This document shows positions 1-64,000 of a stretch of DNA of 64,000 nucleotides, in pieces. The notes beneath the pieces are model-generated. The model did no database searches and was not told the origin of the DNA. It saw nothing but the letters and a program-made list of their open reading frames with translations. A program made the translations under genes and the position numbers. The stretch's first letter is position 1. Every line of letters starts with the position of its first letter. Location of the stretch: assembly GCA_963575745.1 (NCBI GenBank), contig CAUYUJ010015726.1, positions 1,685,531-1,749,530 of the forward strand. Direction: 5' to 3'. The stretch comes from Prorocentrum cordatum. Its lineage: Eukaryota > Sar > Dinophyceae > Prorocentrales > Prorocentraceae.

Positions 1-229
1 GACCGCCCTGCGAACCCTCGCCATCGGCATCGCCCCCGGTAGACTCCCCCCCCCGGTTCGTCAACAACTGACGTCTTCTTCTGTTTTGGTGGAGGCGGGT
101 CAAGGACTGTAGGTAATTCTCCGTGCCAGTCAAAAATTCTCCGATGTAGCCGATGCTCACATTCCGGGTAACGTCCGACTTTCGACGGCGGGTCAATCTC
201 GATCCCTTTGGGACAGCCAATATAAGGCT

Positions 230-1056
230 CCTGTATTTATCCCCAGCCTTTATCCACGTTCTTCGAAAAGCCAGACATTTTGAAATAATCAACGCGCATA
301 ACCAAGAGCAAATAGGATCCAGGATGGATGTGATTCTCGCAGCGTTGCTCCCAATCTCCCCCCCAATCGGGATGGCTGCTCAGTGAGAATATACAGCCAA
401 AAGAGGTTCTTCACGTGCAACCAGAAATCCGGCCATTCTTCTATCGACAACCAAATCCACGCGTGGGGCACGCCGAGCTTGGACTGAGCATATGCCTGTT
501 TAGTATCGGCCCGTTGTACTTCATGACCCTCAAACAATCCGCGCGCGCCGGTCACCTTGCTTGCGCGCGTTGTGGCGGGGCTCATTACGTTGCTGAACTT
601 GGCTTTCGCCACAAGTTCCGATGGACCTGGGTCGGTCCCATGCGGCCCTGAGTGCTTTCTGGGCTTTCTGATTTCACGGCTGCCCCAAACTGTGTAACCG
701 AACGTGCCGCTGCTGCATTTGGGAATCAATCGGGTTCCCGACTGAGTCAGCGCCCGACCCGCCCCAGACGGAAGCCAGGCTCGCATCGGCCACTGGGTGA
801 TAACAATACTGCAGGTCAATCCCCCCTTGCCCCCCGTGCTGCTGATCGCGAGAGGATAACGGCTGAAGTGGCCTCCTGGGCATGCCGCGCCGCGGCGCGG
901 CGGCCGCCTGGCCCATGGCCGGGCGAGCCTGTTTCGAGGGGGGCGATTCCCATGGTCGATGATCATCGCAGGCCAAGCCTGCACGGTCGCCGCCCCGGGG
1001 GGCCGTTTCCCCGCGCCGCGTTTGTTGCCGCCGCATCTTCTCATCGGCAGACTCAA
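230..1056 (-). pseudogene. copia-type reverse transcriptase fragment (decayed)
   Basis: The minus-strand translation contains ATTRASK, a DTKQAY block (Asp codon at 505-507) and WLSIEEWPDFW. These match, from memory, the motif A region of copia-like polyproteins common in dinoflagellates, in which a methionine-alanine-serine-lysine block precedes D-x-x-QAY and a tryptophan-proline pair. The frame stops at 289-291. A +1 shift then reads VDYFKMSG at about 270-293, the position where the family has the catalytic V-D-D-F-K pair. The second Asp is therefore Tyr and a frameshift lies just before it, so this copy cannot encode active enzyme. It is the 3' end of a longer minus-strand relic that starts near 8.15 kb. 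No LTR was found. Confidence 0.7.
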
Positions 1057-1058
1057 AA

Positions 1059-1708
1059 TCAGAGTCCGATGCCAAAGGTCTTCAAATGATACTGGCTGGC
1101 GCTGGGCGGGAGTTCTCCAACAACAGCGAGATCGCCCTCGGTGTCTTGGGCAACTCTTCCTACCTTGATCCCTATATCTCGCAGATGTGCTAGGCGCGGC
1201 CCCTGGTCTTCAATCGCAGAGAATTCTAACTTCTCAGCCTTGTATTTTTCAACTGCGCGACATCTTTCTTCGCTGAGACCATTCGCCGTGTGAAACCATC
1301 TGCTGGGACGTACTCCAGGATGCGTAGATCCAGGAATCTCGTCAGAAACTGACATCCATAATGCGGGCCCTTGACTCATATTGTGGCGACAATATCATAA
1401 TTCGAGTCATAATAGAGAACCACTCCCACAATGCATACTCTTCGTTGTCCTACCGATAATAATGTACGCGTCAATCTTCCCGCGGTCCATCCAAAGGCAA
1501 GCTGGCGATCCTCAAAATACTCCATATTGTCAAGATGTTGAATGGCGCGATCCAGCAATTGCTCTGGTCTCGGACCCCCCTCCGAGCCTCGATATTTGCA
1601 TGAAACACGCGACTGTCTCTCCAGCCTGTATTCAACAGAGCACAAGCCAAGCTTCCCCGTTGTATCTGCCGGAGCATCTTGTTGATGATCGAGTCCACTA
1701 ATCGCCAC
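1059..1708 (-). pseudogene. coding-like relic, retroelement interior
   Basis: Two minus-strand reading frames meet near 1376-1379. The upstream part reads QLLDRAIQHLDNMEYFEDRQ and the downstream part WFHTANGLSEERCRAVEKYK, both with protein-like composition. They lie between the integrase-like and reverse-transcriptase-like relics and are read in the same direction, so they probably belong to the linker between those domains. No catalytic motif was recognised, and the frame change suggests decay. Confidence 0.35.
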
Positions 1709-1985
1709 AGGCCCTCCAATCGATCGAGGGCCCCGGGGCCCCCGTAGCCAGATGGGCCCTCGGGATCAGAATCAACGGCAGCCTCGCCTCTCTCGTCTGT
1801 CCCAGAAGGGGGCGGCAGCGGAGTAGGACGATCAAACAATTCGTCATCGTCAGGCAGTGCGCGCGCGGCTGAACTGTCCGCGGCCAATTTCGCTGTTTGA
1901 AAAGCTGTCAGCCGCGTCCATGGGCGTCGCCGTCGCCGATGCAATCTGGGCGATGGCCTTTTCGCATGCGTCGTTCACGGGAAAT
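1709..1985 (-). other. no independent gene seen
   Basis: This stretch lies inside the copia-type relic. Both strands have open frames, but none carries a motif I recognise. The minus-strand reading is rich in Asp, Glu, Pro and Gly, as expected for a variable linker of the polyprotein. Confidence 0.3.
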
Positions 1986-2721
1986 TCAGATTCTCAGTTC
2001 GCTGCAGTGGGATCGAGAATCCCCGAGAATCCCGCTGCATACCTGTTCCGTTTTCTCGATGACGGGGCGATCGCCATCAGGCCGACGCCTAATCGCCATG
2101 TCGAGACCCTCAAGCGATCCCAAAGGAGCAGCAAAACTTTCTGGTCCAACGAATCCCCGCGCTCGGCGCGCGCGCCCCAAATATCCCTGGAATGACAGGG
2201 GCGCCCGTCTGAGCCACGCTATATCTCGACTCAGGTGGAGGCGCGCGGCAAATGAGTGAACTGAATGGAGAAGAGGCGCATCAAAAGGTGTTCCAAATTC
2301 AATATGCCAACAGGATGCCCACTCCTTATCTTGTCGCACATTGCGACAGCAAAGAATAATGCCTCGCAGCGCATGTCCAGAATGGGGGCGGCAATCAGGC
2401 AGCGCATAATAGCGCGCGGGCACCCACGTGAACAGCGCCGTTAGATTGTTCGGCAGCTGCCGCGAGCTTCTCGCTGCAAAGGATGGCCACGGCCGCGATC
2501 TTAAAATCCCGGCAAGCAGTCGCAAGCTCGCGGGCGCCATCTTTTAAAACGTCCTCTCCTGGGGCCTTGCGGTTTACAGAAAAATTACACGCGTGCGCCG
2601 TCGACGTGTCACGGGCGCCCTGCGCAGCAATAAAATTCGAGAGTCGGCCGCAAAATGTCACGCGCGCAGTTCCCGCGTGGACTCCTTGCGATAGTTCATC
2701 AGCCACGAACCAATGATCCAC
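1986..2721 (-). pseudogene. integrase-like region of the copia-type relic
   Basis: Reading inward from 2721, the minus strand gives VDHWFVADELSQGVHAGTA followed by RLSNFIAAQGARDTSTAHA. This resembles the start of a retroviral-type integrase core in this element group, where an Asp-His pair is followed by a conserved D-x-T-x-F-x-x-x-x-P segment. After a frame change near 2450-2540 another frame gives ALRGIILCCRNVRQDKEW and a Trp-rich stretch consistent with the back half of the core. The catalytic residues cannot be assigned with confidence. The order (after the protease-adjacent segment, before RT) is the copia order. Confidence 0.45.
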
Positions 2722-2841
2722 GGTTGTAAAATGCCCAAAGCAAGGAGGGTCAGCGCATGGTCTGGGAACTTCTAGCCATGCGTTCTGTCTCTATCGACGC
2801 TGTAAGCGACGTCATTCTGCACGTCTCGCAAAAATTGATCA

Positions 2842-3572
2842 TCAGGAATGCGTCAGAAAATGTCGAACGGAGACTGCGACTTCCTCTAGACGCTCGGTGT
2901 TCGACATCTCAACGCCAGCCTCTTCTGGTTCAGGTGGTGGCTCAGCGACGGCGACCAGGTCTTCCTCGGCAGGGCCAACAATCTCGCCCGCTTCGGGCGC
3001 GTCGGGGGCGGGGGTAGAACCGCGGCGCCCATCATGGAAATCATGAAATGTTTTTCCCGAGACAACCCCCCCCCCCTGGGCCACTCGCATTCCCCGGTCC
3101 GAAACCCCCGACTGAGTCGGCAGCGACGGGCTAGCGATGACGACTCCCGTTGCACAGTGTGTCCACCCACACTTGCGGGCGATCAAGAGCGAATAATACA
3201 AGTAGGTGCTGACATCCACAGGTCTCGTTTCCGACGGGAACGAACCGTCCACTTGCGTCGGTCAGCCGTCTTGAAATAGCTGCGGGCGGCAATCAATTCC
3301 CTTGCATGCAAGTCCACGGTTGCGCGGGGCGGGTCTGAACAGAGCCTGCAGGAGGACCCGGCCGCTCCTGCGGCACCCAGAGAAGCCGCGGCGCCCCGCA
3401 CCGCGCAACTCCACTTCTCGAGAGCGACTGTTCCCTGGGCGACTGCATAAATCCGTCGGCCTAGGGTTTCTCTTCCAGACGATGTGAGATATGGTTTCTT
3501 TCCAACAACTGTCACATTGACTCTGTCTGACCATCGGGCAGGAGTGAATCTGGCGTTTGGCGCGCAGGCCAA
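2842..3572 (-). pseudogene. copia-type relic between protease and integrase regions
   Basis: The upstream frame (3572-3183) begins with RVNVTVVGKKPYLTSS, which continues the segment at 3512-3757 after a one-frame shift. A second frame (3252-2842) gives VDVSTYLYYSLLIARKCGW and an acidic, proline-rich stretch. Cysteines at CRLCSDPP could belong to a zinc site. Several frame changes within 700 bases argue for a pseudogene rather than separate genes. Confidence 0.45.
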
Positions 3573-3757
3573 TAAACGCTGACCCCGAGATCCATGCGTC
3601 GTTCCCCAACTGAAAGTGAGCTCAGGCTTTCGGGCATGACGAATGCGTTGCCGTCTTGAGACTTGTGACGCGCCGCGCTGACTGAGACCGTAGCCCTGCT
3701 AGGGCCCCCGGCAGTATTCAAGGCAATGTCAGGAAACAGCCTCTGGATTTGATCCAT
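3512..3757 (-). pseudogene. protease-adjacent segment of copia-type polyprotein
   Basis: The minus-strand reading contains IALNTAGGPSRATV, FVMPESLSSLSVGERRMD, VSVYWPARQTPDSLLPDGQ. In dinoflagellate copia-like polyproteins, as I recall them, a segment after the aspartic protease has the pattern TA-G, then LSVGRRCM, then F-W-P-x-x-x-P-Y and PDG. Here the order and spacing match, with Glu for Arg in the VGRR motif. The frame breaks right after DGQ, and the continuation RVNVTV is in the neighbouring frame. Confidence 0.65.
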
Positions 3758-3905
3758 AGCGTTGGCACTTCAAATAATCCTCAGCGACGAGGTTGAATCC
3801 ACGGCCTGCATCAACCACTAAACGCATTGAGCCCAAGCTGTCGCGGTCACTCCTCCGATCTCCGACGGCCGCGCTGCCTTCGGATTTGCTTTCCAACCCT
3901 AGCCA

Positions 3906-4293
3906 TTATCTCCGCGCCTCATATTCGAGCGCCGAAGCCTTGGAGATGGCCTCGAATACCGATGCCTTGGGCCTGAGGGCCATTCGGGGCTGCATTTCCT
4001 GAGGGGAATGCAATTTGTCCTCGCTAAAGGATGGGGATCCTTTCCCTTCGCTTGCCTCTCTAACAGTCAAAGTGGGGCCCCTCGCGCGATAGCGCAAACG
4101 AGCAATTAAACCACGCGATGCCCAATGCGCCGTCTTCGCGCAACTCTGCTTTGGGGATGTTCCATGCATTGTTTTGATGGCGTCCCTCGGTAAAAGGGCA
4201 TTGAGCATGGACAAGAACGGACCTTCCTTCTCTCTCTGCCGCGCCTGAACTTATGACAGGTGCTGAATCCGCCGTGTCTCTAACATATCCCAC
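3906..4293 (-). pseudogene. coding-like relic, polyprotein linker
   Basis: Two overlapping minus-strand frames have protein-like segments (GYVRDTADSAPVISSGAAE and LHSPQEMQPRMALRPKAS). They sit between the zinc-rich region at 4.8-5.5 kb and the protease-adjacent segment, on the same strand. No motif was recognised. Confidence 0.3.
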
Positions 4294-4816
4294 GCAGGGT
4301 GTGGGGGGCGCACGTGGCTAGCACCATTGGAGATCTGATCCTCGCCCGCGCAAGTTGGCAACTCGGAGTCTGCGCCACATGTCGCAGGAGCTGGGCGAGC
4401 ATCGCGACTGCTCTTCGCCCTGATCGCAATTGGCCCGCTGCTACGATGTCACGGACTAGATCGATCGGCAAACCACAATGCACAAACTACACGCAGGCCT
4501 AAAAACACAGCCAGAATCACCGAGCTAAAATGTTGGTGATCAGCATATCCCAGGAAGCGAATGACAGAACCACTGGCCCCCAATTGCCACTGTCACGGAT
4601 GTCCCGGAGCGCCGGCACGGAATCGGCACCGAGTGCCGATGGGGCGTTCGTTCCTATCTGTCTACTCCCAACGAGGAGCGCTCCCTTTTGCCCTTTCCCC
4701 TCCATTTGCTGCAGGCGGTCTACTGACCCCCAATCTCACTGCCCGCGCCGGGCCCAGTCGCGGAACGTGCTTCGGCCGCGTCGGCCGCGGCCGACTCAGC
4801 CTGCTTCTGGATGCGG
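4294..4816. other. no gene recognised
   Basis: Short open frames occur on both strands but none has a recognisable motif or convincing composition. By position this would be polyprotein linker of the minus-strand retroelement relic. Confidence 0.3.
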
Positions 4817-5458
4817 TCATATAGTTTCTTCCCTGCTTTTGCCTCTCGAGAAAGTGTAGCGAACCGTCCTCGCCCGGTTGTTGTTCTTTCGCGGGCCCCC
4901 TGGGCGAACTTCTAGCGCCTTTGGGCCCCGGGGCAGCGGGTGCGTCTCCGGCGCCTTTGCCTTTGCCCTCGGCATCTTCGTCTGCAGCGGGATTCGCAGC
5001 TGCGGCGCGGCAGCTGCTCGAGGCTTCTCGCGGCCGCGCGGAAGTGCGAACTCCTCGTTCGGGCATCGACCGCCCCCCTGCAGAATGCACGCGCACGCGA
5101 TTTCGTTCTTCATCCGCCCATCTTCAATGTTATCAGTGCGCCCCCCCAATGACTTCTTCGGGTCAATGGGGCCTGGGGCAGCGCCCTCATCTTTGAATCC
5201 CCCTTTTTTATCGCAGGTCTTCTGTCGGCAATCAAAATAAGATCCGTTCCGCCCCTTGCGTCTTCTATGCCAGAGCAACCATTCGTGGGTCTTGACATCT
5301 GCGCCCGCTCGGGCGCTACCCATCTCGTAAAACGCGATTGCCCACTTCAGCTTCGGTGATATCTTCAGCTGCGCATGCAAAATGGCATGGGTCGCCGCTG
5401 CCACCGCCATGGGCGGCTCAGAGCCCCCCCCTGCAGGTCGCGATAGAAAGCCACCCAT
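4817..5458 (-). pseudogene. zinc-knuckle-like gag region of the copia-type relic
   Basis: This is a 213-codon minus-strand frame. Near its middle it reads KTHEWLLWHRRRKGRNGSY followed by FDCRQKTCDKKGG, a Cys-x4-Cys pair after an aromatic and basic stretch. It then becomes Pro-, Ala- and Lys-rich. Dinoflagellate copia-like polyproteins have a similar Trp/aromatic plus Cys module between coiled coil and protease, but I cannot confirm homology. The reading continues the frames at 5459-8146 in order and direction. Confidence 0.4.
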
Positions 5459-6242
5459 TCATTGTAGAAGTGATGAAAAATCTTCATCTGGTCGGTTCTT
5501 ATCAATGGCGGTCTCAAGCGAATCCCGCACCGCTGCGCGTCTGCCGTGCTCTGCGCGAACGGAAAGCCAGCGGCAGATCAAACGCATCATCCCACGACAG
5601 CGAGAGTAGGACGCACGATGCGCGTCACATTCCTTCCGCGGAATATGCGCGATGAAATGGGCCCGCTGAAGTGGGAGATCCTGCTCCTGTCTCAGCTTGG
5701 AAAAGTTCTCAGCGAGGCCCGGTGCAATCGCGTGTCGATTCTCTCGCAGGCCCCCGAGTTCCGCAGAAGTTTTGGATCTACATTGGGACCTAGTGCATGA
5801 GCGATTCAAGGCATTGCTCCTGCCGCGAAACACGAGGCCGACGACGTCGCCCTCGTCGCGTGGAGCTCTCATTCGCGAAGCCCGCTCGCGCCAGGAATTG
5901 GCGCCAACTGGGCGCCCGAATCCTTTCCTACTTGTGCCAGAACCAAAAAAAAACGTGAAGTAAGCCCGCGATCATCTTCGCCATTGCCTCCGCGCTCGCC
6001 GCCGCCGCCGTCGGGCCCCCCCCCTCCGCCGCCCGCGCCCCTGGCTGCGCCGTTGGCAGGGGGCGGCGGGTCGGGTGGCTCTTCGGGGGCGCCTGGCGGT
6101 TTGGGCGGGGGGTCTTCGGGCGGCTTGAGAAATCCGGGGGGGTGCGTCGGCGCTTTGCGACAGCGTTGTTTAATTTTTCTTGAGAAATACAACGACGTCT
6201 TTCAACGCAGGAAGTCCCGACATGGCTCCCACCATCTCGCAT
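5459..6242 (-). pseudogene. proline-rich linker of the copia-type relic
   Basis: The minus strand reads a Pro/Gly-rich stretch (PPEDPPPKPPGAPEEPPDP) at about 6000-6130, then QEQDLPLQRAHFIAHIPRKE and a helical-looking segment ending KNRPDEDFSSLLQ. Several frames are used. It joins the coiled-coil part (6202-7300) to the Cys-containing part (4817-5458). Confidence 0.35.
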
Positions 6243-7035
6243 CGCCTAGAATTCTCAAACGCATATCGTTCTTTGCGCTACTCATGAGGATTTCCTTGTG
6301 CTCCCCTGTGAGGCTAGTCCAGCGCGCCTGCTCTTCCCATTGCTGAGAACGCCAACGTTCCTCCTCCTGGCGTTTTCGGGCAGCTTCCGCTTCGGCCTCC
6401 GACTTGCCCCGAATGCATTGCTTGCGTCGGTTGGTCGTGGAGTCGATGTGAGTGTCGCAACATGGCAAGGCATATTGGGCACATTGGTTACATGTTTGGC
6501 ACAAGTAGCACATGCGTGCACCTCCTGGGGCCACAGCGACACGCAGCCGCGGCTTCCTCCCCGGAGCCTGGTCTGTTGATCTTTCTGGCATTAAGGGCTG
6601 AGCCTCGCGCGCCAGTCCACTCGGCCTACCGCTCCCCGACGAACGAGCTCTTGTTTGCATCTGAGCGGCAAGTGGGATCCCGGCAGGGTCGCCCCGCACT
6701 AGGGATTGAGTCCGCGGCGCAAGCATCACCGCCCCACCGCGTTGCTTGGCCGCGTCGTGAACAATCAACTCATTATGCGCCTCCCTCTGCCTGGCAAGAT
6801 CCTCGGCAATCATGCTCATTTCTGCTTTCATCTGCGTTGCTTGGTCAGTAGCCGTGCGCTCTCGAAGGTCCGAGTGATGCACGACCGAAATTGCTTCTTC
6901 ATTCGCACGATGGACAAAGGCGGCCGCCTGCACGGCCCTGGCCTGCGTCGCATCCTGCACTGACCGATGAAAGCTCTTTGCATCCACCTCCGCCTTTTGC
7001 AGAAATTGATGCACATGTGCTTCCTTCACAGACAA
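6202..7035 (-). pseudogene. coiled-coil and Cys-rich part of the gag-like region
   Basis: This is a 277-codon minus-strand frame. It starts with a predicted helical, Ala/Glu/Gln-rich segment (SVKEAHVHQFLQKAEVDAK) of about 110 residues. A basic Pro-rich stretch follows, then a Cys cluster (CYLCQTCNQCAQ and ALPCCDTH), then a Glu/Arg/Gln-rich helix. The frame upstream (7026-7300) reads directly into it after a -1 shift at GESGK, consistent with a single-base indel. Likely part of the gag-like N-terminal half of the retroelement relic. Confidence 0.45.
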
Positions 7036-7300
7036 TTCCCCCGCTTTCCGGATTCCTGCTCTTCCAACTCATTCCTTTGTTTTTCCGCTTCCATCAGACT
7101 CAACCGAGTTGCTTCCGATGCTGCCTGTCGGCCTGAATGAGCCTGCTGCGTTGCGTGCAGAAGAATTTCCTCCTCGTTTTGAATTTCCTCCTCGTTTTGA
7201 ACCTGAATCACACGAACTTGGGCAGCCAGTTCCTCGCGTAGTGTCGTTACATTGGCTAAAGTTGTCCCTGCTTCTGGTTGCTGCCATTCTAAAAAAACAG
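7026..7300 (-). pseudogene. coiled-coil segment of gag-like region
   Basis: The minus-strand reading ANVTTLREELAAQVRVIQVQ continues into two copies of a QNEEE unit and a long Glu/Gln/Ala helix (ATRLSLMEAEKQRNELEEQE). Heptad-like spacing of hydrophobic residues supports a coiled coil. The unit duplication at about 7163-7205 (GAATTTCCTCCTCGTTTTGA twice on the plus strand) is a local tandem duplication. Confidence 0.45.
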
Positions 7301-7546
7301 CATAACAACCGTTGTGTCCTTTTTTTCATTATACGGGTTCAGAACAGAGCCATCTGAGGTTGCAAAAATGGCATACGCGTGAACAGCCTCCGCACACTGG
7401 TCGATGGCACGGACCTTGTATGTCATGTGTCTTCCCCGGGCGGGAGACGATCCACGATATCCTTGACGGCTCTTCGATATGGTACGCATTCTGGATGCTA
7501 GCAACGATCTGGATACGCATCTCCTGGCGGCATTACGGTTGGCCAC
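7289..7546 (-). pseudogene. N-terminal relic segment, same element
   Basis: The reading TYKVRAIDQCAEAVHAYAIF followed by DGSVLNPYNEKKDTT is protein-like and lies between the N-terminal segment and the coiled coil. It ends at a stop in a run of A and T near 7289. Confidence 0.35.
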
Positions 7547-7563
7547 AATTGGGTCGGGAGTAC

Positions 7564-8146
7564 CTATGGAACTTCATGTGTAGCTGGGCGCTGCTGGTCG
7601 TCAAGCAGGTCCGCTGCCAAGCTGGAGGTCAGCATGGGAAAATCAGGTTCCATGCGTACATCTTCGGGCACCTTGGGGCGCTTGGCTTCAAATGTCTTTC
7701 CCGTGCTGTCCCTTGCGTGATCCGTTTGACATATGATCCAAGCTTCCTTACATCTGATCGATGAACTGTCAAAGTTCGGATCTTCATCTTCCAGGATCGC
7801 TGAAAGTTCCTGGTCTAGATCCATATCCTCCTGCACTGGGTGAACTGGCGGCAGTTCGCTGTTTTCCATCGGAACGAAGGGAACCATCAATTAACGAGAT
7901 GACAGGAACACCTGGAAGGATATAACCTAATGCATCATTGGGCGGAATGCTCGGCTGATAATGCGCAGTCTCCAATGGAACAAGCATGTTGATATCATCG
8001 ATTGCAGCGATTTGTATGTCCGACAAATCATTCGAACTTTCGGTTGGTAACCAACCATTCGGCAAACGAATACGGTTTCCGTCAAAAGTAATATGTACTG
8101 GTGATGTCAACAGATCGGTATCATCGCCAATTGTGACTATATCCGA
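7564..8146 (-). pseudogene. probable N-terminus of the minus-strand retroelement relic
   Basis: The first plausible start is the ATG at 8146 (MSDIVTIGDDTDLLTSP). The protein is acidic, with NMLVPLETAHYQPSIPPND and, after a frame change near 7870-7890, PVHPVQEDMDLDQELSAILE. The base composition is lower in G+C than the neighbourhood. Just upstream (8170-8220) is an A/G-rich tract. I take this as the beginning of the copia-type polyprotein that ends near 0.23 kb. Confidence 0.4.
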
Positions 8147-8159
8147 CATGCTTCTCAAT

Positions 8160-8787
8160 ACTCAATAACCCATTATGTTGATATGAAAACATGAAGGAGA
8201 AAAAGAGAGAGAAAGAGAGCAAGGGAGGAGGGAACGACGACAAAGCGACGACCCCAACCTTCGCTTTCCCTCATGCGCAATGCGCGCTCGATCCTTTAGG
8301 TAACACAGCTGCGGCGGCGGGTGGCGTCAGGGGGGGACAAGGACCCAGCGGGGAGAGAAGAGTAACAACTCGAAGGGACAGGGAAAGTCGCTCACCCTAA
8401 CTATGCGAGTTCGCTGTAAGGAAGTTCGAGCTATAGAGCACAGCCGTGCCAGATAATTAGAAACGCCCCGAGAGAGGGGGTCGATATCTCTGGGGGCCAG
8501 CGACTCGAAGAGATCGAGTCGGCGGACATCTAGGTCCTCGGGGGGCCCCGGAGGGTTCCAGGGGGATCCGAGGGATCTCGGGGGACTCCCTGGGACTTCG
8601 GTGGGCCCCTCGTTGCGTGTTCGCCCTGTGGGTCCCCCGTTGCCCTTCGGCCTTCGGTGGTCTTCGGCGGCGCCTGCGGCGGTCTCCCGGCGTCTCCCGC
8701 GCGAGAGATGAATCGCAGCGTGGAGCACGGGACCTACGATCGAAAGCCGAACTCTCGGAGCACCCAGGGGCGTCCGCAATCGATCAT
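8160..8787. other. no gene recognised
   Basis: An A/G-rich tract (8188-8235) is followed by G+C-rich DNA with open frames on both strands that look like composition artefacts. Short GGGACTCC/GGGATCC-like direct repeats occur at 8555-8600. Confidence 0.4.
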
Positions 8788-9040
8788 CTTGCCATCGCTC
8801 GAGCGTCCATTCCCCGTGCATGTTTGGGTTTCGTGCGATTGTTCAGGGCTGAACCTAAACGGTGCTTTTCGTTTTCGTTTTGTTTTCGTTTTCCCTCGTT
8901 CTGTCTTCAAGCCGCCTTTACCGCAAAGCGAAATCGAAACGAAAACGGCCCACGAAATCGCCAAAACACTGTTTAGGTCCACCCCTGGTCCAAAATGCTC
9001 CACGATGGTCGAAAAATGCACACGCCCGAGCGATGCCAAG
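8788..9040. mobile_element. small TIR element (MITE-like), copy 1
   Basis: The ends are 19-base inverted repeats, 8788-8806 and 9022-9040, matching at 17 of 19 positions around the core CATCGCTCG. There is no coding capacity. The interior has a T-rich segment with repeated GTTTTCGTTTT words at 8868-8892. A second, shorter element with the same terminal sequence lies at 24,821-24,941, and both share the subterminal word ATTCCCCGTG. The paired copies make this a non-autonomous DNA element or dispersed inverted repeat. Target duplications were not evident. Confidence 0.6.
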
Positions 9041-9330
9041 TCACAGGGGCGGCTCTCGGGAACCATCGGGGCCCTTCGGATGTTCCCGACGGTCCAGCCT
9101 TGGCACGGCGGTCGGCGATGTCCTGCTTCACCAAGGAGTTCTCAAGCGCGCTCTTCTGCTGCGCGATGACCCCCTTTGCGGAGAGGAGGGCAAGTACTAT
9201 TATCGGATGCGAAGGGGTGAGATCGAAGTGGAACGGAGAGCCCCCCTACCGGGAAATCGGTTTCGGTTTCGTGTTCGTGCGTGCCGTGCGGGCGAGGCGA
9301 AGCTGCGTGGGCGGGCGAGAAGAAAGTCTC
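9041..9330. other. no gene recognised
   Basis: G+C-rich DNA with no recognisable motif on either strand. Confidence 0.4.
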
Positions 9331-9486
9331 CTCCGGCTGAGGTGCGGCTGGACCAAATGTTTCCTGTCCTGGGGCCGGTGCCGCGCGGTGTCCCGCCGGT
9401 GTCCCGCCTCCGGCTGAGGCGCGGTCGGACCACATGTTTCCTGTCCGGGGGCCGGTGGCGCGCGGTGTCCCGCCGGTGTCCCGCCG
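9331..9486. repeat. two-copy 75-base direct repeat running into a GGTGTCCCG minisatellite
   Basis: A unit beginning CCTCCGGCTGAGG and containing ATGTTTCCTGTC occurs at about 9331-9405 and again at about 9408-9475, with a few substitutions. Both end in GGTGTCCCGCC words, and these are repeated several times just before the GAT array. Confidence 0.7.
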
Positions 9487-9548
9487 GTGTCCCGTCGGTG
9501 TCCCGATGATGATGATGACGATGATGACGATGATGATGTCGATGATGT

Positions 9549-9601
<53 letters not shown>

Positions 9602-10440
9602 GTGATGGTGGTGATGATGATGGTGTCCCAATGGTGATGATGATGATGATGTTGATGTTGACGATGTTGATGATGATGATAATGGTGATGGTAGTGATGA
9701 TGGTGTCCCGATGATGATGATGTTGATGATGATGATGCTGCTGATGATGATGGTGTCCCGATGATGATGATGATGGTGATGATGATGATGATGTTGATGG
9801 TCCTGATGATGTTGATGATGATGGGATGATGATGAGATGATGATGCTGGTGAAGATGATGATGATAGTGTCCCGGAGATGATGAGGTCGATTATGATGCT
9901 GTTCATGATGATGGTGATGATGATGATGGTGTCCCGATGATGCTGCTGATGATGATGATGATGATGACGATGATGGTGTCCTGATGATGATGTTGATAAT
10001 GCGGATGATGATTAGGTGATGGTGATGCTTTTGATGATGGTGGCCCGATGATGGTGATGATGATGATGCTGATGTTGATGATGATGGTGTCCCGGTGATG
10101 GTGATGATGATGATTATGATGATGGTGATGATGATAATGATGACGATGATGATGGTGTCCCGATGATGCTGTTTATGATAATGATGATGTTGCTGATGAT
10201 GATGGTGCCCCGATGATGATGATGCTGGTGTTCCGATAATGATAATGATGATGATGATGATGATGATGATGGTGATGGTGCCCCGATGATGATGATGATG
10301 ATGTTGATGATGATGATGGTGACGATGATGGTGTCCCGATGATGATGGTGATGATGATGGTGATGAGGTGATGATGATGATGTCCCGATGATGATGATGT
10401 TGATGACGATGATGTTGATGATTATCATGATGATAATGTT
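9487..10440. repeat. GAT trinucleotide array with interspersed GGTGTCCC words
   Basis: Nearly a kilobase of GAT/GGT/GTT trinucleotides is interrupted about fifteen times by TGTCCCGATG or close variants. The interruptions share the word found in the preceding minisatellite, so the two arrays probably grew together. Frames through it read as poly-Asp, poly-Met or poly-His and are not genes. Confidence 0.9.
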
Positions 10441-10670
10441 GATAGTGAGATCAATTGTGGTATGTATCGATAGTGAGATCGATAGTGAGACCGAATGAGA
10501 GATCAATTGTGAGATCGATAGTAAGATCGATAATGAGATCGATTGTGAGACCGATAGTCAGATCGATTGTGAGACCGATCGAATGAAACAGATCGAGTGA
10601 GATCGATCGAGCGAGACCGATAGTGAGATCGATAGTGGGATCGATAGTGAGACCGATCGAGTGAGACCTT
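10441..10670. repeat. GATC-rich 12-base minisatellite
   Basis: Units of the form GAGATCGATAGT and variants (GAGACCGATAGT, GAGATCGATTGT) repeat for about 220 bases. GATC occurs about every 10-12 bases, an extreme density of that tetramer. Confidence 0.85.
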
Positions 10671-11064
10671 GGTTCCTCCCCCCACCGAACCTCCTTATCC
10701 CCCCAAGGGTGGTCGTATAGGTACACACGTGTCCTCGGTGGCACGCAAGAATGACCTCCGGTGCGCGGAATTGGGGGGCGCGGAGGGGGGAGGGGCAAAC
10801 CCGATCGCTGGATGCCGCTGTCGCGCCGCGTTCAGCGATAGGGGGGCCCCCGCGTGGCGGCACCAGCGGCCGCCCGTGCGAAGGGCCACTCCTACGAGCA
10901 GCCCGCGCACAATCTTGGGGACCTCGGCGGCCACCAGCCGCCCAGGACATCCTCGGAGAGCGAGCGCCCCGAGTCGCAAAACTGCGCGGTCACCTCGAGC
11001 CCGCACCGACCCCCCGCACGGTGTGGCCGTCGCACCGCTTGGGCCCCGCCGGACGTCTGGGTGC
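10671..11064. other. no gene recognised
   Basis: G+C-rich sequence with open frames on both strands lacking motifs. Confidence 0.4.
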
Positions 11065-11338
11065 ATCGTGACCTCGCGGCCTGGCCGGGAACGGACATGA
11101 AGGGAACAAAAAGTGGCATAAACATAAAGGCTCGGAGGTCCGCGCGGATTTCTCGGATCGGCGCTGGGGCCCCCTGGCGGCGCCTCCGGCGCCGCCCCTG
11201 GCGCGCTCCGCGCGCCAGGGAGGGAAGGGGGTCCAGCGCCGATCCGAGAAATCCGCGCGGACCTCCGAGTTTTTATGTTCATGTCATGTTTCGTCCCCCT
11301 AATATCGTGACCCCTCGGCCTGGCCGGGAACGGACATG
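11065..11338. mobile_element. foldback element, copy 1 (37-bp perfect arms)
   Basis: The arms at 11131-11167 and 11233-11269 are perfect inverted repeats of 37 bases around a 65-base G+C-rich spacer. Imperfect complementarity continues outward for about 14 more bases through ATAAACATAAA and its counterpart. The foldback is bracketed by direct repeats of about 35 bases (11065-11099 and 11304-11338, sharing GGCCTGGCCGGGAACGGACA). A degenerate second copy is at 26,343-26,470. There is no coding capacity. Confidence 0.8.
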
Positions 11339-12759
11339 CACCAAGATCTGGCCCAGCGCTGGGCCTGTGCCGGCCCGGTGGTGGGTGCACGCGTGCCCCC
11401 CCCCCCGCTGCCCGCCCTGCGGCACGCGTCGAAGGTGCCGAAGAGCGGCAGGCACTTCGCGGAGCGGTTCTTCTCGGTGGTCTTCACGCTGTCCTGCAAG
11501 CACTTCAGGTACACGCTGCCAGGGATGCGGCACGGGTGGTCCAGGTCGGTCGAGTCCTTGAGGGTGGCATGGAGGAGGAAGGGGAGGAGGCTGGGGGGAG
11601 GACGAGAACGGGACCGGGAGGAGCAGAGCAGCATGCTTGTTTACCTCATGATGCCCGCATCTGATCGTGCATTCAACTCCTGACGAGCGCCTCGGCAGCA
11701 CAGAATCTCTGACACCAGTACTGGGAAAAGCTCCGTCGCATCTGTTGGTTTGATTCGTCACGCACTATGTCGCGTTGCCCGAGGGATGTTGCGCCGTGTT
11801 GGAATGCCTGTCTGCTGCCTGGTAGAAGCTTTCTGTGGTCTTCCAAAGGTGACTCCCCACCTCGAAGTGCGAATCCGCAGAAAATATCTGCACCTATTTC
11901 TTAGTTTTGCTAGACAGCGCCATGTTCGGCCTTTAGGCGACTCCCAGACGACCAACGGTCTCTCCAGCACGACTGCAAAACGCCCCGACACGAACGAAAG
12001 ACGGCCCAACGAACCCCCAAGTCACAAGATCTACCCAAGGTGTCCCAAGGGACGTTGGCGTAAGAAGTCTCCAGGAGACGCCCAAAGAGGCGCCCGGCGA
12101 GGCCCCGAGAAACGCATCACAGCGACGTACGAGTTGAACGGCTGAGCTCTCTGATCCCGATGGCTTTGGGCGCCGGAGCTGCCCCAGGAGAGCGCGCCAG
12201 CGGCCCCAAGACTGAACGAGAACCCTCCCACGATGGCCCAACAAGGGTTCCAGGACGGTCCGAACTTTTTGGTTTGCGGCGGGATGGGCCCAAGAAGCGA
12301 TCGGGGCAACGGCGGGACGCGTCCTGAGCTGATTACGGCGAACACAAGGGAAGGGCAGGAAGGGAGGAGGAAGCGGCCGGGGAACGACCAGAGAGCACTC
12401 ATACCACGCTGATATTCAAGCGCCGCAGGAAGTCATGCTCATGACCTCGACGACGGCGTAGCAGAAGAGCAGGGCGGCAAGAAGATCAGCCCAAGCGTCC
12501 ACATGATGGTTCAGAGGAGCCTCTTCGGGAGATGTCGGCGGAACCGTCGCGCTCAACAGGGCCTCGATGGGCCCTCGCAAGCCCCCAGTATGCCCCCAAA
12601 AGGCCTTCCAGAGGCCCCCAAAAAGCTTCAAAGCACGTTTCGGGAGGAAGTCGTCGTCGTCGGACCGAGGTATGAGCGAAAAGCTGAACTCCTGTCTACT
12701 CTGCACGTAGACAAAATGGGCACAAGTATAAACAATAGGTTATTGCAGCCTATGCGGTG
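11339..12759. other. no gene recognised
   Basis: Mixed composition. Minus-strand frames at 11.3-11.8 kb and plus-strand frames at 11.75-12.15 kb are open but show no domain. A CTCC/GGAGG-rich patch lies at 11570-11620. I could not support a gene here. Confidence 0.35.
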
Positions 12760-13503
12760 CAATCAATGTGGTGCAATTAATTTCTGTTCGCAGTGAGTTG
12801 TCCACTCCACTGCTCGCGCAAACATCCCACCCACCCACCCGCAACTTGGTTTGCAAAACCTGTTAAGACCGTGACGGTGGGTACCGAATGGCACTTGGCA
12901 ACGACATCGACGCCGACGACGACAGCGACAACGACGACCATGCCGCCGACAACGACTACGACGACACCGACGACGTCTCCAACGACTTCGACGACGCCGA
13001 CAACGACGACGACGACGACACCGACGACGACGACAATGACGACGCCGACGCCGACGACGACGACGACAATGACGACGACTACGCCGACGACGACGACGAC
13101 GCCGACGACGACGACGACGAAAACGACGACGACGACGTCGTCAACGAAGACGACGACGAGGGAGGACGGAGGACGACGACGGCGGCAACGACGACAACGA
13201 CGAGGGAGGAGAGCGGACGGCGACGACGCGAACGACGAAGAAGGAGGGAGGACGGCGACGCCGACGACGACAACGACGAGGGAGGAGGGAAAACGACGAC
13301 GACGACGACGGCGACGAAATAGGAGGGACAACGACGAACGCAAAGAAGACGACGAGGGAGGAAGGACGACCACGGCGACAACGACGACGGAAACGACAAC
13401 GACGCCAAGACGACGACGACGAGGAAAGACAGAGGACGACGACGGCGACGACGACGACGAGGGAGGAGGGAGAACGGCGACGACGACGACGCAAGAGCGC
13501 GCG
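12760..13503. repeat. array block type A, copy 1: conserved leader plus GAC repeat
   Basis: The leader GTGCAATTAATTTCTGTTCG is followed by TCCACTGCTCGCGCAA, a CCCACCCACC tract and CAACTTGGTTTGCAAAACC, then GTGACGGTGGGT. A roughly 600-base GAC/ACG-dominated microsatellite with GGGAGGA interruptions follows. The block recurs at 15,165-16,095 with the same leader. Poly-Asp, poly-Thr and poly-Arg frames through it are repeat artefacts. Confidence 0.9.
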
Positions 13504-13640
13504 CGCACGCTTTTGTTGAAACGCCGTGTTGCGAAACCCTATGCTTTTGTACGTTTTTGAACACTTGATTTTAAATTCATTCCGGAACCGAAAGTTTTTG
13601 AAGGATTTCGGCATGCGCGCGCGACGACGCGCGCGCGCAC
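13504..13640. repeat. array linker type C, copy 1
   Basis: Contains TTTTGTTGAAACGCCGTGTT, a GAAGGATTTCGGCATGCGCG segment and the CGCGCG-ACGA-CGCGCG hairpin. It is one of about eight such linkers in the array. Confidence 0.8.
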
Positions 13641-14139
13641 TTCGTATCATTTTTTGCAAAGGGTTTTCGCGACGGCACGCGCGCAAGGGCGTTCGAAATA
13701 TTTCGACATGCGCGCGCGAAGCCCATTTGGTAGTATTTTTTGAAAGTGCTGAAGAACCTATGGTTTTCTTAAGATTTCGCAAGAACGCGCGTACATTTGT
13801 TTAGCAAATCCGTGTTGCGAAATGTTTTATGTTTTATATGTTTGTTGGAAACTCGATTTTGCAATCCTTTCGAAATCGAAAGATGTTTGCAGATTCCGGC
13901 ATGCGCGTGCGACGACGCGCGCGTGTGCACTTCGTCCCGTTTTTGGCAAGGGATTCGTGAAAACTTATGATTGTTGATCGACGAGTGTGCGCGCATAGTG
14001 TTTTTTGCAGAGGATGACGGGGGGGGTGATACTGGCTTGGCTGGGATAGAATGTGGCAAAACCATATGTACATTGCAATACGAAAAGGTGGCCCGTTAAC
14101 TCCGGCGGGGTAGAGTCTATTCTTCTTTTAAAAAGGAGA
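13641..14139. repeat. array linker type C, copy 2, and flanking spacer
   Basis: A second linker lies at about 13,800-13,930 with the same order of motifs (GCGAAA word, CTCGATTTTG, CGAAATCGAAAG, GGCATGCGCGTGCGACGACG). Around it are CACGCGCGCAAGGGCGTTCG words that also recur in the array. Confidence 0.75.
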
Positions 14140-14620
14140 ATTCACTTGCCGAACTTGAGATTGTCAACTCCACTGCTCGCGCAATCAGCCCATCCACCCA
14201 CCCGCAACTTGGTTTGCAAAACCCATGCGGTGGCGATTGCGATGAGTGCTGGGTGTTGGCTGGTGCATCTCTGCGGCCGCGCTAGCCCGCGCATGCTCGC
14301 GCGCGCAGCGGCCAGCTAGTTTGGCGCGACCGACGCGAACGCGGTGGCGCTGACCGCTAGGCACATCCCAGTGGGCGCTTCAGTGCGAGTCGGCGACTTG
14401 GGCGGGCGCGGTATCATGGCAACGTCGACAACGGTAGACACGATGATGATAGCAGCGATGCTGGTGACGATGCTGACAGCGACGGCGGGGCAGCCCGTGA
14501 CGGCGCCGATGCTGATCACGCCGACGACGATGACGGCGTCCTCGCGTCGGTGATGAAGGTGATGGAAGGAATTCGACATGCGCGCGCGGCAGACGCGCGA
14601 GAGTGGCTCGCATGGTATTA
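14140..14620. repeat. array block type B, copy 1
   Basis: Starts with the shared leader TCCACTGCTCGCGCAA and AACTTGGTTTGCAAAACCC, then GGTGGCGATTGCGATGAGTG, TGCATCTCTGCGGCCGCG and a degenerate GACGATG-rich part ending in GATGACGGCGTC. Related blocks are at 16,760-17,225 and 17,820-18,240. Confidence 0.8.
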
Positions 14621-15164
14621 TTTGATACGCATCGTGCCACCCCAGCATGCACGCAAGGGCGTTCGAAGGATTCCGACATGTGCGCGAATTCCGTTTGGTA
14701 GCATCTTATACAATGCTGAAACAACTCCAGGTCTTCTTAAGATTTCGCAAGAGCGCGCGCGCACGACTTTGATGAACATCCGTGTTTCGAAGCCTTGTGT
14801 TGTTGTGTTTTGGACACTCGATTTTGAAATCCTTCCGAAACCCAGAGTTTTTGAAGGATGCCAGCATGCGCGCGCGTGTGCACTTCGTCACGTTGTTGGC
14901 AAGGGAGTATTGGAAACTTGTGGTTGTTGATAAACGAGCGTGCTCACATAGAATTTTTTCCAAGGGGACAAAAAGGGGGGGGGGGGCCGATGCCAGTTTG
15001 ACTGGGATAGTATGAGCTCACAGGTAGGATGGACATTGGGTCAGAATCACTCGTTTTGCATCAGTTCCCGGGGAATCGATAAGTGTTGGGGGGGGTGGTA
15101 GAACCAATCTCCTTTTCAGAAGAGAGAATATATGCGATGCAACCTACGTGATGCAATCTACGCG
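14621..15164. repeat. array linker type C, copy 3, and spacer
   Basis: A linker lies at about 14,775-14,885 with GAAATCCTTCCGAAACCC and TTTTTGAAGGATG in inverted orientation. A G-run (14,977-14,988) and a spacer lead to the next A block. Confidence 0.7.
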
Positions 15165-15840
15165 GTGCAATTTATACGGTGCAATTAATTTCTGTTCGCA
15201 ATGTGTTGTCCACTCCACTGCTCGCGCAAACATCCCAACCACCCACCCGCAACTTGGCTTGCAAAATCTCTTAAGACCGTGACGGTGGGTATCAAATGGC
15301 ATTTGGCAACGACACCGGCGCCGACGACGACGGCGACAACGACGACGACGACGCCGCCGACATCGGCTACGACGACACCGACGACGTCTCCAACGACTTC
15401 GACGACGCCGACAACGACGACGACGACACCAACGACAACGACGACGACGCCGACGCCGACGACGACGACAATGACAACGACGACGATGACGACGCCGACG
15501 ACGACGACAACGACGACACCGACGACGACGACGACGTCAACGACGCCGACGACGACAACGACGAAGACGACGACGACGACGGCGGCGGCGACGACGACGA
15601 CGCCGACGTCGACGACGACGAAGACGACGACGCCGACGCAGACGACGACGACGAAGACGACGACGACGACGTCGCCAATGAAGACGACGACGAAGGAGGA
15701 GGGAGGGCGACGACGGCGACAACGACGACAACGGCGACAACGACGAGGGAGGAGGGAGGACGGCGACGACGCGAACGACGAAGGCGGAAAGACGGCGACG
15801 CCGACGACGACAACGACGAGGGAGGAGGGAAGACGACGAC

Positions 15841-15874
<34 letters not shown>

Positions 15875-16095
15875 ACGAAATAGGAGGGACGACGACGAGA
15901 CGCCGACGACGGACGACGACGACGACGAGGGAGGAGGAGGAAGGACGACCACGGCGACAACGACGACGGAAACGACCACGACGCCAAAGAGGACGACGAC
16001 GACGAACACGAGGAAACACAGAGGACAACGTAGGCGACGACGACGACGACGCGGGAGGAGGGAGGACGGCGACGACGACGACGACGACGCAAGAG
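15165..16095. repeat. array block type A, copy 2: conserved leader plus GAC repeat
   Basis: The leader is nearly identical to 12,760-12,890, and the GAC microsatellite is longer (about 790 bases). The start-to-start distance to copy 1 is about 2.41 kb. Confidence 0.9.
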
Positions 16096-16759
16096 CGCGC
16101 ACGCACGCTTTTGTTGAAAATCCGTGTTGCGAAACCTTATGTTTCTATAGGTTTTTTGGACACGCGATTTTGAAATCCTTCCGGAACCGATGGGTTTTGA
16201 AGGATTTCGGCATACGCGCGCGACGACGCGCGCGTCTGCATTTCGTCACAACTGTTGCAAAGGATTCTCGCGATGGCACACGCGCAAGGGCGTTCGACAG
16301 ATTTCGACACGCGCGCGCGCGAAGCCCGTTTGGTAGCACGTTGTAAAAGTATTGAAGAACCGATGGTTGTCTTAAGATTTCGCAAGAGCTCGCGCGAAAG
16401 CTTTTTTAGCAAATCAGCGTTGCGAAACCCTGTGTTTTTGAATGTTTTTTGGAAGCTCGATTGCGACATCCTTCCTACACCGAAGGTTTTGGAAGGATTT
16501 CGGCATGCGCGCGCGACGACGCACGCGCGCGCACTTCGTCCCATTTTTACTAGGGATTCGTGAGGAAGTCTCATGTTAGAACAAAAATTGTTCCCGCGTA
16601 GTGTTTTTAACCAGGGAACCTCACAGGGAGCGATATCGGCCACCCTGGGATAGTGCAAATTCATATTTAGGATGGACATGTGGTCATAATCATATATGAT
16701 TTACATACCCGAAATGGGGGGCCGGGGGGTAGAGTTCATTGTCTCTTTGGAAAGAAAAA
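16096..16759. repeat. array linkers type C, copies 4 and 5
   Basis: Linkers lie at about 16,105-16,245 and 16,395-16,545. In the first, GAAATCCTTCC and GAAGGATTTC form an inverted repeat around a 20-base spacer, followed by the CG-rich hairpin. Confidence 0.8.
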
Positions 16760-17225
16760 ATCTCTTGCCGAATTTGAAGTTGTCAACTCCACTGCTCGCG
16801 CAATCATCCCGTCCACCCACCCGCAACTTGGTTTGCAAGACCCTTGCGGTGGCGATTGCGATGAGTGCTGGGCGTTGGCTGGTGCATCTCTGCGGCCGCG
16901 GTAGCCCGCGCATGCTCGCGCGCGCAGCGGCCAGCTAGTTTGGCGCGCCCGACGCGAACGCGGTGGCGCTGACCGCTCGGCACAACCCAGCGGGCACTTC
17001 AGCGCGAGTCGGCGACTTGGGCGGGCGCGGTACCATGGCAACGTCGGCAACGGTAGACACGATGATGATAGTAGCGATGCTGGCGACGATGCTGACAGCG
17101 ACGACAGGGCAGCCAGTGTCGGCGCCGATGCTGATCGCGCCCACGACGATGAAGGCGTCTTCGCGTCGGCGATGACGGCGTTGGAAGGAAGTCGACATGC
17201 GCGCGCGGCAGACGCGCGAGAGTGG
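16760..17225. repeat. array block type B, copy 2
   Basis: Same order as the block at 14,140, about 2.62 kb downstream, with roughly 90 percent identity by eye. Confidence 0.8.
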
Positions 17226-17819
17226 CTCGCGTGGTATAATTTGACGCGGGTCGCGCCCCCCCCCTCCCCCGCGCACGCGCAAGGGCATTCGAACGATTGC
17301 GACATGCTTCGACATGCGCGCGTGAAGCCCGTTAGGTAGCAGTTTATGAAAGTGTAGAAGAACCTATGGTTGTCTGAAAATGTGCATGAACGCGCGCGCA
17401 CGCTTTTGTTGAAAATCCACGTTGCGAAACCTCGCGTGCGTGTATGCGCGTGTTTTTGTTTTTAGTTGTTGTTTGACAAATGTGTTTTGGACACTCGATT
17501 CCGAAATCCTTCCGGCGCCGAAGGTTTTTGAAGGATTTCGGCATGCGCGCGACGACGCGCGCGCGCACCTCGTCCCATTAGTTCCAAGGCACTGTTGGCA
17601 ATATATGGTTTTTGATAAACGAGCGCGCGCGCGCAAAATATGTTGTTGCAAGGGGGCCGAGGAAAGGGGTGATGCCGGTTCGGCTGGGATCATACGAAAT
17701 GACGGGTAGGATGGACACTGGGTCAGAATAAGATGCGTCTCGCATCGGTTCCTGGGGGGCCGATGAGTCAGGGGGTGGGTAGGACCAACATGTAAACGCA
17801 GGGTCATTGATGTTTTTTA
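17226..17819. repeat. array linker type C, copy 6, and spacer
   Basis: The linker at about 17,400-17,575 carries the best version of the inverted repeat: CCGAAATCCTTC at about 17,499 and GAAGGATTTCGG at about 17,530 are fully complementary over 12 bases. The CG-rich hairpin follows. Confidence 0.8.
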
Positions 17820-18240
17820 CAAACATATTGACACATTCAATGCTTTTGCAAGCATCCCGCCCATCCGCCCGCAACTTGGTTTGCAAAACCCTTGCGGCGG
17901 CGATTGCGATGGGCGCGCGGCGGTGGCTGGTGCATCTCTGCGGCCGCGCCGAGCCATGCACGCGCGCGCAGCGGCCAGCTAGTATGGCGCGGCCGATGAG
18001 GCCGCAGTGGCGCTGGCCGCTAGGCACATCCCAGCGGGCGCTTCAGTGCGAGTCGGCGACTTGGGCGGGCGCAGTACCACAGCAACGTCGACAGCAGCTG
18101 GCGCGACGAAGATGATAGCGACGCTGGTGGCGATGTCGGCAACGACGACGGCGCGGCCGGCGCGGGCGCCGATGCTGATCGCGCCGACGACGATGACGGC
18201 GTCTTCGCGTCGGCGATGAAGGTTGCGGAAAGAATTCGAC
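17820..18240. repeat. array block type B, copy 3
   Basis: The leader is shortened (GCTTTTGCAAGCATCCCGCC), and the rest follows the order of the other B blocks. A CACCACCAC tract follows at 18,308-18,333. Confidence 0.75.
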
Positions 18241-19130
18241 ATGCGCGCGCGGCCGACGCGCGAGAGCGGCCAGCGTGGAACAATTTGACACGGATCGCGC
18301 CCCCCCCCCACCACCACCACCACCACCACCACCGCGCACGCACCAGCACGCGCGCAAGGGCGCGCGAATGATTTCGGCATGCAGCGCCAGAGCCTCGTTT
18401 GGCATAATTCCATAAACATGCTGAAGAACCTAAAATGTTGTCGGAAGAACTCACAAGAGCGCGAGCGCACGCTGTTTTGACGACTGATGTTGCGAAACCA
18501 TGTGATCTTAGAACTTGCTTGAAAACTCGGGGTCGAAACCGCTGCGACACCTGAAGCTCTTGACGCATTTCGGCATGCGCGCGCGACGACGCACCCGCGC
18601 GCATTTCGCCCCGTTTGTTGCAAAGGATTCTCGCGACGGCACGCGCGCAAGGGCGCTCGAACGATGTCGACATGCGCGCGCGAAGCCCGTTTGGCATCAC
18701 GTTCTGGAGCTTATGAGAACAACGCGTGTTTTTTTTTGCAATTCGCACGGGCGCGCGCGCAAGTTTGTTTTGAGCACCCTCGTTGCGAAGCCATCTGTTG
18801 TTACCCATTTGTGCTGATCGCTCGATTTTGAAATCCTCGCGGGGCCCTGTGGTCTTCGAAGGATTCCGGCATGCGCGCGCGACGACGCGCGCGAGTGCGG
18901 CGTTTTTTTTTTTGGGGGGGGCACGGGATTTTTGGAAATTCGCGGTTTCAGATAAACGAGAGCGCATAATTATCTCTACTAGGGCGGCGGGCGGGCGGGG
19001 GGGGCGACGCCGGCCCGGCCGGGGCGGTCTGAACTCGCATTTAGGATGGGCGACGGGGCAGAACCCAATGGAAATTGCAAAACGAAAAGCCGATTTATTA
19101 TTCCCGGGGGGGGGGTCAATTCTCTTCCTT
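18241..19130. repeat. array linkers type C, copies 7 and 8, and spacer
   Basis: More diverged linkers lie at about 18,475-18,610 and 18,770-18,900, each ending in CATGCGCGCGCGACGACGC. A T-run and G-run lie at 18,901-18,918. Confidence 0.7.
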
Positions 19131-19250
19131 TAAGAAAAGAGAACCTATGTGGCGCAATCCGCTCTGCGGAACTTGAAGTCGCCATCTCCACTGCTCGCGC
19201 AAACATCCCGCCCTCCCACCCGCAACTTGTTCGGCAAAACTCATGGCGCG
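19131..19250. repeat. last leader copy of the array
   Basis: TCTCCACTGCTCGCGCAAAC and a CCCACCCGCAACTTG word match the leader of the A and B blocks. The array is not recognisable beyond about 19.25 kb. Confidence 0.7.
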
Positions 19251-19730
19251 GGGGGCGGCGGCGCCGCCGATGACGACGTCCATGATAACATCCCCACTGC
19301 CGACGCTCGCCACCGCGAGTCGTCGATGAAGGCGGGCGCGTCGACGATACTCGGGCGCGCGCGATGACCAGATGACGTCGGCTACGTCTGCGACAGAGTA
19401 ATCTTCGGAATGAGGTTGAAGACATTGTAGTTACTGGCAGCGATGCATTGTTCAATTCTGACGACGAGTTGTCGATGCCGTGCTAGGTCGACTGCTGGCC
19501 CCGTCGCAAGCTGCCCCATGGCGAAGTGCGATGCTCTGGTGGCGGATTCTGCAGCGGCAACTGGTTCCTTGACACATGTGTCTGCGTCTTTGTACTAGGG
19601 GAAGACGGTGCTGATGTGTGTTTGGCGGTTATGGTCGGGCTGTTTCTCCCTGAATTTGGTTCGCCTCGGCGGCGGCCGGCCGGCGGGCCGGCCTCCTTTC
19701 GAGCCGGGCGTGCGAGATGCCCTGGTACAC
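19251..19730. other. no gene recognised
   Basis: Mixed composition with a CGGCCGGCCGG palindromic patch at 19,672-19,695. No motif on either strand. Confidence 0.35.
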
Positions 19731-20475
19731 CTAGCTCGATTGTTGATTGAAGTCGGGCCTATAAAAAGACATGCCCCGAGTTGCGTGGGCAACGTACTTG
19801 GCTAGTAACTCCCAATAAGTCGGATCGGGAATCACGGGCATGGCGACGCTGCTCTCGAAGTTGACGCGGTCGAGGAGGCGCCCCCGCGCCTCCGCGTCGA
19901 AAGAGGCGCAGGCAGCGTGGTTACGCGAGGAGTTGGCGGCCCATGCAGTCCGCGCTGCGCTTGGATTCGAAGTGCGGGTCGAGTGGTGCGCAAAAGGCCG
20001 CATAGCTGTCCTCGATGATCCACTCGTCGGCAGCTGGCAATGTAGCCCATCTGTGTCGTATGGCCTCGGATGGCGAGGCAGCGAGTCTCTTGTTGAGCTC
20101 CGTGGGGTATATCCTGGTGGCGGCACTGCGCCATGTCCTATCCTCGTTCCGCCCAAGTAGTGGCGGGTGGGCCCCATGCCCGCGATTGTATCTGTATCGG
20201 TTGGGTTCCGCAAGTATGCGCGCGAGTAGCCCTCGTACTCTAACTGCGACAAGGCTCATTGGTGTGTCGGCTCTTTTTGCTCGAGCATGCACAGGTCGAA
20301 GGATGCCATGCGCACGCGGGGTCGGCTTGATAAATGTTGCAGCTCAGGTAGCAACCAGCTGCCTACTGTCGCGCACGGTCTCCGGATGCATGCTCCATGG
20401 TGGCGGGTAGTCCAAGTGCGCATGCGACGTACAACGTGAAAGTCGCGGCGCGCAGGAGCTGGTTGCCGATGTCGG
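19731..20475 (-). pseudogene. C-terminal part of a GPPC-motif gene
   Basis: From 20,475 inward the minus strand reads LLRAATFTLYVACALGLPAT and MEHASGD. A Cys-containing stretch follows, then ATRIYPTELNKRLAASPSEA and ADEWIIEDSYAAFCAPLDPH, in at least three frames. The order (hydrophobic helix ending in a Glu-His pair, a Cys segment, then T-A-x-x-x-YP-x-x-L) matches, from memory, the back half of a protein family frequent in dinoflagellate genomes whose front half carries GPPC-x-TWS-x-AR. That front half is at 22.3-23.1 kb on the same strand, so I read these as one gene split by repeats. Confidence 0.45.
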
Positions 20476-20499
20476 AGGGTGCGCCGCTGGATCTCCCCA

Positions 20500-20870
20500 A
20501 GGGGGGGGGGGGGGGGGTGGGGGGGGGGGGCGACCCCCCCCCTCCCCCCCTTCCCCGATCCGTCGTCGGGCAACCCCCCCCTCCCCCCCCCCTTCCCCGA
20601 TCCGTCGTCGCCCCCCCCCCCCCCTCCCCTTTCCACGACCCGTCGTCGGGGACCCCCCCCCCTCCCCCCTTTCAAAAAAGGGGGTGGTCCGCCCCCTCCC
20701 CCCCTTTCGCCACGCCGCCCCCTGACGCCGGAACCCGACCCCCGCCACCCCCTACCCCTAGTCCCACCCGAACCCAAACCCCGAATCCGAACCCTAACCA
20801 CTAACCCCAGCCCCAAAGGGAGTCACGAGGGGCCCCCTACCCCCTAACCACTAACCCCAGCCCCCTACTC
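20500..20870. repeat. alternating G and C homopolymer tracts with CCGTCGTCGG words
   Basis: Runs of 8-18 G or C alternate. A unit of C-run plus CCGATCCGTCGTCG recurs at 20,552, 20,597 and 20,638. A degenerate region with CCCTAACCACTAACCCCAG follows and leads into the 7-mer array. Confidence 0.8.
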
Positions 20871-22112
20871 ACTACCCCCTACTCACTACTCGCTATTCGC
20901 TACTCACGACTCACTACCCACTACTCCACTACTCTACCCACCACCCACTACTCGCTACTCCCTACTCCCTACTCACTACTCCCTCCTCCCTACTCACTAC
21001 TCACTCCTCACTACCCACTACTCAATACTCACTACTCACTAAGCACTACTCACTACTCCCTATTCACTACTCAATAATCACTACTCGTTACCCACTACCC
21101 ACTATCCACTACTCACTAATCACTACTAACTACTCATTGCCCACAAATCACTACTCACTACCCACTACTCACTACTCGCTACTCCCTACGCCCTACACAA
21201 TACTGACTACACAGTACTCAGTACTCGCTACTCGCTACTCCCATACTCGCTACTCGATACTCACTACTTACTCCCCGCTACTCACTATTCACTACTCACT
21301 ACTCCCCTACTCACTAGTCACTACGTAGTCTCCAGTCACTAGTCACAACTCACTAGCCACTAGTCACTACTCACTACCCACTATTCGCTACCCACTTCTT
21401 ACTACTCACTGCTCACTACTCCCTAGTCCCTACTCCCTACTCAGCACTCACTACGCACTACTCACTACTCGCTACTCACTACTCGTTACTTTCTATTCAC
21501 TACCCACTACTCACTACTGACTACACTCTACTCGCTACTCACTACTCACTGCTCGCTACTCACTACCCACTGCCACCACCCACTACTTTCTATTCACTAT
21601 TCATCACTACCCACTACTCACTACTCACTACGCACTACGTACTACTCAGTACTCACTACTCACTACTCACTATTCACTACTCACTACTCACTACTCGCTA
21701 CTCACTACTCACTACTCACTACTCATTACTCACTACTCACTACGCACTACGCACTACCCACAACTCACTACTCACTAATCACTACTCGCCACCCATTACT
21801 CACTACCCACTACTCACTACCCGGTACTCATTTCTCCCTACTCCCTACTCAGTACTCACTACTCGCTACTCGCTACTCACTACTCACAACTCACTACTCG
21901 CCACTCACTACTCACTTATCAGTACACACTAATTACTAACTGTTCACTACTCACTACTCCCCACTCCCTACTCCCTACTCCCTACTCGCCACTCACTACC
22001 CACTACTCATACTCACTACTCACTACTCACTACTTCTCACTACCCAATACTCACTACTCACTACGCACTAACTCACTACTCACTACTCACCACTCCCTAC
22101 TCCCAATTCCGT
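20871..22112. repeat. degenerate 7-base array (TACTCAC units)
   Basis: About 1.24 kb of TACTCAC, TACTCGC, TACCCAC, TACTCCC and similar heptamers with indels. Length-7 periodicity and a gradual start out of CCCTAACC words recall telomere-type arrays (dinoflagellate telomeres are reported as TTTAGGG), but the unit is not telomeric. No gene. Confidence 0.9.
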
Positions 22113-22323
22113 ACTCCCTACACGAGGGGGAGGGGGGTCCGAACCCCCCCCCTTTCCAGCGCCAAGAAGGGGAAGGGGGGATCCGGACCCCCCCCCCCCT
22201 TCAAGGGAGGGATGGGGGGGGGGGTGTTCGGGACCCCCCCCCCCCCCCAGAGGGGGGGGGGGGGGGGTCCGGACCCCCCCCCTTGAAGGAGGAGGGGGGG
22301 GGGTCTGGAACCCCCCTACCCCT
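22113..22323. repeat. G/C tracts with GGTCCGGACC palindromes
   Basis: Alternating long G and C runs centre on GGTCCGAACC, GATCCGGACC and GGTCCGGACC words (22,135-22,290). They are able to form foldbacks. They mirror the tracts on the other side of the 7-mer array. Confidence 0.8.
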
Positions 22324-22480
22324 TTAGTGTATTCAGGGAGATCCACTGGCGCACTTTCCCGATGTCGAGATGGTTGCTCTCCTGTTCCGAGGGTCGTGGC
22401 TGGCACTTCACGCCTGGGATGTCGCGGGTCCTTGCTGCGCTCCAGGTCCCGCACGGTGGGCCCGCCATGGTTCTGGCCAC
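22324..22480 (-). pseudogene. GPPC-motif segment of a methyltransferase-like gene
   Basis: The minus strand reads MAGPPCGTWSAARTRDIPG then KCQPRPSEQESNHLDIGK. GPPC-x-TWS-x-AR is the hallmark of a family I recall from dinoflagellate genomes. The GPPC core also resembles motif IV (PPCQ) of cytosine-C5 DNA methyltransferases, where the Cys is catalytic. The match is to motif pattern only, and enzymatic function is not shown. The segment is cut from its upstream part by the CCT block at 22,480-22,616. Confidence 0.5.
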
Positions 22481-22634
22481 TTTCCCGCCCCTCCTCCTCC
22501 CTCCTCCTCCCTCGCCTCTCCCTCCCTCCCTCCCCCTCCCCCTCCCTCCCTCCCCTCCCTCCCTCCTCCCTCCCTCGCCTCTCCCTCCCCCTCCTCCCTC
22601 CCTCGCCCTCCCCCATGGTTCTGGCCACTTTCTC
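22464..22634. repeat. CCT-rich block flanked by a 17-20 base direct repeat
   Basis: CCATGGTTCTGGCCACTTTC occurs at 22,467-22,486 and 22,613-22,632, bracketing about 130 bases of CCT/CTC repeats. The repeat lies exactly where the GPPC gene is interrupted. The block therefore looks like an insertion or expansion that duplicated coding sequence. Confidence 0.75.
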
Positions 22635-23075
22635 GTTGCATGATCCAGAAGTCGATGATCTTCCATTTTGTCGAATCGCCTGTTTTAGCCGTTGACGATG
22701 TCGATCGAGAAGGTGTACATCTGCGTTGCCGTCCGTGTTAAGACGTTTTCCATCATCTTCTGCAAGTCCCCTTCTCGTTGATGGCCGCTGTAGAAGCGCA
22801 GGACGACGGGAACAAGTCTTCCTATAGGTCGCAGTGTTCCTGGGTTGCGCGCGTTTGGGTCGGCTTCTGGAAGCCGACTGGTGGCATCTTGCTGTGAGCT
22901 GCAGTCTTGTCCTTGACGTAGGTCGGGATGATGTCTGTCCTGTAGCTCCGGACTCGGGCGTAGTCAGGTGGTCTGCCTGCTCTGATGTTACATGGTTGGG
23001 CCATGAGTACGTTCTTACAGATTTCTTCAGTTTCCCCGTCGTTGAACGGCTCGGTTGCAGTCAAACATGGTACGT
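22617..23075 (-). pseudogene. N-terminal part of the GPPC-motif gene
   Basis: Inward from 23,075 the minus strand reads LTATEPFNDGETEEICKNVL, RVRSYRTDIIPTYVKDKTA, then after a frame change FYSGHQREGDLQKMMENVL and MYTFSIDIVNG (about 22,693-22,840), then DFWIMQRESGQNHG. The F-x-SG, then S-x-D-I, then W-x-x-x-x-x-x-SG-x-x-x-G order precedes GPPC in this family. It is compatible with a Rossmann-type S-adenosylmethionine fold, though that is inference. At least two frame changes occur. Confidence 0.5.
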
Positions 23076-23150
23076 TCTCCTCCTCCTCCTCCTCCTCCTC
23101 CTCCTCCTCCTCCTCCTCCTCCTCCTCCTCCTCCTCCTCTCCCCCTCCTC
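23076..23150. repeat. CTC trinucleotide tract
   Basis: About 25 CTC/CCT units abut the GPPC-gene relic. Confidence 0.95.
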
Positions 23151-23575
23151 CATCCCTGGCTCCCCGGCCACGTCCTTGAACATGGTCGTGTACATTTCCG
23201 CCTGTGGAGGGCGGGCTCGCCCGTGGGCCATCGCCGCCCCCCCTCGGTCCTGGGCCCCCTCCCGCCTCCCCCCCCCCCGCCCTGGCGGCGCCGTCCCTGC
23301 CATCGTGCGCGGGCGCATTAGGCCCGCCCCGTCTTGTCCTCCCGCGCCTCCTCCTCGGGGGAGGGGGGTGAGGAAGAGGAGGGCGGAGGAGAAGGGGGAT
23401 GGGGACGAGACGTGGGGGGGGGGAAGAGGGGAGGAGGCTGAAAGGGGGGGGGGGGGACGCGGGGGGAGAGGAAAAGGCGGGAGGGGGATGGGAAGGAGGA
23501 GGAAAGGATGGGGAGGGAAGGGGTAACAAGGAGGAGGGCGAATCAGATAACGAAGGGGGAACATAAACTTCAAAT
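23151..23575. other. G-rich/C-rich low-complexity DNA, no gene
   Basis: G-runs and GGGA-type repeats dominate 23,350-23,530. Open frames reflect composition. Confidence 0.6.
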
Positions 23576-24360
23576 GGGTCTTAAGATGTGCAAGAGCTGA
23601 ACTGCTGTAGCGTGTCCTCCGCCATCCATCCCTGCTGCAAATCTTAAACCCCCCTCATCGCGCCAGCAGGCATGTTGGTAGGGCGAGCTGGGCGTTCTGA
23701 CAAAGACCTTCCACCCGTTTGCCGAAGCAACTGCCAGGGGCGAACGTGTTGATTTAACATGCAGCCCTCGCCTTCGCGCCGCGAACATTCGTCACACAAG
23801 CTTCCAAAGGCTATACGGGTGAATGGCGAACGGTGTTCATAATGTGGCCATCGCCCCACCGCCGCGCGCATCCAGATTGTAATGTCACGACTGCTACAAC
23901 CATGAAGGGCAGGGCGTGTCAAAGATGTGGCTCTCGACTCAGCACCGCACACAGTCATTCGTACTGCAAAGATCCAACAACACAGACGTGCACGTCACCT
24001 TTAACATGGCGATATCACCCAAAACGTTCTCACACTTGTGGCCATAAGCTTCAAGCTGTGAGCTGCACGGGTCGAGGGCAGCTCCTTTCCAAAATGTGGG
24101 CGCTCGTTTGGATGTCCCCCCCGATATCTTATGACCACGGCCGAAGACGCCTACAACAATTACAGGGACAAAGGGCGTGGATGAAGGACGGTTCCTGTTC
24201 AGATGGGGGCTCGCCGTAGACACGCGCTGCATTTCTTACTGCCCCATATCAGTACACACGAGAAAACTTAATCAAAGACTCAAACACGTATTTTAATCGT
24301 TGCCCTGTCAACGTCCCATGATGTCCCAGGGCTTCAGTGGACCCTGGGGCCAAGGCAGGA
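23576..24360. other. no gene recognised
   Basis: Composition is less biased than in neighbouring regions, and short open frames on both strands lack motifs. Confidence 0.35.
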
Positions 24361-24650
24361 TAGGAAATCTCCGTGGGACACCTTCTGGCAGGCCAGCAGG
24401 CACCTCCCCCAGAGGGCACGTCAGCTCCACAAAGCGTCCTTGACGACTCCAAGCTCCAAGAGGCCATTACAGTCTCCGTGGGACACCTTCTGGCAGGCCA
24501 GCTTCGTGCTCAACTTGCACCGCGTGCCCCTTCGCGCCCCTCGTAGCTCGAAGGATGCAGGGCGATTCCGTTCCAAATGTGGCTCTCGCCGATGTGGCAG
24601 GCCAGCTTCGTGCTCAGCTCGCACCGCGTGCCCCTTCGCTTAAGTCGGGC
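24361..24650. repeat. overlapping direct repeats of a 30-60 base unit
   Basis: CTCCGTGGGACACCTTCTGG plus CAGGCCAGC occurs at 24,370 and 24,474. GCAGGCCAGCTTCGTGCTCA with a GCACCGCGTGCCCCTTCG extension occurs at 24,494 and 24,597. This is a small nested duplication. Confidence 0.75.
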
Positions 24651-24820
24651 CTGTCCCCGCTGCAGGGGGGCCTTCGACGAAAAATTACATAATACTCAAA
24701 CAATGCCCAAAACATGTTCAAACATACCCAAAACAAATAATCCCCAGACATTTTTTTGACTGTTCTTGAATATCCCTCCTGCAGCGGGACAGGCCCGACT
24801 TAACCCTTCGCGCCCCTCGC
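24651..24820. other. A/T-richer spacer with a repeated flank
   Basis: GTCGGGCCTGTCCCGCTGCA (24,643-24,664 region) and its inverted counterpart TGCAGCGGGACAGGCCCGAC (24,780-24,800) bracket about 115 bases. This is a second inverted repeat immediately outside the TIR element. Confidence 0.65.
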
Positions 24821-24941
24821 CATCGCTCGGACGTCTATTCCCCGTGTGTTTTTCGGTCTCGCGCGTGGCTTTTTCGCCAAATGATCGAGGATACTCCCCG
24901 ACGGCCCTCGCCAGAGGAAAAATGCACACGTCCGAGCGATG
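24821..24941. mobile_element. small TIR element (MITE-like), copy 2
   Basis: CATCGCTCGGACGT at 24,821-24,834 and its exact complement at 24,928-24,941 form 14-base TIRs. The subterminal ATTCCCCGTG matches copy 1 at 8.8 kb. The element is only about 121 bases, roughly half of copy 1. Confidence 0.65.
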
Positions 24942-25145
24942 CCAAGGCCCCCCGCAGCTCGAAGGCTGCGGGGCGAGTCCGCGTCACGGGCAGCTCTCGC
25001 CGGCGCGGCAGGCCTGCGGGGCGCCCGCCGTTCGGAGCGGGCCCCCCGCAGCAGCGGGGAGGGAGCGCCTGCACGGAAGGAGCCCGTGGAGGGGGGGGGC
25101 TCGGCACGGGGGGGCGCACGGCATCGCGGATGCATCCTGGGTCTG
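24942..25145. other. no gene recognised
   Basis: G+C-rich with no motif. Confidence 0.4.
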
Positions 25146-25400
25146 CTCTGGTCCTCCTCCTCCTCCTCCCTGTCCCTCTCCTCCTCCTCCTGGCCCATCC
25201 CCCCATCCTCGTCCTCGTCGTCGTCCTCATCGCCCTCCTCCTCCTCCTCCTCCTCCTCCTCCTCCTCCTCCTCGTTCTCCTCCTCCTTCCCACCTCCTGG
25301 TTCTGCTGGTGCTGCTCTTCCTCTTGCTCTTCCTTCTCCTCGCTAATCCTCCTTCTCTACTTCGCTCCTCTTCCTGCTCCTCCTGCTTCCCTTGCCCCCC
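25146..25400. repeat. CTC/CTT-rich microsatellite
   Basis: Imperfect CCT/CTC units dominate, with short interruptions such as GTCGTCGTC. Confidence 0.9.
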
Positions 25401-26215
25401 CCCTCTCGCGAGACGATGCTTCCGACAGGGGCCAGCGTCCATGGGGGTCGTGACGATCCGGACGAGACCGCCGAGCCTTCATCTGCTTCGCGTTAGTGCT
25501 CAGGGAGTCCTCGAGCTCCGGCTTGCCCTGCACCAAGTCGGACCACATCACCTGAGCGACTGGGAACATGGAGTCAGGCGCAAGAAGAAGAGCATGGAGC
25601 AGGAGAACGAGAAGGAGGAGGAGGAGAAGGACGGATGCTCTTGTTTCTTGTGCTTTTGGGGGAGGGGGAGCAAGGTGGGGGGGGGGCGAGCATTGAAGCG
25701 AATAGTTTTGGACGATGGCGCCGCTCATGGCACTACGGCCCGGAGAACATCGCTGAAATCTAAGAAGGCCAGTGTTGAGCAGGGACCGACCGTCCCTGCA
25801 TTCCTATAGTCCTACCACGAAATATTCTTAGAACCCAAAAATGTCCTAAGGACCAAAACAAGGTTCTTAGAACATGAACCCGATGTGCTAAAACAAGACA
25901 GCCCCAGCCAGCAATGCTCCAAGAACACTTCGTGAAGAAACCACACAAGGTTTTCAGAACAGTGTTTGGTAGGGCTATAGGCTATTGGCGAGCCAGGACG
26001 CTTCGCCACTGCTTGACAGTGGTCGGGGGGCACGATCTCGGCGCCCTCCGCGCTGGCGCCGCCCGGCCCCACGCCGCGCGGGCCGAGCGCGCGGCCCCCC
26101 CCCCCCCTTCGACTCCGGCTGGAGGGGCGGCGCTGCCCCCACGCCGTCGCCCTCTTCGGGCCGATGTCCTGCCCGGGAGTTCCGCGCAAGATTTCTCGGC
26201 AAGCCCTCGTCCGCG
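25401..26215. other. no gene recognised
   Basis: Two related words around AGAACCTTG/AAGGTTCTTAGAACAT (25,855-25,960) form weak inverted repeats. No coding motif on either strand. Confidence 0.35.
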
Positions 26216-26320
26216 CGCGCCCCCTCCTCCTCCTCCTCCTCCTGCTCCTCCTCCTGCTCCTCCTCCTCCTGCTCCTCCTCCTCCTCCTCCTCCTCCTCCT
26301 CCTCCTCCTCCTCCTCCGTG
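26216..26320. repeat. CTC/CTG trinucleotide tract
   Basis: About 35 CTC units with four CTG interruptions. Confidence 0.95.
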
Positions 26321-26342
26321 GGAGAAACAACTGGTATTCACA

Positions 26343-26470
26343 TAAACTGTCGGAGCTTCGCGCGGATTTCTCGATCGGCGCTGGGGGGCCCCTGGCGGCG
26401 CCTCCGATGCCGCCCCTGTCCAGCGCCGATCCAAGACATCTGCGAGGAGCTCCTGAAATTCGTGTTCATG
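26343..26470. mobile_element. foldback element, copy 2 (degenerate)
   Basis: CGCGGATTTCTCGATCGGCG (26,361-26,380) and a diverged inverse CAGCGCCGATCC (26,421-26,432) bracket a spacer with GGCCCCTGGCGGCGCCTCC, the same spacer start as copy 1. The outer CATAAAC and GTTCATG words are also conserved. Confidence 0.7.
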
Positions 26471-26814
26471 GCGTTTGCTGTTCTTCGAATCCTGGTCGCC
26501 AAGGCCTCCAAGTCCCGTCTGATCTTTGATTGAAACATACAAGAATGGCCGCTATCGGAATCACATGTCGAGCATTGGGAACGGCTTCTAGGGTGGCTAT
26601 CCTTCCGACGCGTGGCGGTATCGGGCCAGCAACCGAGCAGCCCGAGCAACGGAGGAACTGGCTGGGCGAAAGGTGGAGCAACGGCCGATGACACGCAAGG
26701 GGGAACCGCAGCGGCGTTCGAGTTGTGAGGATGTCTCGAGCTACTTGGGCTACTCGGGTCAAACCCTCTACCTGGGCTACTTGGGTTACTTGGACTACTT
26801 GGGTCAACCCATCT
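26471..26814. other. no gene recognised; short CTACTTGGG repeats at its end
   Basis: 26,736-26,805 holds five to six imperfect copies of a nine-base CTACTTGGG unit. The remainder has no motif. Confidence 0.5.
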
Positions 26815-27300
26815 TTACCACACGCCTGGCGGATGCAATGAAACCCTGGACGCGCTCATGCGCGACTTCGCTTTCGCAGGAAGCTTACGCGCGCCCGCGC
26901 AGCATACCTCATTTTCTACGTCGCTCACCTTCTTCTCGTCGGGCGTGGAAGCGTTGTTGATGGACAAGCCCGTAAAGTTGTTGTCATCGAGAACCTTCTT
27001 GATGGCCACGTTGCGTTCCATACTGAACCGGCGCTGCAAGAACCAATCCTGGGCGGAGAAAGAGAAGGTCAAAATGAGGCGCAGAAGGATAACGGGAAGG
27101 CCCAGCCCTCCGACATCGTTGTCTGTATTCGATGCATGCCCCGAAGAACTCTCGACCCTTTCTCCAGGGCCAACGTTTCGCACTGGGTAGTTGTTGATGG
27201 GCCTGGGTTCCGAGAGTTACCCCCGGACGTCGAAACTTGAGGGACAATCGCTGATCTGAGCAAGCAAATCACGACATCGGAGGTCTGGAGTAAGAAAAGT
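26815..27300 (-). pseudogene. coding-like minus-strand fragment, function unknown
   Basis: The reading LLAQISDCPSSFDVRG is followed in other frames by RNVGPGERVESSSGHASNTD and WFLQRRFSMERNVAIKKVLD. The composition is protein-like and less repetitive than the surroundings, but I recognise no domain and at least two frames are needed. Confidence 0.3.
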
Positions 27301-28080
27301 CTCTCCTAATCACTTCAAAACATGGGTCGCCAAGCCACGCGGGTGCCAACATCTCAACACCTCCAGCTCGCCGCCGTCGCCAGGACCGCTGAACCATATA
27401 ACGCGCAATAGCACGCGAGAGCAGGAGGAGGACCGAAGATCTATGCTTAGACTTCAAGTTCGTATTTCTCTTTTGGGGCCTCCAAGAAGCGTGCCGTCGC
27501 CACGGCGTTCTTGAAGTTATGGCCAGAAGATGCCACAGCATATGTCTGGGAGTCAGTGGAAAGCGAGGGTCAGGAGGATGCAAGCCGAGACCCTGCTTAG
27601 GATGACGTCGTAAACGTGTCACGGTATCCCACAAATCATGCCATACTGAAGAGCAGGACGAAAAACGAAAAATAATGTATGATATGAGAGGATGCGGCAT
27701 CGAAGGGGATGTGGACGCTTCTTTAATCCATTCCTCCAGTGCGATAGTACGTCGATGGCACGAAAGTAGGACAGCGCTGTCTTGAGCCAGTCCTCGGCGG
27801 ACGTAAGCAAAACACTTGCAACGCTCGCCTTTGCCCACTGTGATCTTCCTTGTAAGTCAGGAGGGGAAGAGCCGAACGCCGAGCCGCGTCAAAATTAAGT
27901 ACCATAGTATATAACAGCAAGATAGAAAGAAAGAGGAAGGCGATCATTGTCGAAGGCCCTGCCAAAACAGTTACAATGTGCAAAGCAGACAGAACCAGCC
28001 GTGGGACAACTCACCACGGCCAGCAGCGGTTTTAAGGCTGGTCGCGGGAAACCTCCGCACACGACCAGCCACTGTTGAAA
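27301..28080. other. no gene recognised
   Basis: Lower G+C than most of the window. Minus-strand frames are open but Arg/Ser/Leu-biased and without motifs. Confidence 0.35.
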
Positions 28081-28084
28081 CAGA

Positions 28085-28169
28085 AGGTTGGCCCACGGTG
28101 TCGAACTGTGGGTCAGCCCTATTTAAAACTAGAACCATCGCGCGCGCTTCGCGCGCGCTCAAGTTCTAG
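28085..28169. repeat. two adjacent perfect or near-perfect hairpins
   Basis: The first pairs GGTTGGCCCAC with GTGGGTCAGCC (28,086-28,118, 9 of 11 pairs). The second pairs CTAGAAC (28,129-28,135) with GTTCTAG (28,163-28,169) and has a GCGCGCG-CTT-CGCGCGC inner stem. Function unknown. Confidence 0.6.
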
Positions 28170-28470
28170 CTAGGTTCGACAGGCTAACGCATGGAATCTC
28201 AACTGTTGAAGCGCCTTGTGCATCTAACGACCTTCTTGGAGTCCCTGCGCAAGCCTCGGAAGCGTATAGAAGGGGAATTGCGGAAACCACAACATCAACT
28301 TCCTTTAGGTGCTCGATGATTTGGGCCCCTCGAAGGCTTCCTGGGATCTTTCTTCGGTGGTGACGGGGGCCTTAATGATGGTCTGATGTGCAAAAATTAG
28401 CAGGGGCACATTGAAATTAGCCTGGCGAAGGACCTAACCATATGCAGTTGTGAATACCGCAGTTGTAAGC
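28170..28470. other. no gene recognised
   Basis: No motif or repeat of note. Confidence 0.4.
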
Positions 28471-28990
28471 ATCGTCTTCGGGGAGCGACGCATGCGGACT
28501 GCGCCACTGGAACGTTCGGTGGAGCCCCCCCTGTAGGGCCACAAAACAATGTACTGGGTGGGGGAGACGCATGCGCCACTGGAACCTTCGGTGGAGCTCC
28601 CTATGGGGCCACGAAGCGCTGCACTGGTGGGGGAGACGCATGCGGGCTGCGCCACTGGACCTTCGTCGGAGCTCCCTATAAGGCCACAAAGCGAAGTACT
28701 CGGTGGGTGAGACGCATGCGGGCTGCGCAATTGAGACCTTCGGTGGAGCTCCCTATGGGGCCACGAAAGGCTGTATTGGGTGGGAGGGACTCATGCGGGG
28801 TGCGCCAGTGGAACCTTCGGTGGAGCTCCCTATGTGGCCACGATCGGTGTACTTGGTGTGGGAGACGCATGCGGGGTGCGCCACTGGGGCCTTCGGTGGA
28901 GCTCCCCATGGGGCCACAAAGCGCTGTACCGGGTGTGGCGGACGCATGCGGGCTGCGCCACTGGGACCTTCGGAGGAGCTCCATAGGGCC
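28471..28990. repeat. tandem repeat of about 75 bases, seven copies
   Basis: The word GACGCATGCGG or a close variant starts units at about 28,485, 28,565, 28,636, 28,709, 28,789, 28,864 and 28,941. Each continues with TGCGCCACTGG, CCTTCGGTGGAGCTCC and ATGGGGCCAC. All three frames are open through much of the array, so translated frames are not evidence for a gene. Confidence 0.9.
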
Positions 28991-29440
28991 CTTTCGGGCC
29001 GTCCTGTGCGCCTCTGGCGCCGTCTTGGGGCCCCCTTGGGCCGTCTTGGGGCCGTCTTCGAAGCCCCTGGGGCTGTCTTGGAGCGGGCAATATGACATCT
29101 TGGGTCGTCGTGGAGCGTCAGAACACTGAAAAGGCGAGAACTTGGAAATCCTTCCAAAACCTTTGGAAAATCATTAACAAGTTGTGCCTCGCGGGACTCC
29201 TTTGGAGGCATCTTATCTAGGAGGTTTCTGGGGGCGTCTTGGAGGCCTCTTGGATAGTCAGGGGCTAATTCTGGCCGCCTTGGCCGTCTTGGCCGTCATT
29301 GGTCGTTCCCGCAATCTGGAAGCGCCATCTTTGGTGATCCTGGGGCCGTCTTCGGGCGATCTTAGGGGGCCCCCGGCGCCTCGGCAAAACCCCCGGAACT
29401 TCCCAGTCCCCCAAATGGGGACACATGTTTGGGGACCGCG
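28991..29440. other. GGGGCCGTCTTGG-rich spacer, no gene
   Basis: Repeated GCCGTCTTGGGG words occur at 29,020-29,080 and again at 29,275-29,360. No gene motif. Confidence 0.5.
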
Positions 29441-29447
29441 GGCCTGT

Positions 29448-29540
29448 GCATATATATATATATGTATATATATATATATGTATGTATGTATGTATGTATA
29501 TATATTTATACATACACACACACACATATATATATAATCA
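29448..29540. repeat. TA/TG dinucleotide tract
   Basis: Alternating TATATA and TATG units, then CACACA. Confidence 0.95.
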
Positions 29541-29820
29541 CACGCACCTCTCCGAGGGAGTAGAGCTCAGAGCCGATTAGTGCGTACGCGGGGCGCCGCG
29601 TCCGCGATTTTTCTGGCCCGTTTTGCTAGGGACATCCTCGAAATTCTGAAAATCGGTGTCACCCCTAACGCAGATCGTGACGTCAGGGTCCAAAAACACA
29701 TGGGGAATTTCAACATTCTAACATAAAACCTCCAAAAAGCACATTGTAATTTCAATGATTTTAACCCCGATTCAGAAAGAATGACGATTTCGCCTAAGAC
29801 ATCCTCCCAAAATCGAGCCC
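29541..29820. other. no gene recognised
   Basis: A/T-richer spacer without motifs. Confidence 0.4.
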
Positions 29821-30080
29821 CGACGTACCTTCTGGTACCCCAGACCCCGCTTGGGAACCTCTTGGGAACCTCCTGGAACCTCCTGGGGCTTTTTGTACTT
29901 TCTGGTACCCCAGACCCCGCATCGGAGCCTCCTGGGGGTCTCCTGGAACCTCCTGGGGCCTCCTGCGGCCTCCTGGAGCCTCTTGGGGCCTCCTGGAGCC
30001 TCCTGGGGTCTTCTGGAGCCTCCTGGGGTCTTCTGGGGCCTCCTGAGGCCGCCTGGGGCCTCCTGGGGCCTCGGAACTAC
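29821..30080. repeat. GGCCTCCTGG minisatellite with a 70-base direct repeat at its start
   Basis: CTTCTGGTACCCCAGACCCC occurs at about 29,830 and 29,899. About twenty imperfect CCTCCTGGGG units follow. Confidence 0.85.
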
Positions 30081-30230
30081 ATGCACACACAAAGACACAA
30101 ATCACACCCAACACATCACACGCTAGACAAACATAACACACACACACAACACCTACAACGCGCAGGAAACACGCACAACACAGAGCACACATCACACACA
30201 CACAACACTCACAATCCCGGGGCCTCCTGG
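30081..30230. repeat. CACA-rich tract
   Basis: ACACA/ACATCAC words dominate, with no gene. Confidence 0.8.
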
Positions 30231-30530
30231 AGCCTTTTCCGGTATCCAAGTCGGGCCTCCTGACGTTTCCCGGGGGGCACGTTTCCCGGGGGGCCCTGGT
30301 GCACACATCGCAAGGTGTGGCAACCCCACTTGCGCTCGATTGCGACCTCGATATTAGATCTTGTTGCGTTCACCTCCTGCCTCTTCCCCTTTTCTTAGGC
30401 ACGCCCTGGCGGCGCCGCCCCAGCGCCGCCCCAGCTTCCCTTTCTCCATCTCCGATCCTGCAGTCATGGTGTTGTCCGGCTTCAAACGCCCTTTCAGTTT
30501 GTTGTATGAACCTGGGCACACACGCGCCAC
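30231..30530. other. no gene recognised
   Basis: Contains CGTTTCCCGGGGGG twice (30,264-30,295) and a GGCGGCGCCGCCCC patch reminiscent of the foldback spacer at 11.18 and 26.39 kb. Confidence 0.4.
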
Positions 30531-30862
30531 TTGTGTATATATATATACACACATACATATATATACACACAAATATATACATACATATATGTGTATACAC
30601 AAATGTCTAGATGCATGTATAGTCGCACACACATCCTTACATACGTACATACATACGTACATAGATACATACACACATACATGCAAACATACATACAAAC
30701 ATACATGCGTGCGTATATACAAGCATACGTACACACATACATACATGCACGCATACACACATACATACACATACATACCTATAGTTATGCATATATGCAT
30801 GCACCTATATAGGAGTGTATACTGTATACATGTATATATATATGTATATATTTATATATAGC
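30531..30862. repeat. ATACATAC/TATATA tract
   Basis: CATA tetranucleotides flanked by TATATA. Confidence 0.95.
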
Positions 30863-30889
30863 ATGATGCCAGGAAAGGGGCGCGCGGGG

Positions 30890-33800
30890 GCCAGGTAAGC
30901 GTCACGGCCCGCAGAGCCTGGCGTGGCACTGCGCGAGACTTTCCTCTCCCGCGCACCCCTGGCCTTGGCGGCGGCCTTCGCTCCTCCAAGATTGCGCCCT
31001 CGCGCCCTGGCCGCCCGCTTGGCGACAGAGCCGACGACTGTTGCAGACGGGCGGGCTGGATCTGCGACGCTCGCCTGGGCCGCCTCCTGCGCCGCCGCAG
31101 CGAGATCGGGGGCGGCCTCCGCGAGAAGGCGAATGCGCTGGCTCGGGGAAGCGGCCGCCATGGCGTCGATGGCAGCTGCTCGCTTGCGACCGAAGCCCAA
31201 CTACCTCTGACCGACGTCTTGGCCGAGGCTCCCTCGTAATTCCCTTGTCGGTCTCTCGGCCCTCCTCGCTGCTGCGGTCTTTCAAATTGAGCGCTCGTGT
31301 TGCTGGAGCACGCGCCTGCGCCGGCGCCTGCCAGGCTCGCCCCGCTCGCGCTGCTCCAGCCACGCGCGCGGGAACTGCCGGGGGACGCCGCGCCCGCGAG
31401 AGCGCAGTCCTCCGCGGGCACGTCGAGCATTCGAGCCCTGTCGGGGCAATGGTGCTCGGAGAAACGGCGCAATCGCCGCCCCACGTTGCCCGTGGACGTC
31501 TTCCACACGAAAAAGAGCTCCACCGGCCGCCGGCCGCTGGCACTCTCAGGCCACTCCGCTGCACCGCGGGGCCCAAGCCTGCCGCGCGGCGCCCCCATCG
31601 CGACGATGCATCTCGGCGCGCTTCAAAATGCGCCGCAGCTGGGCGATGGCCTGCCGCTTAGGAAGGCCTGCCCCCCTTGCAGATGCGCATCAAACATGCC
31701 TCGGCCTCTGACGCAGACTCAGTTGCGCCCGCGTCTGTTGCAGACGAAGAAGAAGGCAAACGGGGCGCCGCACAAGCATGCGACCAATAATGATCTGGCC
31801 GATGCAGCTTCATGTTCTCCTTCGCGTTCGCCGCGATCACCTGCGCCCGTGGCTCGGCCGCGCGGGCGGTTTCCCTGGCCCGGGGCTCCGTGATCCAATC
31901 GCCGACGCCTACAATGCGCGCGCTGTTGCGGCATGGGCACCTGGGCATCTGCCGCAAAAGCTCGAGGGCAATGACAATGAAACTGCAGGGGGTGCCCAAC
32001 GTCGCCCCATCGATGAACAACGTGTTCAGCCTTGCGAGGAACGAGGCGGCCCTGGCATGGGCGGCGGCGGCGGCGGGGTCGTCAGCGCCCCCAGTTGCGG
32101 CCCGCGAGTAATGCTCCGCCGCCAAGTCCGCCGGCAAGCCGCCGAGCAGCAGACGCGAGCTGTTCTCGCCCCCGAGCCCTTCCAGGAAAGATCGGGCGCG
32201 AATGCGCCGATCCTCGCTCTCCTTGGATTCCTCTCCGAGCGCATTGAATGCGACGCTCCAACGTCGGCTTTCCCGCGCCAGGGGCCCCGCCCGACTGTTG
32301 AAACGCTGGGGGGGCCCAACCATAGTTTTGGGCGAACGCGATCTCGCCTTCCAGCTGGCGCGCCCCCGCTGCGGTGCGGAACGCGCTGGGCGCAGTCAGA
32401 AACCTGGCCAGACTTGGAGGCTGCTTGCCCGTTACCAGCTGCATGTCAGATATCGCGATATCGCTGCCCTCCTTTGTCATTGAATTGCCGAGCAGCTTCT
32501 GGGCCGAATGCGCTTCGCCCCAAGCGTGAAACGCCAGCCGCGAGAACGTGCCCGTTGCAGCCAGGGGTGCGTATTGATCCGCCCCATCGCTGCACCATGC
32601 CCGCATCTCCTCTCGCACATGCTCGTGCAGCTCCACGCCCGCCCCCCCCCCTGCCGCCTGGCCCGCGCGACGCGCGCGTTCCTCCAGCATGGGGGCCTTG
32701 CCGTCGCAATCCACGGCCCGTGGGAACTCCCGCGCCCCGATCGCCCGGTCCACGATCCAGGTCCCTTCAGGGCCCAGCTGTTCCAGCCAGCCTGCCCTGA
32801 GACCGTCGCTCGGGAGAAAGTCCAGGGTCTTTGGAATAGACCGCAGCGCGGTGCCGATCTCGGCCCGGCACGCGCGGTCGAGACCGTCCGCGCCAACCGA
32901 AAACCACACTCTCTTTGAGAATCCTCTGGGTTCTGAGTTTTTCGCATTGAGCCATTACGGACACCACCTGGCGGCGCTCTTGCGAAGACTCCAAAGCTCC
33001 GCGGTAGCCCCCGAGCCGAGGAACGCGCCCCGACGCGCATCGAAATTTCTGATGGAACTGGACGTCTCCAAGAGTGCGCGGGCGGCGGCCACTGCGCGGC
33101 AACCAGGGCGCGGGTCGGCAGCTGTTGCGGCTTGGGACGGCTGTGGCTGTTGCGCAGCTGTTGCAGCTGATATCCAAGAAGCTGTCGCGGCTGCTGCGGC
33201 TTGGAACGCCTGCACGGGGGGGCCCTAGTGCGCGCCTCCCACTCGAACCCGCTCTTGCCGCGCCGCTTCTGCTGCCTGGCGCCCCTCGCTCTGCGCGTAG
33301 CGCAAGAGGTTCTCGCGACGTCGGACACTCCCGCCACCCTGGCCTATGGTGGATTTGCAACGAGAGCACGTGAACGCCGAGCACAACAAGCATACTGCAA
33401 ATTGACCACCTGCGCAGCCCATGCAAGTTTCAGGCTTCAGGGTTACTGGGCTCGTCGCAGACAGGGTGGCGCTCCAAGACATCTTGTTTGTTGTCCAAAA
33501 TTCGCACGCGCCGCAAGTCATGACGTGCTTTGGGTAGTCGTGGCTGTTGACGTGCTCGCGCCCGTCCTTGTCCTGGGCGGGCCCACCCTTGCCCGCGGGT
33601 TCCGCGGGCGCGAGCGCCGACCCCCTCGCCTCCTTCTGCCTCCCCGTCGGTGCGTCGAGGGTCCGGGGGGGCGTCTTCGAGAGGGGCGACGCTGGAGCTA
33701 CCGGCGATCTGAATCGTCGTGCACAGCTCCTGCTGAGGGGGCGCGCTCGCGTCGCTGCCCCCGACGTCGTCGCCGTCGTTCTCGCCGCGCATGACGCGGC

Positions 33801-34254
33801 AGTGACGCTGGCAGGCCTTGAGGCGCTGGTCGTTGGGGGGCAGTCTCTAGTTCTGCTTGATCTCGTTGATCCGCTCGTCTTCCAAGTCGCGACGTTCGGC
33901 TTCTGTCTCGCATTTGTTCCCGGGCCCGTCGCCGCGGTCAGGGCGCCGACGCGCGGCCCCGCGATGCGGGCCACGCGATGGCCGATCGATGAGGCATCTT
34001 GTGGGCGGCGCTGCCGGCGCGGAAGGCGCCCGCGCATGCGGTGCGTTTTGCGTTCGTCGACGAGCTCGCGCTTCCGCCTGCGAGTATCTTTTTTTCTCCG
34101 TCGCACGGCGACTGGGCGTTTCGACGATGCGAGCTGACTCGCCCCGAAGCACGCGCATTTGAGACCGCCGATGGCGGACGTCTCGCTCACTCCAGCCCGC
34201 AACTAACTGCGTCTCGCTATAAGGCAACTCCACGCGATCGCCCTGTTCGCCCAA
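30890..34254 (-). pseudogene. transposase-like minus-strand gene relic (family uncertain)
   Basis: Protein-like segments follow one another in several minus-strand frames. From 34.25 kb there is a charged, Arg/Glu-rich start, then MTCGACEFWTTNKMSWSATL with CMGCAGGQFAVCLLCSAFTC (a Cys-rich zinc-type region near 33.35-33.53 kb). From 32.9 kb comes MWFSVGADGLDRACRAEIGT, then WCSDGADQYAPLAATGTFSR with FHAWGEAHSAQKLLGNSM and PSLARFLTAPSAFR. The S-DGA motif, then F-x-x-L, then a Trp/Glu-Ala-His pair with a following L-x-x-S-M resembles a transposase-like family known to me from dinoflagellate gene sets. It also resembles the D-GA and H-x-x-H area of hAT-type enzymes. Catalytic assignment is not possible. 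At least four frame changes. Confidence 0.4.
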
Positions 34255-34985
34255 GGAAAACGAAGCATATCCCTTCGCAGAGCCATGGCCCGCGCCGACG
34301 ATGGACCTGCGGTTCGCGAGCGACTGCGGCCTCGACTGGCGCCGCCCGTGGCCAGGCGTGAACCGACAGGGCCTACTCCTGAACTGCGGCCCCGGCGACG
34401 GCCGCCCTTTTCCGGGCCCGCCCCGATCGGGCCCAAGCCGACGGGGGCTTGGCGACCCCGCGCCGCGAAGGCGGCGGCGTCCGATTGGCCCCGGCCCAAC
34501 GCGGCCATCTCGTCATTAATGGGGCGAGTGGCCGTTGGCGTTGGATGCTGGGAGAGACCGCCCTACTCGCATCCGAGCTGAAGTGGTTGTAGTTCTTCGT
34601 CGGTGGCAGTGGCGGTCTCCGCGCCAGACTCGCAGTCGTCCTCGATCTCGCCCTGCAAGTGCCCATGCCATGGCCGCCCGCTCAGTCCTCGAGCGGCGTC
34701 TCGAATATCTCCTCGGCGCCGTCGCCCAGGCACTCGGCGTAGCATTCGACTGCCATGGCTGCTTCGGCGCAACTTGCAGTCAAGAGCCAGGCGGTCCGAA
34801 CCTGGAAAGGGTGGTCGAGTTCGGGGAAATCAACGTGCTCGAGTACGTCGTCCTCTTGCTGCCCTGAGCCAAGAAGTCTGGATCCGCCCCCCTTCCCGTG
34901 CCTGTCGGACACTGCGCTTGGATCTGTCGATCGCTTCCGCAGGAGTCGCATGATATGGCGGGAGGCTGGATGAGGGTGGCGCGTT
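34255..34985. other. no gene recognised
   Basis: G+C-rich. Open frames on both strands without motifs. Confidence 0.35.
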
Positions 34986-35155
34986 CTGTGTGCGCGTGTG
35001 TGTGTGTGTGTGTTTGTGATTGTGCATGCCTGTGTGTTGTGTGTGTGTTTTGTGTATGTGCTTGATTTGTGTGTGTGTGCGGTGTGTGTGTATGTTTGTG
35101 TGCGTTGCGTGTGCGCACGTATGCTTTCTGAGTGTGATGTGCTCGTGCGATATGT
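34986..35155. repeat. TG dinucleotide-rich tract
   Basis: GTGTGT runs with interspersed TTTGTG and GCGTGTG words. Confidence 0.9.
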
Positions 35156-35315
35156 ACATGCTACCATGCAACCACTCAACTCCGACGCCATGATATGAAG
35201 GAGGAGGATGGCGTGCGAAGAAAGGGGCCGACCCCGACAGCCGACGCACGGGATGATGCGACATTCTGTGTTTTAGAGGCGCGCGCTATCCACGACCGAG
35301 AGCAGCTACGGTCGT

Positions 35316-37287
35316 CTACTTCACGCTGCGGGCGAATGTGCGCAAGAGATCCTCGCCCTGGTGCCGGGTGCGCCAAGCCCACGAGTTAACGTAGAGAGCT
35401 ATTTTATCGTGCTCGACGCTCTTCAGGGACTGGGAAATGGACTGCTTCATCTCAGACCAACAGCCGTCCACGCACTCTGTGCCGTGCTTCAGCTGCACCA
35501 CGCGGCTCGTGCCATGGGCCGAGTGCACGCGGACCGAGTTCACCGCGCACCACTCTTCCTTCGAGTGCGTCACCACCCCGTGCGAGAGCATCTTCCGCCG
35601 ATATATCCTGGCGAAGCTTTCCCGACCCACGCGCGGGCGCCAGCCGCTGCGCGCGTCCTTCCCCAGCGACCTCGCGCGGTCCAGGCAGTCCTGGCGGGAG
35701 CACGAGGGGGAGCACTTGACGTCGCCTACCGCGAGCACCTCGTACGGCGCGGCCCCGTCGGTAAGGACCAGCACGCCCTTCTGCAAGTACTTCGGAACGA
35801 AGTCGTCGCACTCTTGCTGGCTCAGGGGGGCGCCGCCGCCACCGGCCTCGGACGTCGCAAAGGGAAGTTGGAGCACGGCCATGGAGCTTCTATCGCCGCG
35901 ACGGATCAGCATGATCCACCTATTCCATTGCAGGCGGTATCCCTCGCACGGCGCCTTGCAAAGCCTGCAGTTCGGCGAGCACTTGACTCTCTCTGCCCTC
36001 ACGGCGGTCTCGTCGATCTCAACCATTATGCCCCTGGTGAACATCATTTTGCTCTGCTCGTCGATATTCAACCTTGCCTGCTCTACCCTCACCTGATAAG
36101 GGAGCCAACAGTGTGCCTGCGCCAACTCTGGCCCAGCGAAGGATCAGTACAAGCGCCTTTCCTGCTAAACCAAAAAGGCGCATGCACTGGTCCAGAGCCA
36201 GCGATTGGTCTGGCCGGGATCGGAGTAGGTACATGTCGGCTGCCCCGCTGGTCACCTGGTATAAGTAAATTTCGGTCGAGGACTGGCTGAATCCCTGGAC
36301 GAGCGCGGAATCATTGGCGCTGGTATACTTCTGGACGAACGGCTGGCAAGCGAGGCACACCATCAGAATGCCCTCGCCTGCGGGCGCCCGCCCCCGGCCG
36401 CCCAGCTGGATCACGGCGTCGTCATTGGAAACCGCTGGCACGCCCTTCTTCATGCCCGAACAGGTCCGGTCCTTGCAGAAGTATCTGCAGAGGGTCTGAA
36501 CGGGCGGGATGTCGTCGAAACCGCCCAGCGCGACGCCAGTCGCGTCTGCGTTGTCAACGTTTCTCAACGCGAGCTTGGCGCCGCACTCCTCGTGCTTTGT
36601 GCCCTCCAACTTCGGCAGCAGGCCAAGTTTGACGCCGAATCGGCATCGGTCAGCAGGCGTCATACCTGCGAGCACGCGGTAGGGAACCCTCTCCGTCTTG
36701 GACTTGCGCGCCAGGACAGCTCGCTTTCCCTTGCCAGACAAGCTGCCAGAGTACTTCGGGCCCGGGGCCTTGCCGCGGAATGGCGCCCGACCTGGCTTCC
36801 GCTTTGGGCAGCCTTCTCGCTCTGTAGTTTGCCTGTGGAAGCGCTGCCCCTGGTCTTCGCCAATGCAACGGCCGCTCGCCAGTTGGGCTTCGCGAAGGCG
36901 GGCTTTTTGGCCACTCCTCTAGCGCCGCCCAGAGTATCTCCTGGCGAAGGCGGAGGCGGCGGCAGTTCCTCGAAGCGGTCTGCAGCGTCGTCGTCATCGT
37001 CACACAGGAGGTCTCCGGAAGGAGGAACGTCTGTCAGGATACCGTCTGAGTAAGTAAACTCCTCCACGAGCTCATCCTCAGACTCCTGCTCTGGCAACTC
37101 GCCTTCCTCTTCCGAGTCCTCGCCCTCGTCGAACGCGTCGTCCAGGAACTCGACGTCGTAGAAGAGAGTCTCCGACGACACATCGCTCATGTCAATGTCG
37201 TCGAGGCCGGGGTGCTCGCCGCCAATGTCGACGTCGCCGTTCGCCACGTCGCCGGATGCATCGTCCTCGACGCTCTCGTCGGGCGCC
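35316..37287 (-). pseudogene. ISXO2/IS1595-like DDE transposase gene, multi-frame
   Basis: The C-terminal frame (36,125-35,316, 269 codons) carries VEIDET (Asp at about 36,012), a Cys cluster, LQWNRWIMLIRRG, VLVLTDGAAPYEVL (second Asp), THSKEEW with HGTECVDGCWSEMKQSI, and NSWAWRTRHQGEDLLRTF. The order matches the ISXO2-like DDE domain: E-x-DE, T-D-G, N/T-HS-x-x-E, H-T-N-x-x-E-G-F-W-S-x-x-K and the aromatic tail. The usual third acidic residue is Asp (VDG) instead of Glu. The N-terminal frames give an acidic stretch (SDVSSETLFYDVEFLDDAFD), a basic part and Cys pairs (HEECGAKL, CRYFCKDRTC). Frame changes lie near 36,808 and 36,110-36,140. A polypyrimidine tract and CAG end at 37,288, a likely splice acceptor. 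Confidence 0.7.
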
Positions 37288-37483
37288 TGAGTAAGAAGTT
37301 AAAATGACACATTTGTTGTTGTTACGTCGCAAATCTTACATGGGCCCTGTCAAACCAGCACACGACGCAAAAACTCGCTGTGTTCTTCGAATGTTAATTT
37401 CCCAGATCCCCCCCCCCCCCCCCCCCCCCCCCAAGCATCATGCGATTTGGGCCCGTCCCCTCTCCCCGGGGTGAAAAGGATTC
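37288..37483 (-). other. probable intron, with a 25-base C run
   Basis: The 3' boundary (minus strand) has a pyrimidine-rich stretch, TTTTAACTTCTTACTCAG, followed by an open acidic reading in the frame of the downstream gene. The 5' boundary could be GTGATG or GTGTCG at about 37,490-37,500 near the end of the upstream gene, and a phase-0 junction would keep both frames. A run of 25 C lies at 37,408-37,432. If spliced, the upstream protein and the transposase are one gene. Confidence 0.45.
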
Positions 37484-39342
37484 TCATGGCTCTGGCATCA
37501 CCGACACGTCAAACTGGATCCACCCAATTTGTTCGTCTGCTTGACTCAACGTGAACTGCGCGAACCCGACGGAGTCAGATCCCTGGTCGCCGAAGAGACG
37601 GCAGGCGCCCGAGTCTGGCGGCGAAGGAGAAGACGAAGAAGCCGCAGCGCCTGGCGGCGATGAGCGGAGGCATCCTTGGCAGACACGATGGGGCCCACGT
37701 GGAAGTAAGTCTGCGCTCAGACGGCCGCAGACGCTGCAGCTCGAACCGCCGAGAGTGTCGCCTCTGGAACGGCGGAACTCCCGCATGATCAAAATGCGGA
37801 GGCACCGCGCCTCGCCGCCAAAATCTGCCTCCAAGGACCGCGCCATGGCGGCGAGCATGTCGGACGCGGGCCGATCAACACCCGTTGCATTACGGATATT
37901 GATAGCATATGTGAACAATGCCTCCTGCGCATCTAGGAACGCCTCCGTGTCGATGCGCTCCACCGAGTGCTCTGGCCGCACTGCGATCTGAAACGAATCG
38001 GGAAGAGGTCGCGGATCGCCTCCGTAGTGAGTGAAAGAGAATGGCGCGCTCTCCATGCTCTCCATGTGGCTGGCGTCGCCGATCGCGCACTACCCAGGCA
38101 AGCCCCGCGGCGCCGAGAGCGCGCAGCTCCTGAAAACAACGCGAATGCCCCTCCCAGGCAAACTGTTCGTTCGGAAATCCCGCGGGCGTTCCCGTTCCGC
38201 CTACAGAACTCCACGGTCTGTCTGGTGCGTCTGGCAAGGGGCTACTGTGGCAAAGTAGCTCTCGCCGAGGATGCAGTCTCATCCGGTTCTTCAACAGAGA
38301 CGCGGAGCGGCTGTAGCGGCGCTCCATTTCCTTCACCAATCCGAGGAACTCGCTCTCGGAGCTGATGGTTCCGTCTCGGAGTTGGATATACGTGAGCCGC
38401 TGCTCTCGTTCGAACGCGCTCAGCTGCGCGGCGCCGCCAAGGGGGGGCCCTCGCCGCTCTGCGGGTGAAGCTGCTGCACCGTGAACGTCACTCTTCGACT
38501 AGCTGAGCACGCCGATAACACCATGTCGATATCCGAGACGGCCGTCGGCGGTGCTTCGACAATCATCCAGTCAAACATGTATGTGTTCATGCTGGTGCCG
38601 CAATTGTCTTAAGAGTCGTCTCGACTTCGTCCAGTATTGAATCTTCAATACTGGACAATGCATAGTGCAGTCTTGTGGCCGTCGGATTTGGCCTCTTGTT
38701 GAACATATTCTGCAAATATGACAACTGAGGCATACTGAGGAAACGGTTCACGGCCTCCTTAATATCCAGGGAAAGTTCCCATCGGGCATGCAGATCGTGT
38801 CGAGGAACAATTAGGTGCACGAGGCGGATGAGAGCTTTCTTTGCCTCCTTCATGCTGATACCCAGGTAATCGCGAAGAAAAGCTCCCCATGATTTGTGGT
38901 TATCCCGAAAAGCCATGAGAGTTGGGTAGTCTCCAATGTCCACTGACGCATCCTTCAAACCGTTGCAGAGGAGCACCACGAAGCAGTTCTCGAAGTCGGT
39001 GTCGAAGAACACCTCGCCCGACATCGCGGAACATCCTTCCTCTGCTTCCATGGCGTACGCCCTTGCTTCTTTCGACAGTGAGAACTGTACGGGCATGCCC
39101 ATTGGGTAGCGCCGGCCAGGGATGTTGTGCTTCCTATAATAATATACTCTGCAAGAAACAAAATCTCCAACACGAGCGCCTCGTTGCTTGCGGCCAGCCA
39201 AGAATCTGCGAGCTGACTCCGCTTTGCGAGTTACCCACCCGTTCTCCAGTGCCGATTCTAGGGCTACCACGTTGACCGCCTCCGTTAGATGCCCCGCGGG
39301 CACATCGGCCGCGCGCGGAGCCGCCTCTGCGTGGTCTTCTGG
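37484..39342 (-). pseudogene. conserved hypothetical protein, downstream exons
   Basis: The first frame (39,342-38,587) reads LESALENGWVTRKAESARRF, HNIPGRRYPMGMPVQFSLSK, VFFDTDFENCFVVLLCNGL and WGAFLRDYLGISMKEAKKAL. The order GRRYP, then a helix with K-E-A-R, then D-x-D-x-x-NCF and LL, is a pattern I associate with replication-type proteins of large eukaryotic mobile elements, but no function is established. Further frames give MNTYMFDWMIVEAPPTAVSD, FLGLVKEMERRYSRSASLLK and a zinc-type pair (SCSVCGRLS and RVCQGCLRS) near 37.7 kb. Frame changes lie near 38,590, at a 7-base C run at about 38,445, and near 38,090. The two homopolymer-linked changes could be sequence errors. Confidence 0.45.
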
Positions 39343-39383
39343 CTGGGCCCACGACCCAATCAAGAGAGATTCTTTGCACTCAC
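39343..39383 (-). other. probable 41-base intron
   Basis: On the minus strand GTGAGT starts at 39,383 directly after an open frame ending GASQAGDLY. An AG at 39,343-39,344 precedes PEDHAEAAPRAADVP in the next open frame. Both junctions are phase 0, and the interval contains in-frame stops in the upstream frame. It is short for an intron but the frames fit exactly. Confidence 0.5.
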
Positions 39384-39905
39384 ATATAGGTCGCCAGCTT
39401 GAGAAGCCCCCCAAAAAAAACGCTCTGGGCCGTGCACCTCCAGGAGCTCCTCAAAAGTTTCTAGTCGCACGTCCACGAGTTCAAAATGCCTCTTCTCGTG
39501 ATTAAACGTGACCAGGTGGGGCCATGCGGTCGCGGCCTCCAGCAGCACATCGGATTTGCTTGGTTTGCCTCTTGCGCTAGCGTGGTAAGCGCCCGGAATG
39601 GCCTTCATCTTCTTCGCAACGTCATGCCACTTCACAACCCGAGCGCCATCTGCGAGATGGTGCGCCAACTTCACGATGGACGAGAACTTCTCCGCCTCAA
39701 CGTTGCAATCCCCCACTGTCCTGTAATCCGCGTGCGGCTGGAGACCCCCGTTGGCCATCTGAGCAACCGCTCGTCTTGCGGCGTTCATGATCTTCTCTGG
39801 CGGATTGAGCAACAATGCTCGACATTCCTTGGAATTGCCATTGCGACGGGGAAGTCGCTCTCGAATGCAACCCCTGCTCGCCAGTAGCTCGCGCGGCTGG
39901 TTCGC
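39384..39905 (-). pseudogene. conserved hypothetical protein, upstream exon
   Basis: The minus-strand reading RALLLNPPEKIMNAARRAVA, EAEKFSSIVKLAHHLADGAR and WHDVAKKMKAIPGAYHASAR, then VTFNHEKRHFELVDV. It is coherent and precedes the 41-base intron in phase. The start is uncertain because a C run and CA/CG-rich repeats lie immediately upstream (39,907-40,080). Confidence 0.45.
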
Positions 39906-40080
39906 CCCCCCCCCCCATCCCCCCCCCCCCCCTTCTCTTAGCCCGCGGGGCAAGATGCGCGCGCGCACGCAAACGCGCCCGCGCATGCACATACACGCGC
40001 ACGCATACGCGCCCGCACATACACATACACGTGCACACGCGCGCGCGCGCGCAACCACGGGCGCGCACGCGCGCGCGTCT
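39906..40080. repeat. C run and CA/CG-rich tract
   Basis: C-runs at 39,907-39,932, then alternating GCGCAC/CACACG units capable of left-handed DNA. Confidence 0.85.
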
Positions 40081-41029
40081 AGATCGGGCGTTCTCATCGC
40101 AGACGGCGCCAGGCGCGCCGCGCGAAGTAGAGGCGCGCTGAAGGGAGGCGAATCCCCGCCACCAATGCCAACTCCCAGTCCTCGGGAGAAGTGTCTTCGA
40201 TGAGCGGGATCGGGAAATTCTTAATGTATGCTATCATGCAGATCCACATGGGGGTGGCGTCGACGGGGGGGGCGAAAGTTGAGCGCGCCGTCCGGCGCGA
40301 GATGGTCTTTATCTTCCTCGGAGGGTGCCCATTGCGCGCGAGTTTTTCACCGTCGCGGTGCCCATGTTGCAGTTTGGTGATTGGGCGGGCTTCGTGACGG
40401 CCGGCTTCGTGCTCGGGCGAGGCGAACAGGTTTGGGGCGCGCGCGCACTAGCGTTCAGGAGCGGTCGTCTGGCATGGCCCTTGTCCTCGCGCGAAGTGAT
40501 GCGCCATTAAGGTCGCGCTCTCGAATGATCCTTAGAATTGGCAGTGGATTGCATGGCTCATTTCCGAGGAGTCGCGCAGCGCGCCTAAATCTTGAAGGGC
40601 GCCACCTTCTGCAGCCACTACTGGAGGGCGCGGGGCCGCGTCGCGCCGGGGCCCCGGATTTCATGATCCCAGGTCAAGGCCCATCGTACTCTAGACGACG
40701 CGTTCTCTGAGCAAGGCCGCGTCTGCATCCTCGTAGCTAGAATGGCACGCGATGTAATGAGACAACATCGCGGGGGCGCATGGTTTGACCCTGCTGCTCG
40801 TTTAGACGCCGCCCCCGCTATCTTCATGTTTCTGGTGTTCGCGACTGGTGCGGGACGGGTGCATGCTAGCGGGCCCTTTCACGAGAGTACTTTGGCCCCC
40901 TGTCCGAGGCCCCATCGCACGCCCCTCCCCGCCCCGTTGCCCCCCCCCAAGCCCCTACCTGGGCAGGCCGGGGTCCTCGCTGCACCTCGCGTTCAAAGCG
41001 CATCGCCTCTTACTGCTGTCGTCGTTGCC
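40081..41029. other. no gene recognised
   Basis: Open frames on both strands without motifs. Confidence 0.35.
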
Positions 41030-41165
41030 CAGGGGGCGGGGGGAGGCAGGGGGAGCGAGGGGGAGGGAGGAGGAGGGGGGCGGGGGGGAGGAGGGAGGGG
41101 GGGGAAGGATGGGGGGCGAGGAGGAAGGAGTGGACAGCGGAGGAGGGAAGAGGAGGAGGGAATAG
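41030..41165. repeat. GGGA/GGAGG-rich tract
   Basis: Purine-only stretches of G-runs and GGAGG. Confidence 0.85.
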
Positions 41166-41299
41166 AAGCGAGGATGGCGTCCGGGTGCCACTGCGCGGCC
41201 GCGGTCCCGTGAGGATCTCCGATGCGGTTCGCCATCGAACACGCTCAGCTGCCTTCGCCAAGTCAGGCTACGCGGTCTCAATTGTCCTGAACCAGACGG

Positions 41300-41468
41300 C
41301 ACTAGTTGTCTCAATTTGTCTCAAAGTTTCTCACCAAGCGAACCTTTCTGTCTCAATTTCTCTCAAGTTGGGTCGTCCCCGGGATATTATATCTCAATTT
41401 CTCTCAATTTCTTTCAATTCCTCTCAAAATCTCTCAAATATTCTCAATTCCTCTCAATATAGCTTACC
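41300..41468. repeat. TCTCAATT-type minisatellite
   Basis: About 15 imperfect copies of TTTCTCTCAA and CCTCTCAA words. Confidence 0.85.
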
Positions 41469-41599
41469 ATGAGAAAGCGCTACTACACAACAGCATCTTG
41501 ATGGGCCGTTGCTCTCTCAAAAGACATTTTCGCGACGTCCCTGGGAATGCCCTCGGCTCCCCGACCCGCTTCCTTGCCTCTCGAGGTAATCGAGGACAG

Positions 41600-41765
41600 G
41601 GCCCCCGTCCACCCTCTCCCTCCCTGCCTTGACTCCATCCTCTCCCCCCCCGCCTTGACTCTCCATCCCTCCCTGCATCGCTCCCCCCTTCCCTCCCCTT
41701 CCCTTCCTGCCTCCCCCCTTCCCTCCCTCCGTCCCTCTCCCCCCCCCTCCCCGTCGTCGTCGTCG
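41600..41765. repeat. CCCT-rich tract ending in GTCGTCGTC
   Basis: C/T-only stretches with TCCCTCC units, then CGTCGT trinucleotides. Confidence 0.8.
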
Positions 41766-42929
41766 TCGCGGCGGCGGTTGGCCGGCGCCCGCTCCTCTTG
41801 CCCCCTGGGCCCGCTGCTCGGGGGAGGGCGGGCTCCCCGAAGCGCCGGTGGGAAGCCCTTCGGCGCGGCCCCGTCGGAGGCCTCCAGCGCCCCTCCTAGG
41901 GCCGCCCCTGGAGTCCTTGGCAGTCATGCGAGGTCTTCGGCGTATGTCCGAAGCCTCTGCAGGTTGTCGGCCGCCCCTGGAGGCTCTCGGAAGCCCCGAG
42001 CCTTTCCAGGGTCCTCGGGGCCCTTGGAAGCCGCCAGGGCTCGCGGTCCTGGTGATCGTCTTGGGGGCCGGTGGGTTTTGGGGGGCTTCGGCTGCCTCTG
42101 GCGGCTTTCGGTGGTCTCCGGGAATCCCCCATGCGATCCTCGGAGGTCCATGGCAGCCCTCGGAGACCCTCTGTGCTCCCTGGTGTCTGCTTGGGCTCTT
42201 CGGGGGCCGTCGGGGATGTCTGGAAGCCTTTGGATGCCTCGGGGGGCTCGTCCTCCGGGGGGCTTGCAAAGTGCAAACGCACAAACATATGCACATGTGC
42301 ATGTGCAAATGCAGATGCACATGCCGAAATAATGATGATCTGGATTTGTGGTACGTTGTGCGTTGCAGGAACGATGCGTTGCTGCCGTCATTTTGCAACT
42401 GGTTTATGCTTGAAGGCGCAGTGGACTTGGGGATGGCGCCAAGGGGTCCGATCAGGCTTCTTGCGGCGGTTCGCTTGTGTAAATGTACGAAACCTCTGCG
42501 TCGCTATATCTGTCACGCTGTTGTGTGATTACACCGAAATATTGTTGCAAAGCGCCCATTCTACAGACCCGCTGCGTCGAAGTGGTCTCGCGTGGCGGCC
42601 CTCCTCCATAGCGGCATCCATGGGCGTTGCGCATTGTTGTGCAGCCGCGTGCGTTTGGTTGTGTTTTGAGCGTGTTTGGTTGTGTTTTGAACACCCCTTG
42701 GCTCACTCAGCGGCGGTTTGATCGCCCCCCCCGTCTCCGCCACCCCCATGTGGATCTGAAGGATGCTAGACGAGCCTCGGGACTTTCCAAGAATGCTGGC
42801 AGTGTAGGATCTTCACGGAACGCGCGCTTTTCAGGGACCACCGCGTCAGGGTTGCTCATGAAAGACGCCTCTACTTCGAGCACCAGGAGCCGGCGAACAG
42901 AAGATCTCAAATAAGCATTTTGTCAAGCC
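41766..42929. other. no gene recognised
   Basis: Includes GTGTTTTGAGCGTGTTTGGTTGTGTTTTGA (42,661-42,690), a tandem of GTGTTTGGTT words. No coding motif. Confidence 0.4.
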
Positions 42930-43960
42930 GCCTCCGAAGGAATCCTTTGCATGGCTTCCGCAAAGGGCTCTCTGTTGTAAGGCCGCCACAACATGAATCC
43001 TTTTGTAAAGCCGCCACAAAAGGAATCCCTTTGCATGGCCGCTATGCCTTTTTCGGGGGCCAGCAGCGGAAAACCAAGAAAACAATGGAAAACAAGGAAC
43101 ACACAGCGAAAAACCAAGATAAACAAAAAAGGACAATGAAAACACACGCGAAAAAAACATGAAAAAACGATGAAAACCAAAGAAAACCTATGACAACACA
43201 GCAAAAAGCAATGAACACAATACAAACATATGAAAACACCAACCGAAAGAATCCTTTGCATGGCCTCTGCAAATGGCTCCTTTCGTAAGGCGCCACAAAA
43301 GGAATCCTTTTATAAAGCCGCCACAAAAGGAATCCCTTTGCATGGCCGCTATATTTTTTGGGGGGCCAGCAGCGGAAAACCAAGAAAACAATGAAAAACA
43401 AGGGAGACACACCGAAACACAAGGAAAAACAAAAAAGGACGGTGAAAACACACGAAAAAAAACAATGAACACCACAGAACACATATGAAAACACAGCAAA
43501 CATCAATGAAATCACGAAACAACATATGAACACATATGTGTTCTTTTATGTTGTCACTGCTTTTTGCTGTGTCTTCATAAGTTTTCTTTGGTTTTCATTG
43601 TTTCTTCATGTGTTTTCACAATCCATTTCTGTTCTTCATTGTTCTTCGTTGAGTGTTCACTGTTTTGCTGTTTTTTCATTGTGTTCCTGGTTTTCCGCTG
43701 CTGGCTCCCAAACTGATACTAGCCGTCTTACAAAGGGATTCCTTTTGTGGCGGCCCTACAAAGGGATTCCTTGTGTGGCGGCCTTACAAAAGGAATTCTT
43801 TCGTGGCGGCCTTGCAAAAAATATGTTTCTTCTGCGGCGGCTTTACAAAAGGATTCCTTTTGCGTCGGCCTTACAGAAGGATCCCTTGTGTGACGGCAGT
43901 ACAATCGGATTCCTTTTGTAGCGCTTTTACACGAGGAATTCTTTCGCGCTGCACTTGCAA
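42930..43960. repeat. imperfect long palindrome built from a 300-base direct repeat
   Basis: The palindrome centre is the perfect 16-base palindrome GAACACATATGTGTTC at 43,528-43,543. Complementarity continues outward through ACAACATA/TATGTTGT and GAAAACACAGCAAA/TTTGCTGTGTCTTC and on to GGAATCCTTTTGT-type words. The left side holds two direct copies (about 42,935-43,240 and 43,245-43,525) sharing GGAATCCCTTTGCATGGCCG and GGCCAGCAGCGGAAAACCAA. The right side has the inverse, then repeated CAAAAGGAATCCTTT-like units. Confidence 0.75.
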
Positions 43961-43983
43961 AATGATTCTCGTTGTAGCGAGTT

Positions 43984-44045
<62 letters not shown>

Positions 44046-44069
44046 AAAAAAAGAGAGAGAGAGAGACAC

Positions 44070-44108
<39 letters not shown>
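43984..44108. repeat. GA dinucleotide tract
   Basis: GAGAGA interrupted by an A-run at 44,041-44,052. Confidence 0.98.
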
Positions 44109-44953
44109 AGTTGAGGAAGGGGTTTTCAAGTTTACAATAAGACCAGAAGAGGCGCCACCCTCATCCAGCATCTTCCCCATGTCATGCGTTGGCCATTTTG
44201 ACCCACGGGATTTAGCTCGCGTCCCTTGCGTTTCCTTGCGGTCTCTCTGCGACCCTTGCCTCTGCCCTGATAACCGCGACCCCCACCCTTGCGAAAGAAG
44301 ATGCGACGCATTGCTCGCCTGAACCTCCTAACTGGGTTTTTGTATCATATGCCGTCTCCACCTTCTTTTGGCACGGTGACAGCCCAGGTATAAGTATTGT
44401 GCTGCTTGGTCGTCGCCAGAAGGCAGATCTGACCGATCACTTGCTGCAATACCAGCTGATGAGCACATGTCGGTGTCTGCTCCAGAGCCAAAGGGGTCGT
44501 CATCTCGTTGGCCTGACGAGCCCCAAAAGGCAATCGCCCTGGGTGGTCTGTAGGCAGCAGCCAGCCAACCGGTGTTTGGGCCGGTGGCCTGTGGGCTGCC
44601 AGTCTTTTGACCTAGGAGTGTTATGGATTCGGAAGGCTCCTGATTGTCAGTGCAGTTCTTCTAGCTCGGACCGCGCGGCAGTCCAACTGCGGGCGCAGTC
44701 CCAGGGCCCTAGGACGAGGGCCAAAACAGCGGCGGGCAGCGTGCACGCAACAAACATGACAAGTATGTACATCATGCGTACACGGTGGCACGGGCGGCAG
44801 AGGGGCAGGGGAGTGCACTCTTCACACTGGGTGAATGCAATGCTGCCCCGATGCCGCTCCCTACAAGCGGGAAGCGCTGCACGCAGTTATCGCCTATACC
44901 GGCCCACAGGCCGATGCACCTCAAGCAAAGTGCGGCCTGAGGCTCAAAATATA
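44109..44953. other. no gene recognised
   Basis: Moderate composition. A minus-strand frame (44,533-44,345) reads ALEQTPTCAHQLVLQQVIGQ and is protein-like but short, with no domain. This is the left flank of the giant retroelement. Confidence 0.35.
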
Positions 44954-45044
44954 AATTATTCACTGCGTGGGGATCCCCATATGTGCATCTCCTTGCTGGC
45001 GCTCCCTTGGTGGTGGGACTCGGTGAGGACGAATCTGGATTTAA
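44954..45044 (+). repeat. 91-base direct repeat, left copy
   Basis: Identical to 63,910-64,000 except one substitution (T versus G in GCATCTCC/GCATCGCC). It begins AATTATTCACTG and includes GTGGGGATCCCCATATG with the palindrome GGGGATCCCC. It precedes the 5' CT tract of the giant element. The sequence to its left differs from that left of the second copy, so the homology boundary is sharp. Confidence 0.9.
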
Positions 45045-45057
45045 GTGTGACTGAGCT

Positions 45058-45858
<801 letters not shown>

Positions 45859-46014
45859 GTCTCGGCTCGAGAGTGCCCTGCACTCAGACCGCAGCCGCGA
45901 CGCGAAGCGCCCCGCCTCGGAGCCAGTCTCCCAGGCCTCGCGAGACCGGAGGGGCCCCAGCAGGACCCTACTGATTCGCGTCACCTCTTCCCTCCCACCA
46001 GAGCGCCCGCCGCA

Positions 46015-48582
46015 ATGGCCCCCGCCAAGCCGGAGCGCCGTCGCTCTTCCAAGCAGCCGCCGAGCTCACGTCCTGCAGCTGAAGGATCCCTCCTCCAACG
46101 CAAACAGGACTGCATTGCAGCCTTCAAGCAAGCGGGGTCTGACCGCCCCACAGCCGCATACAACGGGCTCGCCGAGCTGAACGCGGACGAGCTGCAGGCC
46201 ACGTACGACATGCACAAGACCAACACCAAGAAGCTCGGCAGTGCCTTGATTCGCATGTGTGCCGCCAACCAGATCAGCTACACGCTGGATCACCACCAGC
46301 GCAGCAAGCCTAAGCGCAATGGTGGTGACACATCCTATCCACCAGCTGCGTCCGCACGTCTTCAGGCTGCGGACGCCAAATTTATTGCCTTGGACCCGGC
46401 CTTCTGGAAGGTCCCAGTCCTGGCCGAACCCACATCACTCGACGACGGCAAGACGTACAAGCCCAGCATCAGCCTCCACGACTACGAGAGTGGCGAGCGG
46501 CTGCTGCAGCACCATCTCGAGCAGGGTAAGCGTACCACGGGTCAGCTCGCGATCGCTGTCATGGGCCCAAAAAACGACAACTACGTCGGCACCGAGCTCG
46601 CCGTCCCCGTGCTGAAGCGCCACCCCAAGGCGCCCAATGTGGTTCACACGCACGTCCCCGTGACCGTGTACCAGCTGGGCACCAAGGAAGTCGCCTGCAC
46701 GGAAAAAGTAGCCGTCGCCACCATTGATCCTGCCGACCACGTATGCTGGATTCGGGTGACCATACATGAAACCGAAGCCATCGCCGCAGTCCCCTCCATG
46801 CATCAGGCCTTCGAGGATCAGTTTTCGGGAGGCGCCCCCGTGAACGGTGGTCCACGCGCCAAGGGTCCTTTCCGAGGGGATTCCGCTCCACAGGACAAGG
46901 CGCGCCAAAACCAAAAGCACAGGGAGTCTAAGAAAGACGCTCGCCGCCAGGAGCTCGACAGTCAGCTGCAGGACACCTTCAAGGCCCTTTTCCACGGCAA
47001 CTTTAAAGCCGTCACTATCCTCGAACCCTGCAAAAGTCTAGGCAGGTACGGATCTGGCGTCGGAAAAAGGTCCCTGGCTGCCACTTTCGGCGTCAGTCTT
47101 CAAGCAGTTGACAAGGTCTTGGCGGGTTCGGGGCAACTCGGCGCCACCTACGACCTCAGCAACGTAGGTGCGGACGAGCCCACGGCAGACAAGTACCAGA
47201 CCGTGTGGTTCCCCGAGGACCAGCCCATCACGATGGCAGAGGCGTTTCAGAAGTCGGTGGACTTCAAAGCCCTAGGAGTCGTCAGGCACGGCAAGTCAGG
47301 CTTATTGGGGATCCGTGTTGCACGTGGGTCAGACGCCGCCAAGGCCGCTGCCGTCAGCATCCGTGGCTGCGAAGCCACTCTCGCCAAGACGCGATACCGC
47401 ATCACGGGCATTGCGGCACGCCATGCCACGCTGACTCAGCTTGCCAAGACTCTCACGGGCCCGTCCGTCAAATGGGACTGTGAGGTCTACCACACCGCCT
47501 GGGACCCAGCCACTTCGGCGCAGTTTGCCTTAGTGCGCGCTCATCGTCCCCCACCCACATATACGGTACAGGTCGCAGGGTGCCCCATCCCGTGGAGCAT
47601 CACCGAGGCCCCGTTGGCTGAGGTCGTGCCGAAGAGGGACAACGTTACCATTGTCACCCCTACCACTATCACAGAGCCTGTGACGCCGCCCGCCCGTGGT
47701 GGCGGCTTCAGCCCCGCCACGGGCACACTCCTAACCAAAGCGGCCCAGAGCCCCTACCTCCACGACCTCATGACTGCCACGCCCAAAGGCAAGGGCGTCG
47801 CACCGCTCCCGATCCCCAAGGAGGAGCCTTTAGCCAAGCGCCACCGATCCTCCAGCGGGAAACGCGACGCCACGCCGCACGCAAGATCACACGGCGCTCC
47901 AGGCCGCAGCTCCTCTGCACCCCCGCACGGCACGGATGGAGCTGCCGAGCAGACGGCCGTCCAAGGACCAGGTGGGGACGGGCATGACCCGCAACCTGGC
48001 ACGGGGGCGGCCGAAGGTGGGGGCCACACGGAAGGGCACGCTGACGCAGCCGCCGAGGTACCAGGCGACGTCGAGATCCTCTCATCAGAGGATGAATTCA
48101 GCGTGGCATCGCGCGAACCGAACACCCTCGGCGAACGCTTCGCTACGGCCCCTAAACTGTCAGATGCCGCTACGACCCGCATCCAACACATGGAACAACA
48201 GCACGAGCTGCTTGCCAACACGGTGGACAACATGCAGGTCCAGCTTGCGGGCGTTCTCTCATCCCAGGCCACACTCACGGAGCACGTTACAGGCTTGGAA
48301 CGAGGGCTTGCCACCGTCGTCACTCAGCAACAGACGGCAACTACCGAAGCTGCTGCACTGCGCGGCGACATCCAGGCCCTCCTCGGGCACCTCACGGGGG
48401 GTACCATCCACCTGCCCCAGGTGGCCACCCTCGATACCAAAAAGGAGGAAGCTGCACCAGTTGCCGATCCCGTGGCTGTCTGCGGGTGGATCGACCAGCC
48501 AGGCCAGGTCACCCCAGGGACGGGGCCCCCAGGGGCTGACAAAGGCAAAGACAAAGGGCGGGCCACACAGGAACCCTATTGA
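46015..48582 (+). CDS. giant element ORF1, gag-like, C-terminal coiled coil
   Basis: This is an 855-residue protein from the ATG at 46,015, the first ATG after the CT tract (MAPAKPERRRSSKQPP, basic start). The frame stays open upstream only because of the Ser-Leu microsatellite. I recognise no named domain. Residues 1-60 are basic. Residues 100-560 look globular (YLGTKEVACTEKV-type beta-rich text, WKVPVLAEP, KYQTVWFPEDQ). Residues 560-700 are Pro/Gly/Ser-rich with an SSEDE acidic patch, and about 720-792 form a coiled coil (HMEQQHELLANTVDNMQVQL). It stands where LINEs carry the RNA-binding ORF1, so nucleic-acid binding and assembly are inferred. Two bulged-C hairpins lie in the ORF. The TGA at 48,580 is followed by a 171-base gap to the ATG of ORF2 in the same frame. 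Confidence 0.8.
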   Translation: MAPAKPERRRSSKQPPSSRPAAEGSLLQRKQDCIAAFKQAGSDRPTAAYNGLAELNADELQATYDMHKTNTKKLGSALIRMCAANQISYTLDHHQRSKPKRNGGDTSYPPAASARLQAADAKFIALDPAFWKVPVLAEPTSLDDGKTYKPSISLHDYESGERLLQHHLEQGKRTTGQLAIAVMGPKNDNYVGTELAVPVLKRHPKAPNVVHTHVPVTVYQLGTKEVACTEKVAVATIDPADHVCWIRVTIHETEAIAAVPSMHQAFEDQFSGGAPVNGGPRAKGPFRGDSAPQDKARQNQKHRESKKDARRQELDSQLQDTFKALFHGNFKAVTILEPCKSLGRYGSGVGKRSLAATFGVSLQAVDKVLAGSGQLGATYDLSNVGADEPTADKYQTVWFPEDQPITMAEAFQKSVDFKALGVVRHGKSGLLGIRVARGSDAAKAAAVSIRGCEATLAKTRYRITGIAARHATLTQLAKTLTGPSVKWDCEVYHTAWDPATSAQFALVRAHRPPPTYTVQVAGCPIPWSITEAPLAEVVPKRDNVTIVTPTTITEPVTPPARGGGFSPATGTLLTKAAQSPYLHDLMTATPKGKGVAPLPIPKEEPLAKRHRSSSGKRDATPHARSHGAPGRSSSAPPHGTDGAAEQTAVQGPGGDGHDPQPGTGAAEGGGHTEGHADAAAEVPGDVEILSSEDEFSVASREPNTLGERFATAPKLSDAATTRIQHMEQQHELLANTVDNMQVQLAGVLSSQATLTEHVTGLERGLATVVTQQQTATTEAAALRGDIQALLGHLTGGTIHLPQVATLDTKKEEAAPVADPVAVCGWIDQPGQVTPGTGPPGADKGKDKGRATQEPY
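46348..46376 (+). repeat. bulged-C hairpin 1 (ORF1)
   Basis: GCGTCCGCA pairs with TGCGGACGC (9 bp). The bulged C is at 46,357. GTC-GGC is the inner stem (one G-T), with loop TTCA at 46,361-46,364. Confidence 0.8.
47693..47723 (+). repeat. bulged-C hairpin 2 (ORF1)
   Basis: CCCGTGGTGG pairs with CCGCCACGGG (one G-T). The bulged C is at 47,703. Inner stem GGC-GCC, loop TTCA 47,707-47,710. Reads GGFSP. Confidence 0.85.
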
Positions 48583-48753
48583 AGGTGCCTCAGAGGGCCC
48601 GCCTCAGCCCTCCGAGGAAGCGCCTTCAGAGGCATCCCTTCTCACTTCTCGTCGTACCTCCTCCTTGCTATATCATGTCATTTTTGGCAGCAGCACGAGC
48701 AAGCTACCTGGTGTAGGGACACCTGTCATCTTGCTGTGGGTGTGTTTGTTGCA

Positions 48754-51700
48754 ATGTACATGAGCATGCAGGGGTACCTAAAGATGCGTGCTGACATGCA
48801 GCTTTTGGCTCATCGCTCGCGCCGCCTGCCAGGCCTCGCCATCATGTGGCGCTTTGCTTTCAGCCTGGCTCTCCCCTCGCTCGCTGGAGCACACCCGTCT
48901 TCAGGCGGTGCGCCCCAGCATGGAGGTGGGTTTCTTCTGCAGCACGTCGAACGTGCGTCCCTTTTCTACCTCTACGATGACAGCATCTACAAGTACGATC
49001 ACTGCACCATCTTGGACCCGATCGTCAACGGCACCGCTGCCGCGAGTCCGTGCAGTATTGGCCAGGCACACAGTGGCGGCTTCAGCCCCGCTGCTGTGCC
49101 CCGCTATTGCCCTACGGGTCCCACCACTCCCATGCGAGATAGGGGCGAACCCGAGGAAGACCCTGCTTTCTGGCACCTGATGATGATCCGCGCCCGGCTC
49201 ATACCGTGTGCTGCGGCGTGGGCACCAGGTGAGGATAACCAGGACATGTTCTGGGCATGGCTCGAGGACTGTGTCCCGTACATCCTGGCGACGCTCCATC
49301 TGCCACAGTACGATCACCTCTTCCTTGAGGCGTCCGAGGACACCACCGACGCCCTGCGTCATCGCACCGCGGTCGACATGTGCGAGGACATCTGGCACAG
49401 AGCGGGCCCCGACAGGCAGCGCATCAACCGCAACCTCACTCGAATCCAGAGCAGCCGCGAGTACGCCACCCGCTATTTCGGCCTCCTTCTGGAGTACCAG
49501 GGCGCTCGTGCCACGCTCGTTGGCCCTGAGGCTTTCATGGCACCTTTGCCGCCATACCTCTCACGGGCCCATGCTCGGCTGCCAAGAGGTCTCCCTCCAC
49601 CCGACCATGACGCCATGGCGTACCTCGCTGATGTTATCCTGCACCAACCGCCAGACATGCTGCCGCTCGTCGAGGCGGAGCTCGCTGCGGCGCCGACGGA
49701 CGGCACCGATCAGGCCGCAGAAGATCCCGTATCATGGCTGCTCCAGCACATCGCGGCCAGCGATATCGGCAATACATCCATGGACTCGTTCCACGCGTCG
49801 GAGGATAGCCAGGACGACATCGATATCCAGGATCGAGACGGCACGATACCATCAGGCGACTCGGCTCAGCGTGACCGCGACAGTGAGCCTCACTCTGGGC
49901 TCGCCCCGTGGCAACGCAGTGCGCCCCACACCTCAGATCAGGCCGACCCTTCTGCGCGGCCTAACGACGCTGAAGGCGTCACTGCCGCTGATGTGACTAG
50001 CCATTCCACTGCTTCGCCAGCTCATGCCAGGCCGTGCAGTGGCGGCTTCAGCCCCGCTGCACCACTGGCTAGACCTGGACATCCCCAGACCGCAGGAGGT
50101 GACAACGTGACTGACTCCAACCCCAGTGCCATCGACCACTGGCAGGCCGACATCGACAACGACCCCATCGATGATGAACACCCAGATGCCAGCGGTCCCC
50201 ACGAGCCCCAGCACAGCTCAGCGGCATCACGACATTGTGGCTGCCTCATCTGCCTCCTGGTGGCCACGTACGCCATCGCGATAGCAATGCCGTACAAGGA
50301 CCAGATCGATGGATACTTGCCGACCCCGAGCCGAGACCCCAGCTACCGACAACGACGACGACGCCAAGCGACCGCACCAGGCCCATCGGTGTCCACTATA
50401 TTCCGACGCAAAACGACATACTATGTCACGTCCACATTGAGGGCCACTCTCAAATGGACCAGCGACAAACTCAGAGATGGTGTCTCGGGCGGAGCCACTG
50501 CAGTCGGGAGCGGCTTCGGGGGCGTCCTTAAATGGGCCAGCGGCAAGCTAGGGGCCATAGCCACGGGTGGAGTTGTGTGTGGTCTTCTACTCGTCGGTGC
50601 CAAACTCCTTGCCCAGGGAGCTGTCGGACACGTAGGCGCCCGCATATGTGCGCGGGCCCTGGACTCATCCACTGCCCACTGGTGCCTCCGCTGTTGCCAA
50701 CCGAGCAGGAAGCCGAAGGACGAGGCCACACACAAAATGCCGTGCACGCTCGCCGACGAACACGACGACCAGCAGGTGCACGCACTCCGACATCCGCTGC
50801 TACAGGAACACTACGCCGCAGCTGTTGCCGCCGCAGTCGCCGACGTCACCACCGCCACCACCGCCGCCATCGCTGAAGTCACAGCCGCCGTATCGCGAGC
50901 CTCGTCTGTCACACCAAGATCGACCAGCCCGACGCCACGAGACGGCTCCAAGAACGGCACGACATTCGGTAACCTACCGACCAACGAGGATGCCACAGCA
51001 CACGGTAGCGACACCGAGCCAAGGGAAACGAGAGAACGCACCCATGGCAGCCCGTGGTCCATCTTCCGACATGCTGACGCTCGTGGTTCCTCCCCCGACG
51101 CGGACACCCAACCACCACGACGGCGAGCACGCTATGCATCACCTGACAGGCCCCAGGCGCCTTCAGGCCCTGGTACGCCTTACACTGCCCTCAAGCCACC
51201 GACACGCAACTCACGCAACACCATCCAGCGTGACCCAGCGGTCCCCGAGCCGCCGAAGAGCATACTTAACGCCCTGTACCAAAACGGCTTCGCGCTAGGG
51301 AACAGTGGCGTGTCCACTGAGGACATCAAAGACGCTCTACGACTCCACGACCACCCTCGATTCACTCACGACCCAACACTCCAAGTGCTGGGGCCGTGGA
51401 CGGACATCATGCAGAGGCCACCGAACCGCCTCACTTGGGTGCTGGAAGACTCGGGCGGCAACTCGGGCGAGACAATTTTCCCATACCTCACGTGGGACCT
51501 CCGTCAACCCACCACCGACGCGCCCACTGTTTTCTGGCATGGGACCCGCGGCGACCTTGCGGCCCGTCTTGCTGCCTGTGGAGGGCACCTCTTGCCAGGC
51601 CCCCGCCGTGAAACGAAGGGTCGAACTGGCACCAACGTTGGCCGCACGTACGTGAGCGTGCACCCTTCGCTGGCCGCGTGGTACGCGATACCGCCCCACC

Positions 51701-53382
51701 CGCCCTACAGTCTCGAAGACGACACCCTCGCGTGGGGACCCATCGCACTCTGGATGTGCGAAGCCACCCAACCACCGCGCGGGGAAAACAGGCACAACTA
51801 CGTGAAAGGGGAGGCTCACGGAGCGCGCCTCATTTACCCTCGGGTCCTGAGCCTCCTCATCCGCATGGACTGGTGTGCCCCCACAGAAGCTGCTTCCAGG
51901 TGCCGTGCCCTTCCACACGCCTATGGCATGGGTGACTGCGCGCACGCCCTCCACATTGCTGGCTACGATCATCCAGATCTCCGTGAGGCGGCTGAAGCTC
52001 ACGACCAGGAAGCTAGCAACAGGCGCAGATCAACCATCGCGGCAGCATGGCCACCACCGCAGGCGCTGTACTCGCCAGAAGCGGCGCGAGCATGGGCCAA
52101 ACAGCACTACGACACGGAAGCAGCCACCAGGGACGACCCTAATCAGCCTCGACCACGCGTCTCGCTCCACATACTCCAGCTGGACCCGAAACCACTCATC
52201 GACCTGGTGTACACGGGCTTGCAAGCTGTCCCCGTGCGGGGGCACCCTGACGCACACGGGTCGCGCCCCAGCGGCTCCAGCCCTGGGGCCGCGTCGGGCC
52301 CACCACGCACGCACAAGTCAGGCACAGCCTTAGCCCACAGTCCAGACCCCTCATCGACGTCATCTGGAGTCGACGAACGCCGTACGCCATCCCTCATCAG
52401 CGCGGCCGCCGCCCTCGCCCGAGGCCGCGCCCGTGCGCGACGATCTGCCTCTCGCTCGTCACGACAGAGCGACGGGAACTCCACCTCCGACAACAGCGGC
52501 ATCGAGACGTGGGAGCACATTGTGACGGAGGAGGAGCCGACTGCCTACCACGTCCTCGCCTACCACGTGCGTGATGTGCGGTCCCGTGTCAACGCCCCTG
52601 GCATCGAGGTCTGGCTCGACCCTGGTGATCACCACGATGGCGCCTACTTACCGTGGGGGACGACAGTCATGGGCTACCGCGTCATTGACCCTACAGTGGA
52701 CGGGCGTGACGGCTGGGTCATCCTCCATCATGATCACGGCGACACCACTACTAAGCTCTGGGCACCGACCCAAGTCCACGTTAAGGGGGACGACTCCTGG
52801 CGCACCGTCATGGTACCAGCGGATATGGGGCCCCAGTGGATCAGGTGCCATGCCGAGGACGCACGCCTCCCCGCCGAGGTAGTCCGCACTACAGGCCAAT
52901 CCTGGTTTGCTGACGTCTGGCCCTTGTGGGATCGCCCGAGACCCCACCCAGACGACCCAGGCACAAACGAGCATGCGCTACCGCCTTTACCAGGACGCTG
53001 GTCTTGCCTACAGTGTCGATTCCAATGCTGCCAATATTGCGCGGCTCGCCGCAACACACAGCTTGGCACCTCGGGCCAACCAACGTGCCCAGACTGCGGC
53101 CGCAGCGGACTGCGTACACTTATGGACTGGTCCACGGACTACTCGTGCAACAGTTGGACGTGTGCATACAGCACCAATAAGAGGGACTCCGACACATGCT
53201 GCCTGTCCAGCAGGTGTCCCCACCCCCCAGGCCACACAACCAGCTCGACGTCCGTGCCACAGGGATGCCGCCGCACATCCTTGCCCGCCAATTCGGCAAC
53301 GCGCCAGCCCTCCACGACCTCAAGGAACCCCCCCGAGCGCCTTCAGGCCCCGGGGGAGAACCTCCACAACCAGGGCAAGTAG
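48754..53382 (+). CDS. giant element ORF2, ART-like domain and zinc ribbon
   Basis: About 1542 residues from the ATG at 48,754. Further ATGs follow at 48,760, 48,766 and 48,784. An internal Met at 48,844 would start with a signal-peptide-like stretch (MWRFAFSLALPSLAGA). Hydrophobic segments near residues 495-512 (CLICLLVATYAIAIAM) and 605-630 (VVCGLLLVGAKLLAQG) could be membrane spans. Residues 830-1040 resemble an ADP-ribosyltransferase (PARP-like) fold: FWHGTR (His about 929), GRTYVSVHPSLAAWYA (Tyr about 966), ALWMCEA and IYPRVLSLLI. The usual catalytic Glu position looks like Ala, so activity is doubtful. Residues 1410-1470 hold a Cys-rich ribbon (CLQCRFQCCQYC and CPDCGRSG). The last 187 bases overlap ORF3. 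Assignment of the ART-like fold is by motif pattern only. Confidence 0.75.
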   Translation: MYMSMQGYLKMRADMQLLAHRSRRLPGLAIMWRFAFSLALPSLAGAHPSSGGAPQHGGGFLLQHVERASLFYLYDDSIYKYDHCTILDPIVNGTAAASPCSIGQAHSGGFSPAAVPRYCPTGPTTPMRDRGEPEEDPAFWHLMMIRARLIPCAAAWAPGEDNQDMFWAWLEDCVPYILATLHLPQYDHLFLEASEDTTDALRHRTAVDMCEDIWHRAGPDRQRINRNLTRIQSSREYATRYFGLLLEYQGARATLVGPEAFMAPLPPYLSRAHARLPRGLPPPDHDAMAYLADVILHQPPDMLPLVEAELAAAPTDGTDQAAEDPVSWLLQHIAASDIGNTSMDSFHASEDSQDDIDIQDRDGTIPSGDSAQRDRDSEPHSGLAPWQRSAPHTSDQADPSARPNDAEGVTAADVTSHSTASPAHARPCSGGFSPAAPLARPGHPQTAGGDNVTDSNPSAIDHWQADIDNDPIDDEHPDASGPHEPQHSSAASRHCGCLICLLVATYAIAIAMPYKDQIDGYLPTPSRDPSYRQRRRRQATAPGPSVSTIFRRKTTYYVTSTLRATLKWTSDKLRDGVSGGATAVGSGFGGVLKWASGKLGAIATGGVVCGLLLVGAKLLAQGAVGHVGARICARALDSSTAHWCLRCCQPSRKPKDEATHKMPCTLADEHDDQQVHALRHPLLQEHYAAAVAAAVADVTTATTAAIAEVTAAVSRASSVTPRSTSPTPRDGSKNGTTFGNLPTNEDATAHGSDTEPRETRERTHGSPWSIFRHADARGSSPDADTQPPRRRARYASPDRPQAPSGPGTPYTALKPPTRNSRNTIQRDPAVPEPPKSILNALYQNGFALGNSGVSTEDIKDALRLHDHPRFTHDPTLQVLGPWTDIMQRPPNRLTWVLEDSGGNSGETIFPYLTWDLRQPTTDAPTVFWHGTRGDLAARLAACGGHLLPGPRRETKGRTGTNVGRTYVSVHPSLAAWYAIPPHPPYSLEDDTLAWGPIALWMCEATQPPRGENRHNYVKGEAHGARLIYPRVLSLLIRMDWCAPTEAASRCRALPHAYGMGDCAHALHIAGYDHPDLREAAEAHDQEASNRRRSTIAAAWPPPQALYSPEAARAWAKQHYDTEAATRDDPNQPRPRVSLHILQLDPKPLIDLVYTGLQAVPVRGHPDAHGSRPSGSSPGAASGPPRTHKSGTALAHSPDPSSTSSGVDERRTPSLISAAAALARGRARARRSASRSSRQSDGNSTSDNSGIETWEHIVTEEEPTAYHVLAYHVRDVRSRVNAPGIEVWLDPGDHHDGAYLPWGTTVMGYRVIDPTVDGRDGWVILHHDHGDTTTKLWAPTQVHVKGDDSWRTVMVPADMGPQWIRCHAEDARLPAEVVRTTGQSWFADVWPLWDRPRPHPDDPGTNEHALPPLPGRWSCLQCRFQCCQYCAARRNTQLGTSGQPTCPDCGRSGLRTLMDWSTDYSCNSWTCAYSTNKRDSDTCCLSSRCPHPPGHTTSSTSVPQGCRRTSLPANSATRQPSTTSRNPPERLQAPGENLHNQGK
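48886..48916 (+). repeat. bulged-C hairpin 3 (ORF2)
   Basis: CACC pairs with GGTG and extends outward with two A-C mismatches. The bulged C is at 48,896. Inner GTC-GGC, loop TTCA 48,900-48,903. Confidence 0.65.
49065..49100 (+). repeat. bulged-C hairpin 4 (ORF2)
   Basis: GGCACA-TGTGCC and CAG-CTG stems, then T-G and GG-CC. The bulged C is at 49,077. Inner GGC-GCC, loop TTCA 49,081-49,084. Reads GGFSP. Confidence 0.85.
50027..50068 (+). repeat. bulged-C hairpin 5 (ORF2)
   Basis: GTGCAG pairs with CTGCAC, then T-G and GG-CC. The bulged C is at 50,043. Inner GGC-GCC, loop TTCA 50,047-50,050. Outer CCAG-CTGG beyond a small internal loop. Confidence 0.85.
51153..51173 (+). repeat. bulged-C hairpin 6 (ORF2)
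   Basis: CCAGG pairs with CCTGG. The bulged C is at 51,158. The inner stem is GCC-GGC, the swapped orientation. Loop TTCA 51,162-51,165. Confidence 0.8.
52262..52293 (+). repeat. bulged-C hairpin 7 (ORF2)
   Basis: CCCCAG pairs with CTGGGG, outer CGCG-CGCG. The bulged C is at 52,272. Inner GGC-GCC, loop TCCA 52,276-52,279. Confidence 0.8.
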
Positions 53383-56300
53383 GCTACCAGGGCCAATGGT
53401 ACCTCCCACCACAGCCGCGGCGCGTCCCCAGGCAGGGATTGCCTGACGGCACAACGCGGCCACCTGGATTCACAGGAACGGGGATGCCCGAAGAACCTTC
53501 CCCCGACCAACCGCTTTGGAGGGAAGGCTATGTGCTCTTCAGCCCCCATCAGGCCCTCAAGGAGGAACTCACCTTCAACAAGACGGTCCGCCGACCCTTC
53601 TCCCTAGCCATTACCAACATGTACAGGGATCGTGTCACGGTCAGGACCGTCTGCGAGTTGATCGCCGAGCGCACCCACATGACCCGCACCCGCTGGCGAG
53701 ATGTGGTACTGTACTGGGACGCCGAGGGTGGTCCTGGGCCTCAAGCTCTCGACTACGATATGCGACTCTGTGACGCCATGGTGAGCCGTGCCACGACCGA
53801 AGCTGAGCTAAACCACGACCGCAGCAACCGTGGTAGTTTCTGCCTCTATGGACCAGCGCACCAGCGGGCCATCAACATTACGGCGATCTCAGAGCCGCAG
53901 AACATCGACTACACGGAGCATGTGCGACGATACTCACCCGTAGGGGGGACCTACCCTGACCACGCCTTCGAGCACGTCTATCGGGGCTGGCAGCGGCCCG
54001 ACGTGCCCACCATCCTCCCCGACACCCGTCCCCTCTCGAGAGCCGACTGGCAGCGTCACCAACAGCACCAGCAGCGCATCCAGCAGCGGGACCAACGTGA
54101 CGCAGGACAGCAGGGCACACCACGCTACCGCTCCCCTGCGCGAGTCCCGACAGGCGGTAACACGGCCTACGACGGGGTTGCCGACTACCACCGTGGTCCC
54201 ATAGGTGCCATGCCTGCGGCTGCTGGAGCAGCCGCCTCCAGCTACGGCCAAGCCCCCAACGCCAGGGTTCACCCAGCGGCCATCGGCTACTCGCGTGCAC
54301 CCCTACATGCCCTAAGGGCCACCTCGCCAGTGCCAGGGTCCACGCGCGCCTGGGGCCTTTACTCAGGCCGACATGAGGGCCCCTCCAGCAACCAGCCTGC
54401 AGTGATAACCCCTGCGGCTTCAGCCCAGGGGGCTGCAACAAACCGTGGCAGGGCTGGGCGCCCCGAAGGATGGCGCGATGCGAACGTGCGCGCTTGGCAA
54501 CCGCGCCAGCACACGCCCCCGCCAAACGTAGCTGCAGCACTGCGCCCTGCCCAGGCCAAACCTGCCCCACCTGTGCGGGAGAGGCAGCCGCTCACCCCGC
54601 TCGTCCTCACGCGCATCCAGGCGCATCGCAGCGCCTCCCCGAGGCACAGCGAGGGAAGCGCCCACCACGTCAGCCCCCGCCCAGACGCGGCCGACCCCGA
54701 CCAGGCCACAGCCACGGCGGAAGGCGGCACAAGCGCCTCTCGCCAGCCCAGCCCATCACCCTGCGCGGCGCCGATCCGATCCCCGAGCAGGGCGGATTCT
54801 GAGCGCGCTAATGCCCAGGCGACTTCGCCACGCGACCGTCACACGGGCGGGCGCGTCCCGCGCAGCAGGACCTGCAGCCGCCACAGTTCACGCAAGGCCC
54901 CAGGGAGCTCCACGAGCTCGCCGCCTCGCGAGACTCAGGCCGATGCCCGACCCCCCGAAGTGGTGCCACGCTTCGGAGCCAGCGTCATCGACCCTAGCCA
55001 GGTCGACCTCGAGCCGACGCCGTCCACGGACCACGAGCCGCAGCTGCCCACCCGCGTGATCGTTCCCATCGACGAGGCGCCAACCTTCGACCCGTTCAAG
55101 AACAAGTACCGTGTCAAGAACCTTGTGGCGGGTTTTGGCGGGGGCTCACCGCTCTCACCTCAGAGTCGGGGCGGTGCCCCCGCCACCTCGGCTGCTGCCG
55201 CGGCAGCTGCGGCCCCGCGGGGAATCAGCCCTGTCCGCAACGTGGGCCTCACGGCAGCGGGCATGGACGAGGCCCAGCGTCAGGCCTCCGATCGTGCTGC
55301 TGGAGCCGTTCCACCAGATGCTGCTCATCAAGACACTGACGGGGCGGGCGTGTCACCGCAGAAGGGACCAGCGGTGGCGCGTGCGCAGTACATGCGCGTG
55401 CGTTGTGCCGCCGCCGCGCCTGGCCGCCGCCGCTGTCTCGTTTTTGTCTTTGTGTTCGGCAGGATGGATCGAGGAGTCGCCTCCCTCTCCCACTGCTGCC
55501 GTCTCACTTCTCCTCCCCTCGTCCCCTATAGTACAGGAGTGAGGAGGAATTTTCGTGACATTTTTACTAATATTTATGAACCCCCCCTGGCGCAGTGCCG
55601 ACCGTGTCCCGCCTATATGGTTGGCCTGACGGCGGCTTCAGCCCCGATCAAGCTAGCCCATAGTAACGCCATGAGCTCCTACTGTGGCCAAGCCTCCTAC
55701 TGGGGCGAGGGTCAAGCTGACCTTCACCGTGCGGGGCGCGCAAACCCCAGTTCCACCGATGGAGACGGGCCAGGTCGCTCCATACACCTCGTCAGCCTTA
55801 ACATCACCAGTCTCTCAGCGAACTGGCCAACCATCACCGCCCTTGGTGTCGACCACAACGCCGCTGTCATAGCACTGCAGGAGACCCGACATGCCAAGCC
55901 GACTAGGCAAGCCATCGCTACCAGCGCCGCCAATCCTCTCCACGGTGGATACCACGCCAGTCTTGGGCCTGACCTTGATCTGGCGCGAGCCCAGCGCAGA
56001 GCTGCCCACGGCGGCACTGATCACACCGTTGTGGGCAACACTGGCGCCTCGGGAGGGGTCGCCATTCTCTCTAAGGATGCCATCGTCGACTCCACTGTCG
56101 ACGACAATGCGCCCTGTATCGCCGCCCTCAAGGCCAAGAAAAGATGGCATGAGGTCTTTCTCCCACTCTGCACTCAACACCGCCGTAGGCGGCGACGAAA
56201 TAACCATGGGCCCGCGGGGATCTACATAGCGAGCCTTTACGGGATTGCTGGAGGAGACAGCACAGCTCTCTTTCGGCTCGCTGACTGTGCCGCCGCTAGG

Positions 56301-59300
56301 GTCGGCTCAGCACCCTACTTCATCTGCATGGACGCCAACACGAACATTGACGACAATCCACACCTTCTGCACATGTTGCAGCACGGATGGTCCAACGTCG
56401 CTGAGGGCACACCAGACCACACCATGCACACCTATGGCAATATCCCTGATTGGGACCGCGTCACCAAGTGCCCCCGCACTTCGCGCATCGATTATATCAT
56501 TGCCAACCAGGCGGCGCGATCCCTTGTCACCGACTTCTGCTACCTTCGCGACTTGCCTGCGAAGTCTCACGTTGGCCTGCAGGTCACGCTTGACCTCAGT
56601 CGCCTCGACCATACGGCCCGACGTCTTCTTGCCCCTACGCCCTACCCGCCCGACGATGGAGTTCATGAGGGGCACGAGCTGCAAGCACTTGGGACCCTCA
56701 TCGCTGGGCGGTACCAGGACCGCATGGAGCAGGCCGACGCACGAGACGACGTGGAGCGCATGTTCACCCTGGCTAACGAGGCCAGTCATGAGTACCATCT
56801 CACCCGTCTACGCGATCTGCCACCTCCACCGCCCCACCAACCAAAAAAGAAGCCCCCCACCATGCACGGGCTCACGCCTACGTTCGAGGATCGACCGGTT
56901 GTCCCCCGCGCGTTCCCCACCTACGGAGCTTCCACGATTCACATGAACCGACTGCGCAAGCTCCATCGGCAACTCTGCGAGCTCCGTTTCATCGGACAGC
57001 ACCACCATCTAGATTGCCGTGCTATCCCGCCGTACCTCGCGCAGCGCATCGACTGCACGTGGGCCGCGGCCCGCCTCTTATGCCACAAGCTGCGCCCCAC
57101 GGTTCTCCTGGAATTCCCCGAGGCCTGGGCCCCAGACGAGCCAGTGCCGCACGGGGAGCACCTTGACGTTTTGATCCAACATCTCGACTTAGAGCTGGCG
57201 CGACGCGCGAACCGTGCCAAGGCGGAACGCATCAGGATATGGGCCGAGGGCGTCCGTGAGCCAAGCGGGCGAAAGGCGGCCATATACGCACGAGCTGCTG
57301 ATAGCTCGCCCACGGCGTATCTCCGCACGCCTACCACTCCTGACGATACGCAACTCCACTGCGACACCAACGCCTTCAAACCTGACGAAGCTTGCACGGA
57401 CGACAGCGACGCTGACACCGAAGCTGGCGGCTTCAGCCCCGGCGACGGTAGTTCGCCCGACACGGACAGCGACGAAGACCACACCCGTGAACCACCACCT
57501 GCGCAAGTCCCCGACATCCTCCCTGCCAACGCCATTGTTGCTAACATCAAGGACATGCTGAAGCTCATGGTCGACACCTGGGAGCCCATCTTGGGCAGGT
57601 ACCGCGCACGTGCGGGACATGATGCCGAAGCCATGCCGACGTGGGCCGACTTCTACGACGAGTACCGACAGGAGCTGCCTACGCCATCACCAGCTACCCC
57701 TTTCCACCTCACCGACGACCAACTCATCCACTTCATTCGCACCCGTTCACCGAGACGCGCGGGGGGTCTGGACGGTTGGACTACTAAGGAGGCAAAGGAG
57801 CTTCCCGACGACATTCTTCGCCTCTTCGCCAGCGTTCTACGAGCTATGCAACGCACTGGCACCATCCCAGAACCCCTCCTCCACGTCCCAAACCCGTGCC
57901 TCCGAAAAGGCCGAGGCGAACTCCCAACGGACCAACGACTTCTCTCGGTGCTTTCCGTTTGGATGTACGCGTGGGAAGCACCAGCTTACCGCAGCCTCAC
58001 GGACTGGCGGAAAGGATGGACCCACGCCACGAGTTTTGGCGCTGTTCCCAAAGCTACCATTGGGGACGTCAGCACTTCTCTCGCCCTTCGCATCGAACAC
58101 GCCAGAGCCCTTCTCCTTCCCTTGGCTGGAGCTGCCCTGGACCGTCAGAAGTGTTTCGACTATCTCATCACGGACATATGCCTTAACCTCGCGCTTCACG
58201 CGGGGTGTCCCCAAGACATCGTTACTGTCCGCAGAAACTTCTACAGGCGCCACAAACGTTACATCCGCATGAACGGTGCGTACTCTAAGGAACTGGCCAG
58301 GACAAACGGTCACCTCCAGGGAAGCTCTTGGTCCCTGGACGACATTAAGCTGCTCATGTGCGTCTGGACCAAGAGACAGCATCGTTACGTGCCGCGGTCA
58401 CTCAGCACTACTTTTGTTGACGACAGCAACTCCACTACCCACACCGCGCCCGAGTTGCAGAAATCTCTTGATGAAACCGCCAAGTTTGATCGATTTTCTG
58501 GTCAACGCATTCATCCTGGAAAAGTGGCGGGGTGGGCGCTTACTGACGAGCTTCACACCGCCGTTACCCAGCTCACCTTGGCGGAACGGCCCTTACGCGT
58601 GGTCGACTCCTTCAAGCTCGTCGGAAGTTACATCAACGCCGAGGCAGCGCCGGCTCCAGCCGCGCTCAACCTCACGGCCACCGCTGACGCCCGTGTTCGC
58701 AGGGCGACTAGTCGCCTGCCGCGTATTGGCAAGCTCCCATCTCCGATGCGTATTAAGGCGCGGCACGCCCGCTCCCTTGCTGCCAGCGTCTGTACCACGG
58801 GCACTGACATCCAAGCCCCATCAGGCCCCGTCAAAACTGCCTACAACCATGCCCTTAAGGCGGCTATCCGCCCCAAGGGAAACAGGTGGGTCGAGTTTTG
58901 GACTCTCATGGCCGTGTGCGTCCCAGGGCACGCCCTGGAGATTGACGCCATTATGCAGCGTGAAGTCTTCCTGTGCCTGCGGCGACAGGTCAACCGCGAC
59001 GCCACTCTCTGCGGCCTCGTCAGGGATCTCCAACACCATGTCCAGACCCTTTTTGGCGGAGGACCTGTTGGACGACTTGTTCAGACGCTTCAGCAGCTCC
59101 GTTGGACTTGGCCCACATTTGGCACCATGTACGACGACTGGGGCTGTCAGATCAGTTGGCTGAACCTTCCCCAAAACGCCTTCCTTCACATGCTGCGCGC
59201 CTCGCAACGCAGAGCCTTTCTGAGAAAAATCAAGCCACGGCGTCATGACCTTGGACACCTAGCTTCGGTCAGACAGGGCCTCGACCTTTTCGCCAGCACG

Positions 59301-59834
59301 TGGCTCGCCCGCACCAAAGGAGCTGCCAAATGCAACGCATGGCAGCTGGCGCTCCTCTTAAACTACCTGTCGGGCGGGGACCACACCCAACAGCGACGTT
59401 CTCGATCAAATACGTCCGCTGATCCCAGCCCTATTTGCCGTTACTGTGATGAGGAAGAGGAAACTCAGGAGCACACTGTGCGTGACTGCAAGTGCTGGGC
59501 CCGTGAAAGAGTCCCTCTCACCACCCTCATCAGTGACGAGCAGTGGGCCCGTCTTCCTCCGCACACAAGACATTGCGGGCTCTTCGATGAGGACCCAGCC
59601 CTCCTCGATCTGCAAGCCGACCTCGCGAGGGACCCGCTACCTCAACCCATACCGCGGCCCCCGCCTGAGGGAGATCCTGCGGCTTCAGCCCAGGACTCCT
59701 ACACCACTACCTTGACCACGACACTGGTTGGACATGGGTCTACGCTGCCACGGACGGTGCATGCACCAACCAAGCCATCCCTTTGCTTGCAAGAGCGGGC
59801 TACGGCGTCTACTACGGCATCGACCACCGCATGA
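53196..59834 (+). CDS. giant element ORF3: APE endonuclease, reverse transcriptase, CCHC
   Basis: A 2212-residue frame, open from 53,181, with an ATG at 53,196 inside ORF2. It may be reached by reinitiation or by a -1 shift in the overlap. Residues 1-850 are Pro/Arg/Gln-rich. About 862-1135 is an endonuclease/exonuclease/phosphatase fold (ALQETRH, GGVAILSK, FICMDANTN, IDYIIA, SHVGLQ). About 1440-1820 is a reverse transcriptase: GGLDGWT (1522), ALDRQKCFDYL (motif A), GHLQGSSWS (motif B) and TFVDDSN (motif C, intact DD, about 1740). A CX2CX8HX4C knuckle (CRYCDEEEETQEH...C) is near residue 2081. Nicking and target-primed reverse transcription are inferred from family. A T-rich, UTR-like stretch (55,430-55,620) lies just before the endonuclease although the frame stays open, hinting at an old fusion. 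Confidence 0.92.
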   Translation: MLPVQQVSPPPRPHNQLDVRATGMPPHILARQFGNAPALHDLKEPPRAPSGPGGEPPQPGQVGYQGQWYLPPQPRRVPRQGLPDGTTRPPGFTGTGMPEEPSPDQPLWREGYVLFSPHQALKEELTFNKTVRRPFSLAITNMYRDRVTVRTVCELIAERTHMTRTRWRDVVLYWDAEGGPGPQALDYDMRLCDAMVSRATTEAELNHDRSNRGSFCLYGPAHQRAINITAISEPQNIDYTEHVRRYSPVGGTYPDHAFEHVYRGWQRPDVPTILPDTRPLSRADWQRHQQHQQRIQQRDQRDAGQQGTPRYRSPARVPTGGNTAYDGVADYHRGPIGAMPAAAGAAASSYGQAPNARVHPAAIGYSRAPLHALRATSPVPGSTRAWGLYSGRHEGPSSNQPAVITPAASAQGAATNRGRAGRPEGWRDANVRAWQPRQHTPPPNVAAALRPAQAKPAPPVRERQPLTPLVLTRIQAHRSASPRHSEGSAHHVSPRPDAADPDQATATAEGGTSASRQPSPSPCAAPIRSPSRADSERANAQATSPRDRHTGGRVPRSRTCSRHSSRKAPGSSTSSPPRETQADARPPEVVPRFGASVIDPSQVDLEPTPSTDHEPQLPTRVIVPIDEAPTFDPFKNKYRVKNLVAGFGGGSPLSPQSRGGAPATSAAAAAAAAPRGISPVRNVGLTAAGMDEAQRQASDRAAGAVPPDAAHQDTDGAGVSPQKGPAVARAQYMRVRCAAAAPGRRRCLVFVFVFGRMDRGVASLSHCCRLTSPPLVPYSTGVRRNFRDIFTNIYEPPLAQCRPCPAYMVGLTAASAPIKLAHSNAMSSYCGQASYWGEGQADLHRAGRANPSSTDGDGPGRSIHLVSLNITSLSANWPTITALGVDHNAAVIALQETRHAKPTRQAIATSAANPLHGGYHASLGPDLDLARAQRRAAHGGTDHTVVGNTGASGGVAILSKDAIVDSTVDDNAPCIAALKAKKRWHEVFLPLCTQHRRRRRRNNHGPAGIYIASLYGIAGGDSTALFRLADCAAARVGSAPYFICMDANTNIDDNPHLLHMLQHGWSNVAEGTPDHTMHTYGNIPDWDRVTKCPRTSRIDYIIANQAARSLVTDFCYLRDLPAKSHVGLQVTLDLSRLDHTARRLLAPTPYPPDDGVHEGHELQALGTLIAGRYQDRMEQADARDDVERMFTLANEASHEYHLTRLRDLPPPPPHQPKKKPPTMHGLTPTFEDRPVVPRAFPTYGASTIHMNRLRKLHRQLCELRFIGQHHHLDCRAIPPYLAQRIDCTWAAARLLCHKLRPTVLLEFPEAWAPDEPVPHGEHLDVLIQHLDLELARRANRAKAERIRIWAEGVREPSGRKAAIYARAADSSPTAYLRTPTTPDDTQLHCDTNAFKPDEACTDDSDADTEAGGFSPGDGSSPDTDSDEDHTREPPPAQVPDILPANAIVANIKDMLKLMVDTWEPILGRYRARAGHDAEAMPTWADFYDEYRQELPTPSPATPFHLTDDQLIHFIRTRSPRRAGGLDGWTTKEAKELPDDILRLFASVLRAMQRTGTIPEPLLHVPNPCLRKGRGELPTDQRLLSVLSVWMYAWEAPAYRSLTDWRKGWTHATSFGAVPKATIGDVSTSLALRIEHARALLLPLAGAALDRQKCFDYLITDICLNLALHAGCPQDIVTVRRNFYRRHKRYIRMNGAYSKELARTNGHLQGSSWSLDDIKLLMCVWTKRQHRYVPRSLSTTFVDDSNSTTHTAPELQKSLDETAKFDRFSGQRIHPGKVAGWALTDELHTAVTQLTLAERPLRVVDSFKLVGSYINAEAAPAPAALNLTATADARVRRATSRLPRIGKLPSPMRIKARHARSLAASVCTTGTDIQAPSGPVKTAYNHALKAAIRPKGNRWVEFWTLMAVCVPGHALEIDAIMQREVFLCLRRQVNRDATLCGLVRDLQHHVQTLFGGGPVGRLVQTLQQLRWTWPTFGTMYDDWGCQISWLNLPQNAFLHMLRASQRRAFLRKIKPRRHDLGHLASVRQGLDLFASTWLARTKGAAKCNAWQLALLLNYLSGGDHTQQRRSRSNTSADPSPICRYCDEEEETQEHTVRDCKCWARERVPLTTLISDEQWARLPPHTRHCGLFDEDPALLDLQADLARDPLPQPIPRPPPEGDPAASAQDSYTTTLTTTLVGHGSTLPRTVHAPTKPSLCLQERATASTTASTTA
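53328..53358 (+). promoter_or_regulatory. candidate -1 frameshift site, ORF2 to ORF3
   Basis: The seven C at 53,328-53,334 read aaC CCC CCC in the ORF2 frame, a perfect X_XXY_YYZ heptamer made of C. It lies in the ORF2/ORF3 overlap, 46 bases before the ORF2 stop. A slip of -1 enters the open ORF3 frame. A bulged-C hairpin uses the following bases (loop at 53,342-53,345). The fit is imperfect because the outer left arm overlaps the C run, leaving no classical spacer. Reinitiation at the ATG 53,196 is an alternative. Confidence 0.4.
53330..53356 (+). repeat. bulged-C hairpin 8 (ORF2/ORF3 overlap)
   Basis: CCCCC pairs with GGGGG, then G-C, A-C mismatch, G-C. The bulged C is at 53,338. Inner GCC-GGC, loop TTCA 53,342-53,345. 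Confidence 0.75.
54409..54431 (+). repeat. bulged-C hairpin 9 (ORF3)
   Basis: CCCCTG pairs with CAGGGG. The bulged C is at 54,415. Inner GGC-GCC, loop TTCA 54,419-54,422. Read in a different codon phase (AASA). Confidence 0.85.
55627..55650 (+). repeat. bulged-C hairpin 10 (ORF3)
   Basis: TGA-TCA and CGG-CCG with one bulged A on the right. The bulged C is at 55,633. Inner GGC-GCC, loop TTCA 55,637-55,640. Confidence 0.65.
57417..57449 (+). repeat. bulged-C hairpin 11 (ORF3)
   Basis: GCTGG pairs with CCGGC (one G-T), outer ACCG-CGGT across a 2/2 internal loop. The bulged C is at 57,428. Inner GGC-GCC, loop TTCA 57,432-57,435. Confidence 0.85.
58646..58666 (+). repeat. bulged-C hairpin 12 (ORF3)
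   Basis: AGCGC pairs with GCGCT. The bulged C is at 58,651. Inner GGC-GCC, loop TCCA 58,655-58,658. Confidence 0.8.
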
Positions 59835-61498
59835 ACTACAGTGCGCGCGTTCACGGCATCACGCAGAACGCACAGCTTGCGGAGACCCTCGCCATTGTCC
59901 ACCTCACGGCATGTGCTGAACGGCCCGTACACGTCTTCGTGGACAACCAGGCGGTGGTCGACGGCTTCCAAAGGATCATCGACGGACACTCACCTCCGCA
60001 GGGCACGCACGTGGAGTTCTGGGAAAAGGTCCACCGATGTGTCATGGCCAAGCCAAACATGTTCCGCGTAGAGAAAGTCGCTAGCCACCAGGGCGACACG
60101 GGCATCGACCTCGGGCTCATCGGGCCCATCGCGGAGGAGTTCAATCGTCAGGCTGACGCCCTCGCCACAGCGGCGGCACGTACTCATAACCTTCCAGACG
60201 ACATCGTTGAAGCTGCCAAAGCACGACACCGCCAAGCGACCGTGCTCCATGGAGTCGCCGTTGCCATCTACGAGCGGAGACATCGTACACTTCCTCTCCC
60301 ACACCGCAGGGCTGGGTTCACTGCTGCAGAACTAAACAAAATGGAACCAAATCCCCTGCTGTCTGACCAGGCTCCACCCGCGGCTGGACCAGACATCCCA
60401 CAAAACCCCGACGAGCTCTGGGCCGAGGCCCAACGGGTGTTATTCGACGAACAGGAGGACGACCCGTTCGGCTTTGGTGGAGGTTTGGACTTCCTGGGCG
60501 ACGAGTCAGCCAGCGCCAACCCTGCCCCGGCGGGCACCCGCACGGCGCCCCCGACTCCGCCATTGAGTGCGTCAGCCCACCCACATGACAACGCCGTTCC
60601 TTTTCAAGACGCTGATGAGCAGGACGATGACCTTTTCAGCCTCGGTGGGGGATCGGACGCTTTGGACGACGGACCAGCCAACGAAAACCCCGCCCCGTCG
60701 GGAAACCTCGCAAACCCTACTGCGACGCCGTCCCCAAGAGCGTTAACGCCCACATACGACGATATCGGTCACCGCCAAGACGCCGACCACGACCCGAGTG
60801 CCCCCCGAGGATTGGGTGGCATTGAGGACGCACCGCCGACACCACACGCTGCCGACCATGCCGCCCCACCGAGTCACCAACCCTCTACGCGACCGACCTC
60901 AGCGGCCTTGCACGGCATCACGACTGGTCCCACCGCGCATACCACTCCGCCTCCCCATCGTCAGCGACCCGCGGGGGCGGCTTCAGCCCCCCCGCAGGGT
61001 ACTAAACCAGACAGGCCCTCGTGCCCCACCCACGCTTCCTCCGTTGCTGAGCGAGAGGAAGCGGCTCCCCTGACCTCTCGGGGCGCGGCCCTAGCGGCTC
61101 CAGCCCTGGGGTCGCGCCGGCCCCTCCAGTCACCTTTTAACGGTGACGGACGTCAGCGTTCAGGGTCCCGCACGCCGCTAGCCCACCTGGACAGGCGTAC
61201 CGAGGACCTCGCCTCTGTCTCGAGATCCTCGGCGGATGTCACTGAGCAGCCACCTCTCACCGACCGTGAAACCGAGCTGTCACAGGCTATGGCTGCCCTT
61301 CAGCAGAGGTGCTTAGCTCTCGCCGCGGACCTCGCCGCTGCCCAAGCTCGTCAAGGTCCTCTACTCCAGCGCCTCCACAGCGCTGGGCGAGCCTTCGCCG
61401 AGCTGCTCACGACCTCGCCCGATGGTGTCGTGCCGTCACTCAACATCCAAGCTATGTTGTCATCGTTCCGCGGCGCTCCACCTGGTGCCCCGCGCTAA
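59669..61498 (+). CDS. giant element ORF4: RNase H plus coiled-coil tail
   Basis: The frame opens at 59,669 (the previous stop is at 59,666) and is -1 relative to ORF3. The first ATG is 59,783. RNase H motifs are ATDGACTNQ (first Asp, encoded at about 59,750), AQLAETLAIVHL (Glu), VHVFVDNQAVVDGF (Asp), VASHQGD and NRQADALATAAA (last Asp). All four acidic residues are present, but the first lies upstream of the ATG. A complete RNase H therefore needs a ribosomal shift out of ORF3 between 59,669 and 59,834, or another non-AUG start. The tail (residues 190-571) has two similar DDPFGFGGGLDFLGDE/DDDLFSLGGGSDALDD units, Pro-rich linkers and a coiled coil (QAMAALQQRCLALAADLAAA). RNase H follows the CCHC knuckle, the reverse of the I-element order. 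Confidence 0.85.
   Translation, partial: GRSCGFSPGLLHHYLDHDTGWTWVYAATDGACTNQAIPLLARAGYGVYYGIDHRMNYSARVHGITQNAQLAETLAIVHLTACAERPVHVFVDNQAVVDGFQRIIDGHSPPQGTHVEFWEKVHRCVMAKPNMFRVEKVASHQGDTGIDLGLIGPIAEEFNRQADALATAAARTHNLPDDIVEAAKARHRQATVLHGVAVAIYERRHRTLPLPHRRAGFTAAELNKMEPNPLLSDQAPPAAGPDIPQNPDELWAEAQRVLFDEQEDDPFGFGGGLDFLGDESASANPAPAGTRTAPPTPPLSASAHPHDNAVPFQDADEQDDDLFSLGGGSDALDDGPANENPAPSGNLANPTATPSPRALTPTYDDIGHRQDADHDPSAPRGLGGIEDAPPTPHAADHAAPPSHQPSTRPTSAALHGITTGPTAHTTPPPHRQRPAGAASAPPQGTKPDRPSCPTHASSVAEREEAAPLTSRGAALAAPALGSRRPLQSPFNGDGRQRSGSRTPLAHLDRRTEDLASVSRSSADVTEQPPLTDRETELSQAMAALQQRCLALAADLAAAQARQGPLLQRLHSAGRAFAELLTTSPDGVVPSLNIQAMLSSFRGAPPGAPR
59670..59699 (+). repeat. bulged-C hairpin 13 (start of the ORF3/ORF4 overlap)
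   Basis: GGAG-CTCC and TCCTG-CAGGA with a bulged A between. The bulged C is at 59,680. Inner GGC-GCC, loop TTCA 59,684-59,687. It begins one base after the ORF4 frame opens. Confidence 0.85.
60967..61000 (+). repeat. bulged-C hairpin 14 (ORF4)
   Basis: GCGGGGG pairs with CCCCCGC, outer ACCC-GGGT with one bulged A. The bulged C is at 60,978. Inner GGC-GCC, loop TTCA 60,982-60,985. Confidence 0.85.
61082..61118 (+). repeat. bulged-C hairpin 15 (ORF4)
   Basis: CCCTAG pairs with CTGGGG (one G-T), then G-T, then GGCGCG-CGCGCC. The bulged C is at 61,095. Inner GGC-GCC, loop TCCA 61,099-61,102. It is the longest stem of the set. Confidence 0.85.
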
Positions 61499-61874
61499 TC
61501 TCCTCCTTTCTGCCTGCCCGTGTGTACGTGTGGCTCCGCGTCCACGGTGTCAGGGCGTGGGGGCGGGGGGTGCCCCGTCACTGCGCGCCGCTTAGCGGCC
61601 AAGCGCCCAACTGGCGGTCCGCCAAGCCGCCTAGCCACGTGCCAGCACGTCGCCTTTCTTGTTGGGGCCTTTTACCTCACGCGGTCTGTCAGGTGAGATC
61701 TTCATCGTCTGTCCGCCGTCTGTAGCGTCAGTCGCACTGCGCCGGGGGAGGGGGTTTTGTAGCCCGCCCTCGTATCTTAAGGCTGCACCGCCGCAAATAG
61801 TGCTTGCGAGTTGTCGCACCGCAGTGCGCCTCGCGGACGGACCCTGGTCCGCCTACTTGTCCGATCTCTCTTTC
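61499..61874 (+). other. 3' untranslated region of the giant element
   Basis: No ORF continues. CGCCGCTTAGCGGC (61,588-61,601) and GGCGGTCCGCC (61,612-61,622) are local inverted repeats with loops unlike the bulged-C set. No polyadenylation-like A tract is visible. Confidence 0.5.
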
Positions 61875-62388
<514 letters not shown>

Positions 62389-62389
62389 T

Positions 62390-63721
62390 TTCCGTGAGAT
62401 CAGCCAGGGTGGATCCCCCTTGGGGGGTGATTGTGGTGCAACCCAAAGGATGCCCTGGCAGCGTTTTGTGACCATGAGGCTCTCAAGAGATACACGTTGG
62501 GGACGCCAAACGGCAATTCTAGCTGAGGCGTCCCACCAAAATCGGCGCGAACGGGCTCGTGAGATCAGCCAGGGTGGCTCCCCCTTGGGGCTCCCAAAAT
62601 GATGCCCCTGGCAGCGTTTTGCGACCATGAGGCTCTCAAGAGATACATGTTGGGGGCGCCAAACGGCAGTTCTAGCTGAGACGTCCCACCAAAATCGGCG
62701 CGAACGGGCTCGTGAGATCAGCCAGGGTGGCTCCCCCTTGGGGCTCCCAAATGATGCCCCTGGCAGCGTTTTGTGACAATGAGGCTCTCAAGAGATACAT
62801 GTTGGGGAGGCCAAACGGCAATTCTAGCTGAGGCGTCCCACCAAAATCGGCGCGAACGGGCTCGTGAGATCAGCCAGGGTGGCTCCCCCTTGGGGCTCCC
62901 AAATGATGCCCCTGGCAGCGTTTTGCGACCATGAGGCTCTCAAGAGATACATGTTGGGGGCGCCAAACGGCAATTCTAGCTGAGACTTCCCACCAAAATC
63001 GGCGCGAACGGGCTCGTGAGATCAGCCAGGGTGGCTCCCCCTTGGGGCTCCCAAATGATGCCCCCTGGCAGCGTTTTGCGACCATGAGGCTCTCAAGAGA
63101 TACATGTTGGGGGCGCCAAACGGCAATTCTAGCTGAGACGTCCCACCAAAATCGGCGCGAACGGCTCGTGCCGAACGGCTCGTGAGATCAGCCAGGTGGC
63201 TCCCCCGCTCCCCTTGGGCTGCCGAACGGAAAAGCATGGCAGCGTTTTGTGACTCATGAGGCTCTCATGGATACATGTTGGGGGCGCAAACGGCAATTCT
63301 AGCTGAACCGTTAGCTGAACCGTCCCACCAAAATCGGCGCAACGGGCTCGTGAGATCAGCCAGGGTGGACCCCCCCTGGGGCTCCCCAATGATGCCCCTG
63401 GCAGCGTTTTGTGACCATGAGGCTCTCAAGAGATACCTGTTGGGGGCGCCAAACGGCAATTCTAGCTGAGACGTCCCACCAACATCGGCGCGAACGGGCT
63501 CGTGAGATCAGCCAGGGTGGCTCCCCCTTGGGGCTCCCAAATGATGCCCCTGGCAGCGTTTTGTGACCATGAGGCTCTCAAGAGATACATGTTGGGGGCG
63601 CCAAACGGCAATTCTAGCTGAGACGTCCCACCAAAATCGGCGCAAACGGGCTCGTGAGATCAGCCAGGGTGGCTCCCCCTTGGGGCTCCCAAATGATGCC
63701 CCTGGCAGCGTTTTGTGATCA
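62390..63721 (+). repeat. 152-base tandem satellite, nearly nine copies
   Basis: GTGAGATCAGCCAGG starts units at about 62,394, 62,559, 62,712, 62,864, 63,016, 63,182, 63,350, 63,502 and 63,654. The regular spacing is 152-153, with longer units (165-168) at the edge and in two rearranged copies. Each unit contains CCCCTTGGGG inside GCCAGGG...CCCTGGC, an extended inverted repeat. The last unit breaks off at GTGATCATGAGAG. Confidence 0.95.
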
Positions 63722-63909
63722 TGAGAGAGTGTGAGTGTGAGCTTAACTTATCTTATCTTATCTTGAAATCTATTCTTATCATATCTTGTGCTATCTGATC
63801 TTATCTTGTAGTATCTTATATTGTCTTGTCTTATCTGGTGATTATCATTGGGAGGAGGGAGGCGCGAGCGGGAGGAAGAAGGAGGAGGAGGAGTGGGAGG
63901 CGTCAGAGT
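63722..63909 (+). repeat. TATCT-rich tract and purine spacer
   Basis: Imperfect CTTAT/TATCT units at 63,745-63,840, then GGAGGAGG-type purines up to the second 91-base repeat. Confidence 0.85.
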
Positions 63910-64000
63910 AATTATTCACTGCGTGGGGATCCCCATATGTGCATCGCCTTGCTGGCGCTCCCTTGGTGGTGGGACTCGGTGAGGACGAATCTGGATTTAA
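63910..64000 (+). repeat. 91-base direct repeat, right copy (cut by window end)
   Basis: Matches 44,954-45,044 at 90 of 91 positions and runs to the last base of the window, so its full length is unknown. It may open a second copy of the element. Confidence 0.9.

Follow-up and report, generated by a model that had tools for sequence, protein, structure and literature searches.

The hairpin of MS2 combines a lower stem, one unpaired 5' base, a short upper stem and a tetraloop, and the iron-responsive element has a short upper stem beneath which a C on the 5' side is unpaired. Palindromic units that are repeated in a genome, some of them inside genes, are represented by the Rickettsia palindromic elements and by REP/MITE-type palindromes. 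Among LINE proteins, L1 ORF1p is an RNA-binding protein with a coiled coil and an RRM that displays little sequence preference. According to passages of PMC4751978, the MS2 TR operator hairpin is a 19-nt stem-loop, and ssRNA phages possess multiple dispersed, similar RNA sites. In the stringent LINE ZfL2, as described in parts of PMC4176376, a stem-loop in the 3' tail is read by the part of the protein that lies between EN and RT and recognizes the stem generally and the loop specifically.

Here, we describe 15 hairpins in a LINE-like element of the dinoflagellate Prorocentrum cordatum. In architecture, their design is close to that of operator or packaging hairpins of phages, a resemblance and not a membership. 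As for the packaging signals of ssRNA phages, in so far as the cited passages describe them, several stem-loops with a common motif and free stems lie along one RNA, which is known here from its sequence, and selection on the hairpins is independent of coding. They differ from the MS2 hairpin as presented there in residing in a LINE-like element and in their 21-nt unit, unpaired C, 3-bp upper stem, UYCA loop and regular kilobase spacing. With ZfL2, again as far as the cited parts go, they share the occurrence of a hairpin in a LINE RNA and a proposed reader that is likewise a LINE protein; unlike its 3'-tail stem-loop, the 15 hairpins are distributed across the coding region, the last one (61090-61110) still lying inside ORF4. 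Within the window, the covariance model described below had no match downstream of 61113, and hence the 3'-tail placement of LINE hairpins was not found. Loop and upper stem length differ from those of the iron-responsive element, and a search of 45800-61950 against Rfam returned no match to this or any other family at E-values up to 1. Unlike the Rickettsia, REP and MITE palindromes, the hairpins occur without sign of insertion, at fixed positions and in one orientation. A literature search conducted mostly outside subscription papers turned up no hairpins of this type in either LINEs or dinoflagellates, in agreement with an earlier note on this DNA which knew of no hairpin of this design in LINEs; in the searchable portion of a dinoflagellate genomics review (PMC11453091), the terms 'hairpin' and 'stem-loop' were both absent.

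The element and its hairpins

The window analyzed comprises 64,000 nt of P. cordatum (assembly GCA_963575745.1, contig CAUYUJ010015726.1, positions 1,685,531-1,749,530 of the forward strand), and the genome searched has a size of 4.13 Gb in 21,875 contigs. The window harbors a LINE-like element of approximately 16 kb that spans about 45.86-61.87 kb, is bounded by CT repeats and contains four open reading frames (Table 1). The endonuclease-like domain of ORF3 scored 22.0 bits against PF03372 (Pfam cut-off 24.5) and the reverse transcriptase (RT)-like domain 13.8 bits against RVT_1 (cut-off 29.6). The RNase H domain of the element scored 31.9 bits against PF00075, above the cut-off of 25.8, and protein query A2 yielded RNase H matches alone in a sequence comparison with known structures. 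An RNase H domain occurs in some LINE clades. For ORF1, modeling predicted a possible RRM-like fold at about residues 455-538 and a long C-terminal helix at residues 717-794; sequence comparison with known structures gave weak matches, two of the three to vimentin. Sequence searches of Pfam and PDB returned no match for ORF2, in which hydrophobic, signal- or membrane-like stretches were noticed by eye near the start and in the middle. The element family is large, with 1664 genome places for a degenerate RT motif (DRQKCFDY). A distant ORF1 motif was found at none, and no relatives were confirmed in the viral contigs searched.

Table 1. Open reading frames and hairpins of the element (window coordinates).
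Feature	Position	Strand	Loop	Inner stem	Remarks
ORF1	46015..48582	+			855 aa, counted from first ATG in line with relatives
ORF2	48583..53382	+			1599 aa; open frame after ORF1 stop
ORF3	53181..59834	+			endonuclease-like and RT-like domains, both below Pfam cut-offs
ORF4	59669..61498	+			RNase H domain
Hairpin 1	46352..46372	+	TTCA	GTC-GGC	
Hairpin 2	47698..47718	+	TTCA	GGC-GCC	18-nt stretch at 955 genome places
Hairpin 3	48891..48911	+	TTCA	GTC-GGC	
Hairpin 4	49072..49092	+	TTCA	GGC-GCC	
Hairpin 5	50038..50058	+	TTCA	GGC-GCC	
Hairpin 6	51153..51173	+	TTCA	GCC-GGC	
Hairpin 7	52267..52287	+	TCCA	GGC-GCC	
Hairpin 8 (53342)	53333..53353	+	TTCA	GCC-GGC	A.C at second outer pair; in ORF2/ORF3 overlap
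Hairpin 9	54410..54430	+	TTCA	GGC-GCC	
Hairpin 10 (55637)	55628..55648	+	TTCA	GGC-GCC	three outer pairs, then 3' bulge
Hairpin 11	57423..57443	+	TTCA	GGC-GCC	
Hairpin 12	58646..58666	+	TCCA	GGC-GCC	
Hairpin 13	59675..59695	+	TTCA	GGC-GCC	exact 21-mer at 1577 genome places
Hairpin 14	60973..60993	+	TTCA	GGC-GCC	
Hairpin 15	61090..61110	+	TCCA	GGC-GCC	inside ORF4

All 15 hairpins that had been reported for positions 46348-61118 were present, on the sense strand and within this one element. Each 21-nt unit consists of a 5-bp outer stem, an unpaired C, G-N-C, a TTCA or TCCA loop, a second G-N-C and the other side of the outer stem. As reported, the loop is TTCA in 12 cases and TCCA in three, the C is unpaired in 15/15, and all have a 3-bp inner stem, which is GGC-GCC in 11 hairpins, GCC-GGC in two and GTC-GGC in two; its first and third pairs are invariant among the 15, and the second has three forms. 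Sequence constraint reaches only about five outer pairs. Local RNA folding resulted in inner-pair probabilities of at least 0.90 in 15/15 hairpins and in equally high values for most outer pairs; outer pairs were weak or absent in the hairpins at 48900, 53342, 55637 and 58655.

The earlier note had proposed a comparison with shuffled sequence of the same composition and a search with a covariance model built from the 15 copies. With at least five outer pairs, 12 hairpins were observed, compared to a mean of 0.02 (maximum 1) in 100 dinucleotide shuffles. In synonymous-codon shuffles, requiring at least four outer pairs, the mean was 0.14 (maximum 2), whereas the pieces counted contain 12. Strict scanning of the 64-kb window (C bulge, 3-bp inner stem, TYCA loop and at least four outer pairs) returned 13 hairpins on the plus strand, all inside the element, and none on the minus strand. 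The outer stem is weaker in the remaining two of the 15 (53342 and 55637), which scored 33.8 and 29.5 bits with the covariance model, which by construction scored all 15 at 26.2-37.7 bits; the next match in the window had 18.9 bits. This match (42011-42041, minus strand) and another of 17.9 bits (34454-34481, minus strand), both outside the element, are likely due to chance. When the same geometry was allowed with any loop and any bulge, we counted 13 hairpins on the minus strand of the element, 39 and 37 per 45 kb in the rest of the window, and 3.95 in shuffles of the element. Real sequence contains more hairpins of this kind than shuffles do, and the shuffles therefore understate the general background. 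The background hairpins of the window have no common loop; what stands out is the shared loop and bulge.

In an ungapped alignment of the 15 hairpins, 86.7% of the cells pair compared to 58.8% in shuffles, and nine of the 11 pairs vary on both sides. The covariation score was 0.640 compared to 0.149 for shuffled sequences; it was reached by 0/500 shuffles and dropped to 0.07-0.21 when the partner was slid by 1-3 bases. The compensating changes in the outer stems and the covarying inner stem that had been noted before were thus confirmed. The outer stem had further been described as different in every copy yet still pairing. The pairing was borne out by this score, but the difference did not extend to every copy, since the outer stems of the hairpins at 49081 and 50047 are identical and those at 52276 and 61099 similar. 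As the 15 rows are different sites of one element, the covariation test addresses design and not descent. Covariation by descent is weakly tested because the 21-nt unit hardly changes: between copies, a tally that takes in stem pairs beyond the 5-bp unit comprised 14 types of one-sided change from Watson-Crick to mismatch, seven to G.T and one fully compensated double change. The third outer pair of hairpin 11 occurs as T-A, T-G, C-G and one broken C.A; the eighth outer pair of hairpin 2, beyond the constrained unit, occurs as C-G and G-C with intermediates.

Conservation, origin and acting form of the hairpins

Ten further loci, whose alignment pieces mostly share 92-96% identity with the window, provided 126 aligned hairpin rows. 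Rows are missing where alignments break, e.g. next to an insertion in three loci that have no row for hairpin 4 (hairpin 4 of one of these, L025, was seen separately). The hairpin was in place in 126/126 rows with no empty site, and the 11-nt core was unchanged in 125/126, the one exception having an altered unpaired C. In these close loci, the core was variable at 1/165 sites compared to 10.3% of the sites outside the hairpins. In three divergent copies (C216, C290 and C93, the alignment of the latter ending at 59455) with pieces mostly 82-89% identical, the hairpins occurred at the same places wherever aligned. Some decay was apparent, namely a TTTA loop at hairpin 2 (L034, L038), TGTA at hairpin 6 (L034) and changes at hairpin 12 (L033). 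Among the divergent copies, 22/840 positions differed inside the 21-nt unit compared to 12-22% in the bins just outside. A fourth divergent copy, C147 (L039), which is outside these counts, passed the strict scan at three of the four sites covered. In IMG/VR, an 18-nt core was found in four stretches (L001-L004), which, being pre-selected by the search pattern itself, scored 25.5, 27.4, 30.0 and 19.3 bits with the model; of these, the strict scan accepted L002 and L003 and rejected L001 and L004.

At fourfold-degenerate sites, counted only where the first two codon bases were unchanged, 1/675 differed inside hairpins compared to 2631/23534 outside in the close copies, and 2/198 compared to 1997/7041 in the divergent copies; these cells are not independent, as overlapping alignment pieces were counted separately and the copies share ancestry. 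The loop starts at codon position 1 in five hairpins, at position 2 in one and at position 3 in eight, hairpin 8 in the ORF overlap being outside this tally. Thus, the hairpins occupy all three reading frames, indicating that nucleotides and not peptides are conserved. A repeated short peptide that is selected at the protein level and happens to fold at the nucleotide level is hardly credible: GGFSP is encoded by four of the 15 hairpins, but the three frames in use give unrelated peptides, codon shuffles lose the hairpins, and the near-invariance of the synonymous sites contradicts peptide-level selection. Judged from these sequence comparisons, the hairpins are a real feature under strong nucleotide-level selection independent of the protein code.

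The 15 sites are common to close and divergent copies wherever aligned. A sixteenth hairpin (inner stem GTC-GAC) occurs in L036 (4615-4641) and L038 (5688-5714), 37 nt from hairpin 5; it is absent from the window copy and aligns gap-free to degenerate sequence there, and hence hairpins can appear or vanish by point changes. The earlier note had offered two readings, an RNA or DNA structure recognized by an element protein or a mobile micro-hairpin that spread within the element. Repeated insertion of a mobile unit would account for similar cores at 15 places, and the shared (49081/50047) or near-shared (52276/61099) stems could be old duplications. However, every aligned row of the ten loci is occupied, a single orientation is found, the outer stems are mostly different, and the alignment of the sole hairpin gained or lost with the window is gap-free. 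We therefore consider mobility very improbable, while the first reading fits in so far as it posits a structure recognized by a protein, with RNA favored over DNA.

Proteins of relatives were compared by eye. P0004-P0006 (60-86% identical in ORF1) keep peptides able to encode hairpins 1 and 2, where, at the protein level, GGSSP of P0005 would correspond to a TCCA loop; P0007 and P0008 (42-43% in ORF1) have no such peptide at hairpin 2. In the linker of hairpin 11, GGFSP is kept in P0002 and absent from P0001. P0003 (74% identical) has APSGP in this linker, the peptide encoded by the GCC-TTCA-GGC hairpin at 51162.

Among the inner three and outer five pairs of all hairpins (n=120), 109 are Watson-Crick, eight G.T, two A.C and one other. 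Since G.T on the sense strand equals A.C on the other strand, the excess of G.T over A.C and the restriction of strict hairpins to the sense strand favor sense RNA, albeit with small numbers. Alternatively, hairpins or cruciforms in the element DNA or cDNA could be bound for replication, chromatin or integration. Only DNA was observed, and conservation alone cannot separate RNA from DNA, but the exclusive occurrence of strict hairpins on the sense strand and the ratio of G.T to A.C of 8 to 2 render such DNA-level sites improbable. An RNA-level function of the hairpins is strongly supported by the sequence data, and RNA rather than DNA is probably the acting form.

Spacing and possible role

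From one hairpin to the next, the gaps measure 1346, 1193, 181, 966, 1115, 1114, 1066, 1077, 1218, 1795, 1223, 1029, 1298 and 117 nt. Eleven of the 14 fall within 900-1400 nt (0.97-1.35 kb), which was reached by 0/200,000 uniform placements, a statistic picked after the gaps were seen. Over the full set of gaps, the coefficient of variation was as low in 56/200,000 random placements, and the observed maximal gap was matched in 711/200,000. This regular spacing is a new observation beyond the earlier note. Protein linkers may contribute to it; the hairpins at 57432 and 58655 sit in parts for which P0001, a relative, shows gaps or lacks similarity.

We propose, with a probability of about 0.5, that the hairpins act in cis as RNA sites recognized by a protein which selects or compacts the element RNA, similar to dispersed phage packaging signals. 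The full-length sense RNA would display a 21-nt hairpin about every 1.1-1.2 kb. The UYCA loop, the unpaired C and the neighboring pairs would form the recognized face, and the outer 5 bp would mainly need to pair; specific contacts to loop and bulge combined with a sequence-tolerant stem would allow the hairpins to sit in any frame. Following translation, the element RNA would be bound by an element protein at hairpins along its length, and binding would select the element's own long transcript and compact it into an RNP in which reverse transcription can follow. Many sites per RNA would provide avidity and selection of the full-length cognate RNA. Both the binding protein and its role in RNP formation or packaging are what we infer from the arrangement of the sites. 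The binder would most likely be element-encoded, and the predicted RRM-like fold and long C-terminal helix are suggestive of ORF1p as a candidate reader. Like L1 ORF1p with its coiled coil and RRM, the ORF1 product would combine a long helix and an RRM-like part; their order differs from that of L1 ORF1p, as the predicted RRM-like part precedes the long helix. More tentatively, the periodic array of docking hairpins, one per ~1.1-1.2 kb of a 16-kb RNA, might serve as a ruler for RNP or particle assembly and represent a packaging-signal system outside viruses that is overlaid on coding frames.

The main rival explanation is that host factors bind the hairpins for nuclear export, stability or protection from premature 3' processing, with about one site per kb so that no long stretch is without one. 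It is compatible with conservation at the nucleotide level and with the even spacing across all ORFs, which a protective factor of limited reach would explain well. However, the exact hairpin-13 21-mer is found mostly in this element family: an RT motif lies at the expected distance in 90 of the 96 hairpin places compared (100 were listed, and four beyond the range of the RT list were dropped). Likewise, among the first 100 places listed for the RT motif, 90 carry this 21-mer 1.3-1.9 kb downstream. A control 21-mer 60 nt upstream of hairpin 13, chosen because it is common to 8/9 rows, occurs at 1342 genome places compared to 1577 for the hairpin, and the contrast at this single site is thus small. 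In addition, one core variant that the window element does not use shows no enrichment across the genome, occurring at 130 places compared to 306 for the backward control. We regard host-factor sites as rather unlikely.

The cis preference of LINE proteins, i.e. how such a protein finds and organizes the RNA that encodes it, is a long-standing question. The element displays many near-identical sites, strict nucleotide-level selection inside coding sequence and even spacing, and offers a defined 21-nt ligand for fishing out the binding protein. If recognition by an element protein holds true, dispersed packaging signals, known from ssRNA viruses, would be extended to non-LTR retroelements.

Flanks and arrangement of the copies

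The split between ORF3 and ORF4, which separates RT from RNase H near 59.7 kb, is a private frameshift of the window copy, because the other aligned copies (seven rows) differ by one base just downstream of hairpin 13. A frameshift or bypass role of hairpin 13, located at this split, was therefore rejected. In L025, L029, L031, L036 and L038, ~126 to ~815 bp of extra ORF2 sequence occur near window position 49053, between hairpins 3 and 4. The C147 copy L039, the single example bearing on 5' truncation, matches 57556-61309; the adjoining L040 is without match upstream, and the contig ends within the 3' part of the copy.

Long CT repeats at 45060-45857 and 61865-62377 flank both ends of the element, which suggests that it inserted into or beside CT microsatellites; several other copies likewise have matching CT-rich stretches at their ends. 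A 152/304-bp satellite array (62442-63725) follows the element in the window and also follows two other copies (L014, L016). In L021, two copies are arranged head to tail: the end of one (1-1155, 98.6% identical to window 60751-61905) runs into the next (1115-10000).
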